A stretch of 51,307 nt of DNA, taken from Acidobacteriota bacterium. Its GTDB lineage: Bacteria > Acidobacteriota > UBA6911. A model generated the notes under the pieces. It was not told the DNA's origin and made no database searches. It was given only the letters and a program-made list of their open reading frames with translations. The translations under genes were made by a program, and so were the position numbers. Positions 1 through 51,307 of this stretch are shown in pieces. Position 1 is the stretch's first letter. Every line of letters starts with the position of its first letter. The stretch lies in NCBI GenBank assembly GCA_012719355.1, contig JAAYAM010000156.1, positions 1 to 51,307 of the forward strand. Direction: 5' to 3'.

Positions 1-2
1 CC

Positions 3-401
3 TATCTCCAGTACGCCGCAGTCATATTCTATGCCGCACGGCATCCTTTTCCGGGATTTGGCGGTGCCTTCGCCAACATCGGCGGCGTCTCGCTGATGTA
101 TATACTGCTGGGTGCGGTTGTTGTGAAATTGCACTACGGCAAAAAGAAAGATCCGCTCCAGACGAACGCGGATCGCATACGGATGATCCGCGGCGTGGCA
201 AATTTCTACGCCTGGGTGTGTATCCTCATGTCGGTTTTGCTGTCGTTCTCCATCGCGCAGAAGCTGCTGAAGCTGGAGACATGGGGCCCGTTCGCGGGAA
301 CTGTTTTTTTCCTGATCATCACGCTTCTCCTTCTTCGTGGTTTTTCCGCGCCGCCGCGCCGGCCGGAAGCGGATGGGCTTGGTTTCAACCCGGTCCGTTG
401 A
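3..401 (+). CDS. Membrane protein of unknown function, 5'-truncated by the window edge
   Basis: The frame is open from the first bases, so the true start lies outside the window; 132 residues are visible. The visible part has about three hydrophobic segments: a Gly/Ala-rich one at the left edge running into SLMYILLGAVVV, one at WVCILMSVLLSFSIA, and a last one at GTVFFLIITLLLL. A basic loop with GKKKDP separates the first two, and the tail is Pro/Arg-rich. This looks like the C-terminal half of a small integral membrane protein, loosely like DUF1648/SdpI-type proteins, but I do not recognise the family. It is followed by a 240-base gap before the RND adaptor and probably belongs to an upstream unit. 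Confidence 0.6.
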   Translation, partial: YLQYAAVIFYAARHPFPGFGGAFANIGGVSLMYILLGAVVVKLHYGKKKDPLQTNADRIRMIRGVANFYAWVCILMSVLLSFSIAQKLLKLETWGPFAGTVFFLIITLLLLRGFSAPPRRPEADGLGFNPVR

Positions 402-517
402 CCTGAGTCGGTGCCGCAGCAATTGCCGCAGACCTGTACCGTCACCCGTTGGGCCGTCCATGGCTTGGAATGCCGTCATGATCCTAATCATGAGCGGCCT
501 GTAAGGCACTACGGTTC

Positions 518-526
518 TGGTATCAT
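518..526 (+). promoter_or_regulatory. Possible extended -10 element upstream of the first RND operon
   Basis: The sequence TGG-TATCAT matches an extended -10 pattern (TGn followed by a TATAAT-like hexamer). No convincing -35 is visible 16-18 bases upstream. It lies 117 bases before the preferred adaptor start at 643 and 36 bases before the alternative GTG at 562. Nothing else stands out in the non-coding stretch 402-642. Confidence 0.25.
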
Positions 527-642
527 TAGTCTGAACCCCCTCCAAAGCAATTATTTGACTGGTGAGAGACTCCGTGAGGCCTGAACGGGCCGCGGTGACC
601 GCGGGTGTTGTCCCCCACGACCTTCAGAGAAGCGCACCAGTG

Positions 643-1887
643 ATGGAAGTTATGCTTTCAGGACATGTCATTGGCACGCCGACTATCGCGATAATCCTTG
701 TTATCTGTGGGATCCTGCCGGTCGTATCGTGCAACTACTCAGGTACGGCAGTACAGGCGGAAGTACCGGAGGAGCCGGACACCGTAGTGGCGGTGGCGAA
801 GGCCGGACGGGAAGATCTGGGACAACAACTTGAACTTTCGGCCGAGTTCCGGCCGTACCGCGAAATCGATCTGCACGCCAAGGTGGCCGGCTATCTCAAG
901 GAGATCCGCGTCGATATCGGCGACAAAGTCGAGGAAGGGGAATTGATCGCCTCGCTGGAAATCCCGGAATTCACCAGCGACCTTGCGGGCGCGGCAGCGT
1001 CCAGGAAAAGCAGCGAGAATGAAGTAAGGCAGGCCCGCAGCGAGGTCGAGCGGACTAAGGCGATGATGGACGCGGCACGGCTCGTCTATAACCGGCTGGC
1101 CAGCGTAGCTGAATCACGGCCGAAACTTCTCGCCCGGCAGGAAGTAGACGACGCACTGGCGAAACTGGAAGTCGCCGAAGCCCAGTACGACAGGGCTCGC
1201 GCAGGCCTCACGGTGGCTGAAGAGCAGGTGAGCGTTCAGAACGCGAATGAAGCACGTGCCAGAACGATGGCCGAATACACGGTAATCAGGGCACCGTTCA
1301 GCGGCGTGATCACGGCGCGCTATGCCGATGAAGGCGCGATGATCCAGGCAGGAACCTCCTCGGAAGCGGCAATCGTGCGCCTGACCGAAGTCAGTCATCT
1401 GCGTCTGACTCTGTACGTCCCAGAATCGGCGATCCCGAACATCAGCACCGGTCATCTGCTGAAGGTACGGGTACCGGTCCTGGCACGTGCGTTCGAAGGA
1501 AGAATTTCACGCTACTCAAACAGAGTGAATTCTTCCACCCGCACGATGGAAACGGAAGTCGACGTGGCAAACCCGGATCTTATTCTCAAACCCGGCATGT
1601 ATGCTTTTGTCGATCTGCCGCTGACCGTCAGGACGGCGGCGCTTACAGTCCCGGTGCAGGCCGTATTCCGGGAAGGAGAGCGGGCGACCGTCATGGTCGT
1701 TAATCAGGAAAACCGGCTTGAAGAGCGGGAGGTATCGCTCGGAATTCAGACCCCGGAAAAAACCGAGATTACATCCGGTATCAGGGAGAATGACCTGGTC
1801 ATCGTCGGGAGCCGAAGCCATTTCCAACCAGGGCAGAAGGTCACTCCCAAAGAGATACCGGTTCAGTCAGGCGCAGAGGGATCGTAA
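643..1887 (+). CDS. RND efflux periplasmic adaptor subunit (HlyD/AcrA-type membrane fusion lipoprotein)
   Basis: Periplasmic adaptor that bridges an inner-membrane RND pump and an outer-membrane TolC channel. From the ATG at 643 the protein has 414 residues. It opens with a hydrophobic stretch ending in a lipobox-like VVSC with Cys30, which suggests an inner-membrane-anchored lipoprotein. A biotinyl-lipoyl-like half-motif (YRPYREIDLHAKVAGYLKEI) precedes a long Ala/Glu/Arg-rich helical hairpin at about residues 110-210. The second lipoyl half (YTVIRAPFSGVITARYADEG) and beta-barrel/MP domains follow. A GTG at 562 would extend it by 27 residues, but this would put the lipobox Cys too far from the N terminus. 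The stop overlaps the permease ATG by one base, so translation is coupled. The substrate cannot be told from sequence. Confidence 0.9.
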   Translation: MEVMLSGHVIGTPTIAIILVICGILPVVSCNYSGTAVQAEVPEEPDTVVAVAKAGREDLGQQLELSAEFRPYREIDLHAKVAGYLKEIRVDIGDKVEEGELIASLEIPEFTSDLAGAAASRKSSENEVRQARSEVERTKAMMDAARLVYNRLASVAESRPKLLARQEVDDALAKLEVAEAQYDRARAGLTVAEEQVSVQNANEARARTMAEYTVIRAPFSGVITARYADEGAMIQAGTSSEAAIVRLTEVSHLRLTLYVPESAIPNISTGHLLKVRVPVLARAFEGRISRYSNRVNSSTRTMETEVDVANPDLILKPGMYAFVDLPLTVRTAALTVPVQAVFREGERATVMVVNQENRLEEREVSLGIQTPEKTEITSGIRENDLVIVGSRSHFQPGQKVTPKEIPVQSGAEGS

Positions 1888-4800
1888 TGTCCCGTTTCGC
1901 CATTCAGAACCCGTATTTCGTCATAGTCATCTGCCTCTTCATCGCTGTCGTCGGCATCACCAGCCTGCTGCGCATGCCGGTCGATCTCTTCCCTTCCATC
2001 AACATCCCCGTCGTTTCAGTTGCAACTTTCTACTCCGGGATGCCCCCCGAACAGATCGAGGGTGACATCACCACCCGCTATGAGCGCTGGTTTACGCTGG
2101 GAAGCGGGATCGACCGAATGGAGTCCCGTTCGCTTACGGGCGTCAGCGTCATCGAAATCTTCTTCCAGCCGGGCACCGATCCGAATGCCGCCCTGACGAC
2201 GATTTCGAATCTGGCGATGGCCAACCTGCGCCGTCTCCCGCCCGGGACGCTCCCTCCGATACTGCTGAATTCCGACGCGTCGAGCCTGCCGGTATGCCTC
2301 GTCACCGTAACGGGCAAGGGGCACGGAGAGACTCTTCTGCGCGACACCGCGTATTATACGATACGGAATCAGCTTGCCAGAGTGCCGGACGTGTCCGTTC
2401 CACAGCCCTTCGGAGGCAAGGTCCGGCAGATCATGATTTATGTGGATCCGGTGAAGCTCGAGGCTCACCGGCTCAGCCCGATGGACGTGGTGCGCGCCGT
2501 CAACAACGCCAACCTGATTCTTCCCGCGGGGAATGTCAAGATCGGGCCGCTCGATTACGGCATCGACGTCAACAGCCAGCTCAGCACGATCGAAGAGATC
2601 AATGAACTGCCGGTGAAGACCGAAGGAGCTGCGGCTGTCAGGGTGAAGGATATCGGCGTTGCGAGAGATGCGGAGCAGATTCAATACAACATAGTCCGGG
2701 TAAACGGCCAGCAAACCGTGTATATCCCGATCCTCAAACAGGGAGGAGATGCAAGCACAATCGAGGTCGTCGAGAATACGAGAAAAGAGCTTGAACAACT
2801 GGCGGGACTCCCGGAAGGAGTCGGGACAGACGTGGTGTTTGACCAGTCGGTCTTCGTCAAGGGAGCAATCAACAAGCTGCTTCAGGAAGGAGCGCTGGGA
2901 GTCTTCCTGACCTCGCTCATGATTCTGGTCTTTCTCGGGAGCCTGAGGGCCACCGTTGCCGTGTTCATATCGATTCCGCTTTCCGCGCTGGCGACCTTCA
3001 TCTTCCTCGCGCTGAGCAACAATTCGGTGAACACGATGATTCTGGCAGGCCTGGCGCTGGTCTTTTCGCGGCTCATCGACAATTCCGTCGTCGTGATCGA
3101 GAACATTTTCCGCCACATGGAATTGGGCGAATCACCGGCCGACGCGGCTGAAAAAGGGGGACGGGAAGTTGCGTTGCCGGTGCTGGCGGCAACCCTTACC
3201 ACGATGGTTGTTTTCTTCCCTGTCACCCTGCTGTATGGCGTCAGCAGATTCCTCTTCACCGCCCTGGCGCTTTCAGTAGTGGTCTCGCTATTCGCCTCGT
3301 ATGTCTTCGCTCTTACCGTGGTCCCGCTCTTCTGCGCAAAGCTGATCAGGTCGTACCACCGCAGCGGATTCGAGACCGAAGCAGGCGGCGGGGATGAGGA
3401 GTCTCCGGACACCCAGGAACAGGGGAGCAGGATTCGCGCGTTCAACCGCTGGTTCAACGCGCGCTTCAGAAAGCTGGTCGACCGGTTCGAAGACCTGCTG
3501 CACATCGCGCTCAACCGGCCCGTTACCACGACAGTCTCGCTCCTGGCGCTGTTCGCATTGAGCCTGCTGATTTTTCCCTTGCTCGGGATCGCCTATTTCC
3601 CCCGAACGGATCCGGGTCAGTTCACCATCAACCTGAAAGGGCCTTCAGGCACCCGGCTCGAAGTGATGCAGGAACAGGTAGCCAAAGTGGAAGACCTCAT
3701 CCGCAGCGTTATCGCTCCGGAAGACCTGACGATAATCGTCTCCAACATCGGCGTCACCCAGGACATTTCGGCCATCTACACGAGCAATGCGGCGTCTCAC
3801 ACGGCCTTTGTGCAGGTGAGCCTCGACCCGGGCGCGGACACCGGCACCTACGAATACATGGAGCGTGTCAGGCGAAAACTCGCGTCCGATATGCCTCAGA
3901 TCAGTTCGTTCTTCTATTCCGGCGGCATGGTGGACGCAGTGCTGAACCTCGGCCTCCCCGCCCCGATAGACGTCCAGATAGGAGGTTCTGATCTTCAAAA
4001 GAATTACGAGGTGGCCACCAGGATAGCCCGCGAGATCCGCAAAATGGAAGGCGTGAGCGACGTGTTTATCCCGCAGGACCTCGACGCCCCGAGAATAGAA
4101 ATGCGCGTCAATCGCGACCAGACCGGCAAACTGGGTCTGGACGCACGGGAAGTGGTCAGCAACATCATCACCTCGCTGGTGTCGAATCAGATGATCGCTC
4201 CCACTTTCTGGATAGACCCGAAGAGCAATAACGACTACTACCTTACGGTTCAATTCCCCGAGGGGCGGGTGCGAAACCTCAACGACCTGAAGAGCATTCC
4301 TTTGCGCGGTCAGGATATGACACATCCGACTACGCTTGATGCGGTCACGACCTTCAGGCACACGCACGGGCCGACCGAGATCAATCACTACCAGATCCGC
4401 CGCGTCGTCGACATCTATGTGAACACCGTCGGAGAAGACATCGGGGAGGTCGCCGAAGGGATAGAGCGGATCATCGCGGAAACGCAATTGCCCGAGGGGA
4501 TTCAGGTTGATATGCGTGGGATGGTCCAGGAAATGCGCGCATCATTTCGCAGTTTTTCTCTCGGGCTGTTCCTCTCGGCCCTTCTGGTGTATCTGATTCT
4601 CGTTGCACAGTTCAGATCATTCCTGGATCCCTTCCTGATTCTCCTGGCTGTGCCGATGGGACTCATAGGCGTACTGCTGCTCATGTGGGTGACCGGAACT
4701 ACACTCAACGTACAGTCCCTGATGGGAGTGGTGATGCTGGTCGGGATCTCATCCTCGAACAGCATCCTCATCATCGATTTCGCGCGCAGATCGATTGCCG

Positions 4801-5051
4801 AGGGACTGCCCGTACGCGATGCTCTGGTGAAAGCCTGCCGCGTCAGGCTGCGCCCCATCATCATGACGTCACTGGCGACAATCATAGGACTGCTGCCGAT
4901 TGCTTTTAACTGGGGGAGGGGAGCTGAAGCATATGCGCCGCTGGCCCGCGCGATTATCGGCGGACTGAGCGCATCTGTGGTGCTCACCATCTTCATCGTA
5001 CCTGCGGCTTACCTGCTGGCTTACAGGCGGCGACACCCCGAAGGAAACTAA
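1887..5051 (+). CDS. RND efflux pump permease (AcrB/HAE1 superfamily) with altered proton-relay residues
   Basis: Inner-membrane pump subunit of 1054 residues, the usual length for the family. TM1 is followed by a porter domain starting at the conserved FPSINIPVVSVATFYSGMPP. TM2-6 lie at about 335-480, a second porter domain follows, and TM8-12 lie at about 860-1045. The TM4 motif that is normally DD reads SRLID398-N399-SVVVIEN. The TM10 position equivalent to AcrB Lys940 is Ser957 (GISSSNSILIIDF), while the Arg equivalent to AcrB Arg971 is kept as Arg987. The protein thus has only one of the two canonical TM4 Asp residues and lacks the Lys. It is co-transcribed with the adaptor (1-base overlap) and the TolC-like gene 20 bases downstream. 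The family call is certain; substrate and coupling ion are unknown. Confidence 0.93.
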   Translation: MSRFAIQNPYFVIVICLFIAVVGITSLLRMPVDLFPSINIPVVSVATFYSGMPPEQIEGDITTRYERWFTLGSGIDRMESRSLTGVSVIEIFFQPGTDPNAALTTISNLAMANLRRLPPGTLPPILLNSDASSLPVCLVTVTGKGHGETLLRDTAYYTIRNQLARVPDVSVPQPFGGKVRQIMIYVDPVKLEAHRLSPMDVVRAVNNANLILPAGNVKIGPLDYGIDVNSQLSTIEEINELPVKTEGAAAVRVKDIGVARDAEQIQYNIVRVNGQQTVYIPILKQGGDASTIEVVENTRKELEQLAGLPEGVGTDVVFDQSVFVKGAINKLLQEGALGVFLTSLMILVFLGSLRATVAVFISIPLSALATFIFLALSNNSVNTMILAGLALVFSRLIDNSVVVIENIFRHMELGESPADAAEKGGREVALPVLAATLTTMVVFFPVTLLYGVSRFLFTALALSVVVSLFASYVFALTVVPLFCAKLIRSYHRSGFETEAGGGDEESPDTQEQGSRIRAFNRWFNARFRKLVDRFEDLLHIALNRPVTTTVSLLALFALSLLIFPLLGIAYFPRTDPGQFTINLKGPSGTRLEVMQEQVAKVEDLIRSVIAPEDLTIIVSNIGVTQDISAIYTSNAASHTAFVQVSLDPGADTGTYEYMERVRRKLASDMPQISSFFYSGGMVDAVLNLGLPAPIDVQIGGSDLQKNYEVATRIAREIRKMEGVSDVFIPQDLDAPRIEMRVNRDQTGKLGLDAREVVSNIITSLVSNQMIAPTFWIDPKSNNDYYLTVQFPEGRVRNLNDLKSIPLRGQDMTHPTTLDAVTTFRHTHGPTEINHYQIRRVVDIYVNTVGEDIGEVAEGIERIIAETQLPEGIQVDMRGMVQEMRASFRSFSLGLFLSALLVYLILVAQFRSFLDPFLILLAVPMGLIGVLLLMWVTGTTLNVQSLMGVVMLVGISSSNSILIIDFARRSIAEGLPVRDALVKACRVRLRPIIMTSLATIIGLLPIAFNWGRGAEAYAPLARAIIGGLSASVVLTIFIVPAAYLLAYRRRHPEGN

Positions 5052-5071
5052 CCTGATGCGGAGGCTCTTTC

Positions 5072-6361
5072 ATGACAGGCTCGCGGATCATTCTGACGCT
5101 GTTGTTCGCTATGTTCGGGGTCATCGACCCGGCAGAGGCTCAGACTCTTCAGAGACTCACTCTTGAACAGGCACGCCAGGCGGCGCTGGCGAATCACCCG
5201 CAGGTCAGGGCCGCCACCTTCGATGCGCTGGCTGAAACCCAGGTCGCCGCGCAACGCAGTGCGGCCCGGTTTCCGGTCGTGCAGGCCGATCTGACAGGCG
5301 CCGGAGCAAACCCGGAAGATACGATCGCCGCCGGACAGATCAACAATTCATCGGTCGACACCCGCGGTGCCGCAGGCCTCCGGGTAGATCAGCTGATATA
5401 CGATTTCGGACGGACGTCAAACCTCGTCCGGAGCGCCCGCTCGCGGGCACGTGCGGCGGAACAGACGTCCGAAACGACGCGCGCTCAGGTCATTCTGGAG
5501 GTCGATCGCGCGTATTTCACGGCACTGCGTGCTCAGGCCCTGCTCGAAGTGGCGGAACAGACGGTCCAGACACGACGGCTCGTGCTGGAACAAACACAGG
5601 CACTGCAGCAAACCGGGATCAGATCAGGACTCGATGTGAGCATGGCCCGCTACAGCCTCGCCGAAGCACAACTGCAGCTTTCCAGAACAGAGAACGATTT
5701 CCGTGCGGCGCTTGCGAATCTCTCCACAGCCATGGGCGTCGAAGAGGAACGTCCTTACCAGCTCGTCGATGAGCCGCTTCCCGACCGCACGCTTCCCGAC
5801 CGGGAGGAGATCATTGCCGAAGCGTCGCAAAACAGGCCCGACCTCAGGGCACTCAGGCTGGAACGCGATGCGGCCTATCAATTCCTGGCCGCGGAGAAAG
5901 CGCTTAGAAGACCGAGCATCACGGCAGCGGCAGTCGCAGGATTGATTCCCTTCCATAACCGAGACCTTGATAATCGTTATAACGCAGTAGGAGTCAACAT
6001 CGATATACCGATTTTGGGCGGAGGAAGAAGAGCCCGTGCGCGCGAGGCGAACTACAGGGCAAGAGCTTCGGAAGAGCGGGTGAGAAATGCTGAGATCGAG
6101 ATAGCCCGGGACGCGCGCGTGGCCTGGTACAATGCGGACAGCGCATTCCAGCGCATCGGCCTGGCCGCACAACTGCTCAGCCACGCAAAGGAGTCTTTTG
6201 ATCTCGCGCAGGAGAGATACAGGCTCGGCCTGGCTTCAATTGTCGAACTGAGCCAGGCGGTCCTGAGTCTCACGGTGGCGGAAATCGAAAGCGCCAACGC
6301 CCGTTTCGAATACCGGATTCAGCGTTCTATCCTGGATTATCAACGCGGCCAACTCCCGTGA
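5072..6361 (+). CDS. TolC-family outer-membrane efflux protein
   Basis: Outer-membrane channel subunit of the first RND system, 429 residues. A signal peptide ends near AEAQ (about residue 24). The mature protein has the internally duplicated TolC/OEP layout. The first repeat starts LTLEQARQAALANHPQVRA and includes the VDQLIYDFGRTSNLV segment. The second repeat starts near IIAEASQNRPDLRALRLERD and includes NIDIPILGGGRRARAREAN. It ends in the typical LGLASIVELSQAVLSLTVAEIE helix. Long Ala/Arg/Glu-rich helices would form the periplasmic tunnel. It is the third gene of the adaptor-permease-channel operon. Confidence 0.92.
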   Translation: MTGSRIILTLLFAMFGVIDPAEAQTLQRLTLEQARQAALANHPQVRAATFDALAETQVAAQRSAARFPVVQADLTGAGANPEDTIAAGQINNSSVDTRGAAGLRVDQLIYDFGRTSNLVRSARSRARAAEQTSETTRAQVILEVDRAYFTALRAQALLEVAEQTVQTRRLVLEQTQALQQTGIRSGLDVSMARYSLAEAQLQLSRTENDFRAALANLSTAMGVEEERPYQLVDEPLPDRTLPDREEIIAEASQNRPDLRALRLERDAAYQFLAAEKALRRPSITAAAVAGLIPFHNRDLDNRYNAVGVNIDIPILGGGRRARAREANYRARASEERVRNAEIEIARDARVAWYNADSAFQRIGLAAQLLSHAKESFDLAQERYRLGLASIVELSQAVLSLTVAEIESANARFEYRIQRSILDYQRGQLP

Positions 6362-6378
6362 GTCTGCGCCTTTGAGAA

Positions 6379-6410
6379 TTGACCGGATCGGGCCCGGCCT
6401 GTGATATAAC
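6379..6410 (+). promoter_or_regulatory. Candidate sigma-70-type promoter for the CoA-transferase gene
   Basis: TTGACC (6379-6384) and TATAAC (6405-6410) are separated by 20 bases, and a TGA directly before the hexamer gives an extended -10. The spacing is long, so recognition would depend on the extended -10. The start codon lies at 6444 behind a strong AAGGAGG at 6431-6437. Confidence 0.35.
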
Positions 6411-6443
6411 GTTTGCCTTCAGGCTGATCAAAGGAGGGATCAA

Positions 6444-7652
6444 GTGGCAGAAGGACCTTTGTCAGGAATCAGGGTCGTCGAAATATCGACATTTCAGCAG
6501 GGTCCCGTGGCCGGAATGCGGCTGGGAGATCTGGGTGCCGATGTCATCAAAATAGAGCCTCACGATGGAGACCCTGCCCGGCGGCATATGACGACGATTG
6601 AAGCGGAATTCAACGTGAAGGGGTTCAACTACTACTTCGAACACGCCAACCGCAACAAACGCGGCATCGTGCTGGACATGAAGAAAGAAAGAGGAATGCA
6701 GGTCTTTCTGAGACTCATCGATTCGGCCGATGTGTTCCTGAACAACATGAGTATAGGGGCCCCACTGCGGCTGGGAATCGGCCCGGGCCCCCTACTGGCA
6801 CGGAATCCACGGCTGATCTATGCACAGGCGTCGGGCTGGGGACGCGAGGGTCCGCTCGCCAATGAGCGCTCGTTCGATTATACGGGAATCGCGCGTTCGG
6901 GATTGATGATGGCCGCAGGAGAAAACGGAACTCCTCCATCCATGATACTGCCCGGCCTTGGAGATGAACTCGGGGGCCTGATGTGCGCCTGGGGTGTAAC
7001 CCTGGCACTGTTTGCACGGGAAAAGACCGGGAAAGGACAGGTGGTCGACACCTCGCTCATGGGAAGCGTCGTGGCGATGCTCGGACACCTCGTATCCGGG
7101 ACAGCCATGTTGAAGCAGCAGTTTCCGAGATTCGTCAGGGCATCGGCAGGAAACCCTCTCTACAATCATTACCGGTGCAGTGACGGCAAATGGCTCGCCA
7201 TCGCTCATCTCGATCCCGACCGCTGGTGGGCAACCGTGTGCCGAGCGCTCGGTGTCGAAGAACTGACAAACGACCCGAGGTTCAGCACCTTCGCCGTCCG
7301 GTCGGAGAACCGCAAGGAACTGATAGCGATTTTCGACCGGCTCTTCGCCTCAAAGACGAGAGAGGAATGGATGAGGATCCTGCAGGAACACGGATGCATC
7401 TACACTCCTGTCCTGGACATTAATGAAGTAGTCGAAGATCCGCAGTCCGCGGCAAATGACTATGTCATAGACATCGAGCATCCTGCCTATGGCTCGCTGA
7501 AAACGATCGGATTCCCATGGAAATTGAGTGAAACCCCTCCCGCCTGGCGTCGGAAAGCGCCCGCGCTTGGCGAACACACGGATGAAGTTCTGCGGGAAAT
7601 CGGATACAGCGCAGAAGAGATAACACAATTGCGCGAACAACAAGTCATTTGA
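6444..7652 (+). CDS. CaiB/BaiF (family III) CoA-transferase
   Basis: Predicted cytosolic enzyme of 402 residues that moves CoA between carboxylic acids. The N terminus (LSGIRVVEISTFQQGPVAGM, then LGDLGADVIKIEPHDGDPAR) is the family signature. The motif NRNKRGIVLDMK and the segment DVFLNNMSIGAPLRLGIG also fit. The conserved active-site Asp of this family most likely corresponds to the Asp in ERSFDYTGIARSG. The typical C-terminal APALGEHTDEVLREIGYS is present, so the protein looks full length. The start is a GTG with an excellent AAGGAGG ribosome site six bases upstream. No acyl-CoA dehydrogenase or ligase lies nearby, so the acid substrate is unknown. Confidence 0.93.
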   Translation: MAEGPLSGIRVVEISTFQQGPVAGMRLGDLGADVIKIEPHDGDPARRHMTTIEAEFNVKGFNYYFEHANRNKRGIVLDMKKERGMQVFLRLIDSADVFLNNMSIGAPLRLGIGPGPLLARNPRLIYAQASGWGREGPLANERSFDYTGIARSGLMMAAGENGTPPSMILPGLGDELGGLMCAWGVTLALFAREKTGKGQVVDTSLMGSVVAMLGHLVSGTAMLKQQFPRFVRASAGNPLYNHYRCSDGKWLAIAHLDPDRWWATVCRALGVEELTNDPRFSTFAVRSENRKELIAIFDRLFASKTREEWMRILQEHGCIYTPVLDINEVVEDPQSAANDYVIDIEHPAYGSLKTIGFPWKLSETPPAWRRKAPALGEHTDEVLREIGYSAEEITQLREQQVI

Positions 7653-7691
7653 TGAGCCGCCGGTTCCGTCGCCGCCGCATTTCTCCGGGAT

Positions 7692-7700
7692 TGGTATACT
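7692..7700 (+). promoter_or_regulatory. Extended -10 element placed for a leaderless transcript
   Basis: TGG-TATACT ends six bases before the ATG at 7707. If transcription began the usual 6-7 bases downstream, the mRNA would start at or beside the start codon. There is no well-spaced Shine-Dalgarno sequence. No -35 match is seen. Confidence 0.35.
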
Positions 7701-7706
7701 TGGGAA

Positions 7707-9410
7707 ATGAGGTACTTCGTGCTGGCGGCAGATTACGATGGAACGCTGGCCCGGAAGGGGAAGGTCGACCAACAGACGGTTGCCGCACTTCAACGGGTGC
7801 GCGAATCCGGCCGCATCAACATCCTCGTTACCGGCAGGCAGATTGATGATCTGCTCAATACCTTTCCTCACCCGGAACTTTTCGAACGTATAGTCGCTGA
7901 AAACGGTGCCGTCATCTACAATCCCTCAAACCGGAAAGAAACCGTGCTGGGCGAACCTCCGCCGGAAACCCTCATCGAGACTTTGCGCAACCAGAACATT
8001 CCCCTTGCCGTCGGCCGGGTGATTGTGGCGACGACAGTCCCGCATGAAACCAGTGTCCTGAGAGTCGTGCGCGAGCTCGGACTCGAGTGGCAGGTGATCT
8101 TCAATAAGGGCGCAGTGATGACACTCCCGGCGGGAGTGAACAAGGCACTGGGTTTGCAGACTGCTCTTTCGGAACTCGGGTTCTCTCCGCACGCGGTCAT
8201 CGGTATCGGAGATGCTGAAAACGATCACGCCTTCCTTGAATCATGCGCGTGCTCTGTCGCGGTCTCCAATGCACTCCCCTCTTTGAAAGAGCGTGCAGAC
8301 CTGGTCACGCAGCATGATCACGGCGCCGGCGTCACGGAGCTGATCGAAAAACTTGTCGCGACTGATCTGATCGAGCTTGCAGAGAAGCTTCAGAGACACG
8401 ACATCGAACTCGGGTTTCGGGACGGCCCTGCTCCCGTCAGGATTCCGGCCTATGGATCCAGCATCCTTGTTGCAGGAACCTCGGGAGGAGGCAAGTCTAC
8501 CCTGACTACCGGCTTCATGGAGAGGCTGCGCGAGAAGAAGTACCAGTTTTGCATCGTCGATCCGGAAGGAGATTACTCGGACATCGACCTGCCGGTGCTC
8601 GGCGACAAGGCCCATGCGCCGAATCCTTCGGAAATCATGGGAGTACTGATGCAGCCGGATCAGAACATTGTCATCAATCTTACCGGCATAACCCTGGAAC
8701 AACGCCCGGCTTTTTTTACGGGCCTTCTGCCGCATTTCCAGGAATTCCGCGCCAGAACCGGCAGACCGCACTGGTTCTTCATCGACGAAGCCCATCACCT
8801 GCTCCCCGAAACACGCGACTCGAGTTCCTGGATACCACAATCCCTGCACGGCATCTGGATGGTCACCGTGCATCCGGAGCATGTTTCCCGGTCAGTTCTG
8901 CTCACCGTGAACACCGTAGTGGCGATCGGAAATAGACCGAAGGAGACGATCGCCTCCTTCGGTCGGAAGCTCGGGGTGAACTCGCCGGATATCCCTCAAA
9001 GGGAGCTGGAGGCTGGCGAGGCGATAGTGTGGGACCGCAATTCCGGCCAAAATCCCTTCCGGATCCGCAGCATCTCTCCCAGATCGGAGCGCCAGAGGCA
9101 CAAACGCAAGTATGCTGAAGGAGAATTGCCTCCGGATCAAAGCTTCTATTTTCGGGGACCGGAGGGGAGACTGAATTTGCGCGCGCAGAACATGCAGCTG
9201 TTCATCCAGTTGTCTGACGGAGTCGATGACGAGACCTGGCTTCACCATCTGTCCAGGGGGGATTATTCAGACTGGCTCGAAAACCTCATCAAAGACCCGG
9301 AACTCGCGGCCGCAGTATCAAGAGTCGAAAGAAACAGGGCGCTGTCTGCGAAAGAGAGCCGCACCGCCATCCGCGAGCTGATCGAGGAACGCTACACGGC
9401 CCCCGAATGA
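7707..9410 (+). CDS. HAD-IIB phosphatase fused to a HerA/DUF87-like ATPase
   Basis: A 567-residue multidomain protein. Residues 1-220 are a Cof/SPP-type HAD hydrolase. The DxD nucleophile motif is D9-Y-D11-GTLA, motif II is LVTGR, and motif IV is GIGD169-AEND173. Residues 240-440 are a P-loop ATPase of the HerA/VirB4/DUF87 kind, with Walker A G257-TSGGGKST265 and Walker B WFFID360-E361-AHH. The AAYGSSI/LVAGTSGGG and VDPEGDYSDID segments are typical of ATPases that load an ordered DNA or protein channel. The last 100 residues (SFYFRGPEGRLNLRAQN, TWLHHLSRGDYSDWL, IKDPELA) resemble DUF5752-like C-terminal modules. All motifs look intact. Its role is unknown; control of a phosphorylated metabolite by an ATPase, or the reverse, is only a guess. 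It converges with pilT with two bases between the stops. Confidence 0.85.
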   Translation: MRYFVLAADYDGTLARKGKVDQQTVAALQRVRESGRINILVTGRQIDDLLNTFPHPELFERIVAENGAVIYNPSNRKETVLGEPPPETLIETLRNQNIPLAVGRVIVATTVPHETSVLRVVRELGLEWQVIFNKGAVMTLPAGVNKALGLQTALSELGFSPHAVIGIGDAENDHAFLESCACSVAVSNALPSLKERADLVTQHDHGAGVTELIEKLVATDLIELAEKLQRHDIELGFRDGPAPVRIPAYGSSILVAGTSGGGKSTLTTGFMERLREKKYQFCIVDPEGDYSDIDLPVLGDKAHAPNPSEIMGVLMQPDQNIVINLTGITLEQRPAFFTGLLPHFQEFRARTGRPHWFFIDEAHHLLPETRDSSSWIPQSLHGIWMVTVHPEHVSRSVLLTVNTVVAIGNRPKETIASFGRKLGVNSPDIPQRELEAGEAIVWDRNSGQNPFRIRSISPRSERQRHKRKYAEGELPPDQSFYFRGPEGRLNLRAQNMQLFIQLSDGVDDETWLHHLSRGDYSDWLENLIKDPELAAAVSRVERNRALSAKESRTAIRELIEERYTAPE

Positions 9411-9412
9411 TG

Positions 9413-10537
9413 CTACTCGAACTGCAGGTTGCGCTCAAAGTCCGCCGCAGAAGTTGCCGCGGCCTTTGCAGTTTCAAGGGTGATCACATCCTGCCGGTAG
9501 AGATCCGTCAGGTGCTGATCGAACGTCTGCATCTGATACAGTTCACGGCCCTTTTCGATGTACTCCTTGATCATGAATATCTTGTCGGGATCAGCAATAC
9601 ACTCCTGTATCGTCTTGGTCTGACGCATGATCTCACAGGCAACGACACGCCCGTTCCCCTCTTTTCTCGGAAGGAGGCGCTGAGAGATCACACCCAGAAG
9701 CGTCTCGCTCAGCCTCAGCCGCGCGGCCGCCTGTTCCGTAGGATCAAACACACTGAGTATCCTCGAAATCGTCCTCGGAGCATCGGTGGTATGGACGGTC
9801 GACAATACCAGGTGCCCGGTTTCGGCCGCCTTGATCGCTATATCGATGGTGTCCTTGTCCCGCATCTCGCCGACGAGAATTATGTCAGGATCCTGGCGCA
9901 GCGCGGCCCTCAACGCCTTGGCGAAGCTCTCCGTATCTGACCCGCACTCCCTCTGGATGATAGTGGACTTGTCATCGCGGTAAAGAAACTCGATCGGATC
10001 TTCAATGGTTACGATTTTACATGCACGTCTCTGGTTCACCAGGTTGATCATCGAAGCGAGTGTGGTCGATTTCCCGCTGCCGGTAATGCCGGTGACAAGT
10101 ACCAGTCCCCGTTCCGCCAGCGCGATGTCGGCGATAACCGGAGGAAGTCCCAGCCCTTCTATGGTGGGGGTGACAAACGGAATGAGGCGCAACACCAGCG
10201 CCAGCGATCTCCGCTGGCTGGATATATTGACCCTGAAGCGCCCGACTCCCGCCAAGGAATATGAGCAATCGTAGTCGGTGAGGTTCTCCACAAACTGCAC
10301 AAGATTGTCCTTTGTGCATTTTCTCCCTGCCAGAAGTATGCCTCCCGCGATCGATGCCACTTCTCCGCTGGAAAGAGGCCCCGCGTCGCAGGACTGGACC
10401 AGTTCTCCCAGGATGCGGACCCTGAATCCACTGCCGACCGAAATGTGAAGATCACTGGCGTTGCTTTCAACCATGCTCCTGAGAATATTGTTGAATCGTT
10501 CAAACGCGCTCTGTTTCTGTACTGTTTCGACTTGCAT
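9413..10537 (-). CDS. pilT: Type IV pilus retraction ATPase PilT
   Basis: Hexameric cytosolic ATPase that powers pilus retraction and twitching, 374 residues from the ATG at 10537. An N-terminal PAS-like domain (ASDLHISVGSGFRVRILGEL) is followed by the RecA-like core. Walker A is GITGSGKST near residue 150, the Asp box is IVTIEDPIEFLYRD, Walker B is PDIILVGEMRD, and the His box is HLVLSTVHTTDA. The C-terminal tail carries the LLGVISQRLLPRKEG segment. The frame stays open upstream to 10738 but would then run through the start of the divergent gene, and family members begin near this Met. No other pilus gene is in the window. Confidence 0.93.
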   Translation of the reverse strand: MQVETVQKQSAFERFNNILRSMVESNASDLHISVGSGFRVRILGELVQSCDAGPLSSGEVASIAGGILLAGRKCTKDNLVQFVENLTDYDCSYSLAGVGRFRVNISSQRRSLALVLRLIPFVTPTIEGLGLPPVIADIALAERGLVLVTGITGSGKSTTLASMINLVNQRRACKIVTIEDPIEFLYRDDKSTIIQRECGSDTESFAKALRAALRQDPDIILVGEMRDKDTIDIAIKAAETGHLVLSTVHTTDAPRTISRILSVFDPTEQAAARLRLSETLLGVISQRLLPRKEGNGRVVACEIMRQTKTIQECIADPDKIFMIKEYIEKGRELYQMQTFDQHLTDLYRQDVITLETAKAAATSAADFERNLQFE

Positions 10538-10626
10538 AGACGAGATAATTATCGTCAGGCCGGAGCAAATAAAATACGAAAAGTTCCCGGAGGATTTTTG
10601 GAACCGTTTTTGCGTTGTCCATCTGC

Positions 10627-11292
10627 ATGAGAGAAGACGGAACGAAAAGAGTAGTGGCGGCCGGAGCGATGTTGGCAGGAGCATCAATCGCTGCTCTCGC
10701 ATGGCCGTGGCGGTCCCCGGAGCGTGTTGCTGCCGCATCTGCCGGCGGCATGCTGCTCATCTGGGGCCTGACCCATGAAGAGGCTTTCCGGCGATTCGCC
10801 GGCAGAAGAATGACAAGAAGCGGCATTGCCAGCGTTCACCACGACAGGGCGGTGAAGATAGAACGCAGCATCACGGTACAAGGACGGGCGGAAGACGTGT
10901 ATCGCATCTGGCGGAATCCCGAGAACATTCCATGTTTCATGGAGGGTGTCGAGTCGGTCAGGGCGATCAACGGGTCACGCTCACACTGGATTGTGAGGGG
11001 ACCCGCCGGCCGCAGATTCGAATGGGAGGCGGAGATATACAACGAAAGAGAAAACGATTCCTTCACCTGGCATTCGCTTCTCAACGCCGACGTGAACAAC
11101 GCCGGATCGATACATTTCCGAAAGGCGGGCGATTCTGCTACCGAGATCCGGGTAATCCTCAGCTACGAACCGCCCGGCGGCCGGTTTGGAGCCCTGTTTA
11201 CAAGATTCTCCGGCAGGGATCCCGCGAAGCAGCTCGAACTTGGACTGCAGAACTTCAAGCACGCGTACGAATCGGGGAAACTTGCCGTGTGA
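10627..11292 (+). CDS. SRPBCC (polyketide cyclase/dehydrase-like) membrane-anchored protein
   Basis: 221 residues from ATG 10627 (a TTG at 10615 would add four). Two short hydrophobic segments in the first 50 residues (VVAAGAMLAGASIAALAWP and AAASAGGMLLIWGL) form a DUF2892/YgaP-like membrane hairpin. An SRPBCC/START-like domain follows, running from VKIERSITVQGRAEDVYRI to the C terminus, with the usual WRNPENIPCFMEGVESV and FTWHS elements. The family binds hydrophobic ligands; ligand and partner are unknown. The gene is divergent from pilT and converges with the ACT-domain gene with 15 bases between them. Confidence 0.8.
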   Translation: MREDGTKRVVAAGAMLAGASIAALAWPWRSPERVAAASAGGMLLIWGLTHEEAFRRFAGRRMTRSGIASVHHDRAVKIERSITVQGRAEDVYRIWRNPENIPCFMEGVESVRAINGSRSHWIVRGPAGRRFEWEAEIYNERENDSFTWHSLLNADVNNAGSIHFRKAGDSATEIRVILSYEPPGGRFGALFTRFSGRDPAKQLELGLQNFKHAYESGKLAV

Positions 11293-11307
11293 AGGGAAAC
11301 AGTCCGT

Positions 11308-11721
11308 CTATGCAGCACCCAACACTTTGGCCGCCTTCCTCACGGCGGTTGGATCGACCCACAGAATCGCACCGTAGCGCCCCTCGCCCGCGCCGACGGC
11401 ATCGATCGCCGTCACGTTGATGCCGGCTTCAGACAGCTTCCCCATGATCTCGGCGACCGCGCCGATCCGATCCTCTCCCTGCACCAGGAAGCATGTCTTC
11501 CGTGCACTCAGTTTGAGACCGGCCTTTCGGGCAGCCGCCTTGAACTTCACAGTGTCTTCGGGAACAAAGTCAATCTGGGCACGACGCCCCTGCGGGAATC
11601 CGGAAAAAGCCAGCAGGTTGACACCCAGTTCCTGCAGCGCCGAGAGCACTTTCGCTCCCTCACCCGGCTTGTTCGGAGCTTCGATGTAGAAATAATCAAC
11701 TTTGCGAACAGTGTCAGTCAT
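11308..11721 (-). CDS. Tandem ACT-domain protein
   Basis: A 137-residue cytosolic protein built almost entirely of two ACT-like modules: about residues 8-55 (VDYFYIEAPNKPGEGAKVL, ELGVNLLAFSGF) and 75-125 (TCFLVQGEDRIGAVAEIM, LSEAGINVTAIDAV). ACT modules bind small ligands, often amino acids, at their interfaces. No catalytic domain is attached, so it is a stand-alone ligand sensor or regulator. The start at 11721 is fixed by GGAGGAG ending just upstream; a 16-residue upstream extension of the frame lacks such a site. Confidence 0.8.
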   Translation of the reverse strand: MTDTVRKVDYFYIEAPNKPGEGAKVLSALQELGVNLLAFSGFPQGRRAQIDFVPEDTVKFKAAARKAGLKLSARKTCFLVQGEDRIGAVAEIMGKLSEAGINVTAIDAVGAGEGRYGAILWVDPTAVRKAAKVLGAA

Positions 11722-11920
11722 TTCTCCTCCTTTGCCAGCCGTATCTGCGACTTTACGATTATTGCACAAATTCTAATTTTGAATCGCGAACAAATCCATA
11801 TGGAACATCGTTTCCACCCGGCTTTCAGCGAACTTTTTTTCTTCTTCCCTCTTGACTGCGGCGGAAAGACGCCTTATTTATTAGTCGTATACAGTTTCGC
11901 AACAAGGAAACGATGCAACT

Positions 11921-12292
11921 ATGAAACATTCAGAGGAATTGGCGATGCGGCAGAAGATCTTCGAAATGCAGTGCGAGATCTGCAAGGCTCTTGGGCATCC
12001 CGTCAGGCTGGCAATCGTCGACCGCCTCGACGAGCGGGAAATCGCGGCGGCGGACCTGCTGGAAGAACTGAAGATTTCGAAGGCCAACCTGTCGAAACAC
12101 ATGACGCTGCTCGTACACGCCGGCATCGTGGAACACCGGCGCGAAGGAAGGAATATCTTCTACAGACTCACCGATCCGGAGATCCACAGGGCCTGCACCA
12201 TCATGCGTTCGATTCTCTATCGACGGCTGAAACAGGGAGTAAAGCTGGCTTCGGCGATCACTCCGGAAGGAACCCATCGGGGGCTGCCATGA
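11921..12292 (+). CDS. ArsR/SmtB-family transcriptional regulator
   Basis: A 123-residue winged-helix DNA-binding protein. The core starts at CEICKALGHPVRLAIVDRL. The recognition region AADLLEELKISKANLSKHMT and the wing HRREGRNIFYRLTDPEI are typical. Two cysteines spaced CxxC (Cys18 and Cys21) sit just before helix 1 and could bind a metal or thiol-reactive effector, which is inference. The stop overlaps the next gene (ATGA at 12289-12292), so it heads the second efflux operon and is the obvious candidate for repressing it. The preceding 130 bases (11779-11920) are AT-rich and would hold promoter and operator; I cannot define the site exactly. Confidence 0.88.
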   Translation: MKHSEELAMRQKIFEMQCEICKALGHPVRLAIVDRLDEREIAAADLLEELKISKANLSKHMTLLVHAGIVEHRREGRNIFYRLTDPEIHRACTIMRSILYRRLKQGVKLASAITPEGTHRGLP

Positions 12293-13659
12293 AACGACCA
12301 CGCCATCACCGGGACTGGATCCTCACAATCATCTGGGCGGCTCTGTTCGCCCCTTCGCTCGTATCTCAACAGAAGTTGACGCTTTCGGAAGCAGCTGCAC
12401 GGGCGCTCGAAAACAATCCAGACCTTGCCGCCGATGCGCCCGGCCGGCAGGCTGCACGGGCTGAATTCAAAGCGGCCAGGGCGGGATACCTGCCGCGGCT
12501 CGACTTCGAACAGTCGTATCTTGCCGGTAACAATCCCGTATTCGTCTTCTCTACCCTGCTTTCGCAGCGGCGCTTTACCGCCGCGAATTTTGCCCTTCCC
12601 GAACTGAACAACCCGTCCGCCATAGACAACCTGCAGACCAGGGCGACCGTGCAGCAGACGATATGGGACTTCGGCAGGACCAGGAGCATGCGCGAGCAGG
12701 CACGGCTGGGAATCGACATCGCAGACCAGACACACCAGGATCATGTGCGCGGGGTTATGCTTGCGGTGTTTGAGAGTTACTACTTCACATCTCTGGCCCG
12801 GGACACACTCGAGACGGCACGAATCGCGCTCCGATCGGCGGAAGTGCTGGAGCAACAGGCAGAAACCCGCGTCGCCAGCGGCCTTGCGGTCGAGGCGGAC
12901 CTGCTGCGCAGCCGCGTACATCTGTCGGCCGCCAAACAGCAGGAGATCCAGGCGCAGGGCGAACTCGAAAGGGCGAAGGCGCGGCTCAACCGCCTGATGG
13001 GATACGGCCTGGATCGTGCCACCGGCGAAACCGCACCTCTTGCCATCAAGGAACTTGTGCTCCCCTCTGAAGAGACCCTCATCGAGGAACAGAAACGACA
13101 CCGTCCGGACTATGAGAACCTTCGCGCACAACTGCGCCGGGAGCAAGCTGTGGTGCGGTCGCTCGAGAAGGAATTTCTGCCCGTAATCGCCGGCTACACT
13201 ACCTGGGAAGCCGACAATCCTTCTCTCAACGTCTACGGGGGGAGTAATTGGGCGGCGGGCATAACACTGCGCTGGAACCTTTTTTCAGGAGGGAGCGACA
13301 GTGCCCGGCTCGAGGCGGCGCGACACCGCCTGGAACAGAAGCGCCGGCAGCTGTCGGCGATGGAATCGGCGATGGCGCTCGAACTGCGCGACGCCCTGAT
13401 TCAATACCGCGCCGCACAACAGCAGGTCGAGGCCGCCCGGGCCGCGGCTGCTCAGAGCGATGAAGGGCTCCGGATCCTGAGGAACCGGTACGACGCGGGG
13501 CTCGCGACCATGACCGATCTTCTTTCGGCTGAGACGGCGCGCAGCAACGCCGGTACAAGCCTCTCGCAGGCTGTGTTCCAGCAACTGCTCAGCTTTGCCA
13601 GAGTTGAATATGCTGCCGGCATCCTCAGTCCGACCTCGCCGGCAATGAATCTCGATTGA
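12289..13659 (+). CDS. TolC-family outer-membrane efflux protein (second RND system)
   Basis: A 456-residue outer-membrane channel protein. A signal peptide around IIWAALFAPSLVSQQ is followed by two OEP repeats. The first starts LTLSEAAARALENNPDLAAD and includes VQQTIWDFGRTRSMREQARL. The second starts near EEQKRHRPDYENLRAQ and includes RWNLFSGGSDSARLEAARH. The C-terminal helix reads RYDAGLATMTDLLSAETARS. The frame is open back to 11779, but the upstream part overlaps the regulator gene in another frame and lacks protein-like features. The ATG at 12289 overlaps the regulator stop, indicating coupled translation. Confidence 0.9.
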   Translation: MKRPRHHRDWILTIIWAALFAPSLVSQQKLTLSEAAARALENNPDLAADAPGRQAARAEFKAARAGYLPRLDFEQSYLAGNNPVFVFSTLLSQRRFTAANFALPELNNPSAIDNLQTRATVQQTIWDFGRTRSMREQARLGIDIADQTHQDHVRGVMLAVFESYYFTSLARDTLETARIALRSAEVLEQQAETRVASGLAVEADLLRSRVHLSAAKQQEIQAQGELERAKARLNRLMGYGLDRATGETAPLAIKELVLPSEETLIEEQKRHRPDYENLRAQLRREQAVVRSLEKEFLPVIAGYTTWEADNPSLNVYGGSNWAAGITLRWNLFSGGSDSARLEAARHRLEQKRRQLSAMESAMALELRDALIQYRAAQQQVEAARAAAAQSDEGLRILRNRYDAGLATMTDLLSAETARSNAGTSLSQAVFQQLLSFARVEYAAGILSPTSPAMNLD

Positions 13660-13675
13660 TCTGAGGAGGCTGCTG

Positions 13676-14869
13676 ATGAAATCCAGAACTTTTACGGCGC
13701 TACTGCTGGCATCTGCTCTCGCATTGCACATCGCCTGTGCCGATAAGGGCGCAGAGACAACATCCACGGACCCGCAACCGGTGTCCGCACGCGTGTCCCA
13801 GGTCAACTACCAGACCGTTCCGGGACAGATAGAAGTCCCCGGGACTGTGCAGCCACGCAACCGCATCATACTCTCGGCTCAGCTGAACGGCTTCGTCCGC
13901 GATATGCATGTCCGGGTGGGAGACACGGTAAGGCAGAACCAGCTACTCGCGACGCTCGATGCGCGTGATGCCAAAGGCCAGCGCGCAGCGGCGCTTGCAG
14001 CCGTCAGTGCCGCCGAAGCCGCGCTCGCCGAAGCGCGCAAGTCCCACCAGTCGGCAGCAGATATGAGGACAGCAGCCAAAGCCGCCACCGACCTGGCAAC
14101 CCAGACACTCACCCGTTATCAGAAGCTTTACGAAGCGCGTTCGGTCTCGCCACAGGAAATGGACGAGGTCAGGACACGGCATAACACGAGCATGGCTGAA
14201 TTCGCATCGAGGGAGGCGATGGTCTCAGCAGCAGAAGACCGCATACGGCAGGCCGAAGCCCGCATAGAACAGGCAAAGGCACAGGCGGCGCGCGCGGAGG
14301 TGATGATGAGCTGGACAACGCTCAAGGCTCCCGCCGATGGCCGTGTCGTGCAGCGCCAGGCCGATCCGGGAACAGCGATCTTCCCCGGCACCCCGATCCT
14401 TGTGATTGAATCCACGGCAAGGCCGCAGGCGGTTGCCGACATTCCCAGCAGCAATGCCGCACTGCTGCGCCCCGGCATGTCCGTCAGGGTCAGATCCGTA
14501 CAGGGTGCCGTTGCAGAAGGAAAGATTGCGGAAATCGTGCCTCTGTCCGACCCGTCGACCCACAGCGTGCAGTTCAAAGTCGATCTTCCGGCGGATTTTC
14601 AGACCACGACCGGCCAGTTTGTCGCGGTCGAGGTGCCGTCTAAAAGCCGCAATGCGCTTCTGGCGCCCCGCACGGCAGTCCGGGAGACGGGACAGCTCAC
14701 CGGAGTCTTCGTCGTTGGAACGGATTCAAAAGCGCGTTTCCGGCTTGTCAAAGTCACACCGTACGATGCTGAACACTATGAAGTCCTTTCCGGCCTCGAG
14801 TCCGGCGAGACAATCGTGTCCGGTTTGAATAGCCGGATTACTGATGGCGTCACCGTAAAGGCACAGTGA
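13676..14869 (+). CDS. RND efflux periplasmic adaptor subunit (second system)
   Basis: A 397-residue membrane fusion protein with an N-terminal export signal ending at HIAC. The Cys suggests a lipoprotein, although the lipobox is not canonical. The first lipoyl half-motif ([20 protein letters not shown]) is followed by a long Ala/Glu/Gln-rich coiled hairpin at about 90-210. The second half ([19 protein letters not shown]) and beta-barrel domains follow. An AGGAGG site precedes the ATG. The end overlaps the alternative start of the permease gene. The gene order regulator-channel-adaptor-permease differs from the first system. Confidence 0.9.
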
Positions 14870-14898
14870 AGCAGAAACCCGATTCTGGAGATCCGGTC

Positions 14899-17800
14899 AT
14901 GAGCACACCGCAGATAGCAGGAAAGCTGGCCCACGCCTTTATTCATTCAAAACTCACGCCGCTGATCCTCATCGCATCAATCGCGTTTGGAGCTGCCGCC
15001 GTGGCGCTCCTCCCCAGGGAAGAAGAACCACAGATCATAGTTCCTATGATCGACGTGATGGTATCCTTCCCCGGCGCTTCCGCAAAAGAGGTTGAAACCC
15101 GCATTACCAGGCCGATGGAACGGCTGATCTGGGAGATACCGGGCGTGGAATACGTCTACTCGACTTCGAGTCCCGGCGCGAGCCTTGCCATCGTCCGCTT
15201 TTATGTCGGGGAAGACGAAGAGAACAGCATCGTCCGGCTGAACCAGAAGATGTTCGCAAATTTCGATCTCATCCCGCCCGGCGCCTCGCAACCGCTGATC
15301 AAGCCGCGATCCATCGACGACGTCCCATTCCTGGCCCTGACTTTGTGGAGCAGAACACTCGATGGGTTCGAGATACGGCGGGCGGCGGCGGAACTCAGGA
15401 ATGAACTGCAGCTGATACCGGACGTGTCCGAAACGCAACTCATCGGCGGCCAGAGGCGCACTCTGCTCATAGAGCCGGATCCCTCAAAGATGGCTTCGTA
15501 CGGAATCAGCACCTCGCGCCTTACGGGCGTGCTGCAGGCGGAAAACCGCGCCACAGACGCGGGCGTGATTACACGCAACAACGAAGCTCTCTCGGTTCGC
15601 CTCGACGGCTTCCTCAGAGACGCCGAAGATGTCGGGAACCTGGTTGTGGGAGTGCAGAACAACATTCCGGTCTATCTGCGCGACATAGCCAGGATTTCAG
15701 ATGGCCCTGACGAACCCGCCGATTACGTTTTCTTCTCCGCCGGCGCCGCTGCGGAAGCCAAAGGAATCTCACCTCCAGACATTCACCAGCAGCCCCTTGT
15801 GAGCCTTGCCCCGGTCCTGGCTTCCGGATCAAACATCGTAAGTGATCTGATGCCCGCGGTGACCATTACCTTCGCAAAGCGCAAGGGGACAAACGCGGTG
15901 GTCCTTGCCGAGGCGGTGCTGGAAAAAGCCGAGCGTTTCAAAGAAGCGCATTTCCCAGCTGAGCTGCAGATGACCGTGACGCGGAACTACGGCGAGACCG
16001 CCTCGGAAAAGTCGAACGAGCTTCTGCTTCACATGATGATAGCGGTCATCTCGGTCACGATCCTGATCTGGCTGATCCTGGGGCTCCGTGAAGCCGGAGT
16101 AGTTGCAGTGGCGATTCCGGTTACGCTGGCCCTGACGCTTGTCGTCTTTCTCCTGTATGGCTATACCTTGAACCGGATCACGCTGTTTGCCCTCATCTTC
16201 TCAATCGGGATCCTGGTGGACGACGCTATCGTCGTCATAGAAAACATCGTGCGGCACAAGCGGCTCCCGGAAAATCACGGACGTCCTTTCATCGATGTTG
16301 CCGTCGAAGCGGTAGACGAAGTTGGGAACCCGACAATCCTGGCCACTTTCACCGTAATAGCCGCGATCATTCCCATGGCCATGGTGCGTGGCTTGATGGG
16401 ACCGTATATGCGTCCAATCCCGATTGGCGCCTCTGCCGCCATGATCTTTTCGCTGCTGGTAGCCTTCGTCATCACCCCTTGGGCTGCCCAGCGCTTCCTC
16501 CGCGGAGCACACGGGGGACACGAGGAAGGAGAGACGGAAAGCCGCAGCACCAGGCTTTACCGCTGGTTCATGGGGAAGCTCCTCGCACGGGACAGGAACC
16601 AATGGGTGTTCCTCGGGATCGTCACGCTGCTGCTGATCGGAGCCGTGACCATGGTCTACTTCAAGCTGGTGGTGGTCAAGATGCTCCCGTTCGACAACAA
16701 GAGCGAGTTCCAGGTGATCGTCGACATGCCGGAAGGAACCAGCCTCGAAAAGACCGCCGCCGCCACGCGGGCGTTGGCCGCCGAGCTGAACCGGGTTCCG
16801 GAAATCACTGATTACCAGATCTACGTCGGCACGGCCTCTCCTTACAACTTCAACGGCCTCGTCAGGCACTACTACATGCGCCGTGGTGAAAATGTCGCGG
16901 ACATCCAGATCAACCTTACCCCGAAAGGGAAACGCTCAAGGCAGAGCCATGCAATCGCTCGGCAGGTGCGCGAACGCCTCCTCCCCGTTGCGGATCAGTA
17001 CGGCATCAGGATGAAAGTTGCGGAGGTGCCGCCCGGCCCGCCTGTGCTCCAGACGCTTGTCGCTGAGATCTACGGCCCTGACTATGAACGCCAGATCGAA
17101 GTGGCCCGGCAGTTGAGAACCATACTGGAAGAGACCCCCGGCGCGGTCGACGTCGACTGGTATGTTGAAGACCGGCAGCCGGAGATGGTGTTTCACTTCG
17201 ACAGGCTTAAGGCTTCGCTTGCAGGGGTCTCGACAGGTGAGGTCCAGCAGGCCGTGGCGCTTGCCCTCGACGGAGTGCAGCCGGGACTCCTGCACCTCCC
17301 GAACGAAGCCGAAGATATGCCTTTGAAGCTCCGTCTTCCTCTGAACAGCAGATCGAGCATCGACGACCTGAACAGCCTAAGGATTCCGTCAGCTTCAGGC
17401 CGCCTGGTCGCCCTCGGCGAACTCGGAACCTGGAAGAAGTCAGTGCGCGACAGGAACATCTACCACAAGAATCTCATGCCGGTGGTGTATGTGACAGGGG
17501 ACGTCGCCGGGCGGGAGGAAAGCCCCGTCTATCCGATACTCGCGATGAACGAAAAAATCAAATCACTGCAGCTGCCGGAAGGATACCGTCTCGACACGTA
17601 CACGGCGACTCAGCCGCCGAGTTCAGAAAGGCTGGCGATGAAGTGGGACGGCGAGTGGCATATCACCTATGAAGTCTTCCGGGATCTTGGGCTCGCCTTC
17701 GCCGCTGTTTTGATTCTCATCTACTTCCTGGTAGTTGCATGGTTCCAGGATTTCAAGACTCCCCTGGTGATCATGGCCGCGATTCCCTTTTCGCTGGTGG

Positions 17801-18183
17801 GCATTCTCCCGGGCCATTGGGCCATGGGCGCCTTCTTCACCGCGACGTCGATGATCGGATTCATCGCCGGTGCAGGAATCGTGGTGCGCAACTCGATCAT
17901 ACTCGTAGACTTTATCGAACTCCGGCTGAAGATGGGAGAGCCGCTGGCACAGGCGGTCATTGATGCGGGAGCCGTACGGTTCCGTCCGATGATGCTGACG
18001 GCCGCAGCAGTGGTAGTCGGAGCAACCGTGATTCTGTTCGATCCTATATTCCAGGGACTGGCGATTTCACTGATGGCTGGAGAGATCGCGTCACTGCTCC
18101 TCAGCCGTATGACGGTGCCGGTGCTCTTCTACAGGATGCGTCGCCGCGAACTGCAGAACGCGCCCGCCGGATCAACAAACTAG
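14899..18183 (+). CDS. RND efflux pump permease (second system)
   Basis: Inner-membrane pump of 1094 residues from ATG 14899, which has GGAG eight bases upstream. A GTG at 14866 overlapping the adaptor stop would add 11 residues and cannot be excluded. TM1 is followed by [20 protein letters not shown], characteristic of a subfamily distinct from AcrB. The TM4 relay motif is intact (GILVD441-D442[12 protein letters not shown]), while the Lys940 equivalent of AcrB is Arg997 ([13 protein letters not shown]). Two porter domains and about twelve TM segments are present. It forms one operon with the ArsR regulator, channel, adaptor and the small membrane protein downstream. The substrate is unknown. 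Confidence 0.92.
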
Positions 18184-18196
18184 AAAGGAAGTGTCT

Positions 18197-18415
18197 ATGA
18201 CCGTGGAAAGATGGATTCGATTGATAGCAGGAAGCTTTATAATGATCAGCCTTGCGCTTGCGCACTGGGTCAATCCAAACTGGCTGTGGTTCACATTGTT
18301 TGTGGGCGCAAACCTGTTCCAGTCTTCCCTCACCCGCTGGTGCCTGATGGAGGACATCCTGATCAAATTGGGAGTGGGGGGGAAGAAGCCCGCGCGGCAG
18401 CCGGCGGATTGTTGA
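18197..18415 (+). CDS. DUF2892 (YgaP-like) small inner-membrane protein
   Basis: A 72-residue protein with two hydrophobic segments (RLIAGSFIMISLALAHWV and WLWFTLFVGANLFQSSLT) and a short cationic tail. This is the DUF2892 pattern found alone or fused to rhodanese or SRPBCC modules. The ATG at 18197 is preceded by AAAGGAAG. It follows the permease stop by 13 bases and is the last gene of the ArsR-controlled efflux operon; the association of DUF2892 with such pumps suggests an accessory role. Confidence 0.8.
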   Translation: MTVERWIRLIAGSFIMISLALAHWVNPNWLWFTLFVGANLFQSSLTRWCLMEDILIKLGVGGKKPARQPADC

Positions 18416-18459
18416 TCTGCTGACAAAGGGAAACTGTATGTTTCCGGGGATAAATAGAG

Positions 18460-18933
18460 ATGCCGATAGTATTTGAAAAGATCGGGGTGATCCGGACTCC
18501 GTTTCAGGAAGCCGCAGGAACTCCCATTCAGTCGGTCTACGGCAAGGATGCCGAAGGCCGCGTGATCGTTGATGAACGATACGCCGCGGCGCTCGAGGAT
18601 ATAGATGGGTTCGAGCGCCTCTGGCTGATTTACTGGATGCACTGCACGAGCGAATTCAAGCCGAAGGTCACGCCTTACCGTGACAATCGCGAACACGGAC
18701 TGTTTGCAACGCGCTCTCCCGCCAGGCCCAATCCCATAGGAATGTCGATCGTGCGGTTGATCCGCAAGGAAGGTTCGACCCTTTACGTGCGTGACATCGA
18801 CATTATCGACAACACGCAGCTGCTCGATATCAAGCCGTACGTGCCCGAGTTCGATTCACATCCCGGTTCAAGAGCGGGGTGGTTTGAAAATCCCGGAGTC
18901 GACCGCCGTGTCGCGGATCAGCGGTTCCACTGA
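18460..18933 (+). CDS. trmO: tRNA (N6-threonylcarbamoyladenosine-37) methyltransferase TrmO
   Basis: A 157-residue protein of the TsaA/TrmO (UPF0066) family, which uses S-adenosylmethionine to N6-methylate t6A37 in tRNA-Thr. Key sequences are the N-terminal EKIGVIRTPFQEAAGTPIQS, the GFERLWLIYWMH segment, and the family hallmark TRSPARPNPIGMSIVRL. The SAM-proximal DIDIIDNTQLLDIKPYVPEFD is also present. The C-terminal extension found in some bacterial TrmO proteins is absent, which is common in the shorter forms. It sits 44 bases after the DUF2892 gene. Confidence 0.88.
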   Translation: MPIVFEKIGVIRTPFQEAAGTPIQSVYGKDAEGRVIVDERYAAALEDIDGFERLWLIYWMHCTSEFKPKVTPYRDNREHGLFATRSPARPNPIGMSIVRLIRKEGSTLYVRDIDIIDNTQLLDIKPYVPEFDSHPGSRAGWFENPGVDRRVADQRFH

Positions 18934-18968
18934 AGACATGTTACGCATCTCGTTATTTGTGCCGTCTC

Positions 18969-18979
18969 TGGTATATAAT
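18969..18979 (+). promoter_or_regulatory. Possible -10 region (TATAAT) before the PNPOx-like gene
   Basis: A perfect TATAAT lies at 18974-18979 within TGGTATATAAT. No good -35 is seen at the normal distance. The downstream gene starts at 19012 behind AGGAGG, giving a leader of about 25 bases. Confidence 0.4.
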
Positions 18980-19011
18980 GCCGGCCTTGCGTACTGACAG
19001 GAGGTCGTTAA

Positions 19012-19416
19012 ATGAACACAGCATATGAATTTCTCAAGGCCAACCAGGTTTTTCATCTGGCAACAGTGGATGGGGAAAAGGCAAGGGTCCGCCCCTTCGG
19101 ATTTACGATGGTACGGGACAACAGAATCTATTTCTGCACCAACAACACAAAAGACGTCTACAGGCAGATGGTGAAGCAGCCTGATATCGAAATCTCAGCC
19201 ATGGGAGCCGACGGGACCTGGCTGCGGGTGCGGGGAAAAGTGGCGTTTGACCAGACCCGCGACGCAAAGGCACAGGCTTTCACCGAGGCCCCCAATCTCC
19301 TCGCAATCTATCCGAAAGGGGCTGAGGATGAGACGTTTATCACTTTTTACTTCACTGAAGCCCAGGCGACACTGTCCTCATTCACGACGGCTCCGAAGGA
19401 CATACCGCTGGTCTAG
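19012..19416 (+). CDS. Pyridoxamine 5'-phosphate oxidase-like flavoprotein
   Basis: A 134-residue split-barrel FMN-binding protein. The opening MNTAYEFLKANQVFHLATVD and the segment ARVRPFGFTMVRDNRIYFCT, then KDVYRQMVKQPDIEISAMG, are the standard pattern of the small PNPOx-like group. This group is often annotated as general stress or NimA-like proteins and is not proven to act on pyridoxamine. It likely binds FMN or F420 as a homodimer. The start is supported by AGGAGG eight bases upstream. Confidence 0.85.
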   Translation: MNTAYEFLKANQVFHLATVDGEKARVRPFGFTMVRDNRIYFCTNNTKDVYRQMVKQPDIEISAMGADGTWLRVRGKVAFDQTRDAKAQAFTEAPNLLAIYPKGAEDETFITFYFTEAQATLSSFTTAPKDIPLV

Positions 19417-19439
19417 AGTTGTTTCCTCAGATTTCGGCT

Positions 19440-19475
19440 ACAGGGTTGAGCGGCACAACGGCCGTTCAACCCTGT
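19440..19475. terminator. Hairpin between convergent genes
   Basis: A 14-base inverted repeat with one mismatch (ACAGGGTTGAGCGG against CCGTTCAACCCTGT) and an eight-base loop lies between the PNPOx-like and MFS stops. It lacks a clear T-tract on either side, so it is a structural, probably bidirectional, terminator candidate. Confidence 0.5.
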
Positions 19476-19490
19476 AAGGGTCGCGTTCCT

Positions 19491-21095
19491 TTACCTTCTG
19501 CTTTTGTCCTCGACCTCGGCGTCTATGGGGACTTCCGGGATCATGATGATCAGCAGAAAAGACAGGAAGGTCGCGACGGCGCCGATCAAGAAGACCAGTC
19601 TCAGGGCCGCTTCCAGGGAAGAGCGAATAGCCTTCACGGTGCGATCCAGAAGCGTCTCCCCTCCGTCGATTCCCTCAAACGTCTTGCGCAGCTTGTCCAT
19701 TGCCTCGGCAGAAAGCAGTATGCGCGAATCGGCGAGAGACTCCAGTGTGGCCTGATCGACCTCCGTACTCAACTCAGGAGGAAGCAACTCACCGAGCGTC
19801 TTCTCGTATTTCGCATTCATGGCGGATCCCAGTATGGCCGGACCGACTGCGTTGCCCAGAAAAACGAAAAAGAACATCGCCCCTACCGCCACACCGAGGA
19901 GTCTCTTCGGCAACGCGAACTGGGCGACGAGCGTGTTGATGGTCGGAATTGCGCCCAACCCTATGCCTGCAACCGCAATCACCAGGATTTCCACCCACAG
20001 CGGGGTATCTTCCGTGAAAAGGACCATCACACACGCGGCGGCCGTCAGAACCCCGTATCCTATGATGTACATTGCCTTGTAGCGCCTGGCGCGGGAAAGG
20101 ATTATCCCGGTGGGAACGCCGACGAATGTCATGAAAGCCACAAACGGAGTGGTGAACAGGGCGCTCCACGTTGCGCTCATCCCCTGCACTCCCTGCAGGA
20201 AGAGGACAAAATACATCGTTATCCCGAGCAACGAGAAGTATGACAGCAGCGCTGAGACTGCGGCTGTAAGAAATGTGCGGTTGGTGAGAACCTGCAGATC
20301 CAGCATCGGCTCTTTGGCGCCGCCTTCGATTCTGACGAAGATGATCCATGCCACTGCCGACGCTGCAAATAGCCCTATGATCCAGGGAGACGTCCATGAA
20401 TAGAGGCTGCCTGCCCAGGAGAAGCCGAGGATCATGGACGATATCGCGACAGCCAGCGCGCATGAGCCCGAAAAATCGATCTTGTGCTCCGTCCGTTTTG
20501 ACAGTGACGGGATGCTGGTCAGCACCAGCACTCCGGACACGATGACCAGCGCCACTGCAACCCACAGGAAATAGCGCCAGCTAAACTGATCCGTGAGCAT
20601 TCCAACAAACCACGGCACGACGATCGCGGAGATTCCGGCCGGAATCTGCAACAGGCCGCTCCATTTGCTTCGTTCGGCCGGTGAATACAGGTCGCCGATG
20701 ACCGAGAAACACAGCGGCGCCACCGTTCCTTGTCCGAAGGAAATGATCACGCGGGCGGCAATGAAAAACACGAAATCCTGGCTGAGCGCGGCAAGAACGG
20801 CCCCGCCTCCATACAGGGCCAGCGAGATCAGCAGCATCACGCGCCGACCATACATGTCGGAGAGCTTGCCGAACAGAAGAGTGGCGAAAGCCGAGGCAAG
20901 ACCCGGCAGCGAGAGCGCCCAGGAATAGAGCGACATGCCGTTCAATTCCGCCGCGATCCTCGGCAACGTGACACTCGATCCACGGAAAAAATAGCTTGCG
21001 GCAAAAAAAGTAGTGAAGACGGCGATCAGGGCATAAGTCGCCTGTTTTCGCCGCATTACCTCCTGCTGGAGTGCTGCCGTCTGAGGCTGCGTCAT
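19491..21095 (-). CDS. Major facilitator superfamily exporter (DHA2/EmrB-like drug:H+ antiporter)
   Basis: A 534-residue inner-membrane transporter with about fourteen hydrophobic segments. Motif A between TM2 and TM3 is LLFGKLSDMYGRRVMLLISL. Motif C-like sequence appears in the segment GLLQIPAGISAIVVPWFVGM. A long non-membrane insert (about residues 435-500, rich in Glu, Leu and Asp) lies before the last TM and is seen in related DHA2 proteins. The ATG at 21095 has GGAGGACT directly upstream, so it is preferred over the earlier in-frame start at 21119. It lies 46 bases downstream of the OYE-type reductase gene on the same strand, so the two are probably co-transcribed; export of a product or substrate of that enzyme is possible. 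Confidence 0.88.
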   Translation of the reverse strand: MTQPQTAALQQEVMRRKQATYALIAVFTTFFAASYFFRGSSVTLPRIAAELNGMSLYSWALSLPGLASAFATLLFGKLSDMYGRRVMLLISLALYGGGAVLAALSQDFVFFIAARVIISFGQGTVAPLCFSVIGDLYSPAERSKWSGLLQIPAGISAIVVPWFVGMLTDQFSWRYFLWVAVALVIVSGVLVLTSIPSLSKRTEHKIDFSGSCALAVAISSMILGFSWAGSLYSWTSPWIIGLFAASAVAWIIFVRIEGGAKEPMLDLQVLTNRTFLTAAVSALLSYFSLLGITMYFVLFLQGVQGMSATWSALFTTPFVAFMTFVGVPTGIILSRARRYKAMYIIGYGVLTAAACVMVLFTEDTPLWVEILVIAVAGIGLGAIPTINTLVAQFALPKRLLGVAVGAMFFFVFLGNAVGPAILGSAMNAKYEKTLGELLPPELSTEVDQATLESLADSRILLSAEAMDKLRKTFEGIDGGETLLDRTVKAIRSSLEAALRLVFLIGAVATFLSFLLIIMIPEVPIDAEVEDKSRR

Positions 21096-21141
21096 AGTCC
21101 TCCGGAAAACCTGAATCAAGAATCCTGAGCCCTACTCTTCT

Positions 21142-23238
21142 TCACACGGTTCGAGCGGTACGAAGACCGGTGCCGATGGCATCCGCAATCAGAAGCGGGT
21201 CTCTGCAATCGCCTATTGGGTACACCTCCGGAACCTTCTCCTGAAGGCCTTTCAACAACTCCGGATTCGCCTTCAACGGCAGAGCGGAGACGATCGTGTC
21301 CGCTTCGATCGTTTGTCGTTTCCCCTCGTTGTTTACGATGGTGAGCCCTCTGTCGGTGATTTCGACGTATTGCCTGACGCCCCCGATCGTCGTCACACCC
21401 TTTTTCCTGAACCAGAGGAAGAGATGATCCATAAGGGCGTCCACCATCCCTTCTCCCAGTTTGTCCTTCGTTTCCACAATCGTGACCTGTCTCCCGCGCT
21501 TGGTCAGAAACTCCGCCAGTTCGCAACCCTGTATTCCGCCTCCGATCACGATCACTCTTTTCCCGATCGGCATATAGAACCGTGAGAGCTCCCTGAGCTT
21601 TTCCGGGCTGAGGAACTTCAGGAAGAACTTGAGCCGCCGGTGGAGCACCGCACCGTCGACCACGTTCGGCTTGTCGATGCCTGGAATATCGGGAACAACC
21701 GGCGTCCCACCCGTGGCAAGAAACACAACGTCCGGCTTCAGCTGTTCGATGACTTTGATGTCAGCTTCCTTCCCGAGAATCACCTTTACGCCAAGCTTCA
21801 GAATCTGACGCTCGAAATAGCCGATCAGGAGGGAGAGATCTTCGGGATGTGAGCCCTTTACCATCGAGGCGAGCGGCAGGAGGCCTCCCAGCTTCGATGC
21901 TCTCTCGTACAGAGTCACGTCGTGCCCGCGCAGCGCGGAGACTCTTGCGGCGGACATTCCGGCAGGACCTCCGCCGATCACCACCACTTTCTTCTTCTTT
22001 GTCGCCTTTTCTATCGTGTTGAAATGGGTGCCCACCAGCCCGTTGACGCGGCATCTCTGGTTTCCCAGGCAATTGTCGCAGGCGGTGCAGGGAGCTATGT
22101 CGTCCACTTTCCCCGCGGCGAGCTTGTTAGGATAATCAGGATCGGCAATCAGCCGCCTGGTCATCGCGATATAGTCGACTTTCCCTTCCCGCAGTATTTT
22201 CTCTCCGAGATCCGCATCGAGCCGGCCCACAACCAGCACCGGAATGGACACGGCGGTCTTGATTCCTGCCGCGAGAGTAATATTGACCCCCGCGCCTTTC
22301 CGGCTGGAGTCGTATTCCTTCGGCATTTCAGCGACAGGCACCGGAGGTTCCGGGTAAAAGAGCGCATCGGGAAGATACGCGCCCACGTGATATCCCAGCC
22401 AATGGCTCCTTACCTGAATGGCATCAGCGCCGGCCTTTTGCAGGCATTTCGCAATCTCCCTGCTGTCCTGCGGAGTCAGGCACCTGCTGTTGTCGACGCC
22501 GATAACCTGGCCGATCTCCATGCCGTTCATGATTATGGAAACCGGAAAATCATCTCCCAGACGCTTCTTTATTTCCCTTATGACTTCCATCGCAAAACGC
22601 GCCCGGCTCTCTACGCTCCCGCCGTAATCGTCCTCGCGCCTGTTCCAGAAAGGCGAGAAGAAGTTGTGCAGGAGATGGCTGCTGGCCGCGTTTATGTCGA
22701 CGCCGTCAAACCCGGCCTTTTGGGCCCTGACCGCCGCGCTGGCGAACTTGTCCACGATCTCCTGGATTTCATCCACCGTCAGTACATGAGGCGTCTCATT
22801 GTGGAAGTCGGTTTCGGACTCAAAAGTGACCGCGGAAGCCGCGATGGGAGCGCCGTCATACATCGGCTTGGGCGCAAAGGGCAGCTTCACCTGCCAGGGG
22901 CCGTCGTGGTTCATCTGCATGAATGTGGGACAGCCATGCCTGTGTATGACTTCCACCAGTTCCGACAAGCCTTTTATATATTTGTCGTCGTCGATGCGGT
23001 ACCGTTGGGGCCATCGGACACCCCGCGGGTAATCTATCGTAGGCGACTCCACGATGAGGAGTCCTACGCCTCCGCGTGCGATCCCTTCATAAAAGGCCTT
23101 CACTTCTTCACGCATGTGCAAGTCGTCTTCGTGCCACATCAGCATGCCTGCACCGGTCTTGACGATCCGGTTCCTGGTCTTCACAGAACCGATGCGGCCG
23201 GGCTCCAGGAGCTTCTGATATTTCGCGTTTCCACTCAT
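21142..23238 (-). CDS. Old-Yellow-Enzyme/2,4-dienoyl-CoA reductase-type FMN-FeS-FAD oxidoreductase
   Basis: A 698-residue enzyme. Residues 1-370 are a TIM-barrel FMN domain of the OYE family (LLEPGRIGSVKTRNRIVKTG, FMQMNHDGPW, FDGVDINAASSHLLHNFFSP, RREDDYGGSVESRARF). A four-Cys cluster motif (CTACDNC plus a fourth Cys five residues on) links to the C-terminal half. That half has an FAD-binding site (VVVIGGGPAGMSAARVSALR) and an NAD(P)H-binding site (VIVIGGGIQGCELAEFL). The architecture matches 2-enoate and 2,4-dienoyl-CoA reductases and trimethylamine dehydrogenase. The Fe-S loop is more compact than the usual C-x2-C-x3-C-x11-C. It probably reduces an activated C=C bond; the substrate is unknown. 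Confidence 0.88.
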   Translation of the reverse strand: MSGNAKYQKLLEPGRIGSVKTRNRIVKTGAGMLMWHEDDLHMREEVKAFYEGIARGGVGLLIVESPTIDYPRGVRWPQRYRIDDDKYIKGLSELVEVIHRHGCPTFMQMNHDGPWQVKLPFAPKPMYDGAPIAASAVTFESETDFHNETPHVLTVDEIQEIVDKFASAAVRAQKAGFDGVDINAASSHLLHNFFSPFWNRREDDYGGSVESRARFAMEVIREIKKRLGDDFPVSIIMNGMEIGQVIGVDNSRCLTPQDSREIAKCLQKAGADAIQVRSHWLGYHVGAYLPDALFYPEPPVPVAEMPKEYDSSRKGAGVNITLAAGIKTAVSIPVLVVGRLDADLGEKILREGKVDYIAMTRRLIADPDYPNKLAAGKVDDIAPCTACDNCLGNQRCRVNGLVGTHFNTIEKATKKKKVVVIGGGPAGMSAARVSALRGHDVTLYERASKLGGLLPLASMVKGSHPEDLSLLIGYFERQILKLGVKVILGKEADIKVIEQLKPDVVFLATGGTPVVPDIPGIDKPNVVDGAVLHRRLKFFLKFLSPEKLRELSRFYMPIGKRVIVIGGGIQGCELAEFLTKRGRQVTIVETKDKLGEGMVDALMDHLFLWFRKKGVTTIGGVRQYVEITDRGLTIVNNEGKRQTIEADTIVSALPLKANPELLKGLQEKVPEVYPIGDCRDPLLIADAIGTGLRTARTV

Positions 23239-23386
23239 CTGCGTTTGTCTCCAAAACTAAACCTGCACCCCGAACGGCGGGAATGCAGCCAATGGCCAGA
23301 TACTCTGATTCAGGGAACGATGCTCCGCATACTTTAAAACGTAATTGAAATGGTTACGAGAAGATTTTCTCCCTTCTTCCTTCATG

Positions 23387-23392
23387 TAAACT
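23387..23392 (+). promoter_or_regulatory. Possible -10 hexamer of a leaderless vanX-like gene
   Basis: TAAACT (preceded by TG two bases before) ends six bases before the ATG at 23399, and no Shine-Dalgarno sequence is present. The arrangement is the same as at 7692-7707. The divergent spacer 23239-23398 shows nothing else definite. Confidence 0.25.
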
Positions 23393-23398
23393 TGGACT

Positions 23399-24022
23399 AT
23401 GGAAAAGAACGCCGCCGTCGCGATCGTGGCAATCTGCTGCGTTGCCGCAATAGCCGTCTTCGCACAGTCCAACTCGCTCGTCGAAGTAGTACAACTCGAC
23501 CCGACTATCAGAATCGACCTTCGCTACGCCACAGACAGGAATTTCATGGGCAAGCCGGTTTACTCCGATGCACGCGCATTTCTGCAGCAGCCGGTTGCCG
23601 ATGCCGTAGTCTCAGCGCACCGCTGGCTGAAGAAACAAGGCTATGGCCTGATCATCTATGACGCCTACCGCCCATGGTCCGTCACGAAGCTGTTCTGGGA
23701 CATCGTTCCGCCGGAGAAACGGTCGTACGTCGCCGACCCGGCTACCGGATCCAGGCATAACCGCGGATGCGCAGTCGATGTCGGGTTGTACGATCTCGCG
23801 ACAGGGAAGGAAATCGCGATGCCGAGCCCTTACGATGAACTGACCGAACGCGCATCGATTCATTATCGCGGCGGTACCGCCGTGCAGCGGGCACACCGGG
23901 ATCTCTTGCGCAGAGCAATGGAGCGCGAGGGGAAGTTCAGGGTTTTCGCCGGCGAATGGTGGCATTACAATTTCAGGAACTGCAATTACCCGGTCCTCGA
24001 CATTCCTTTTTCTTCCTTGTGA
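23399..24022 (+). CDS. D-alanyl-D-alanine dipeptidase, VanX/DdpX type (peptidase M15D)
   Basis: A 207-residue zinc metallopeptidase expected to cleave D-Ala-D-Ala. A signal peptide (VAIVAICCVAAIAVFAQ) indicates export to the periplasm, unlike cytosolic VanX of resistance operons and more like enzymes used for peptidoglycan dipeptide salvage. The zinc ligands and catalytic Glu are visible: H120 and D127 in SRHNRGCAVD, and E186 and H189 in GEWWHY. The YDAYRPWSV segment is also typical. No vanH or vanA homologue is nearby, so a resistance role is unlikely. Confidence 0.92.
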   Translation: MEKNAAVAIVAICCVAAIAVFAQSNSLVEVVQLDPTIRIDLRYATDRNFMGKPVYSDARAFLQQPVADAVVSAHRWLKKQGYGLIIYDAYRPWSVTKLFWDIVPPEKRSYVADPATGSRHNRGCAVDVGLYDLATGKEIAMPSPYDELTERASIHYRGGTAVQRAHRDLLRRAMEREGKFRVFAGEWWHYNFRNCNYPVLDIPFSSL

Positions 24023-24253
24023 CGCGGCACGGATCGTCTCGACCCTGTCGAAAGTCGTCCTTGACGGCAATTCGTTAATACCTTCCCCCAGCAGCAAAGC
24101 GAAACGTTCCTTCCGACGCAATCCTCTTTGCTTTTTACGTGGTCTGGTAAAGGAAACGGCCTTATGATTGGGCTACGATTGTAAAGCGAGAGCCGAAACC
24201 CTGCGACTCGATTGCGTCAGATTGCAGTAGTGTTTCTCGGAATCGAAGGATTC

Positions 24254-25759
24254 ATGAAAGGCGAGACAACGATGATGAAAGGCAATTGCGGATGTACGCA
24301 TGTCGGAAGACGCGATTTTATTAAGACTACGACCATGGCAAGCATGGCCGTCACTCTGCCCGAGGCCCTGGTTGGTGAACAGATTCCGGTAGTTGCGGCA
24401 AAACCGGCGCAGAGAGGGAATAAGAGGAAATTGCTCCTGCTGAGTGACTATCCGGATTCATTTGCCCGCTTCACGGAGTCGGTGAGAGCAATCAAGGAAT
24501 TTGAATTTTCCGTAGTCACGGCCAAAACCGATTATCAGAAGCCGCAGGAAGTAATCAGGACGATTCAATCGGAGGCTCCGGATATTCTCTTCTTCGGCTT
24601 GCCAAGGTCAAATCTGAATTCCGGAATTATCCCCGTTTCACTCGATCCTATCGACGTTCCCATGATATTGCTTCCCCCGATGCCGGACCTGATCATGATG
24701 GAAGCGAATGTCGCTGCCGCATTCCGGGCGAAAGGCTCAAATGCCCTGCTTGCCAATTCCGAACAGCACGCGATCGAATTGATGAAGATTCTCGCGGCTC
24801 CGAGGCTCCTCGAAGGAAAGCGGGCAGTCATTTACGGCAGGCCTTTTGACTCCACCAGTGTGCCGGCGCGCAACCTGACCGCCGAGACCATCTATAACCG
24901 CACGGGGGTGCACCTGGAATTCCGGCCGATCGAACAGCTCGAATCCCTGCTTCGAAATGTGGATTCCGCCGCCGCTGAAAAGGAGATGCAACGCTGGAAG
25001 AAGGAAGCCGCAGCGATCGTCGAGCCCACGGATGAGACACTCCTTGAATCGTCCAAAATGTATATTCTTTTGCGCTCCATTATCGAAGAAGAGGGATTGT
25101 CCGGACTTTCGATCGATTGCCTGAGTTTCACGTTTAATTCAAACCGGAAATTGCCGCCCCCCTGCCTGGCATTCACAAGATTGCGTGATGAAGGGTATGC
25201 AATGCCATGCGAAGCGGATGTATGTGGAATGCTGTCATCTATGATGCTGCAGGAGATAAGCCGGAAACCTTCTTACTTCTGCAATGTATCCTCCGTCGAT
25301 ATCGAAAAGTCCACCACGGTGCTTCGCCATTGCGTCGCCCCGCTGCGGCTGCTGGGGAGCAACGAGGCGGCCCTGCCGTACAAACTGCGCGATTATCATG
25401 GAATGGGAGGAGTGACACCGCAGGTTTCGTTCCCTGCCGGACTCGAAGTGACCATGGGCGGATTTACCAAAGACCTCAACAGCTTCGTCGTTTGGCCGGG
25501 AAGAATTCAGCCGGGGATTGACGATACGGGCAGGCCGTCGTACGAAAACGCGACCGATCCGGAGTTGAAGAAGATGCGCAGGTACTGTTCGAACCGGGCG
25601 GAACTGCAAATCAGGGAAGCGGATTCTTTCTTCCAGAGTATCGTCGGGATTCATCATGTAATGGTGGCGGGAGTCTATACCAGGGCACTGCGTGAGGAAA
25701 TGATCCGGCTGAATGTGAACCTGATCGGGCCGATCGATTCATCTTCCTCTCCTGCATAA
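24254..25759 (+). CDS. Tat-targeted sugar-isomerase-fold protein (L-fucose/L-arabinose isomerase-like)
   Basis: 501 residues from ATG 24254; ATGs at 24272 and 24275 are alternatives. A twin-arginine motif G-R19-R20-DFIK is followed by a modest hydrophobic stretch, suggesting folded export. The rest follows the fucose/arabinose isomerase-like fold. An N-terminal Rossmann-like part (KLLLLSDYPDSFARF, APDILFFGLPR) precedes a C-terminal part with PCEADVCGMLSSMMLQ and VLRHCVAPLRLLG. The Glu in CEAD and the later His match metal-site positions of the family, while the next expected acidic residue is not obvious. It may therefore be an isomerase relative with another function. The preceding 230 bases (24023-24253) show no gene. 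Confidence 0.65.
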   Translation: MKGETTMMKGNCGCTHVGRRDFIKTTTMASMAVTLPEALVGEQIPVVAAKPAQRGNKRKLLLLSDYPDSFARFTESVRAIKEFEFSVVTAKTDYQKPQEVIRTIQSEAPDILFFGLPRSNLNSGIIPVSLDPIDVPMILLPPMPDLIMMEANVAAAFRAKGSNALLANSEQHAIELMKILAAPRLLEGKRAVIYGRPFDSTSVPARNLTAETIYNRTGVHLEFRPIEQLESLLRNVDSAAAEKEMQRWKKEAAAIVEPTDETLLESSKMYILLRSIIEEEGLSGLSIDCLSFTFNSNRKLPPPCLAFTRLRDEGYAMPCEADVCGMLSSMMLQEISRKPSYFCNVSSVDIEKSTTVLRHCVAPLRLLGSNEAALPYKLRDYHGMGGVTPQVSFPAGLEVTMGGFTKDLNSFVVWPGRIQPGIDDTGRPSYENATDPELKKMRRYCSNRAELQIREADSFFQSIVGIHHVMVAGVYTRALREEMIRLNVNLIGPIDSSSSPA

Positions 25760-25771
25760 CGGTTCTTCCCC

Positions 25772-25820
25772 ATAACCCAGGGTCGGGGGACGCAAACGCC
25801 GCCCACCAACCCTGGGTTAT
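25772..25820. repeat. Perfect 12-base inverted repeat with 25-base GC-rich loop
   Basis: ATAACCCAGGGT at 25772-25783 is exactly complementary to ACCCTGGGTTAT at 25809-25820. It follows the isomerase-like gene by 12 bases, so it may terminate transcription, although there is no T-tract. Its symmetry and GC-rich loop also resemble dispersed palindromic repeats (REP/BIME type). Confidence 0.55.
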
Positions 25821-25938
25821 TGAACAATAGCATTTCGGGGGATTGGGCCGCTGTTCTGTTTTTTCTCCTCCCCATTCCAGCAGCCTGCGGCAACAGTTAC
25901 TATTTGGTTAGCACTAATCCTCCCGGAGGCCGGAAGCC

Positions 25939-26751
25939 ATGGCTTTTGTCCTTTTCAGATCCGCGGCGCTGATAGTGGCGATGATCCTCACAACCCCTTC
26001 AAGCGCCCGGCTTCAGGAACAACCAACCGAAGAACAAATGAGGGAATTCCTGCTCACAGCGAAAATCGTAGGCAGCAGGAGGATAGGAAAAGGCAAGACC
26101 AGCCCCTACAGGCTGACTCTCGATAACGGCACCATGACTCACGATGCCGCCTTCCAGCCGGTCGACGAGTACAAACCTTCGATCAGATTCGACAACGGCA
26201 ATACGGAAATGAATTTCCGCGATTCCTACAAATACAGCATTGCCGCTTTCGAACTGGCGAAGCTTCTCGGTCTGGGCGACATGATGCCTGTGACGGTCGA
26301 ACGCAAGTGGAGAGGCAAGTCGGGTGCGCTTAGCTGGTGGCTCCCTGTAAAGATGGACGAAAGGCAGAGGATCAGCAAAGGGATTCATCCTCCCGACATT
26401 GAAGCCTGGAACAGGCAGATGCACAGGATGAGAGTATTCTCACAACTCGTCTACGACACCGACCGGAATCTGGGGAACACATTGATCTCGGAAGACTGGC
26501 GTCTCTGGATGATAGATTTCACCCGCGCCTTCCGTCTCTACCACACGCTGGAAAATCCCAGGAATCTGGAGCGATGCGACCGCCGGCTCTTCGAGCGGCT
26601 GCAGCAACTGGATACCGACGAACTGAAAGAGAAGACCGCGGGCTTCCTCAACAGTCTGGAAATCGAAGGGGTAATGGCACGTCGAGACAAGATCATCGGC
26701 CACTTTGTGGAACTTGCCAGACAGAAGGGTGATTCGGCGGTCTTCTACTGA
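25939..26751 (+). CDS. Secreted HipA/FAM20/PI3K-like kinase-fold protein
   Basis: A 270-residue protein with a signal peptide (LIVAMILTTPSSA). The mature part carries the pattern of atypical kinases. An N-lobe-like segment reads KGKTSPYRLTLDNGTMTHDA. A helix region SIAAFELAKLLGLGDMMPVT is typical of HipA and FAM20-type proteins. The catalytic-loop motif is YDTD175-R-N177-LGN and the metal-binding motif is ID193-F194. These fit the DRxxN and D-F/G-type elements of PI3/4-kinase and HipA relatives. The target and even the activity are unknown; an extracytoplasmic location would make it unusual. The start ATG follows a GGAGG by about 11 bases. Confidence 0.6.
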   Translation: MAFVLFRSAALIVAMILTTPSSARLQEQPTEEQMREFLLTAKIVGSRRIGKGKTSPYRLTLDNGTMTHDAAFQPVDEYKPSIRFDNGNTEMNFRDSYKYSIAAFELAKLLGLGDMMPVTVERKWRGKSGALSWWLPVKMDERQRISKGIHPPDIEAWNRQMHRMRVFSQLVYDTDRNLGNTLISEDWRLWMIDFTRAFRLYHTLENPRNLERCDRRLFERLQQLDTDELKEKTAGFLNSLEIEGVMARRDKIIGHFVELARQKGDSAVFY

Positions 26752-26774
26752 CTGCCTGATGCAGCATCAGGCAG
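26752..26774. terminator. Hairpin shared by convergent genes
   Basis: CTGCCTGATG and CATCAGGCAG form a perfect 10-base stem with a three-base loop immediately after the kinase-fold gene. The structure overlaps the last codons of the opposing hybrid kinase gene. It could stop transcription from both sides; no T-tract is seen. Confidence 0.5.
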
Positions 26775-29700
26775 GCCTGCAATACGTCTTCAGAGCATTC
26801 GTCAGGCGCGACACTTCATGTTCCAGCTCACGAAGGGCTTTCCCGGTCGCAATCCGGTCTCCGGTTTTCGCTGCCTTTTCGAGCCGTATCGCGGCGTCCG
26901 TCGAGGGGCGGGCCGCCAGGTAGACAGTGCTGTTCTTGAGCCTGTGCGCGGCTTTTCCGATCGCCTCCAGATCCCCTTTTTCGAGGGCGTCATTCATGCC
27001 GGAAACCAGCTCGAGCGAATCGGTCATGAAGAAGGATGCCATCTCGTGCACCATTTCGCTTTTCCCGAAGCAGAGCTTTCTCGCCTCATCCGCATTGAAG
27101 ACCGGAATCTGGGCGGGCTGTGGCACAGGAGAAGTCACCGCCGCCGCGACAGCGTCATATATCGCGTCGCGGGAAGCAGGTTTCGTCAGATGGCAAGTAA
27201 AACCGGCCTCGGCGCTCTTTCGGATGTCTTCTTCCTGACCGTACCCGCTCAGCGCGATGCTCGGGTATCCGTGCCCGCGATTACGAAGTTCCCGCAAAAG
27301 GTCGTACCCGCTTCCATCCGGCAGCCCGAGATCGCTCAGCACCAGATCGAAATCCCGCTGCCCGGCCAGATTCAACGCGGAAGAAACATCGCCTGCAGTC
27401 GTGACTGTGTGCCCTTTCTCGCTCAGGATCATTCGTATCATCTGCGCCGTGACTCCGTGATCCTCGACCAGGAGAACCCGCAGAGCGGGCATGCGCTGAA
27501 GCTCGGCTGCAGCCGCCTTTGGGGCTTCGGGACGTCCGGCAGTTGCACTCAGCGGAAGCGTAATCCGGAAGGTCGCTCCTTTGTCCTTGCCCTCGCTGCG
27601 TGCTTCGATCCGGCCCCCGTGCAATTCGACCAACGCTTTGCTGATAGCAAGCCCCAGTCCCAGCCCGCCGAAACGACACAAGCCCGACTGATTCGTCTGC
27701 TCGAACGCGCTAAAAACCCTGGGCAGGGACTCCGGCTCGATTCCTATGCCGGTGTCACTCACTTCCACAACCGCCTGCCTTCCTTCAGGCCGGCATGATA
27801 CGGTGACGGACCCGCCATGCGGCGTGAACTTGATCGCATTCTTGAGGACATTCCAGAAAACCTGCTGCAGACGTGATGCATCGGCATCGACCCAGTACGA
27901 GGGAGACGGCCCGAAATCGACGGTAAAATGCAACCCGTGGGCCTCAATGTCGGGGTTGCACACTTCGATGGCCATGAGAACGATCTTGCTGAGTTCCGTC
28001 ACGCTGCGCTTTAACTCGATTTTCCCGCGCGCGATTCTGGTCACATCCAGCAGGTCATCGATCAGGCGCGCTTCCATTTCGACATTCAGCCTGACTTTCT
28101 CGAACATCTCGCGCATATCAGGGTCGAGCTCCAGTTTGTCCTGAATCAGAGAAAGTCCCATCACCACAGGTGTGAGCGGAGTCCGCAATTCATGACTCAG
28201 GACGGCGATGAAGTGATCCTTTGCGGCATTGGCTTCCGACAGCTCTGCAGCGCGTCGGCCGAGTTCGAGAGTGAGCTGCTGATGCTCCAGCGCCATGGCC
28301 GCCTGGTGCGAGATGATCCGCATCAGGTCCACTTCGTCATCGTTGAAACTGTCGCGGTCATCAGCACAGAACGAAAGCGTGCCCATAATCCCGCCGTGGC
28401 CTAGCAGCGGATGACAGGCGTAGGCCTTGATTCCCAGCGTTTTCAGAAACGCTGCCTTCGGATCCACCGATTGCTGGAGATTGTTCACTACCAACGGCCG
28501 CCGCTCCTGCGCAGCGGTGCTGCAAAACGTCCTGCCGAATTCCACCAATTCCATTTGCCGCGCGATCTCGGGCGCAAGACCACGATGCCGCTGGAGCCGC
28601 AGCGTCTTTCCCTCCTTCTCCACGAAATAGTTGAGATATATCCTCACCCCGATATGAGCCGCAACGGCGTCGAAGATCCCGCCCAACGAGTCGCCCGGCC
28701 TTTCGGTGGAAAGCAGTCGAGTGGCGCTGTCGGCGAGCAACTTGAGCCCGGCGGCATACGATCTCAGCCGTTCTTCGGACTTCTTCCGTTCCGTAATATC
28801 GATGCCGGTACCGACAATGGCCGGCTTTCCCCGGTAAACCATAGAACCGACCGAGAAATCTACGCGGCGCGAATCACCGTTCTTGGTCAAGGCGGTAAAC
28901 TCATAGTTGCCCGGCACCGGCTCACCCAGCTGACGGCGTCGCGCCCTGTCGACCATCCACTCCCGATCGTCAGGATGAATCAGAGCCGGAAAGTCCAGCG
29001 ACAGGATCTCCTCGACAGAGTAGCCGAGCATCTCCGCCATGTACCGATTGACATATACGAACCTCATGCCCTGCACAACGCCTGCCGCGGCTCGCATGTT
29101 TTCGGCCAGGCCGCGAAACTTCTCTTCACTCTCTTTCAATGCCTCTTCCATCCGCCTGCGACCGGTGATATCGCGCCCGATCCCCTGGATCGCCACCGGC
29201 TTGCCTTTGTGAAGAACAAGAGAGCTTTTGGTCTCGAGACAAACCGCCTCCCCGTCTTTCCGAATCAACCGGAATTCAGCAGGATCCGACGTACAGCCTT
29301 CTCGCACGGTCTGCTGGATCCTCTGTCGTGCAAATGCAGCCTGGTCGGGACTCATCAGCATGAAAATGTCCGCATCGGCAATGTCTTCCCGTGTGTATCC
29401 AATCAGATCCAGGGTTGAACGATTAGCGTCGATAAACCTCCCGTTAAGGTCGAGGAGAAAGATGCAGTCTTTCGCTCGGTCGAACAGGGCCCGGCAGAGT
29501 TCGCTCGTCCACCCCGCCTCGTCCGTTGCGTCCGCATCATGCAGAAAGCCGATATCAGGGAGGCGCGGCTCCGTCGCTCTTCGGTCGAGAATTGCCCGTA
29601 TCGACAGCAGCAGGACGGCAAGGTACCGTCCCTGCCCGTCCTTCGGCACGTAGTCGTCCGCACGATGCTTCAAAGTCCGCAACTTCGACATATCCTGCTG

Positions 29701-29934
29701 ATCTCGGATTAGCAGGATAGACGGAGTGTCATGAAGATAGCCGAGCAGTTCGGAAAAATCGCCGTCGGCGACGGCGATATCGAACCTCCGGGTGACCAGT
29801 TCTGTCCTGGCTTTGCTGAGAGTATCGACGGAAGTCACTTCGTACATCAGCCCGCGGTCGCGGGCAAGGCAAACGAAGGCATTTGCACCGTCCTGATCTT
29901 TCTCAACGTAGAGAATTGTTACAGGGTAGTCCAT
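26767..29934 (-). CDS. Hybrid sensor histidine kinase with receivers and HPt domain
   Basis: A 1055-residue soluble phosphorelay protein with no clear TM segment. The order is a divergent receiver-like domain (1-115), PAS (about 140-260) and PAS (about 270-385). Next are GAF (about 400-560), HisKA with H581 in LSHELRTPLTP, and HATPase (about 690-800: VFWNVLKNAIKFTPHGG, DTGIGI, GLGLGLAISK). A receiver (about 825-945, phospho-Asp in DLVLSDLGLPDGSG) and a C-terminal HPt with H997 in AHRLKNSTVYLAA complete it. The HPt implies a further partner regulator elsewhere. It lies downstream of treZ on the same strand with a 118-base gap; a functional link is not evident. Confidence 0.92.
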   Translation of the reverse strand: MDYPVTILYVEKDQDGANAFVCLARDRGLMYEVTSVDTLSKARTELVTRRFDIAVADGDFSELLGYLHDTPSILLIRDQQDMSKLRTLKHRADDYVPKDGQGRYLAVLLLSIRAILDRRATEPRLPDIGFLHDADATDEAGWTSELCRALFDRAKDCIFLLDLNGRFIDANRSTLDLIGYTREDIADADIFMLMSPDQAAFARQRIQQTVREGCTSDPAEFRLIRKDGEAVCLETKSSLVLHKGKPVAIQGIGRDITGRRRMEEALKESEEKFRGLAENMRAAAGVVQGMRFVYVNRYMAEMLGYSVEEILSLDFPALIHPDDREWMVDRARRRQLGEPVPGNYEFTALTKNGDSRRVDFSVGSMVYRGKPAIVGTGIDITERKKSEERLRSYAAGLKLLADSATRLLSTERPGDSLGGIFDAVAAHIGVRIYLNYFVEKEGKTLRLQRHRGLAPEIARQMELVEFGRTFCSTAAQERRPLVVNNLQQSVDPKAAFLKTLGIKAYACHPLLGHGGIMGTLSFCADDRDSFNDDEVDLMRIISHQAAMALEHQQLTLELGRRAAELSEANAAKDHFIAVLSHELRTPLTPVVMGLSLIQDKLELDPDMREMFEKVRLNVEMEARLIDDLLDVTRIARGKIELKRSVTELSKIVLMAIEVCNPDIEAHGLHFTVDFGPSPSYWVDADASRLQQVFWNVLKNAIKFTPHGGSVTVSCRPEGRQAVVEVSDTGIGIEPESLPRVFSAFEQTNQSGLCRFGGLGLGLAISKALVELHGGRIEARSEGKDKGATFRITLPLSATAGRPEAPKAAAAELQRMPALRVLLVEDHGVTAQMIRMILSEKGHTVTTAGDVSSALNLAGQRDFDLVLSDLGLPDGSGYDLLRELRNRGHGYPSIALSGYGQEEDIRKSAEAGFTCHLTKPASRDAIYDAVAAAVTSPVPQPAQIPVFNADEARKLCFGKSEMVHEMASFFMTDSLELVSGMNDALEKGDLEAIGKAAHRLKNSTVYLAARPSTDAAIRLEKAAKTGDRIATGKALRELEHEVSRLTNALKTYCRPA

Positions 29935-30052
29935 GATTGTTCATGAAACTGGAATGGTATTCCCGGTGCGGAGGATAACAACCAGTTACTACAAATGATA
30001 GTGAGGGTTTTGCGTCGATGCAAATCCGCTCTGATCATGGAGCACGCCGTCG

Positions 30053-31885
30053 TCACGCATCGATTCCGTCCCTGAAGGTGATTTCCCCCGAGCGCGGCGC
30101 CGTCCACCACAGAACGGTCCATGGCCCAAGCGTCCGTCCTCCATCGGCAAGATTCCCTTCCTTCCATATCAGCCACGGCGGAGGAGCTGTAAAACCGCCG
30201 ACCGCCGATTGCGAAAGATTGGCTGCGAGCGTAAGAACGGACGAGCCGGAACACCAGCGCACAATCACGGCACCATCTCCTTTCGTCACGTATTCGCCAC
30301 CGGTCCTGATTCCGGGAATCAGAGGGATCACGAATTCACGCCGTTTGGCCAGGATTCTCCAGTACCAGCGCAGCCACTCGCGGTGCTCCGGTTCATCCAG
30401 CTGATCCCAGTGCAGCACGGCCGAACGGAATGTTTCTTCAGCCTGCGGGTCGGGAATACGCTCCCGCTGCTCCGGATCCTGAAATGCGGGAAATTTCGCA
30501 AACTCGTTCCGGCGGCCTGTTTTCACAGCCGACGCCAGATCGGGCCCGAAATCGCAGAAAAAAGGAAAGGGCTGCAGGCAGTTCCATTCCTCACCCATGA
30601 ACAGCAGCGGCACCTGCGGCAGCAGCAGATAAACGGCTGCAGCTGCCCGCACCGCCTTCCGCGGAGCAAGCGTCGAAATACGGTCGCCGAACGCCCGGTT
30701 GCCGATTTGATCGTGATTCTGCAGAAACGAAACGAAAGCGTCGGCGGGAAGATGCCCGGACGGCTCTCCCCGCGTCCTGCCTCGATATGACATTACCTGC
30801 CCCTGAAACGAAAACCCCTCCGCGAGAGCACGTCCAAGTTTCCCGGTATCGCCGCAGTAGTCGGCGTAATAACCGGTCCTCTCGCCGGTGACGGCAGTGT
30901 GGAGAGCGTGATGTACGTCGTCATTCCACTGCGCCGTGTAGAAGCACGGCGTCATTCCATCATCATGACGCTCCAGCCAGGAAGCCTCGTTGTTGTAGTT
31001 TTCCAGGACCAGGTGAACGGTGCGTTTCGACGCGGCACGGACACGTCTCGCAAGTTCATCAAGTATGTGTACCGGACCGTCGTCTTTAATCGCATCCACG
31101 GCATCCATCCGGAGCGCGTCGATGTGAAACTGCTCAACCCAGTATAGTGCGTTGTGAATGACGAACTCACGAACCGGCTGACATCCCGGGCCGTCGTAAT
31201 TGATCGCGTCGCCCCACGGGGTCTTGTGCGTCCTGGTGAAGAACTCCCGCGCATAAAGCGAGAGATAATTTCCTTCAGGACCGAAGTGATTGTAGACAAC
31301 GTCCAGCACGACCGCGAGGCCACGCCGGTGCGCGGCTTCGATAAACGCCTTCAGGCCCTCCGGCCTGCCGTAAGCTGTCGCCGGGGCATACGGCAGAACG
31401 CCGTCATAGCCCCAGTCGCGCTTTCCAGGGAAGCAGGCGACCGGCATCAGCTCGACAGCCGTGACTCCCAATGCGGCAAGATGATCGAGTCTTCCGATTG
31501 CTGCAGAAAACGTCCCCTCCGAAGTGAATGTTCCGATATGCAGCTCATAGATGACGTATTGTTCCCACGGCGCCCCTTTCCACCCACCCTCATCCCACTG
31601 CCAGCTTTCCGTATGCACCAGTTCGCTCGGTCCGTGGACGCCTTCCGGCTGATAACGAGACGCGGGATCGGGAACCCGCATTCCGTCAGGCAGAACAAAG
31701 CAGTAGCGCGATCCCGGACCTGTCCCCGCGGTTATGAGTTCGTGCCATCCAGCAGATGAAGGATTCATCGCGTGCCGCGCACCGGCCAGCTCTATTTGAA
31801 CGCGTTCGCAGGAAGGAGCCCATAGACGGAAACGCACTGTCCCGTCATTCCGAATTACCGGTCCATGGGGATTCTCAGAAGACAT
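30053..31885 (-). CDS. treZ: Malto-oligosyltrehalose trehalohydrolase (TreZ)
   Basis: GH13-family enzyme that releases trehalose from maltooligosyl-trehalose, about 610 residues. An N-terminal E-set/CBM48-like domain (TVRFRLWAPSCERVQIEL) precedes the barrel. Barrel motifs are DVVYNHFGPEGNYLSLY, the nucleophile region DALRMDAVDAI, the acid/base region VLENYNNEASWLE, and VSFLQNHDQIGNRA. A C-terminal beta-domain follows. The start at 31885 has GAGG six bases upstream; ATGs at 31891 and 31912 are alternatives. The usual partners TreY and TreX are not in the window. Trehalose made this way would serve as an osmolyte or stress protectant. Confidence 0.92.
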   Translation of the reverse strand: MSSENPHGPVIRNDGTVRFRLWAPSCERVQIELAGARHAMNPSSAGWHELITAGTGPGSRYCFVLPDGMRVPDPASRYQPEGVHGPSELVHTESWQWDEGGWKGAPWEQYVIYELHIGTFTSEGTFSAAIGRLDHLAALGVTAVELMPVACFPGKRDWGYDGVLPYAPATAYGRPEGLKAFIEAAHRRGLAVVLDVVYNHFGPEGNYLSLYAREFFTRTHKTPWGDAINYDGPGCQPVREFVIHNALYWVEQFHIDALRMDAVDAIKDDGPVHILDELARRVRAASKRTVHLVLENYNNEASWLERHDDGMTPCFYTAQWNDDVHHALHTAVTGERTGYYADYCGDTGKLGRALAEGFSFQGQVMSYRGRTRGEPSGHLPADAFVSFLQNHDQIGNRAFGDRISTLAPRKAVRAAAAVYLLLPQVPLLFMGEEWNCLQPFPFFCDFGPDLASAVKTGRRNEFAKFPAFQDPEQRERIPDPQAEETFRSAVLHWDQLDEPEHREWLRWYWRILAKRREFVIPLIPGIRTGGEYVTKGDGAVIVRWCSGSSVLTLAANLSQSAVGGFTAPPPWLIWKEGNLADGGRTLGPWTVLWWTAPRSGEITFRDGIDA

Positions 31886-31999
31886 GCGCATCCTCGATTC
31901 GTCGGGAGGCAACTGTGGATGAGAAACTATAGCGCGCCCGCTTCTGCATCACAAGGAGCAGCAGAAAAACTAATGAGCTGCACGAACCCATTAGATGAT

Positions 32000-32014
32000 G
32001 TTAACTGTCAACAA
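32000..32014. promoter_or_regulatory. Candidate operator dyad, copy 1
   Basis: GTTAACTGTCAACAA contains a 13-base imperfect dyad (GTT-aAC-t-GTc-AAC). The complement of these 15 bases matches 13 of 15 bases of the segment at 32199-32213. It lies about 195 bases upstream of the predicted transcription start, a plausible place for an activator enhancer. Confidence 0.3.
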
Positions 32015-32078
32015 TTTTAGCAGTAGCGCTATCTCCAACCAAACAAAGACTTTTTGCTTTAATAAGGCCTCCCGCTGT

Positions 32079-32090
32079 TAAGAATTCTTA
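32079..32090. promoter_or_regulatory. Perfect 12-base palindrome, possible activator site
   Basis: TAAGAATTCTTA is perfectly self-complementary and sits 80-90 bases upstream of the sigma-54 promoter, within the normal range for NtrC-family enhancers. A 12-base palindrome can also occur by chance in AT-rich DNA. Confidence 0.25.
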
Positions 32091-32170
32091 CGCCGCGGAC
32101 GCTTCAGAAAAAAAGGAGAAAACCGCGGCTTTGCCGATACTCCTTATGACTTACGCGGCTTTTCATCCTC

Positions 32171-32186
32171 TGGCACGAGAAATGCA
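32171..32186 (+). promoter_or_regulatory. Sigma-54 (RpoN) -24/-12 promoter
   Basis: TGGCACGAGAAATGCA matches the consensus TGGCACG-N4-TTGCA at every defined position but one. The invariant GG and GC pairs have the correct spacing. Transcription would start near 32197, giving a leader of about 63 bases before the ATG at 32260. An NtrC-family activator is encoded at the far end of the same gene run. Confidence 0.75.
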
Positions 32187-32198
32187 GAGAATTCAGGA

Positions 32199-32213
32199 TT
32201 GTTGACAGCGAAC
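32199..32213. promoter_or_regulatory. Candidate operator dyad, copy 2
   Basis: TTGTTGACAGCGAAC is the inverted near-copy (13 of 15) of the site at 32000-32014 and lies at the predicted transcription start. A protein bound at both could loop the DNA or block the start site. This is an inference from two sites only. Confidence 0.25.
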
Positions 32214-32259
32214 AAAACTGCCAGCGGTGGGAACCGATGGCTCTAAAGGAGAAAAGAAG

Positions 32260-33261
32260 ATGAGCACCCAGCCCAGAGTTTTGATTGTGGATGATGAAGC
32301 GGCGCTGCGCCGGCAGGTCATGATGGGACTTGCACAGCACGGATTTGAGGTAGAGGAATGCGAAGAAGGACTATCTGCGTTGTCGAAGCTGAAGTCAGCG
32401 GAATCCAAACAGAATCCATTCGGCTGCGTTATTCTGGACGTGCGGCTCCCTGACATTGACGGCCTCAAGATCCTTTCGGTGATCAAGTCGATCTACTCCG
32501 AGCTGCCGGTGGTCGTCATCACCGGATATGGAAACGAGGACACGATCAACACGGTGCAGAGCCACGGCGGCAGCGTTTATCTCGACAAGCCGTTCGAAGT
32601 CGACGACCTGGTGCATCACATTCGCCGCATCGCGCCGAAAGCGGAACCCAGACCGCGCCGCAAGGTGGCGACCGAACCGCATGTGCTGACCAGCGGACTG
32701 GTCTTTGTGCGCGGGGCCAAGGATGCGGATCTCTATGACATATATTCCAAACTCTATCTTGCCGACGGCGTCTGCTACTGCGACCCGGTGCTCGGCGACT
32801 GGGACATTGTCCTCCTCATCCAGGCCCGGAATCGCAAGTCTCTCCAGCAGATCGTCAACACACACATTCAGTCGCTGGACGGCGTGGAAGCATGTGAAGT
32901 CCACTACTGCGAGAAACCGGCGATTTCAAGGGAACTGGAGGAGTTCATCCAGGATTATGAAAAAGTCCAGGCTATGAACAACCCCGATGGTGATACAATG
33001 GGCGGCCGCAATATACGCAAGGCCACATCTTATGCCATTCTGGATGTGGATCCTGGGAAGCTGTCGAGTCTCTATATGAGACTTTACTTTACAGACAACG
33101 TTGTCCATTGTGACGTCACCGACGGCGGCAAGGAGATCATCCTCTTGCTGCAGGGAATTTCAACACAGGAGATCCAGAATACGATCCGCAATGAAATCCG
33201 CATGATTCCGGGCGTGCTTCGTATCAAGCAACTCAACACATTGAACTTCTCATCCAAGTAA
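32260..33261 (+). CDS. Response regulator with two Lrp/AsnC-like ligand-binding domains
   Basis: A 333-residue protein. Residues 1-125 are a receiver domain with phospho-acceptor D60 (ILDVRLPDIDG) and K110 (LDKPF). No DNA-binding helix-turn-helix follows. Instead there are two repeats of about 75 residues with the alpha-beta pattern of the AsnC/Lrp C-terminal domain. One spans about 145-220 (LTSGLVFVRGAKDADLYDIY, GDWDIVLLIQARN, VEACEVHYCEKP). The other spans about 250-330 (SYAILDVDPGKLSSLYMRLY, GGKEIILLLQGIS, VLRIKQL). ATG 32260 is preceded by AAAGGAG. It is the first gene after the sigma-54 promoter and lies 19 bases before the NuoE-like gene. It may sense a ligand or signal by protein contact rather than bind DNA. 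Confidence 0.8.
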   Translation: MSTQPRVLIVDDEAALRRQVMMGLAQHGFEVEECEEGLSALSKLKSAESKQNPFGCVILDVRLPDIDGLKILSVIKSIYSELPVVVITGYGNEDTINTVQSHGGSVYLDKPFEVDDLVHHIRRIAPKAEPRPRRKVATEPHVLTSGLVFVRGAKDADLYDIYSKLYLADGVCYCDPVLGDWDIVLLIQARNRKSLQQIVNTHIQSLDGVEACEVHYCEKPAISRELEEFIQDYEKVQAMNNPDGDTMGGRNIRKATSYAILDVDPGKLSSLYMRLYFTDNVVHCDVTDGGKEIILLLQGISTQEIQNTIRNEIRMIPGVLRIKQLNTLNFSSK

Positions 33262-33280
33262 ATCGCGGAGCAGGAGAAAC

Positions 33281-33802
33281 ATGATTCAGGAGAACCAGAG
33301 CAGCCGGGTCGCCCCGGCTGCGTTTGAAAGAATGCTATGGAGGCATCGCGGCGAGTCGGGAATGCTTATCCCGCTGCTTCAGGCGGCACAAGACAGTTAC
33401 GGCTATGTCCCCGCCTCCGCCATCGAGCAGATATCGGGCGTGACTGGGATTCCCACTGCGGAAATCTACGGCGTCATAACATTCTACAAGCAGTTTCGTC
33501 TGAAGCCGCTCGGCAGGCATATCATCCGGCTGTGTAAAGGGACGGCATGTCACGTGGTGGGCGCCGAGATGATCGGGCAGGTTATCGCCGACGAACTCAA
33601 GGTTGCGCCCGACGAGACTACCGAAGATGGTCTGTTTACCTACATGGTGGTCGCATGTCTTGGCTGCTGCAGCCTTGCGCCGGCGATGATGGTCGATGAC
33701 CAGACCTACGGGCGCCTTACGCCTCAGACGATCCGCAAGGTGATTCGCCAGTACCGGCGCGACGCGGAAAAGACAAAGGGTGTTGCAGCCGCGAAGGCTT
33801 AA
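33281..33802 (+). CDS. NuoE-like [2Fe-2S] subunit of a NAD(P)H-linked oxidoreductase
   Basis: A 173-residue thioredoxin-like ferredoxin subunit (NuoE/HndA/HydC family). The four cluster ligands are C-KGTA-C in LCKGTACHVVGAE and the C-x3-C of ACLGCCSLAPAMMVDD. The N-terminal helical part (LIPLLQAAQDSYGYVPASAI, IPTAEIYGVITFYKQF) is standard. It partners with the NuoF-like flavoprotein encoded next to pass electrons between NADH/FMN and the iron-sulfur chain. Confidence 0.92.
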   Translation: MIQENQSSRVAPAAFERMLWRHRGESGMLIPLLQAAQDSYGYVPASAIEQISGVTGIPTAEIYGVITFYKQFRLKPLGRHIIRLCKGTACHVVGAEMIGQVIADELKVAPDETTEDGLFTYMVVACLGCCSLAPAMMVDDQTYGRLTPQTIRKVIRQYRRDAEKTKGVAAAKA

Positions 33803-33830
33803 CGCCCGGCCTCTCGCCCTTCACAGGTCT

Positions 33831-33854
33831 GCAGCCGGCAACTGGTCCGGCTGC
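33831..33854 (+). promoter_or_regulatory. Intercistronic hairpin between the NuoE- and NuoF-like genes
   Basis: GCAGCCGG and CCGGCTGC form a perfect eight-base stem around an eight-base loop in the 78-base spacer. There is no T-tract, so it may stabilise mRNA or tune the subunit ratio rather than terminate. Confidence 0.35.
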
Positions 33855-33880
33855 CGGTTTGAACTCTTATCGGAGGTTTT

Positions 33881-35626
33881 ATGCGGGAAGTATTAGTGGG
33901 GCTTGGTTCATGCGGGCTGGCGGCGGGCGGCCTCAAGGTATATCAGAAATTCGCGGAACTCCTCGGTTCCGGCAGCGACGCCGTCCTGAAGAAGACCGGC
34001 TGCATCGGTATGTGCTACGCAGAGGTTCTGGTAGAAGTCAGAGACGAAAAGAACGGAAGCACGGTTTACGGCAACGTATCCCCGGATAAGGTCGCGAGAA
34101 TTGTCGAGAGCCACGTCAGGAACGGGCAGGCAGTCACGGAATGGATTGTCGACACCAACGGATCGACTTCAAAGCAGCAGCGCATCGTGTTGAGAAACTG
34201 CGGAGTCATCGATCCGGACAGTCTCGACGAGTATCTTGCACGTGACGGCTATCAGGGGCTCGAAAAAGCGCTGACCCGAATGACGCCCGAGCAGGTGATT
34301 TCAACCATAGCGGATTCGGGACTCAGGGGAAGAGGCGGCGCCGGTTTTCCGACCGGCACCAAGTGGCGGCTCGCTGCGGGCTCGAAAGACTCACACAAGT
34401 ACGTTATCTGCAATGCGGACGAAGGCGATCCGGGCGCTTTCATGGACCGAAGCCTGCTCGAAAGCGACCCCCATTCGATCCTCGAAGGCATGGCGATCGC
34501 GGCATATGCGATCGGGGCGGACCACGGCTACATTTACGTGAGAGCGGAGTATCCCGAAGCCGTGAAGCGACTGAAGCACGCCATCGCGCAGGCGACGGCC
34601 CGCGGCTTCCTCGGAAGCAATATCCTCGGATGGGGATTCAACCTTCAGATCAATCTGAAGGAAGGCGCAGGAGCCTTTGTCTGCGGCGAGGAAACGGCGC
34701 TCATCGCTTCGATCGAGGGGAAGCGCGGTATGCCCAGGGTGCGGCCGCCGTTTCCGGTCGAGTCGGGACTTTGGGGCCATCCCACCTGCATCAACAATGT
34801 CGAAACGCTTGCAAACATCGCATGGATCATTCTGCACGGGGCGGACGCCTTTAAGGAACGCGGCACCGAGGGCTCAAAGGGAACCAAGGTATTTGCGCTC
34901 GCCGGCAAGATAAAAAGAGGCGGGCTGGTGGAAGTCCCGATGGGAATGGCGCTCAAGGAAGTGATTTACGATATCGGCGGCGGCACCCTTAACGGCAGCC
35001 CTTTCAAAGCCGTCCAGATGGGCGGACCGTCGGGAGGCTGCATTCCGGCATCACTCGGCGACACTCCCGTCGACTACGAGCAGATCACCGCGACCGGCGC
35101 CATCATGGGGTCCGGCGGCATGGTCGTGATGGACGAGACCACCTGCATGGTGGACGTAGCGCGCTTTTTCCTTTCCTTCACCCAGAACGAATCATGCGGC
35201 AAATGCACCTTCTGCCGCATCGGCACCAAGCGGATGCTCGAGATCCTCGAACGCATATGCTCCGGCAAGGGGAAGCAGGAAGATATCGCGCTCCTTTCAG
35301 AACTGGGCGAGCAGATCAAGTCGAGTTCACTCTGCGGACTCGGGCAAAGCGCTCCCAATCCGGTACTCACAACTCTCCGCTATTTTCTTGATGAATACAC
35401 CGCCCACATCGTCGACAAGAAGTGCCCGGCCAAGGCGTGCCTGCCTCTGGTTGAATTCTTCATAGTCGCCGAGAGGTGTTCGGGCTGCGGACTCTGCCTG
35501 GCGTCCTGTGCCGCAGGCGCCATCTCGGGCGAGAAGAAGAAGCCTCACCGGATTGACATGTCGAAGTGCGTGAAATGCGCCAAATGCATAACGGTCTGCA
35601 ACGTGGGCGCCATTGAAAAGAGATAA
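33881..35626 (+). CDS. NuoF-like NADH-binding FMN/[Fe-S] subunit (HndC/HydB family)
   Basis: A 581-residue flavoprotein. The N terminus is a thioredoxin-like domain (VGLGSCGLAAGG, TGCIGMCYAEVLVEV) with one upstream Cys rather than two. The NADH/FMN core follows, with SGLRGRGGAGFPTGTKW, CNADEGDPGAFMDR and LKEGAGAFVCGEETALI. The N3-type cluster is ESCGKCTFCRIGTKRM plus a later Cys in SSLCGLGQ. A C-terminal 2x[4Fe-4S] ferredoxin domain (CSGCGLCLASC and CVKCAKCITVC) is present, as in HydB and HndC but not in complex I NuoF. In electron-bifurcating relatives this subunit carries the bifurcating flavin. The start is supported by CGGAGG eight bases upstream. Confidence 0.92.
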   Translation: MREVLVGLGSCGLAAGGLKVYQKFAELLGSGSDAVLKKTGCIGMCYAEVLVEVRDEKNGSTVYGNVSPDKVARIVESHVRNGQAVTEWIVDTNGSTSKQQRIVLRNCGVIDPDSLDEYLARDGYQGLEKALTRMTPEQVISTIADSGLRGRGGAGFPTGTKWRLAAGSKDSHKYVICNADEGDPGAFMDRSLLESDPHSILEGMAIAAYAIGADHGYIYVRAEYPEAVKRLKHAIAQATARGFLGSNILGWGFNLQINLKEGAGAFVCGEETALIASIEGKRGMPRVRPPFPVESGLWGHPTCINNVETLANIAWIILHGADAFKERGTEGSKGTKVFALAGKIKRGGLVEVPMGMALKEVIYDIGGGTLNGSPFKAVQMGGPSGGCIPASLGDTPVDYEQITATGAIMGSGGMVVMDETTCMVDVARFFLSFTQNESCGKCTFCRIGTKRMLEILERICSGKGKQEDIALLSELGEQIKSSSLCGLGQSAPNPVLTTLRYFLDEYTAHIVDKKCPAKACLPLVEFFIVAERCSGCGLCLASCAAGAISGEKKKPHRIDMSKCVKCAKCITVCNVGAIEKR

Positions 35627-35668
35627 CTGCTGCGCTCCTTTTTGAGGACAGGATTAGAGGCAATAAGA

Positions 35669-38600
35669 ATGGCTACAGAAATCGAACGAAAGTCTATTTC
35701 AGTCGAGCTGCTGATTAACGGAAAGAAAGTGTCGGAGGCCCCCGGTCAGACGATCCTCGATGTCGTACGCAAGCACAACCTCGATGAAATTCCGACGTTG
35801 TGCCATGATCCCAAGCTGGAACCCTACGGCTCCTGTTTTCTGTGCGTGGTAGAGGTGAAAGGAGCTCCCAGGCTTGTTCCCGCGTGCGTCACACGAATTC
35901 GCGACGGAATGGAAGTCACCACCAGGAGCCAGCGCATCGTCACCGCGCGCAAGAGCGCCCTCGAGCTTCTGCTGTCGGACCACTACGCCGACTGCGTCTG
36001 TCCGGGACAGCGCGCATGCCCGGCCGGCGTCGACATTCAGGGCTACATGAGTCTTGCCGCTCTCGGTTACTACGGCGAAGCGCTCGACGTCGTCCGCGAG
36101 CGCAACCCGCTGCCGGTCGTCTGCGGCCGCGTCTGCGTGAGGAAATGCGAGGTCAACTGCCTGCGCACTAACGTCGACGAGGCCGTCGGCATCAATTTCG
36201 TGAAACGCTATGTCGCCGAACACGGAGGCACAAAGCCGAAAAAACCGCAAGGCGTTGAAGAGAGCGGAAAGCGCGTCGCCGTCGTAGGCGGCGGGCCCGC
36301 AGGGCTCACCTGCGCCAATTACCTCGCGATGAAGGGACACAAGGTCACCATTTTCGAATCGCTCCCGAAACTCGGCGGCATGCTTCGCTATGGCATTCCC
36401 GAATACCGCCTTCCCCGGAAAGAACTGGATGACGAGATTCAGGCTATCCTAGATCTGGGCATTGACGTCCGGCTGGAGAAAACCCTGGGGAAGGATTTCA
36501 CAGTTCAGAGCCTGATTGAGAAGGATCGCTTCGATGCGGTATTCATCGCGCTCGGAGCGCCGCGCGGCAAGAAGATGGGGCTGAAGAACGAGGACGTGAT
36601 CGAAGGAGTCAGTCCCGCGCTCGACTTCCTGCGCGATTGTGAACTGCACGGCTACCCCAGACTGAAAGGAAAGGTAGCGGTCATGGGAGGCGGGAATTCG
36701 GCGATCGATGCCGCCCGCACAGCCCTGCGCTGCGGAGCAGATGAAGTGACCATACTGTACCGGCGCACCCGCAACGAGATGCCGGCGCACCACGAAGAAG
36801 TCGATGCCGCAGAAAAGGAAGGAGTCAAACTCGAGCTGCTCGTCTCTCCACTGGAACTGATCGCCGAAAACGGAAAACTCAAGGCGATCCGCTGCCAGCG
36901 GATGGAACTCGGCGAACCCGATGCCAGCGGGAGGCGCAAGCCGGTGCCGATCGAGGGCGCCGTGACCGACTTCGAATGCCACTACATATTCGCAGCCATA
37001 GGACAGGACACCGATCTTTCGGCGCTCGACGGCGAACCGAAAGACAGGCTCCCCGCGCGAAACAAGTGGTCTACTCTCGAAACCGAAAGCTCCACCACGG
37101 CAACAAACGTGAAGGGCGTGTTTGCAGGCGGTGACGTGGTGCTGGGCCCGTCTGCGGTGATCGACGCGATCGCTCACGGCCGTTCCGCAGCTCTGGCAAT
37201 CGACGGCTACCTGTCGACGGGCGAGATCAACCGGCCCGCACCCGATTTCAGGAGCAGCCGCGATTTCTTCGGCCAGATACCGGAATCCGTTTTCGAAGGC
37301 GTCGAACAGAGTCCGCGTGCCCGGATGCCTGAACGCGAGGCATCCGAACGGGTGAATGATTTCGTCCAGGTGGAACTCGGACTTGACGAGCCGCAGATCA
37401 GGGCGGAAGCTTCGCGCTGCATGGAGTGCGGCTGCAAATCGGTGTTCGGCTGCGACCTGAAACGCTATGCCGCAGAATATGACGTCGATATAGCAAGAGT
37501 CGCCGGAGAAGTCCGGCGACACACCGTGGACCGCAGTCATCCGCTGATCAGCCTTGATCCCAACAAGTGCATCCTCTGCGGCCGCTGCATCCGGACCTGC
37601 GCCGACATCGTCGGTCTTTCGGTGCTCGGATTCGTGGGGCGAGGATTTGCCACTACCGTGCGTCCCGCTATGGGCCGATCAATGGCTGAAAGTTCCTGTA
37701 TCGCGTGCGGCGCCTGCATCGAGAGCTGCCCGACCGGCGCGCTCGAAGCGCGTTTGCAGTATGGAAGGCAGGGCCCGTGGAAAACCCACAAGGTCCCTTC
37801 GGTCTGCACCTTCTGCTCCGTCGGATGCGATCTCGATCTGAACGTCGTCGCCGACGGCCTCATGTGGGCGACAGCCCCTGAGGTTTCGTCGCTCGGACGC
37901 GGCGAACTGTGCAAGAAGGGACGCTTCGGCACCGGTCTGATGCAGGGAGCGGACCGGCTGCGCAAGCCGCTGATCAGGAAGCACGGCAAGCTTGTAGAAG
38001 CCGGCTGGGACGAGGCGATAGAGGCCGCCGCAGGAGTGCTGCAGGTCATGGCGAAAGCGACCGGCCCGGAAACCGTAGGTGTTTTCGCGGCGCCGCGCAT
38101 GACGCTTGAAGAAGCGCTCCTGGCGCGCTCCGTCGCCGATGCACTCGGAACCACGCAGGCGGGAAGCTTCGGGCAGACTCGGCGCGGTGGCCCGCGTCAC
38201 GATCTCGATGAGATACTCGGCGATACGGCTTCCACCTGCACAATGAAAGATCTCGACAAGGCGGAACTGATCGTGGTGGCCGGCGCCGATCCCGGCGAGA
38301 CTCATCCGGTTCTCGGAATGGCGATACGCCGGGCCCTGAACCGCGGAGCCGAAATGGTGGCTATCAACTCGAGCCGAATAGATCTGCTCCGCAGCCAGGA
38401 TCTGTGGCTCGACGCCCGTCGCGGCACCGCCGGAACCATCTACGCAGCCGTCATCTCGCAACTGCTGCAAAACGCACCCGACCGTCCGGAGCTGGAAGTC
38501 CTCAAGGCCTCCGTCGCTCCCCTTTCGCTTGACGGAGCTGCGCTTGTCTCAGGCGTCGACGCTGGCAAACTCCAGTCGTTCGCCGAAAAGATGGCAGCCG

Positions 38601-39304
38601 GCCGGAAGACGGTCGTGGTCTATGACCTCGACGAAACGCTCGAGCGCTCGACGGACGACCTGAAGGGACTGGCACAGCTAATGGCCGTTGCGGGTCACCT
38701 CGGGGAACCGGGAGAAGGGCTGCTGCTCCTGAGAGCTGACTGCAACAGTCTTGGGGCGAAGCTGGCCGGGCTCGACAGGGCGATCGATGTCGAAAAGATC
38801 CGGGGGGTGCTCGTGATGTTCGAGAATCCCTACGGCGATTACCGTGCACAGAGACTCCTGACCGGACTCGAAGCGCTGGTGGTGGTCGATCATTTCCTGA
38901 CCGAAACCGCCCGTATGGCCGATGTCGTGCTACCGGCCGCAACCCTTGCCGAATCCGAGGGGACGGTAATCAGCTTCGACGGACGAGTTGTGGGAGTCAG
39001 ACCTGGAAGCACGCCGGCAGCGGGACTGAGCAACTCCGAAGTACTCGGGAGACTCGCAGCGGCGCTGGGCAGAACCGCGCCGTCACTGGATCCGGCAGCC
39101 CTACGGACGGCGCTCGGTTCGGCTGTAGGAATCGATGCTTCGGCACTGGAACAGGCGCGCAGCACGCAGGGCGTCCTGCCGTCCGCGATCCATGAGCCAA
39201 GACCGGCCGCATTGCAGATCGATTCGACCGCTTCGATCGCGAACTTCTTCCCGTACGCTACTCTCGATGGGATTCTGGAGAAGAAACTTCAGGAGATGAG
39301 TTAG
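35669..39304 (+). CDS. NuoG-like/NfnB-like/molybdopterin-oxidoreductase-like fusion subunit
   Basis: 1211 residues from ATG 35669 (AGAGG eight bases upstream). Module order: a [2Fe-2S] domain (about 8-90, LCHDPKLEPYGSCFLC) and a NuoG-type His/Cys segment (SDHYADCVCPGQRACPAG). Next is an NfnB/GltD-like unit (about 120-540) with the cluster motif CGRVCVRKCEVNC, FAD site VAVVGGGPAGL and NADPH site VAVMGGGNSAIDAARTALRC. A 2x[4Fe-4S] ferredoxin domain (CILCGRCIRTC, CIACGACIESC) follows. The last part is a molybdopterin-oxidoreductase-like region from about 710 (CTFCSVGC, later LCKKGRFG) to the end. That region lacks the Cys/Sec-containing active-site segment of formate dehydrogenases, so it is probably structural, as in NuoG. 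With the NuoE/F subunits it could link NADH, NADPH and ferredoxin pools. It resembles Stn-family transhydrogenases, but the last domain is an apparent addition. Confidence 0.85.
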   Translation: MATEIERKSISVELLINGKKVSEAPGQTILDVVRKHNLDEIPTLCHDPKLEPYGSCFLCVVEVKGAPRLVPACVTRIRDGMEVTTRSQRIVTARKSALELLLSDHYADCVCPGQRACPAGVDIQGYMSLAALGYYGEALDVVRERNPLPVVCGRVCVRKCEVNCLRTNVDEAVGINFVKRYVAEHGGTKPKKPQGVEESGKRVAVVGGGPAGLTCANYLAMKGHKVTIFESLPKLGGMLRYGIPEYRLPRKELDDEIQAILDLGIDVRLEKTLGKDFTVQSLIEKDRFDAVFIALGAPRGKKMGLKNEDVIEGVSPALDFLRDCELHGYPRLKGKVAVMGGGNSAIDAARTALRCGADEVTILYRRTRNEMPAHHEEVDAAEKEGVKLELLVSPLELIAENGKLKAIRCQRMELGEPDASGRRKPVPIEGAVTDFECHYIFAAIGQDTDLSALDGEPKDRLPARNKWSTLETESSTTATNVKGVFAGGDVVLGPSAVIDAIAHGRSAALAIDGYLSTGEINRPAPDFRSSRDFFGQIPESVFEGVEQSPRARMPEREASERVNDFVQVELGLDEPQIRAEASRCMECGCKSVFGCDLKRYAAEYDVDIARVAGEVRRHTVDRSHPLISLDPNKCILCGRCIRTCADIVGLSVLGFVGRGFATTVRPAMGRSMAESSCIACGACIESCPTGALEARLQYGRQGPWKTHKVPSVCTFCSVGCDLDLNVVADGLMWATAPEVSSLGRGELCKKGRFGTGLMQGADRLRKPLIRKHGKLVEAGWDEAIEAAAGVLQVMAKATGPETVGVFAAPRMTLEEALLARSVADALGTTQAGSFGQTRRGGPRHDLDEILGDTASTCTMKDLDKAELIVVAGADPGETHPVLGMAIRRALNRGAEMVAINSSRIDLLRSQDLWLDARRGTAGTIYAAVISQLLQNAPDRPELEVLKASVAPLSLDGAALVSGVDAGKLQSFAEKMAAGRKTVVVYDLDETLERSTDDLKGLAQLMAVAGHLGEPGEGLLLLRADCNSLGAKLAGLDRAIDVEKIRGVLVMFENPYGDYRAQRLLTGLEALVVVDHFLTETARMADVVLPAATLAESEGTVISFDGRVVGVRPGSTPAAGLSNSEVLGRLAAALGRTAPSLDPAALRTALGSAVGIDASALEQARSTQGVLPSAIHEPRPAALQIDSTASIANFFPYATLDGILEKKLQEMS

Positions 39305-39317
39305 AATCCGCATTTTT

Positions 39318-39349
39318 CAGGTCCGGTTCCCGGCCGGGAACCGGACCTG
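39318..39349. terminator. Perfect 32-base palindrome after the oxidoreductase genes
   Basis: Positions 39318-39333 (starting CAGGTCCGGTTCCCGG) are exactly complementary to 39334-39349. In RNA this gives a stem of about 14 base pairs with a minimal loop, 14 bases after the fusion-subunit stop. No T-tract follows. It may attenuate transcription into the two-component genes or protect the upstream mRNA 3' end. The rest of the spacer to 39439 shows no clear promoter. Confidence 0.55.
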
Positions 39350-39439
39350 AGTCCCTCCCCCTCCCTTCCCGCCGATGCTTTTGGGTGGCTTTCAGAGCGG
39401 GCTTTCCATTAATATTTCAGCAGTTTATAAGGAGTATTT

Positions 39440-40894
39440 ATGGACCAGCTCTTCGTCGAAAAGGAGTTGTTCGGCCGGCTGGCCTGGTTCATTAAGGTCA
39501 GGTGGGCTTTCATCGTAGGACTCCTCCTGACCCTGCTGATAGGCCGACTCTACGGAATAGAGCTCCCCTTCGTGAAAATTCTGGCGGTGGGCGGATTCAT
39601 TTTTCTTTACAATCTCGGCTTTTTCATCCGTCACAAGCAGGTTGAAAGAAGAGGAGGACCCGATTTCCGCCGCGTCCAGATTGTCGCCAATCTTCAGATA
39701 TACGCCGACTATCTGTCGCTGACCTTCATTATCCACTATGCAGGCGGGGTCGATAATCCATTCATCTTCCTTTACCTCCTCCATGTCATCATAGGGAGCG
39801 TCATGCTCCGCCGCCCGCAGGTGTGGGCCCAGGGACTCTTCGCATATCTGCTGTTTCTGTCGGTCGCAATCCTGGAGTATTCGGGAACGATACCTCACTA
39901 CACCATCGAAGAAATCGGCACCCGCTACCACAACCCGTGGTACATCCTAGGCGTCAGCGTTACGCTTCTTGTCGTTTTTCTAAGCACGATCTATATGAGT
40001 TCGACCATCGTGCAGGATCTCCGTGACCGCGAGTACGGCCTTATGCAGGCGCGAAGCATGCTGCAGAAGAAATCGCTCGATCTCGAGGAGGCCAACAACG
40101 AGCTTCGTGAAAAGCAGCAGCAGCTTGTACAGTCGGAAAAACTGGTCTCGCTCGGCAGGCTCTCCGCGGGCATGGCGCACGAGATCAACAACCCCATCCA
40201 GTTCATCCAGGGAAACATGCGTATTCTGAGCGAAGCCATGGACTGCATGCTCCCGATCATGGACAGGTACGTTGAGACAAACCCCGACTTCAAGGTCGCC
40301 CGGCTCGACTACCCGGTTTTCCGGCAGCACATCACGGTGCTGCTGAAGGACATGTCGAACGGCACCGTCCGGATCTCCGACATCGTGAGAGACCTCAAGA
40401 AGTTCGCCCGCGCCGAGGAAGGGACCTACAACGATCTGGTTGATGTCAACGATGCTATTCAGTCGAGCATGAGGCTTGTGCATAATAAGATCAAGCGGCA
40501 CAAAATCAAGCTCGCCCTGGATCCGAGCCTCCCCAAGATCAAGGGGAGCGGCAATAAAATCGAGCAGGTGATCGTCGCCAACCTGATTAACGCGGCAGAG
40601 GCCCTGGGAGACCGGCAGGACGGAATAATCGAGGTCACAACCAGCAGGGACAAAGAAGCCACAAGGGTGACCGTCTGCATTGCCGACAATGGTCCGGGCA
40701 TGACAGAGGAAGTCAAAAACAGGCTGTTCGATCCTTTCTTCACAACCAAGCAGAAGACGGGCGGAATGGGGCTCGGTCTTTCGGTGGCTTATGGCATCAT
40801 AAAGGATCATCAGGGGTGGATAGACGTGGACACGAAATTGGGAGAAGGGACGACTCTGCAGTACCACTTCCCGGCGGCAAGGAGTAAAGCATGA
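39440..40894 (+). CDS. Membrane histidine kinase with RegB-like quinone motif
   Basis: A 484-residue sensor kinase with about six TM segments in residues 1-195. Residues 102-108 read GGVDNPF, matching the GGxxNPF heptapeptide linked to quinone binding in RegB/PrrB redox sensors. The motif lies at the start of a TM helix as in those proteins. A coiled linker leads to HisKA with H247 (SAGMAHEINNPIQFIQGN). HATPase follows (NKIEQVIVANLINAAEAL, DNGPGM, GGMGLGLSVAYGIIKDH). The redox-active Cys of RegB at its usual distance from the His is not present; a Cys lies at about residue 269. The start has TAAGGAG upstream. The stop overlaps the NtrC-type regulator start (ATGA), so they are a cognate pair. 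Confidence 0.88.
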   Translation: MDQLFVEKELFGRLAWFIKVRWAFIVGLLLTLLIGRLYGIELPFVKILAVGGFIFLYNLGFFIRHKQVERRGGPDFRRVQIVANLQIYADYLSLTFIIHYAGGVDNPFIFLYLLHVIIGSVMLRRPQVWAQGLFAYLLFLSVAILEYSGTIPHYTIEEIGTRYHNPWYILGVSVTLLVVFLSTIYMSSTIVQDLRDREYGLMQARSMLQKKSLDLEEANNELREKQQQLVQSEKLVSLGRLSAGMAHEINNPIQFIQGNMRILSEAMDCMLPIMDRYVETNPDFKVARLDYPVFRQHITVLLKDMSNGTVRISDIVRDLKKFARAEEGTYNDLVDVNDAIQSSMRLVHNKIKRHKIKLALDPSLPKIKGSGNKIEQVIVANLINAAEALGDRQDGIIEVTTSRDKEATRVTVCIADNGPGMTEEVKNRLFDPFFTTKQKTGGMGLGLSVAYGIIKDHQGWIDVDTKLGEGTTLQYHFPAARSKA

Positions 40895-42300
40895 ATCGGG
40901 TTCTGGTGATCGATGACGATGTTGCTGTGCTGAACTATTTCATGATTCTGCTTACCCAGACGCAGCGCTACTTCGTCAGGGTCCTCAGCGACAGCTCAAA
41001 AGCGTTCGAAATGATCGATTCGGGCCAGTTCGACGCAATCCTGCTCGACATGGACATGCCGGTGGTGCATGGCCGGGAGGTGCTCGAATATGTGAAACAG
41101 AAGCATCCGGGCATCGAGGTCATCGTCATCACCGGGGTGGAGGACGTTCAGCTCGCCGTAGAGTCGATGAAGACCGGGGCATATGATTACCTGTGCAAGC
41201 CGGTAGACGAAACCCGCCTGCTCCTTGTCCTCGAACGGGCACTGGAACGGTCGCAGCTGCGTGACGAAATTTCAAAGCTGCGCGATCAGGCAAGGCTGGA
41301 AGGGTTGCGCCACAAAGAGGCGTTCAAAGGAATCATCACACAGAACAAGAGCTTTTTGCGAGTGCTTCAGCGCGTTGACCAGATCGCCGAAAGCGAGAAC
41401 TACGTTTTGATCTGGGGTGAAAGCGGCACCGGAAAAGAACTGGTGGCAAAGGCGATTCACCAGATCAGCCGGCGGCGCGACAAGCCCTTCATAGCGGTCA
41501 ATGCGGGTACCTTCGCCTCAGAACTCTTCTCTTCTGAATTCTTCGGGCATGAACGGGGAGCCTTCACCGGGGCCGTCAACAGCAAGGCCGGCTTCTTTGA
41601 AAAGGCGGATGGGGGAACCCTCATGCTTGACGAGATCGGAGAACTCGAACTGCCGGTTCAGTCGAAGCTGCTCCGTGTCCTGCAGGAGGGAGAATACTTC
41701 AGGGTCGGCTCGACAGAAAAGCGCGGTGCCGATGTCCGCATCATCGCCTGCACCAATAAAGACCTTGCGGAAGAAATCGAGAAAGGTCGCTTCCGCCGCG
41801 ATCTCTATTACAGGCTCAACATATGCTCGGTCTTCCTGCCCCCCTTGCGCGACCGGGAGGGAGATGTGGAGCTTCTCGCCAACTGGTTCCTCGAAAAACA
41901 CAACCACACCAATTCCAAATCCATTTCCCTGATCGAACAGGATGTGATCGATCTCTTGGAGATCTATGACTATCCGGGAAATGTCAGGGAACTCGACAAC
42001 ATAATTGCTGAAGCGGTCGTCGTCGAAACCGGCAGGACCCTGACCCGGCGCTCCCTGCCACGCTACGTGCTCAATGCGGTGAGCAGTTCGAGGAGTTCAA
42101 CGGTGCCGCCGTCGGAGCGCAAGAGCCTGAGCGATGTTGAAGCCGAGCATATACGGCACATGCTCGAGCTGACGGAGGGAAACAGGACGGCTGCCGCGGA
42201 GATTCTCGGCATTTCGCGTGTATCGCTCATCTCGAAGATCAAGCGCTACGGAATCGACATCAAGCCCGCCGGCGGCAACGGCCACACCGCCGAGGAATAA
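40891..42300 (+). CDS. NtrC-family sigma-54-dependent response regulator
   Basis: A 469-residue activator. The receiver has phospho-acceptor D53 (AILLDMDMPVVHG). The AAA+ domain has Walker A GESGTGKE near residue 175, the sigma-54-contacting loop GAFTGA, and Walker B GGTLMLDEIGEL. The Arg-finger region FRRDLYYRLNI is present. A Fis-type helix-turn-helix (EGNRTAAAEILGISRVSLIS) ends the protein. Translation is coupled to the kinase. Its obvious candidate target is the sigma-54 promoter at 32171-32186, nine kilobases upstream at the head of the same gene run. It abuts the convergent pyrophosphatase gene with no bases between stops. Confidence 0.93.
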   Translation: MNRVLVIDDDVAVLNYFMILLTQTQRYFVRVLSDSSKAFEMIDSGQFDAILLDMDMPVVHGREVLEYVKQKHPGIEVIVITGVEDVQLAVESMKTGAYDYLCKPVDETRLLLVLERALERSQLRDEISKLRDQARLEGLRHKEAFKGIITQNKSFLRVLQRVDQIAESENYVLIWGESGTGKELVAKAIHQISRRRDKPFIAVNAGTFASELFSSEFFGHERGAFTGAVNSKAGFFEKADGGTLMLDEIGELELPVQSKLLRVLQEGEYFRVGSTEKRGADVRIIACTNKDLAEEIEKGRFRRDLYYRLNICSVFLPPLRDREGDVELLANWFLEKHNHTNSKSISLIEQDVIDLLEIYDYPGNVRELDNIIAEAVVVETGRTLTRRSLPRYVLNAVSSSRSSTVPPSERKSLSDVEAEHIRHMLELTEGNRTAAAEILGISRVSLISKIKRYGIDIKPAGGNGHTAEE

Positions 42301-44829
42301 TTACACCTCTTCGGAGTCTTCCGGGCTTTCCTTTCTGCTCTGCCGGAAAGCCCACCCTATGCCGGCAACGCAGACGGCAACGAACAGAACGCTGATCAGG
42401 GGCGACTCACCGCGATTCGACATAAGGCTGTAGCTGAGGACAAGCCCCAGCGACAACAGGCTGACCATGTTCATCACTTTGATCAGCGGATTGATCGCCG
42501 GACCGGCAGTATCCTTCAACGGGTCTCCGACCGTGTCACCTGTTACCGCCGCTTTGTGAGCCTCCGATCCTTTGCCTCCGTAGTGCCCGTCTTCGATCAG
42601 CTTCTTGGCGTTGTCCCAGGCACCGCCGGAATCCGCCATGAAGACCGCCAGCAACTGCCCCACCAGAATCATTCCGGCAAGGAACCCTCCGAGGGCATAG
42701 GGTCCGAGAAGGAACCCGACCAGAACAGGAGACAGAATCGCCAGCAGGCCGGGGCCGATGAGCTCCTTCTGGGCGGTGTTGGTACAGATGTTGACGACAC
42801 GTCCGTAGTCGGGTTTCTTGATTCCCGCCCAGATATCGGTATCGCGAAACTGCAGACGGCATTCCTTGACGATGTAGAACGCCGCTCTCCCGACCGCACC
42901 GATCAGCATGCTGCTGAACAGGAACGGCACAGCTCCTCCGATCAATAATCCTACGAGCACCAGCGGTTCCGCTATCGTCAGCCTTGAAGCCTCGGCCATG
43001 AATTGACTGTCGCTCATCTGGTTTATCTTGTCTTCGCTGCCTACGGCAATCACCGCGATGAAACTGGCAAAAAGCGAAACAGCGGCTACTACCGCCGTCC
43101 CGATCGCGATCCCCTTGGTTTCAGCCTTAGTTGTGTTGCCGACAGCGTCCAGGTCGGCCAGAATCTGGCGTGCGCGGCGATAACTCCCCGGTGCCGTCTC
43201 CTCCATCTTCTGCGGTTCATACCCCATCTCCCCGATCCCGTTCGCGTTGTCGGCTACGGGCCCGAACACGTCCATGGAAATTGTGTTTCCAGTCAGGGTC
43301 AGCATCCCGATACCGGTCATCGCCACTCCAAAGGCGACAAACAGAGGACCGGCGCCCGCATAGCACAGCGCCGAGATCAGGATCGCACCCGCAAGCACCA
43401 GGATGGTCGTAACGGTAGCTTCGTATCCGACTGCGAATCCCTGAATGACATTGGTGGCATGACCTGTATCGCATGCTTTTGCCAGGCTCTTCACCGGTCT
43501 GTGGGCCGTGTGGGTATAGTAGCTGGTGACTTTGTTGAGCACGATTGCAAGCAAAACTCCTATAAGGCAGGTGTAGGCCGGCCGCAGGTCGAGACCCGGT
43601 ATTCCCAATCCGGCAAACCAGGAGAGCTGCAGCGGATCGCCGTTGGGAAACCCTCCCACTGCCATCGGATTCATCGCGATATACTCGGCGTCGAAGCGCA
43701 GGTAAAAAAACCCGAGGATGAAAAACCCGACCACGCTGATGATGGATCCGATCCAGAAGCCGCGGTGCACGCTGCGCAGCGCGGTGTCGGAAGTGTTACC
43801 GGCGCCCGCCTTGACCGTGTACGTACTGATGATCGATCCGACGACTCCTATGCCGCGCACCAGCAGCGGGAAAATGACCCCTATGTGGCCGAAACTCGCC
43901 AACCCCAGTATCATGGCCGCAACAATGGTCACTTCATAGCTCTCGAAGATGTCCGCCGCCATACCTGCACAGTCGCCGACATTGTCCCCCACGTTATCCG
44001 CGATCGTGGCTGCATTACGGGGATCGTCTTCGGGGATGTCTTTCTCGATCTTGCCTACCAGGTCGGCCCCGACGTCGGCCGCCTTTGTATAGATGCCTCC
44101 TCCAACCCGCATGAACAGGGCGAGGAGAGTGCCGCCGAATCCGAATCCCAGCAGAGCTTCATAGGCGTGTTCCCCATAGATCAGAAAGATGACGGTTCCG
44201 CCCAGCAGCCCGAGCCCGTCGGTAAGCATGCCGGTGACTGTGCCGGTGCGGTAGCCGAGTTGCAGCGCTTCCCCGTAGCTGCGCGTTGCAGCCGAAGCGA
44301 CGCGCAGGTTACCGGTCGTTGCCAGACGCATGCCGACAAATCCTACGGTCCAGCTGAAGAGTGCGCCTACAAGAAACGAGACCGCGCGCCCCCAGCGAAA
44401 TGCCTCCACCGTTCCGGTATAGGTCACGGCAAGGAGTATCGTGAGCACGATGATCAACGGGCCGATGCGCCTGAACTGCGCTGCAAGGTAGGCGTTTGCT
44501 CCTTCCCGTACTGCTGCCGCAATCTCCTGCATTCTCTGGGTCCCCCGGTCGGCCCGCACCACCTGTCGCGCCAGAAGAAACGCATAGAGGAGACCTCCTA
44601 TAGCTATCCCCAGTACCGCAATGAGAGCGACGATCTCCATCGCACTGTACCGTGGATCAGAAAACAGGGAAAAAGGGGTGAACTCTATTTCGCCGGGGCC
44701 AATCCCTTCCTGGGCCGTCAGCGCATGCAGCAGCCATCCCCCGGCGAAGAAGAAAGCCATGGCATAGAGGTATGCCCGCGGGGATGGAAACAGCCTGACT
44801 ATGGTGCTCGGGTTGCGTTTCATATTCAC
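42301..44829 (-). CDS. hppA: Membrane-bound proton-translocating pyrophosphatase
   Basis: An 842-residue integral membrane pump that couples PPi hydrolysis to ion transport, with about sixteen TM segments. The PPi-binding sequences are visible: YTKAADVGADLVGKIEKDIP, then DPRNAATIADNVGDNVGDCA, and near the C terminus DTVGDPLKDTAGPAINPLIK. The diagnostic segment GNTTKAETKG carries Lys, the signature of potassium-independent H+-pumps, where potassium-dependent forms have Ala. The N terminus is extended by about 60 residues with an extra TM relative to short forms. The start may be GTG 44829 (AGGA seven bases upstream) or ATG 44823. It would recover energy from PPi and support the membrane potential. 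Confidence 0.93.
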   Translation of the reverse strand: MNMKRNPSTIVRLFPSPRAYLYAMAFFFAGGWLLHALTAQEGIGPGEIEFTPFSLFSDPRYSAMEIVALIAVLGIAIGGLLYAFLLARQVVRADRGTQRMQEIAAAVREGANAYLAAQFRRIGPLIIVLTILLAVTYTGTVEAFRWGRAVSFLVGALFSWTVGFVGMRLATTGNLRVASAATRSYGEALQLGYRTGTVTGMLTDGLGLLGGTVIFLIYGEHAYEALLGFGFGGTLLALFMRVGGGIYTKAADVGADLVGKIEKDIPEDDPRNAATIADNVGDNVGDCAGMAADIFESYEVTIVAAMILGLASFGHIGVIFPLLVRGIGVVGSIISTYTVKAGAGNTSDTALRSVHRGFWIGSIISVVGFFILGFFYLRFDAEYIAMNPMAVGGFPNGDPLQLSWFAGLGIPGLDLRPAYTCLIGVLLAIVLNKVTSYYTHTAHRPVKSLAKACDTGHATNVIQGFAVGYEATVTTILVLAGAILISALCYAGAGPLFVAFGVAMTGIGMLTLTGNTISMDVFGPVADNANGIGEMGYEPQKMEETAPGSYRRARQILADLDAVGNTTKAETKGIAIGTAVVAAVSLFASFIAVIAVGSEDKINQMSDSQFMAEASRLTIAEPLVLVGLLIGGAVPFLFSSMLIGAVGRAAFYIVKECRLQFRDTDIWAGIKKPDYGRVVNICTNTAQKELIGPGLLAILSPVLVGFLLGPYALGGFLAGMILVGQLLAVFMADSGGAWDNAKKLIEDGHYGGKGSEAHKAAVTGDTVGDPLKDTAGPAINPLIKVMNMVSLLSLGLVLSYSLMSNRGESPLISVLFVAVCVAGIGWAFRQSRKESPEDSEEV

Positions 44830-44868
44830 TACAGGATCCTGCGAATGAAAGCAAAGGCCGTGCCTCGC

Positions 44869-45639
44869 TCATTGCAGGCTCTCGGAAGCGGAGCGCCACC
44901 ACCTGGAGTGTTCGATCTCGAGGACACGCCGTTCCGGAAAACGGTAGAACTTGAACTCCTTGGCATCTCCCAGGAAAAAGCCGCGGCGTATGATCCTGAA
45001 GAAGCCGTGCAGGAACGGTGTGCGCCAGACCGTCTTGGTCTTTTTGTCCGGACTCTGCATCACCTCGTTGATGCAATCGACGACATGCATCGGATCCGGG
45101 TAAGGCAGGTATCCCGCAAGCCTTCCCGAGCTGTCCCGATCGATTATCAGGTCGGCGAACAGCAACCGCGGCAGACAGAGCGGATTCTCCGGATCGGTCA
45201 GAAAACGGATGAACTCTACGGGAGGGAGTTCCGAAACCACGGTCGGCGACACCGGACAGAGTTCCTGGTACAGACTGGGTCCCGGCTCTTCATGACTGAA
45301 GTCGTAGGAGACCGCTTCGAGAGCCATTGTGCGGCCGTCAGCCGTGACAAGGTATAATTTCCCAAAACTCGCCATCTCGAGGCGCTCCATGACCCGGTAG
45401 ATGCTTATGTACTTACTCCTCTTCGGTGGAAGACCCGGCTGCGGCCGGCACTCCTCATTCACGATGCTGAAGTCGAAGTGCTCGCTTTTCACGGTCGGAT
45501 CAATCTCAAAGAACATCACGTTCCCCTTCGTGTTCTTCCTGGTCCCCACCGCCATGTAGAGCCCGAATGCTTCAGGATCGAGATGGGAAGCTACGAGAGC
45601 TTCAAAACGATAACAGAGCATATAAATGTGGATTTTCAT
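44869..45639 (-). CDS. Conserved hypothetical protein upstream of hppA
   Basis: A 256-residue soluble protein that I do not recognise. The start at 45639 (MKIHIYMLCYRFEALVASH) is preceded by GGAG nine bases upstream. The frame is open to 45702 but without a ribosome site. Visible features are an N-terminal beta-rich part (FGLYMAVGTRKNTKGNVMFFEID) and a central segment with SKYISIYRVMERLEMASFG. A C-terminal basic region (GFFRIIRRGFFLGDAKEFKFYRF) and a Trp-rich end follow. There is no signal peptide or TM segment. It is followed by hppA after 39 bases on the same strand, so co-expression is likely. Confidence 0.6.
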   Translation of the reverse strand: MKIHIYMLCYRFEALVASHLDPEAFGLYMAVGTRKNTKGNVMFFEIDPTVKSEHFDFSIVNEECRPQPGLPPKRSKYISIYRVMERLEMASFGKLYLVTADGRTMALEAVSYDFSHEEPGPSLYQELCPVSPTVVSELPPVEFIRFLTDPENPLCLPRLLFADLIIDRDSSGRLAGYLPYPDPMHVVDCINEVMQSPDKKTKTVWRTPFLHGFFRIIRRGFFLGDAKEFKFYRFPERRVLEIEHSRWWRSASESLQ

Positions 45640-45776
45640 AAACAGCGTCTCCGGAAGGGGGCATCTACAAATCAGAGTGCATTCCGGGCCGAAAAAAAGC
45701 AATCGCGCGGTGTGCTGAAAAATCGCCTCGGTACGGTAAAATCGCGATAAAATCCGGACTGATTCCAGGGGGCCCT

Positions 45777-47831
45777 ATGAAGTACAGACTCGAAGATCTT
45801 ATCGATATCGAGCAGTTCCAGTCGCTGCAGGACAGGTTGAACAGCATCTATTCGTTTCCCTCTTCGATTATTGACAATGAAGGCAACATCCTGACCGCAA
45901 CGGCCTGGCAGGACATCTGCACAAGATTCCACCGGCGGCACAGAGAATGCGAGAAAGAGTGCATCAAGAGCGACCGATACATTCTCGAGCACCTCTCCGA
46001 AGCAAACCCGGCGGTCAGCTACCGCTGCCCGCACGGCCTGATCGACAACGCCACTCCCATAATGGTTGAAGGGAAGCACCTTGGAAACTTCTTTACCGGC
46101 CAGTTCTTCCTCGAGGAGCCGGACCTGGATTTCTTCAGAAAACAGGCGGCGCGCTGGGGCTTCGACGAAGAAACCTACATTGAAGCCGTGAAGAAGGTTC
46201 CGATATGGACACAGGAACAGCTGAACCATTACCTGTTCTTCATCAAAGGACTTATTGAAGTCATCACAAGCATCGCGCTGAAGAAGCTGCGGACGATTGA
46301 ATCACAGTACAAGCTGGAGGAGATTGAAGAGAAACACAGGACAATCCTCCAGACGGCGATGGACGGATTTTACATGGCCGACCTGGAAGGGCGCATCCTG
46401 CAGGTAAACGACGCGTACTGCAGGATGAGCGGATATGCCGAACCTGAATTGCTGAGTATGAGCATTGCAGACCTGGAAGGGCGCGAAACCAGGGAAGAGG
46501 TGGAGCGCCATATCAAAAAGATCATGATGCAGGGCGAAGACAGGTTTGAAACACAGCAGCGCCACAAGGACGGAAGCCTCTTCTTCGTCGAAGTAAGCGC
46601 CCAATACCGCGCCACGAACGGCTCGGGGCACTTCGTTGCTTTCATGCACGACATCACGGCACGCAAGCGTGCAGAGGAGGAGAAGTCCAGGCTCTCGGCT
46701 CAGCTTCAGCAGGCGCAGAAGATGGAGTCAATTGGCCGGCTGGCGGGAGGAGTGGCACATGACTTCAATAACATGCTTGGAGTCATTCTCGGCCACGTGG
46801 AGATCGCCCTGGATCAAGTCGACTCTTCACTCCCCCTGCATCAGAACCTGGTCGAAATCGCGAAGGCCGCAAAACGCTCCTCAAACCTGACACGCCAGCT
46901 GCTCGCCTTCGCCCGCAAACAGGCGATTGCGCCGCGGATCCTGAACCTGAATGAAACCATCGCAGGGACTGTCAAGATGCTGGAGTGCATGATCGGCGAG
47001 CACATCACGCTGCGCTTGCGTCCTTCACAGGACCTGTGGAACGTGAAGTTTGACCCATCCCAGATCGACCAGATTCTTGCCAACCTGTGTGTCAACGCCC
47101 GTGATGCCATCGCTGACGTCGGCGAAATCACCATCGAAACCGGGAACTGGGCAAACCGGGAATCCTGCGGCACTCACCAAGACTTTCTCCCGGGAGAGTA
47201 TGTCCGGCTGACGGTAAGAGACACCGGGTGCGGAATGACCGAGGAAATCCTCAGTCACGTCTTTGAACCGTTCTTTACGACGAAGGAGGTGGGAACGGGA
47301 ACCGGCCTCGGGCTTGCCACGGTCTACGGCATTGTCAAACAGAACGGGGGATTGATTGATGTCCGCAGCACTCCCGGCAAAGGAACTGCTTTCACAGTCT
47401 ATTTTCCGAGACATCCCGATAGCGGGCCTGAACCGCGGACGGGAGAGATCGTCTCAAAGGCCGGCGGAAAGACGATCCTGCTTGTCGAAGACGAACCCGC
47501 CCTCCTGAAGCTGACTTCAACGACACTTCAAAGGCAGGATCATACGGTTCTGCCGGCAAACACTCCGGAAGAAGCGATCCGGATCGCCGCAGAGCATGCA
47601 GGGGAGATCGACCTGCTGATGACCGACGTCATCATGCCGCAAATGAACGGCCGCAATCTCGCCAGGACTCTGCTGTCATTGTGTCCGCGCATGAGATGTC
47701 TGTTCATGTCAGGTTACACCGCGGATATCATCGCGCACAGCAGCATACTCGATGAGCGGCTTTGCTTTATTCAGAAGCCGTTCTCTTCCGAGCAACTGGC
47801 AAGCAAGGTGAGAGAAGCGCTGGAAAGCTGA
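45777..47831 (+). CDS. PocR-PAS hybrid histidine kinase with C-terminal receiver
   Basis: A 684-residue soluble sensor. Residues 1-170 are a PocR domain (LIDIEQFQSLQDRLNSIYSF, conserved Cys in CTRFHRRHRECEKEC and YRCPHGLID), which binds small hydrocarbon-type ligands in known cases. A PAS domain lies at about 185-300 and HisKA has H328 in GGVAHDFNNMLGVILGH. HATPase (DTGCGM, GTGTGLGLATVYGIVK) and a receiver with phospho-Asp near 616 (LLMTDVIMPQMNG) follow. AGGGGG precedes the ATG. Two TAAAATC repeats at about 45737-45754 may mark a promoter. It converges with the outer-membrane barrel gene with two bases between stops. Confidence 0.9.
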   Translation: MKYRLEDLIDIEQFQSLQDRLNSIYSFPSSIIDNEGNILTATAWQDICTRFHRRHRECEKECIKSDRYILEHLSEANPAVSYRCPHGLIDNATPIMVEGKHLGNFFTGQFFLEEPDLDFFRKQAARWGFDEETYIEAVKKVPIWTQEQLNHYLFFIKGLIEVITSIALKKLRTIESQYKLEEIEEKHRTILQTAMDGFYMADLEGRILQVNDAYCRMSGYAEPELLSMSIADLEGRETREEVERHIKKIMMQGEDRFETQQRHKDGSLFFVEVSAQYRATNGSGHFVAFMHDITARKRAEEEKSRLSAQLQQAQKMESIGRLAGGVAHDFNNMLGVILGHVEIALDQVDSSLPLHQNLVEIAKAAKRSSNLTRQLLAFARKQAIAPRILNLNETIAGTVKMLECMIGEHITLRLRPSQDLWNVKFDPSQIDQILANLCVNARDAIADVGEITIETGNWANRESCGTHQDFLPGEYVRLTVRDTGCGMTEEILSHVFEPFFTTKEVGTGTGLGLATVYGIVKQNGGLIDVRSTPGKGTAFTVYFPRHPDSGPEPRTGEIVSKAGGKTILLVEDEPALLKLTSTTLQRQDHTVLPANTPEEAIRIAAEHAGEIDLLMTDVIMPQMNGRNLARTLLSLCPRMRCLFMSGYTADIIAHSSILDERLCFIQKPFSSEQLASKVREALES

Positions 47832-47833
47832 AT

Positions 47834-50503
47834 TCAAAAAGAATATTTCACCGCAATCTCGATTTCCCGCGCATTGTCGGTATTGGAGATTACGCCGAAG
47901 GTAGGAGTGCCCAAAAAACCTCCTGGCTGCTGGAAGTTCACATTGTTGAATGCGTTGAAAAGCTGCACCCTGAATTCAAGCATGTTGCCGTCGCCGGAAA
48001 CCCTCGTACTCTTGAGCAGGCTGATGTCCCAGTTGGTCGTTCCGGGAGTCATGAGAATGTTGCGGCCCGCATTTCCGTACCACTGCTGATTTGCTCCATA
48101 ATCGGGCATTACAAAAGCAGAGGTGTCAAACCACTTGTCGATAGACCTCCGCGATTGCGGAAGCGTGCCGGGCCCAATGCGGTCGGGACGGTCACCCCAG
48201 ACGCCGTCGTTATTCGGGTCGCCGAAAATCTCCGGATTGAAAGGGAACCCGGACATGATGGTGGTGATTCCCGATATTCTCCAACCCTCCAGGATGGCAT
48301 TGAGCTTCCCGGCCCACCTTGTGGAGAGGAGCTTCCCACGCCCGACCGGAACGTCAAGAATGTAGTTCAGATTGAAGCGCATGGGGGGACCGAAACCCCA
48401 CAGAGAGCGTTCTGCCGCGAGATTTCCAGGATTGTTGGGATTGACGAAAGCCCATCCCCAGACATCGCTCATCCCTTTCATCCAGACGAAACCGCCCTGG
48501 AGCGAAAAGGCGCCGGTGAGCCGTCGCCTTACCTGGACATCGAGTGCGTTGCTGCTCAAGGACCCTCCACTTGTCAGGATGTCAAACTGCCCGTATGAAG
48601 GATTGGGCCGTCTCGGCTGTATGGGGGTGCCGAACGGCGCGGGCTTGGGCACATTCGCAGGTACCGTCCGGAACATTCGCGACGTCTTCTCACCCCTGTA
48701 CGAAAGCTCGAGGGTCCAGCTGCGCCAAACCTCATACTGGAGGCCGGCGTTCCACAGCTGCATGAAAGGATTTCTAAGGTATGGATCCGCCGCCTGGAGT
48801 GTCAGAGCTGCCGGTGTGGCCGATGCGAAAGGATTGGACAGATCCAATGAGGGGATGGTAGGAGATTCGGCCTTCTCAAGATAGAAAAACGGATAATTCC
48901 GCCCGATGTAAATCAATCCCTGAATCGGGTTCATGAAACCGTGCTGTATTCGATAGGAAGCCCGCATCACAAGCCGGTTGTTCCCCAGCGGACTGTAGGC
49001 AAGTCCGAAGCTCGGCTGCCAGTCGTTTCTGTCCGGATACGCCGCCTGCCCGGGCGCCAGGTCGAGTCCCATTTCGCGCGCCCTGCTGCCGCCGGTAATG
49101 ACGAACTCCCCATCTAAAGGAGGATCGGTCCGGAGAGGATAGAAAAAAGACACCCTGTTGCGGGGAGAGCTGTAGAAGGGTGAATAGCTGTAGGCTAGTT
49201 CTGCGCTCAGAGTCAGATTGCTGTTGATCTTCCAATCATCCTTGACGAAGACACGCCACGTGCGCTGCCGCAGATCGGATCGGTCGGAGCCGATTCCCCG
49301 CTTGGCCGTGTACGGGATTCCCAGGAGAAAGTCGGCGAAAGCATCGCCGGTGAAAAAGCCCGAAAAGCCGAACTCGCCTCGACGCGATCCGCCGGTTCTC
49401 ATGTTGTTGAGCTGGGTCAGCTGCAATTCTCCTCCGGCGACTATGGTATGGCTCCCGCGCACATACGTGTAATTGCCGCTGAATCCATATTCGTTTTCGC
49501 AGAAGTTTTCGGGCGACCCCGCCGCAAATCCTTCAGCAAAAAAGCCCCCGAAACCGAATCCGAGGTTCGCGTAACCCATGATGTCAAACTGCGGATAACC
49601 CTCGTCCATAGCATCGAGCGCGGCGATTCCGTCTATACCCAGAGAGCTCACCAGCCCTTCACGAAAGGCATGCTGTGAAAGCTGAAGGCTTGTTGTCCTT
49701 TCAAAATTCGCCTCGAGGTTCAGGATTCTGTTCGAACTGAAGGAATGAGTGAGATTGATCGACAGATCCTGATTCTTCTCCTCCATCGTGGTTCCGAATG
49801 CGGGAAGGGAGGAAACCAGCTCCTGATTTCCGTAATTCATGCTGTAATTGCCGAAAATTTTCGTTTGCGGACTGATCTCGTAATCCAGGCGGGAGGAGAT
49901 GCTGTTGTTGTTATTCACAACCGGGTGGTTGTTTGCGTAGTTGCGCATCGGGTCATCGCGGGTCGGATCGGGAAACAGCGAGAGCAGTCTCGCTGACACC
50001 GGATGGATGCGCTCCTGCGGTATGCGGTTGCCGGCAAATGGCTCCCCCGTGAAGGGATCGGTCAGCTGCCGTTGTCCTGTCGCACTGAAATCTCCCAGCT
50101 TCATCGCCGGAGTGGGAACCATCGACACGATGGTCGAACCCTTGATTATGCGCAACCCGTCATAGCTTCCAAACACCTTCAGCTTGGATGATATGAGTCC
50201 GCCGATGCTGAATCCGAACTGGTTCCGCTTGAACTCGGGAAGAGGCTCGCCTACAGGATCAAAGAAATTCCGCGCGTCGAAATTGTCATTCCGGTGATAT
50301 TCGTACACTGAACCGTAATACTTCCCGCGTTTGCGCACATTGAACGGGTTGACGAGCAGCGCGACCGCCTCGTCGTTGGAAGACTCGACGGCAAGCCACT
50401 CGCCGTTCATCTGCACGGAGAACTGTTCGATCTGCTCAAGATCCTGCTGCACCGGTTCATTAAGCAGGGGTAGTACTATCAGTAAACTCAGTAATGCGGT
50501 CAT
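47834..50503 (-). CDS. Oar-like TonB-dependent-receptor barrel lacking the N-terminal domains
   Basis: 889 residues from ATG 50503. It is clearly an acidobacterial-style Oar/TonB-dependent outer-membrane protein. KYYGSVYEYHRNDNFDARNF and FKRNQFGFSIGGLIS mark the late plug. Many beta-strand segments follow, and the end (EFRVQLFNAFNNVNF, AREIEIAVKYSF) gives a C-terminal Phe barrel signal. After a short signal-like peptide (ALLSLLIVLPLL) the protein begins within the plug (DLEQIEQFSVQMNG). The usual carboxypeptidase-regulatory domain and the first part of the plug, with the TonB box, are missing. No frameshifted remnant is seen upstream. It may be a TonB-independent or degenerate barrel. The 92-base gap upstream (50504-50595) shows no gene. 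Confidence 0.82.
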   Translation of the reverse strand: MTALLSLLIVLPLLNEPVQQDLEQIEQFSVQMNGEWLAVESSNDEAVALLVNPFNVRKRGKYYGSVYEYHRNDNFDARNFFDPVGEPLPEFKRNQFGFSIGGLISSKLKVFGSYDGLRIIKGSTIVSMVPTPAMKLGDFSATGQRQLTDPFTGEPFAGNRIPQERIHPVSARLLSLFPDPTRDDPMRNYANNHPVVNNNNSISSRLDYEISPQTKIFGNYSMNYGNQELVSSLPAFGTTMEEKNQDLSINLTHSFSSNRILNLEANFERTTSLQLSQHAFREGLVSSLGIDGIAALDAMDEGYPQFDIMGYANLGFGFGGFFAEGFAAGSPENFCENEYGFSGNYTYVRGSHTIVAGGELQLTQLNNMRTGGSRRGEFGFSGFFTGDAFADFLLGIPYTAKRGIGSDRSDLRQRTWRVFVKDDWKINSNLTLSAELAYSYSPFYSSPRNRVSFFYPLRTDPPLDGEFVITGGSRAREMGLDLAPGQAAYPDRNDWQPSFGLAYSPLGNNRLVMRASYRIQHGFMNPIQGLIYIGRNYPFFYLEKAESPTIPSLDLSNPFASATPAALTLQAADPYLRNPFMQLWNAGLQYEVWRSWTLELSYRGEKTSRMFRTVPANVPKPAPFGTPIQPRRPNPSYGQFDILTSGGSLSSNALDVQVRRRLTGAFSLQGGFVWMKGMSDVWGWAFVNPNNPGNLAAERSLWGFGPPMRFNLNYILDVPVGRGKLLSTRWAGKLNAILEGWRISGITTIMSGFPFNPEIFGDPNNDGVWGDRPDRIGPGTLPQSRRSIDKWFDTSAFVMPDYGANQQWYGNAGRNILMTPGTTNWDISLLKSTRVSGDGNMLEFRVQLFNAFNNVNFQQPGGFLGTPTFGVISNTDNAREIEIAVKYSF

Positions 50504-50595
50504 ATCGGTTTCCAGCAAACTATTAGTTGTTGAAGCCACCGAGCAGACTGACACCACAGCTGCTCATGCGGTTCCCTACCTGCGGGGCTCGCGAT

Positions 50596-51282
50596 TCAGA
50601 ACACGAGTTCGCCGTCGACGATCATCGGCTGCACGGAAAAAGTTGCTCTCAGGTTAGAATCCACACCCGCCACTTCGATCAATTCGAGCGTGAGACTCTC
50701 GCAATCTTCGGTCAAAACCTGCACTCCATCCACCGTTCTGGGAAATACGAACCTGGCGCCGACGCTTTCTTCCCGCGGCGGGAAATAGGCGGCAAGCTCG
50801 AGCTGAGGAAAGGACGGGGTGGAGAGATAAGCCTTCTTCTTCAAAGTCTCGACGGTTTCACTCTGGAAAAAGCGGCGAACAGTGCTTTCTTCGTTGGGAT
50901 CATTTGAGCGGAAGCTGACGGAAACCACAATCCAGCGGGAAACATCCGGATCGAGATTCGGTTTCTGGGCCGCGTCGAAACGCTGCTTTCTTTCCGGTGA
51001 CATGTTGTCATATCCATGGTTGATCTGTTGGACACGGGCATAGGCCTCGCGTATCGGCCGCGCAGAAAGGAGGCGGATGTAAAACGTATTGTAAATCTCC
51101 TTCTCACCGGAGATGCCGCTCCCCACGCCGCTGATCACACGCGCGAACGTTTCACGGCGCGCCCAGGGAGAAGAATTAAGGACTTCAACAGCCCTATCCA
51201 TGGACCAGTTATGAAACGGTTCCGGTGGACCGGCCAACAGCCCGGCAATCAAGACAACAAGCAGTTTCGACATGGCGCCCAT
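50596..51282 (-). CDS. Secreted conserved hypothetical protein
   Basis: A 228-residue protein with a short export signal (LLVVLIAGLLAGPP); an ATG at 51273 is an alternative start. The mature N terminus (FHNWSMDRAVEVLNSSPWAR) reads as a helical motif I associate with secreted acidobacterial proteins of unknown function. A helical middle (SARPIREAYARVQQINHGY) and a beta-rich C-terminal half follow (RWIVVSVSFRS, ARFVFPRTVDG, EDCESLTLELIEVAG). It lies directly upstream of the truncated barrel on the same strand, so it could be co-expressed with it and act at the outer membrane. I cannot assign a function. Confidence 0.6.
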   Translation of the reverse strand: MGAMSKLLVVLIAGLLAGPPEPFHNWSMDRAVEVLNSSPWARRETFARVISGVGSGISGEKEIYNTFYIRLLSARPIREAYARVQQINHGYDNMSPERKQRFDAAQKPNLDPDVSRWIVVSVSFRSNDPNEESTVRRFFQSETVETLKKKAYLSTPSFPQLELAAYFPPREESVGARFVFPRTVDGVQVLTEDCESLTLELIEVAGVDSNLRATFSVQPMIVDGELVF

Positions 51283-51307
51283 TCTTGCATGATGCGCGGG
51301 AAAACGC

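Follow-up and report, generated by a model that had tools for sequence, protein, structure and literature searches.

A predicted Stn-type transhydrogenase locus of Acidobacteriota with a genus-specific cysteine shift and a recurrent regulatory flank

The Stn enzyme, the structure of which is known, keeps the NADH, NADPH, and ferredoxin of anaerobes in balance. Among the structures compared below, 9n5u is taken here to be the NfnABC (Nfn-Bfu) complex of Thermococcus sibiricus. According to the available text of the Stn papers, the enzyme is described from Firmicutes, Synergistetes, and Thermococcales, and most species carry one of two kinds, either Stn or Nfn. The available text on Sporomusa ovata StnABC (8oh5, 8oh9; PMC10482914, PMC7483475) describes an StnC of 1172 aa, whose residues 683–1172 form a catalytically inactive FdhF domain resembling molybdopterin enzymes (PMC10482914). 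The clusters C1 and C2 of this domain lie off the electron path, and removal of the domain or of its ligands blocks assembly of the tetramer (PMC10482914). In the same text, K170 is the Lys ligand of the FAD-adjacent cluster, strictly conserved in StnC sequences and essential in S. ovata. The purified enzyme, when assayed for formate oxidation, showed none (PMC7483475, available text).

Two further complexes are close to the locus studied here. In T. sibiricus NfnABC, which is of the same type, electron bifurcation has been measured (PMC9304861), but its NfnA is 963 aa long, has a truncated FdhF-like region and, by alignment, is without one dicluster Cys set that is intact in the protein reported here. 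The Nfn-ABC of Caldicellulosiruptor saccharolyticus (9bov, 9bp5; the PDB title of 9bov names an electron-bifurcating Nfn-ABC) offers the best full-length match for all three subunits, although it comes from another phylum and has the canonical Cys motif discussed below; no relevant paper on 9BOV was found by literature search. More distant is NfnAB (Pyrococcus furiosus, 5jca), the GltD-like FAD/NADPH module of which is homologous to that of StnC (E 2e-79). NfnAB has another partner subunit, a Glu in place of the Lys cluster ligand, and bifurcates at its FAD and not at a HydBC-like module.

The window, that is, the whole stretch of 51,307 nucleotides analyzed from an Acidobacteriota bacterium, contains three adjacent genes encoding a NuoE-like protein, a NuoF-like protein, and a GltD-NuoG fusion (table 1). 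The last of them, stnC, starts with ATG and is uninterrupted, whereas the mechanically called ORF which contains it begins at TTG 35642. The gaps are 78 bp between stnA and stnB and 42 bp between stnB and stnC. The order stnA-stnB-stnC is kept in every related locus holding all three genes.

Table 1. Features of the stnABC locus and its flanks, in window positions
Feature	Coordinates	Strand	Evidence
RR-AsnC gene: receiver and AsnC/Lrp ligand-binding domains	32227..33261	+	Pfam
stnA, NuoE-like, 173 aa	33281..33802	+	PF01257 E 3e-49; best PDB matches 9bov_C, 8oh5_A
stnB, NuoF-like bifurcating subunit (predicted), 581 aa	33881..35626	+	Pfam; 9bov_B, 8oh5_B
stnC, NADPH subunit (predicted), 1211 aa	35669..39304	+	9bov_A, 8oh5_C matches
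StnC [2Fe-2S] domain	35699..35929	+	PF13510 (Fer2_4), residues 11-87; alignment
StnC shifted Cys motif H105-xxx-C109-x-C111-xxxxx-C117-P	35981..36022	+	alignment of homologues
StnC GltD/NfnB-like FAD/NADPH module, residues 112-516	36002..37216	+	PF14691, PF07992; NCBIfam; ligand alignment
StnC 2x[4Fe-4S] ferredoxin-like domain	37526..37747	+	PF22117; alignment; Cys list
StnC Mo-type [4Fe-4S] domain, C713-xx-C716-xxx-C720-...-C748	37787..37942	+	PF04879; conserved across homologues
StnC inactive FdhF/NuoG-like domain	37955..39088	+	PF00384; fold match
StnC R838-R839, catalytic Cys/Sec-His position of formate dehydrogenases	38180..38185	+	phmmer alignments
Membrane sensor histidine kinase gene	39440..40894	+	HATPase_c, HisKA, weak 6TM_PilS (Pfam)
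Sigma54-dependent response regulator gene, 4 bp overlap with kinase gene	40891..42300	+	Pfam

Judged by homology, the product of stnC is the NADPH subunit of a predicted Stn (that is, NfnABC or Nfn-Bfu) transhydrogenase. Pfam places Fer2_4 at residues 11–87, Fer4_20 at 112–185, and Pyr_redox_2 at 202–504 in its N-terminal part, followed by a Fer4_Nqo3 dicluster (625–692), Molybdop_Fe4S4 (707–758), and Molybdopterin (763–1110, E 2e-32) in the C-terminal part. These are the parts, in the order, that the original prediction had claimed. The FAD/NADPH module also matches NCBIfam PRK12814 with 595.9 bits, under the cut-off of 916 for that family. The closest PDB chains are C. saccharolyticus 9bov_A (E 3e-244, residues 14–1134) and S. 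ovata 8oh5_C (E 1e-223, residues 12–1157), and the third-ranked match, 9n5u NfnA, covers residues 7–755 only. StnA is likewise closest to 9bov_C (E 4e-49) and 8oh5_A (E 3e-48), and StnB to 9bov_B (E 4e-253) and 8oh5_B (E 3e-249), which rank above the HydB-type matches of bifurcating hydrogenases. Since all three subunits best match 9bov and 8oh5, they point to one same complex. The predicted likeness to the Stn family is strongly supported by the full-length homology of three subunits to two solved complexes, by a conserved Lys and FAD-site Arg, and by the best fold matches (8oh5_C and 9bov_A), and the NuoE/NuoF-type partners it had named are present upstream. With these partners and with Lys at the ligand position, identity with NfnAB is ruled out. 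An AlphaFold model of StnC residues 1–1200 from an 8-row alignment reached a mean pLDDT of 49.9, that is, low confidence.

The C-terminal Mo-type domain had been regarded by the original prediction as an added, degenerate element lacking an active-site Cys or Sec. The second part of this description is borne out, whereas the first is not: the available text of PMC10482914 describes the same inactive FdhF-like domain in S. ovata StnC, and the domain is an intrinsic part of the Stn family, so that it was dropped as a novelty. Modeled alone, the C-terminal domain (mean pLDDT 64.4) has its best fold match in 9bov_A residues 679–1152 (Z 28.3, 3.7 A over 451 residues), and it also matches 8oh5_C (Z 25.5). 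The matches to PF00384 and PF04879, together with the formate dehydrogenase chains ranked just after StnC/NfnA by sequence and fold, could alternatively indicate a formate dehydrogenase or another Mo/W enzyme carrying an NADPH module, in which the C-terminal domain would bind pterin and oxidize a substrate. However, in phmmer alignments to 9t1s_L and 6tg9_A the catalytic Cys/Sec of formate dehydrogenases and the adjacent His are both replaced in StnC, by R838-R839, and Pfam gives no Molydop_binding match in the protein. The intact Mo/W site that would have spoken for such an enzyme was looked for and not found; moreover, S. ovata Stn gave no formate oxidation in the assay cited above. An active Mo/W enzyme is therefore rejected on its catalytic position and considered extremely improbable, and StnC-like proteins should not be annotated as formate dehydrogenases. 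As predicted, a Pfam scan of the main ORFs of the window found no H-cluster and no functional formate dehydrogenase. Similarly, identity with a HydABC [FeFe] hydrogenase is ruled out, as the H-cluster domain PF02906 is absent (Pfam) from the window protein P0001.

Two other explanations concern the partners of StnC. A reductase of the Nso/Sfr kind that shares the subunits by chance and passes electrons from NADPH to NAD+ or to another acceptor (sulfur, oxygen, or metal) without bifurcation would agree with the resemblance of StnC to NsoC and SfrAB in sequence (PMC7483475, available text), and the shifted Cys motif could disturb electron transfer. Against this stands the composition of StnB, which consists of an N-terminal thioredoxin-like part, the FMN/NADH domain, NADH_4Fe-4S, and a C-terminal 2x[4Fe-4S] (Pfam), and which aligns to 8oh5_B over residues 3–578 with its cysteines kept, including those of the N-terminal site and of the C-terminal 2x[4Fe-4S]. 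In the Bfu paper the N- and C-terminal cluster cysteines of this type mark bifurcating members, and non-bifurcating relatives are said to miss part of the B1–B4 cysteines, of which StnB has the full set. Furthermore, the architecture of the whole complex is identical in S. ovata, where it is described as bifurcating in the available text, and the T. sibiricus homologue bifurcates too; a reductase of this kind is thus very unlikely. The NuoE/F/G family matches would also fit a complex I-like or NADH:quinone module (NuoEFG) that works at the membrane and into which a GltD domain has been inserted. Yet no membrane Nuo genes lie alongside (main window ORFs, Pfam), StnB bears an extra C-terminal ferredoxin domain, and the closest relatives are the soluble Stn/NfnABC complexes. 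On its neighbor genes and best matches the complex I module is rejected, with a probability close to nil.

The locus, therefore, very probably encodes an electron-bifurcating transhydrogenase of the Stn type (NfnABC, or Nfn-Bfu Type 1), with an activity predicted from homology. Its reaction, electron path, and direction are modeled on the S. ovata work. By analogy, NADPH would reduce the FAD of the StnC GltD-like module, from where the Fe-S clusters of StnC would pass electrons one at a time to the FMN of StnB. StnAB would then split them between two sites, the FMN for reduction of NAD+ and the C-terminal 2x[4Fe-4S] of StnB for that of ferredoxin, and a movement of StnA may gate this splitting. 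The reverse reaction, in which NADH and reduced ferredoxin would yield NADPH, is probably the physiological one. The C-terminal Mo-type domain, without a working Mo/W site, would serve in assembly.

In most respects this is an ordinary Stn member in a phylum for which Stn is little described, and its fresh points are only a cysteine shift and a recurrent flank. The available text on S. ovata StnABC indicates the same three subunits and gene order, the same StnC domain order including the inactive FdhF-like domain, and the same StnB cluster set. StnA has its [2Fe-2S] cysteines at C85, C90, C126, and C130, the four of 8oh5_A. In StnC, alignment gives C45, C56, C59, and C73 for the [2Fe-2S] cluster, the Cys list and alignment C634–C644 and C677–C687 for the dicluster, and C713, C716, C720, and C748, conserved across homologues, for the Mo-type cluster. 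K179 corresponds to S. ovata K170, and R247 to the FAD-site Arg R239. The FAD-adjacent cluster would be held by C117, C156, C160, and K179, with the cysteines assigned after dihydropyrimidine dehydrogenase.

The cysteine shift distinguishes the genus. The canonical motif HxxxCxxxCxxxCP, which has been described as conserved and is not family-defining, is shared by the homologues examined outside the genus, among them S. ovata StnC, 9bov_A, and T. sibiricus NfnA. In the window genus it reads HxxxCxCxxxxxCP, with one Cys moved by two residues and an equal number of cysteines. Among genus members with an intact N-terminus, the shifted form occurs in the window protein and in six relatives (L008, L009, L019, L020, L021, and L068); L009/L021 and L008/L068 each seem to be a single genome recorded twice, which leaves five genomes. 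When 396 Acidobacteriota genomes were scanned with a degenerate DNA pattern of the shifted motif, 5 matched, and every one of them belongs to this genus. The genus forms a single supported group (100/100) in the tree of the NADPH module, so that the shift is one evolutionary change. The same tree does not resolve how S. ovata StnC, 9bov_A, T. sibiricus, and the H-cluster forms branch at depth, and its long-branch joins are unsafe. The missing cysteine, equivalent to S. ovata C104, should, judged by the GltD/DPD pattern, ligate the second GltD-type cluster together with the CxxC at 584–589 and C164, and C111 is likely its stand-in. In addition, Ile123 replaces S. ovata C114, which in two further homologues has likewise given way to Val or Ile (PMC10482914, available text). 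With the displaced Cys and the change to Ile123, cluster potentials may differ. As a variant supplied by nature, the shift lends itself to studying the influence of ligand position on a bifurcating electron path.

In S. ovata, stn is flanked by metVF/pabAB (available text), whereas in the window stnABC lies between two-component genes. The RR-AsnC gene, the protein of which shows no helix-turn-helix by Pfam, is placed 19 bp upstream of stnA, and the histidine kinase and sigma54 response regulator genes follow stnC. The same six-gene order is present in two genus relatives (L008 and L052), in four genomes from two genera of family f34 (G034, G083, G138, and G129), and in one of family f25 (G016), so that the flank recurs in three Acidobacteriota genera besides that of the window. 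In Bacteroidota, the RR-AsnC gene is located upstream at two loci (L012 and L013) and the kinase/regulator pair downstream at another (L011); no single Bacteroidota contig was found with all six genes. In one relative (G037) the RR-AsnC gene is present only in part, and at six Acidobacteriota loci (G021, G056, G098, G068, G043, and G030) the regulators were not found in the stretch read. The association of stnABC with the regulators is recurrent and not universal. The available text of the Stn papers makes no mention of such a flank. A promoter scan gave sites no commoner than in shuffles. As it recurs, the flank provides a testable handle on the control of Stn-type enzymes.

A joint reading of both points is doubtful. 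In that reading, one acidobacterial genus would have gone from CxxxC to CxC spacing for a cluster ligand at a point where StnC offers electrons no other route, most likely at the cluster that lies two steps away from FAD. The altered cluster would change the potential of the transhydrogenase or the direction in which it runs, and the enzyme would be controlled according to redox state by a two-component cassette of its own, with RR-AsnC upstream and the sensor kinase and sigma54 regulator downstream.

Of the 149 Acidobacteriota genomes sampled, 15 contain a match at E 1e-150 or better, and Stn is also present in Bacteroidota MAGs; a literature search found no paper on Stn in Acidobacteria. Its occurrence in both phyla implies that this ferredoxin-coupled balancing of NADPH is wider than the tables of the Stn papers show. 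Elsewhere in the genome of the window, outside its contig, there are five PF02906 matches; the genome encodes a [FeFe] hydrogenase of group A6 and, in addition, a fused NfnA-NfnB-like protein. Given the latter, both kinds of transhydrogenase may coexist, and the Stn of this organism may mainly run in another direction or serve another role.

The response regulator with AsnC/Lrp-type ligand-binding domains recurs upstream of stnA in two phyla, and in the copy of the window no DNA-binding domain was found by Pfam. The palindrome following stnC is without a T run.

In a relative (G037), a single polypeptide combines a StnC-like module of [2Fe-2S], GltD/NADPH and dicluster parts with two [FeFe]-hydrogenase parts, the H-cluster domain, which is complete, and a small-subunit domain; neither stnA nor stnB was matched within the 20 kb read. 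Another genome (G158, L072) has an ORF that is related to it and similar in length.

The genome of the window itself carries, together with Stn, a fused NfnA-NfnB-like protein, scoring 1030.7 bits against PRK12778 (below the cut-off of 1103). Its NuoF-type fusion, adjoined by a NuoE-type gene, is incomplete, as the contig end cuts the gene; the GltD-like part consists of Fer4_20 and Pyr_redox_2.

Features in the window and at related loci
Feature	Location	Strand	Details
RND-type efflux gene sets (two)	window 562-6361; 11779-18183		HlyD-like, AcrB-like, outer-membrane efflux protein
TreZ, malto-oligosyltrehalose trehalohydrolase	window 30053-31912	-	718.9 bits vs cut-off 538.8
Response regulator, AsnC/Lrp ligand-binding domains	window 32227-33261		
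32-bp perfect palindrome CAGGTCCGGTTCCCGGCCGGGAACCGGACCTG	window 39318-39349		stnC/histidine kinase intergenic
Membrane H+-pyrophosphatase	window 42301-44829	-	PF03030, 795 bits
NfnA-NfnB-like fused protein	L043 (G000:C140) 451-2919	-	PRK12778
StnC-like module/H-cluster fusion	L054 (G037:C33) 132-3614	-	1161 aa
NuoF-type protein with beginning of GltD-like module	L055 (G000:C19) 3-2510	-	own genome

The H+-pyrophosphatase gene and the sigma54 regulator gene are convergent.
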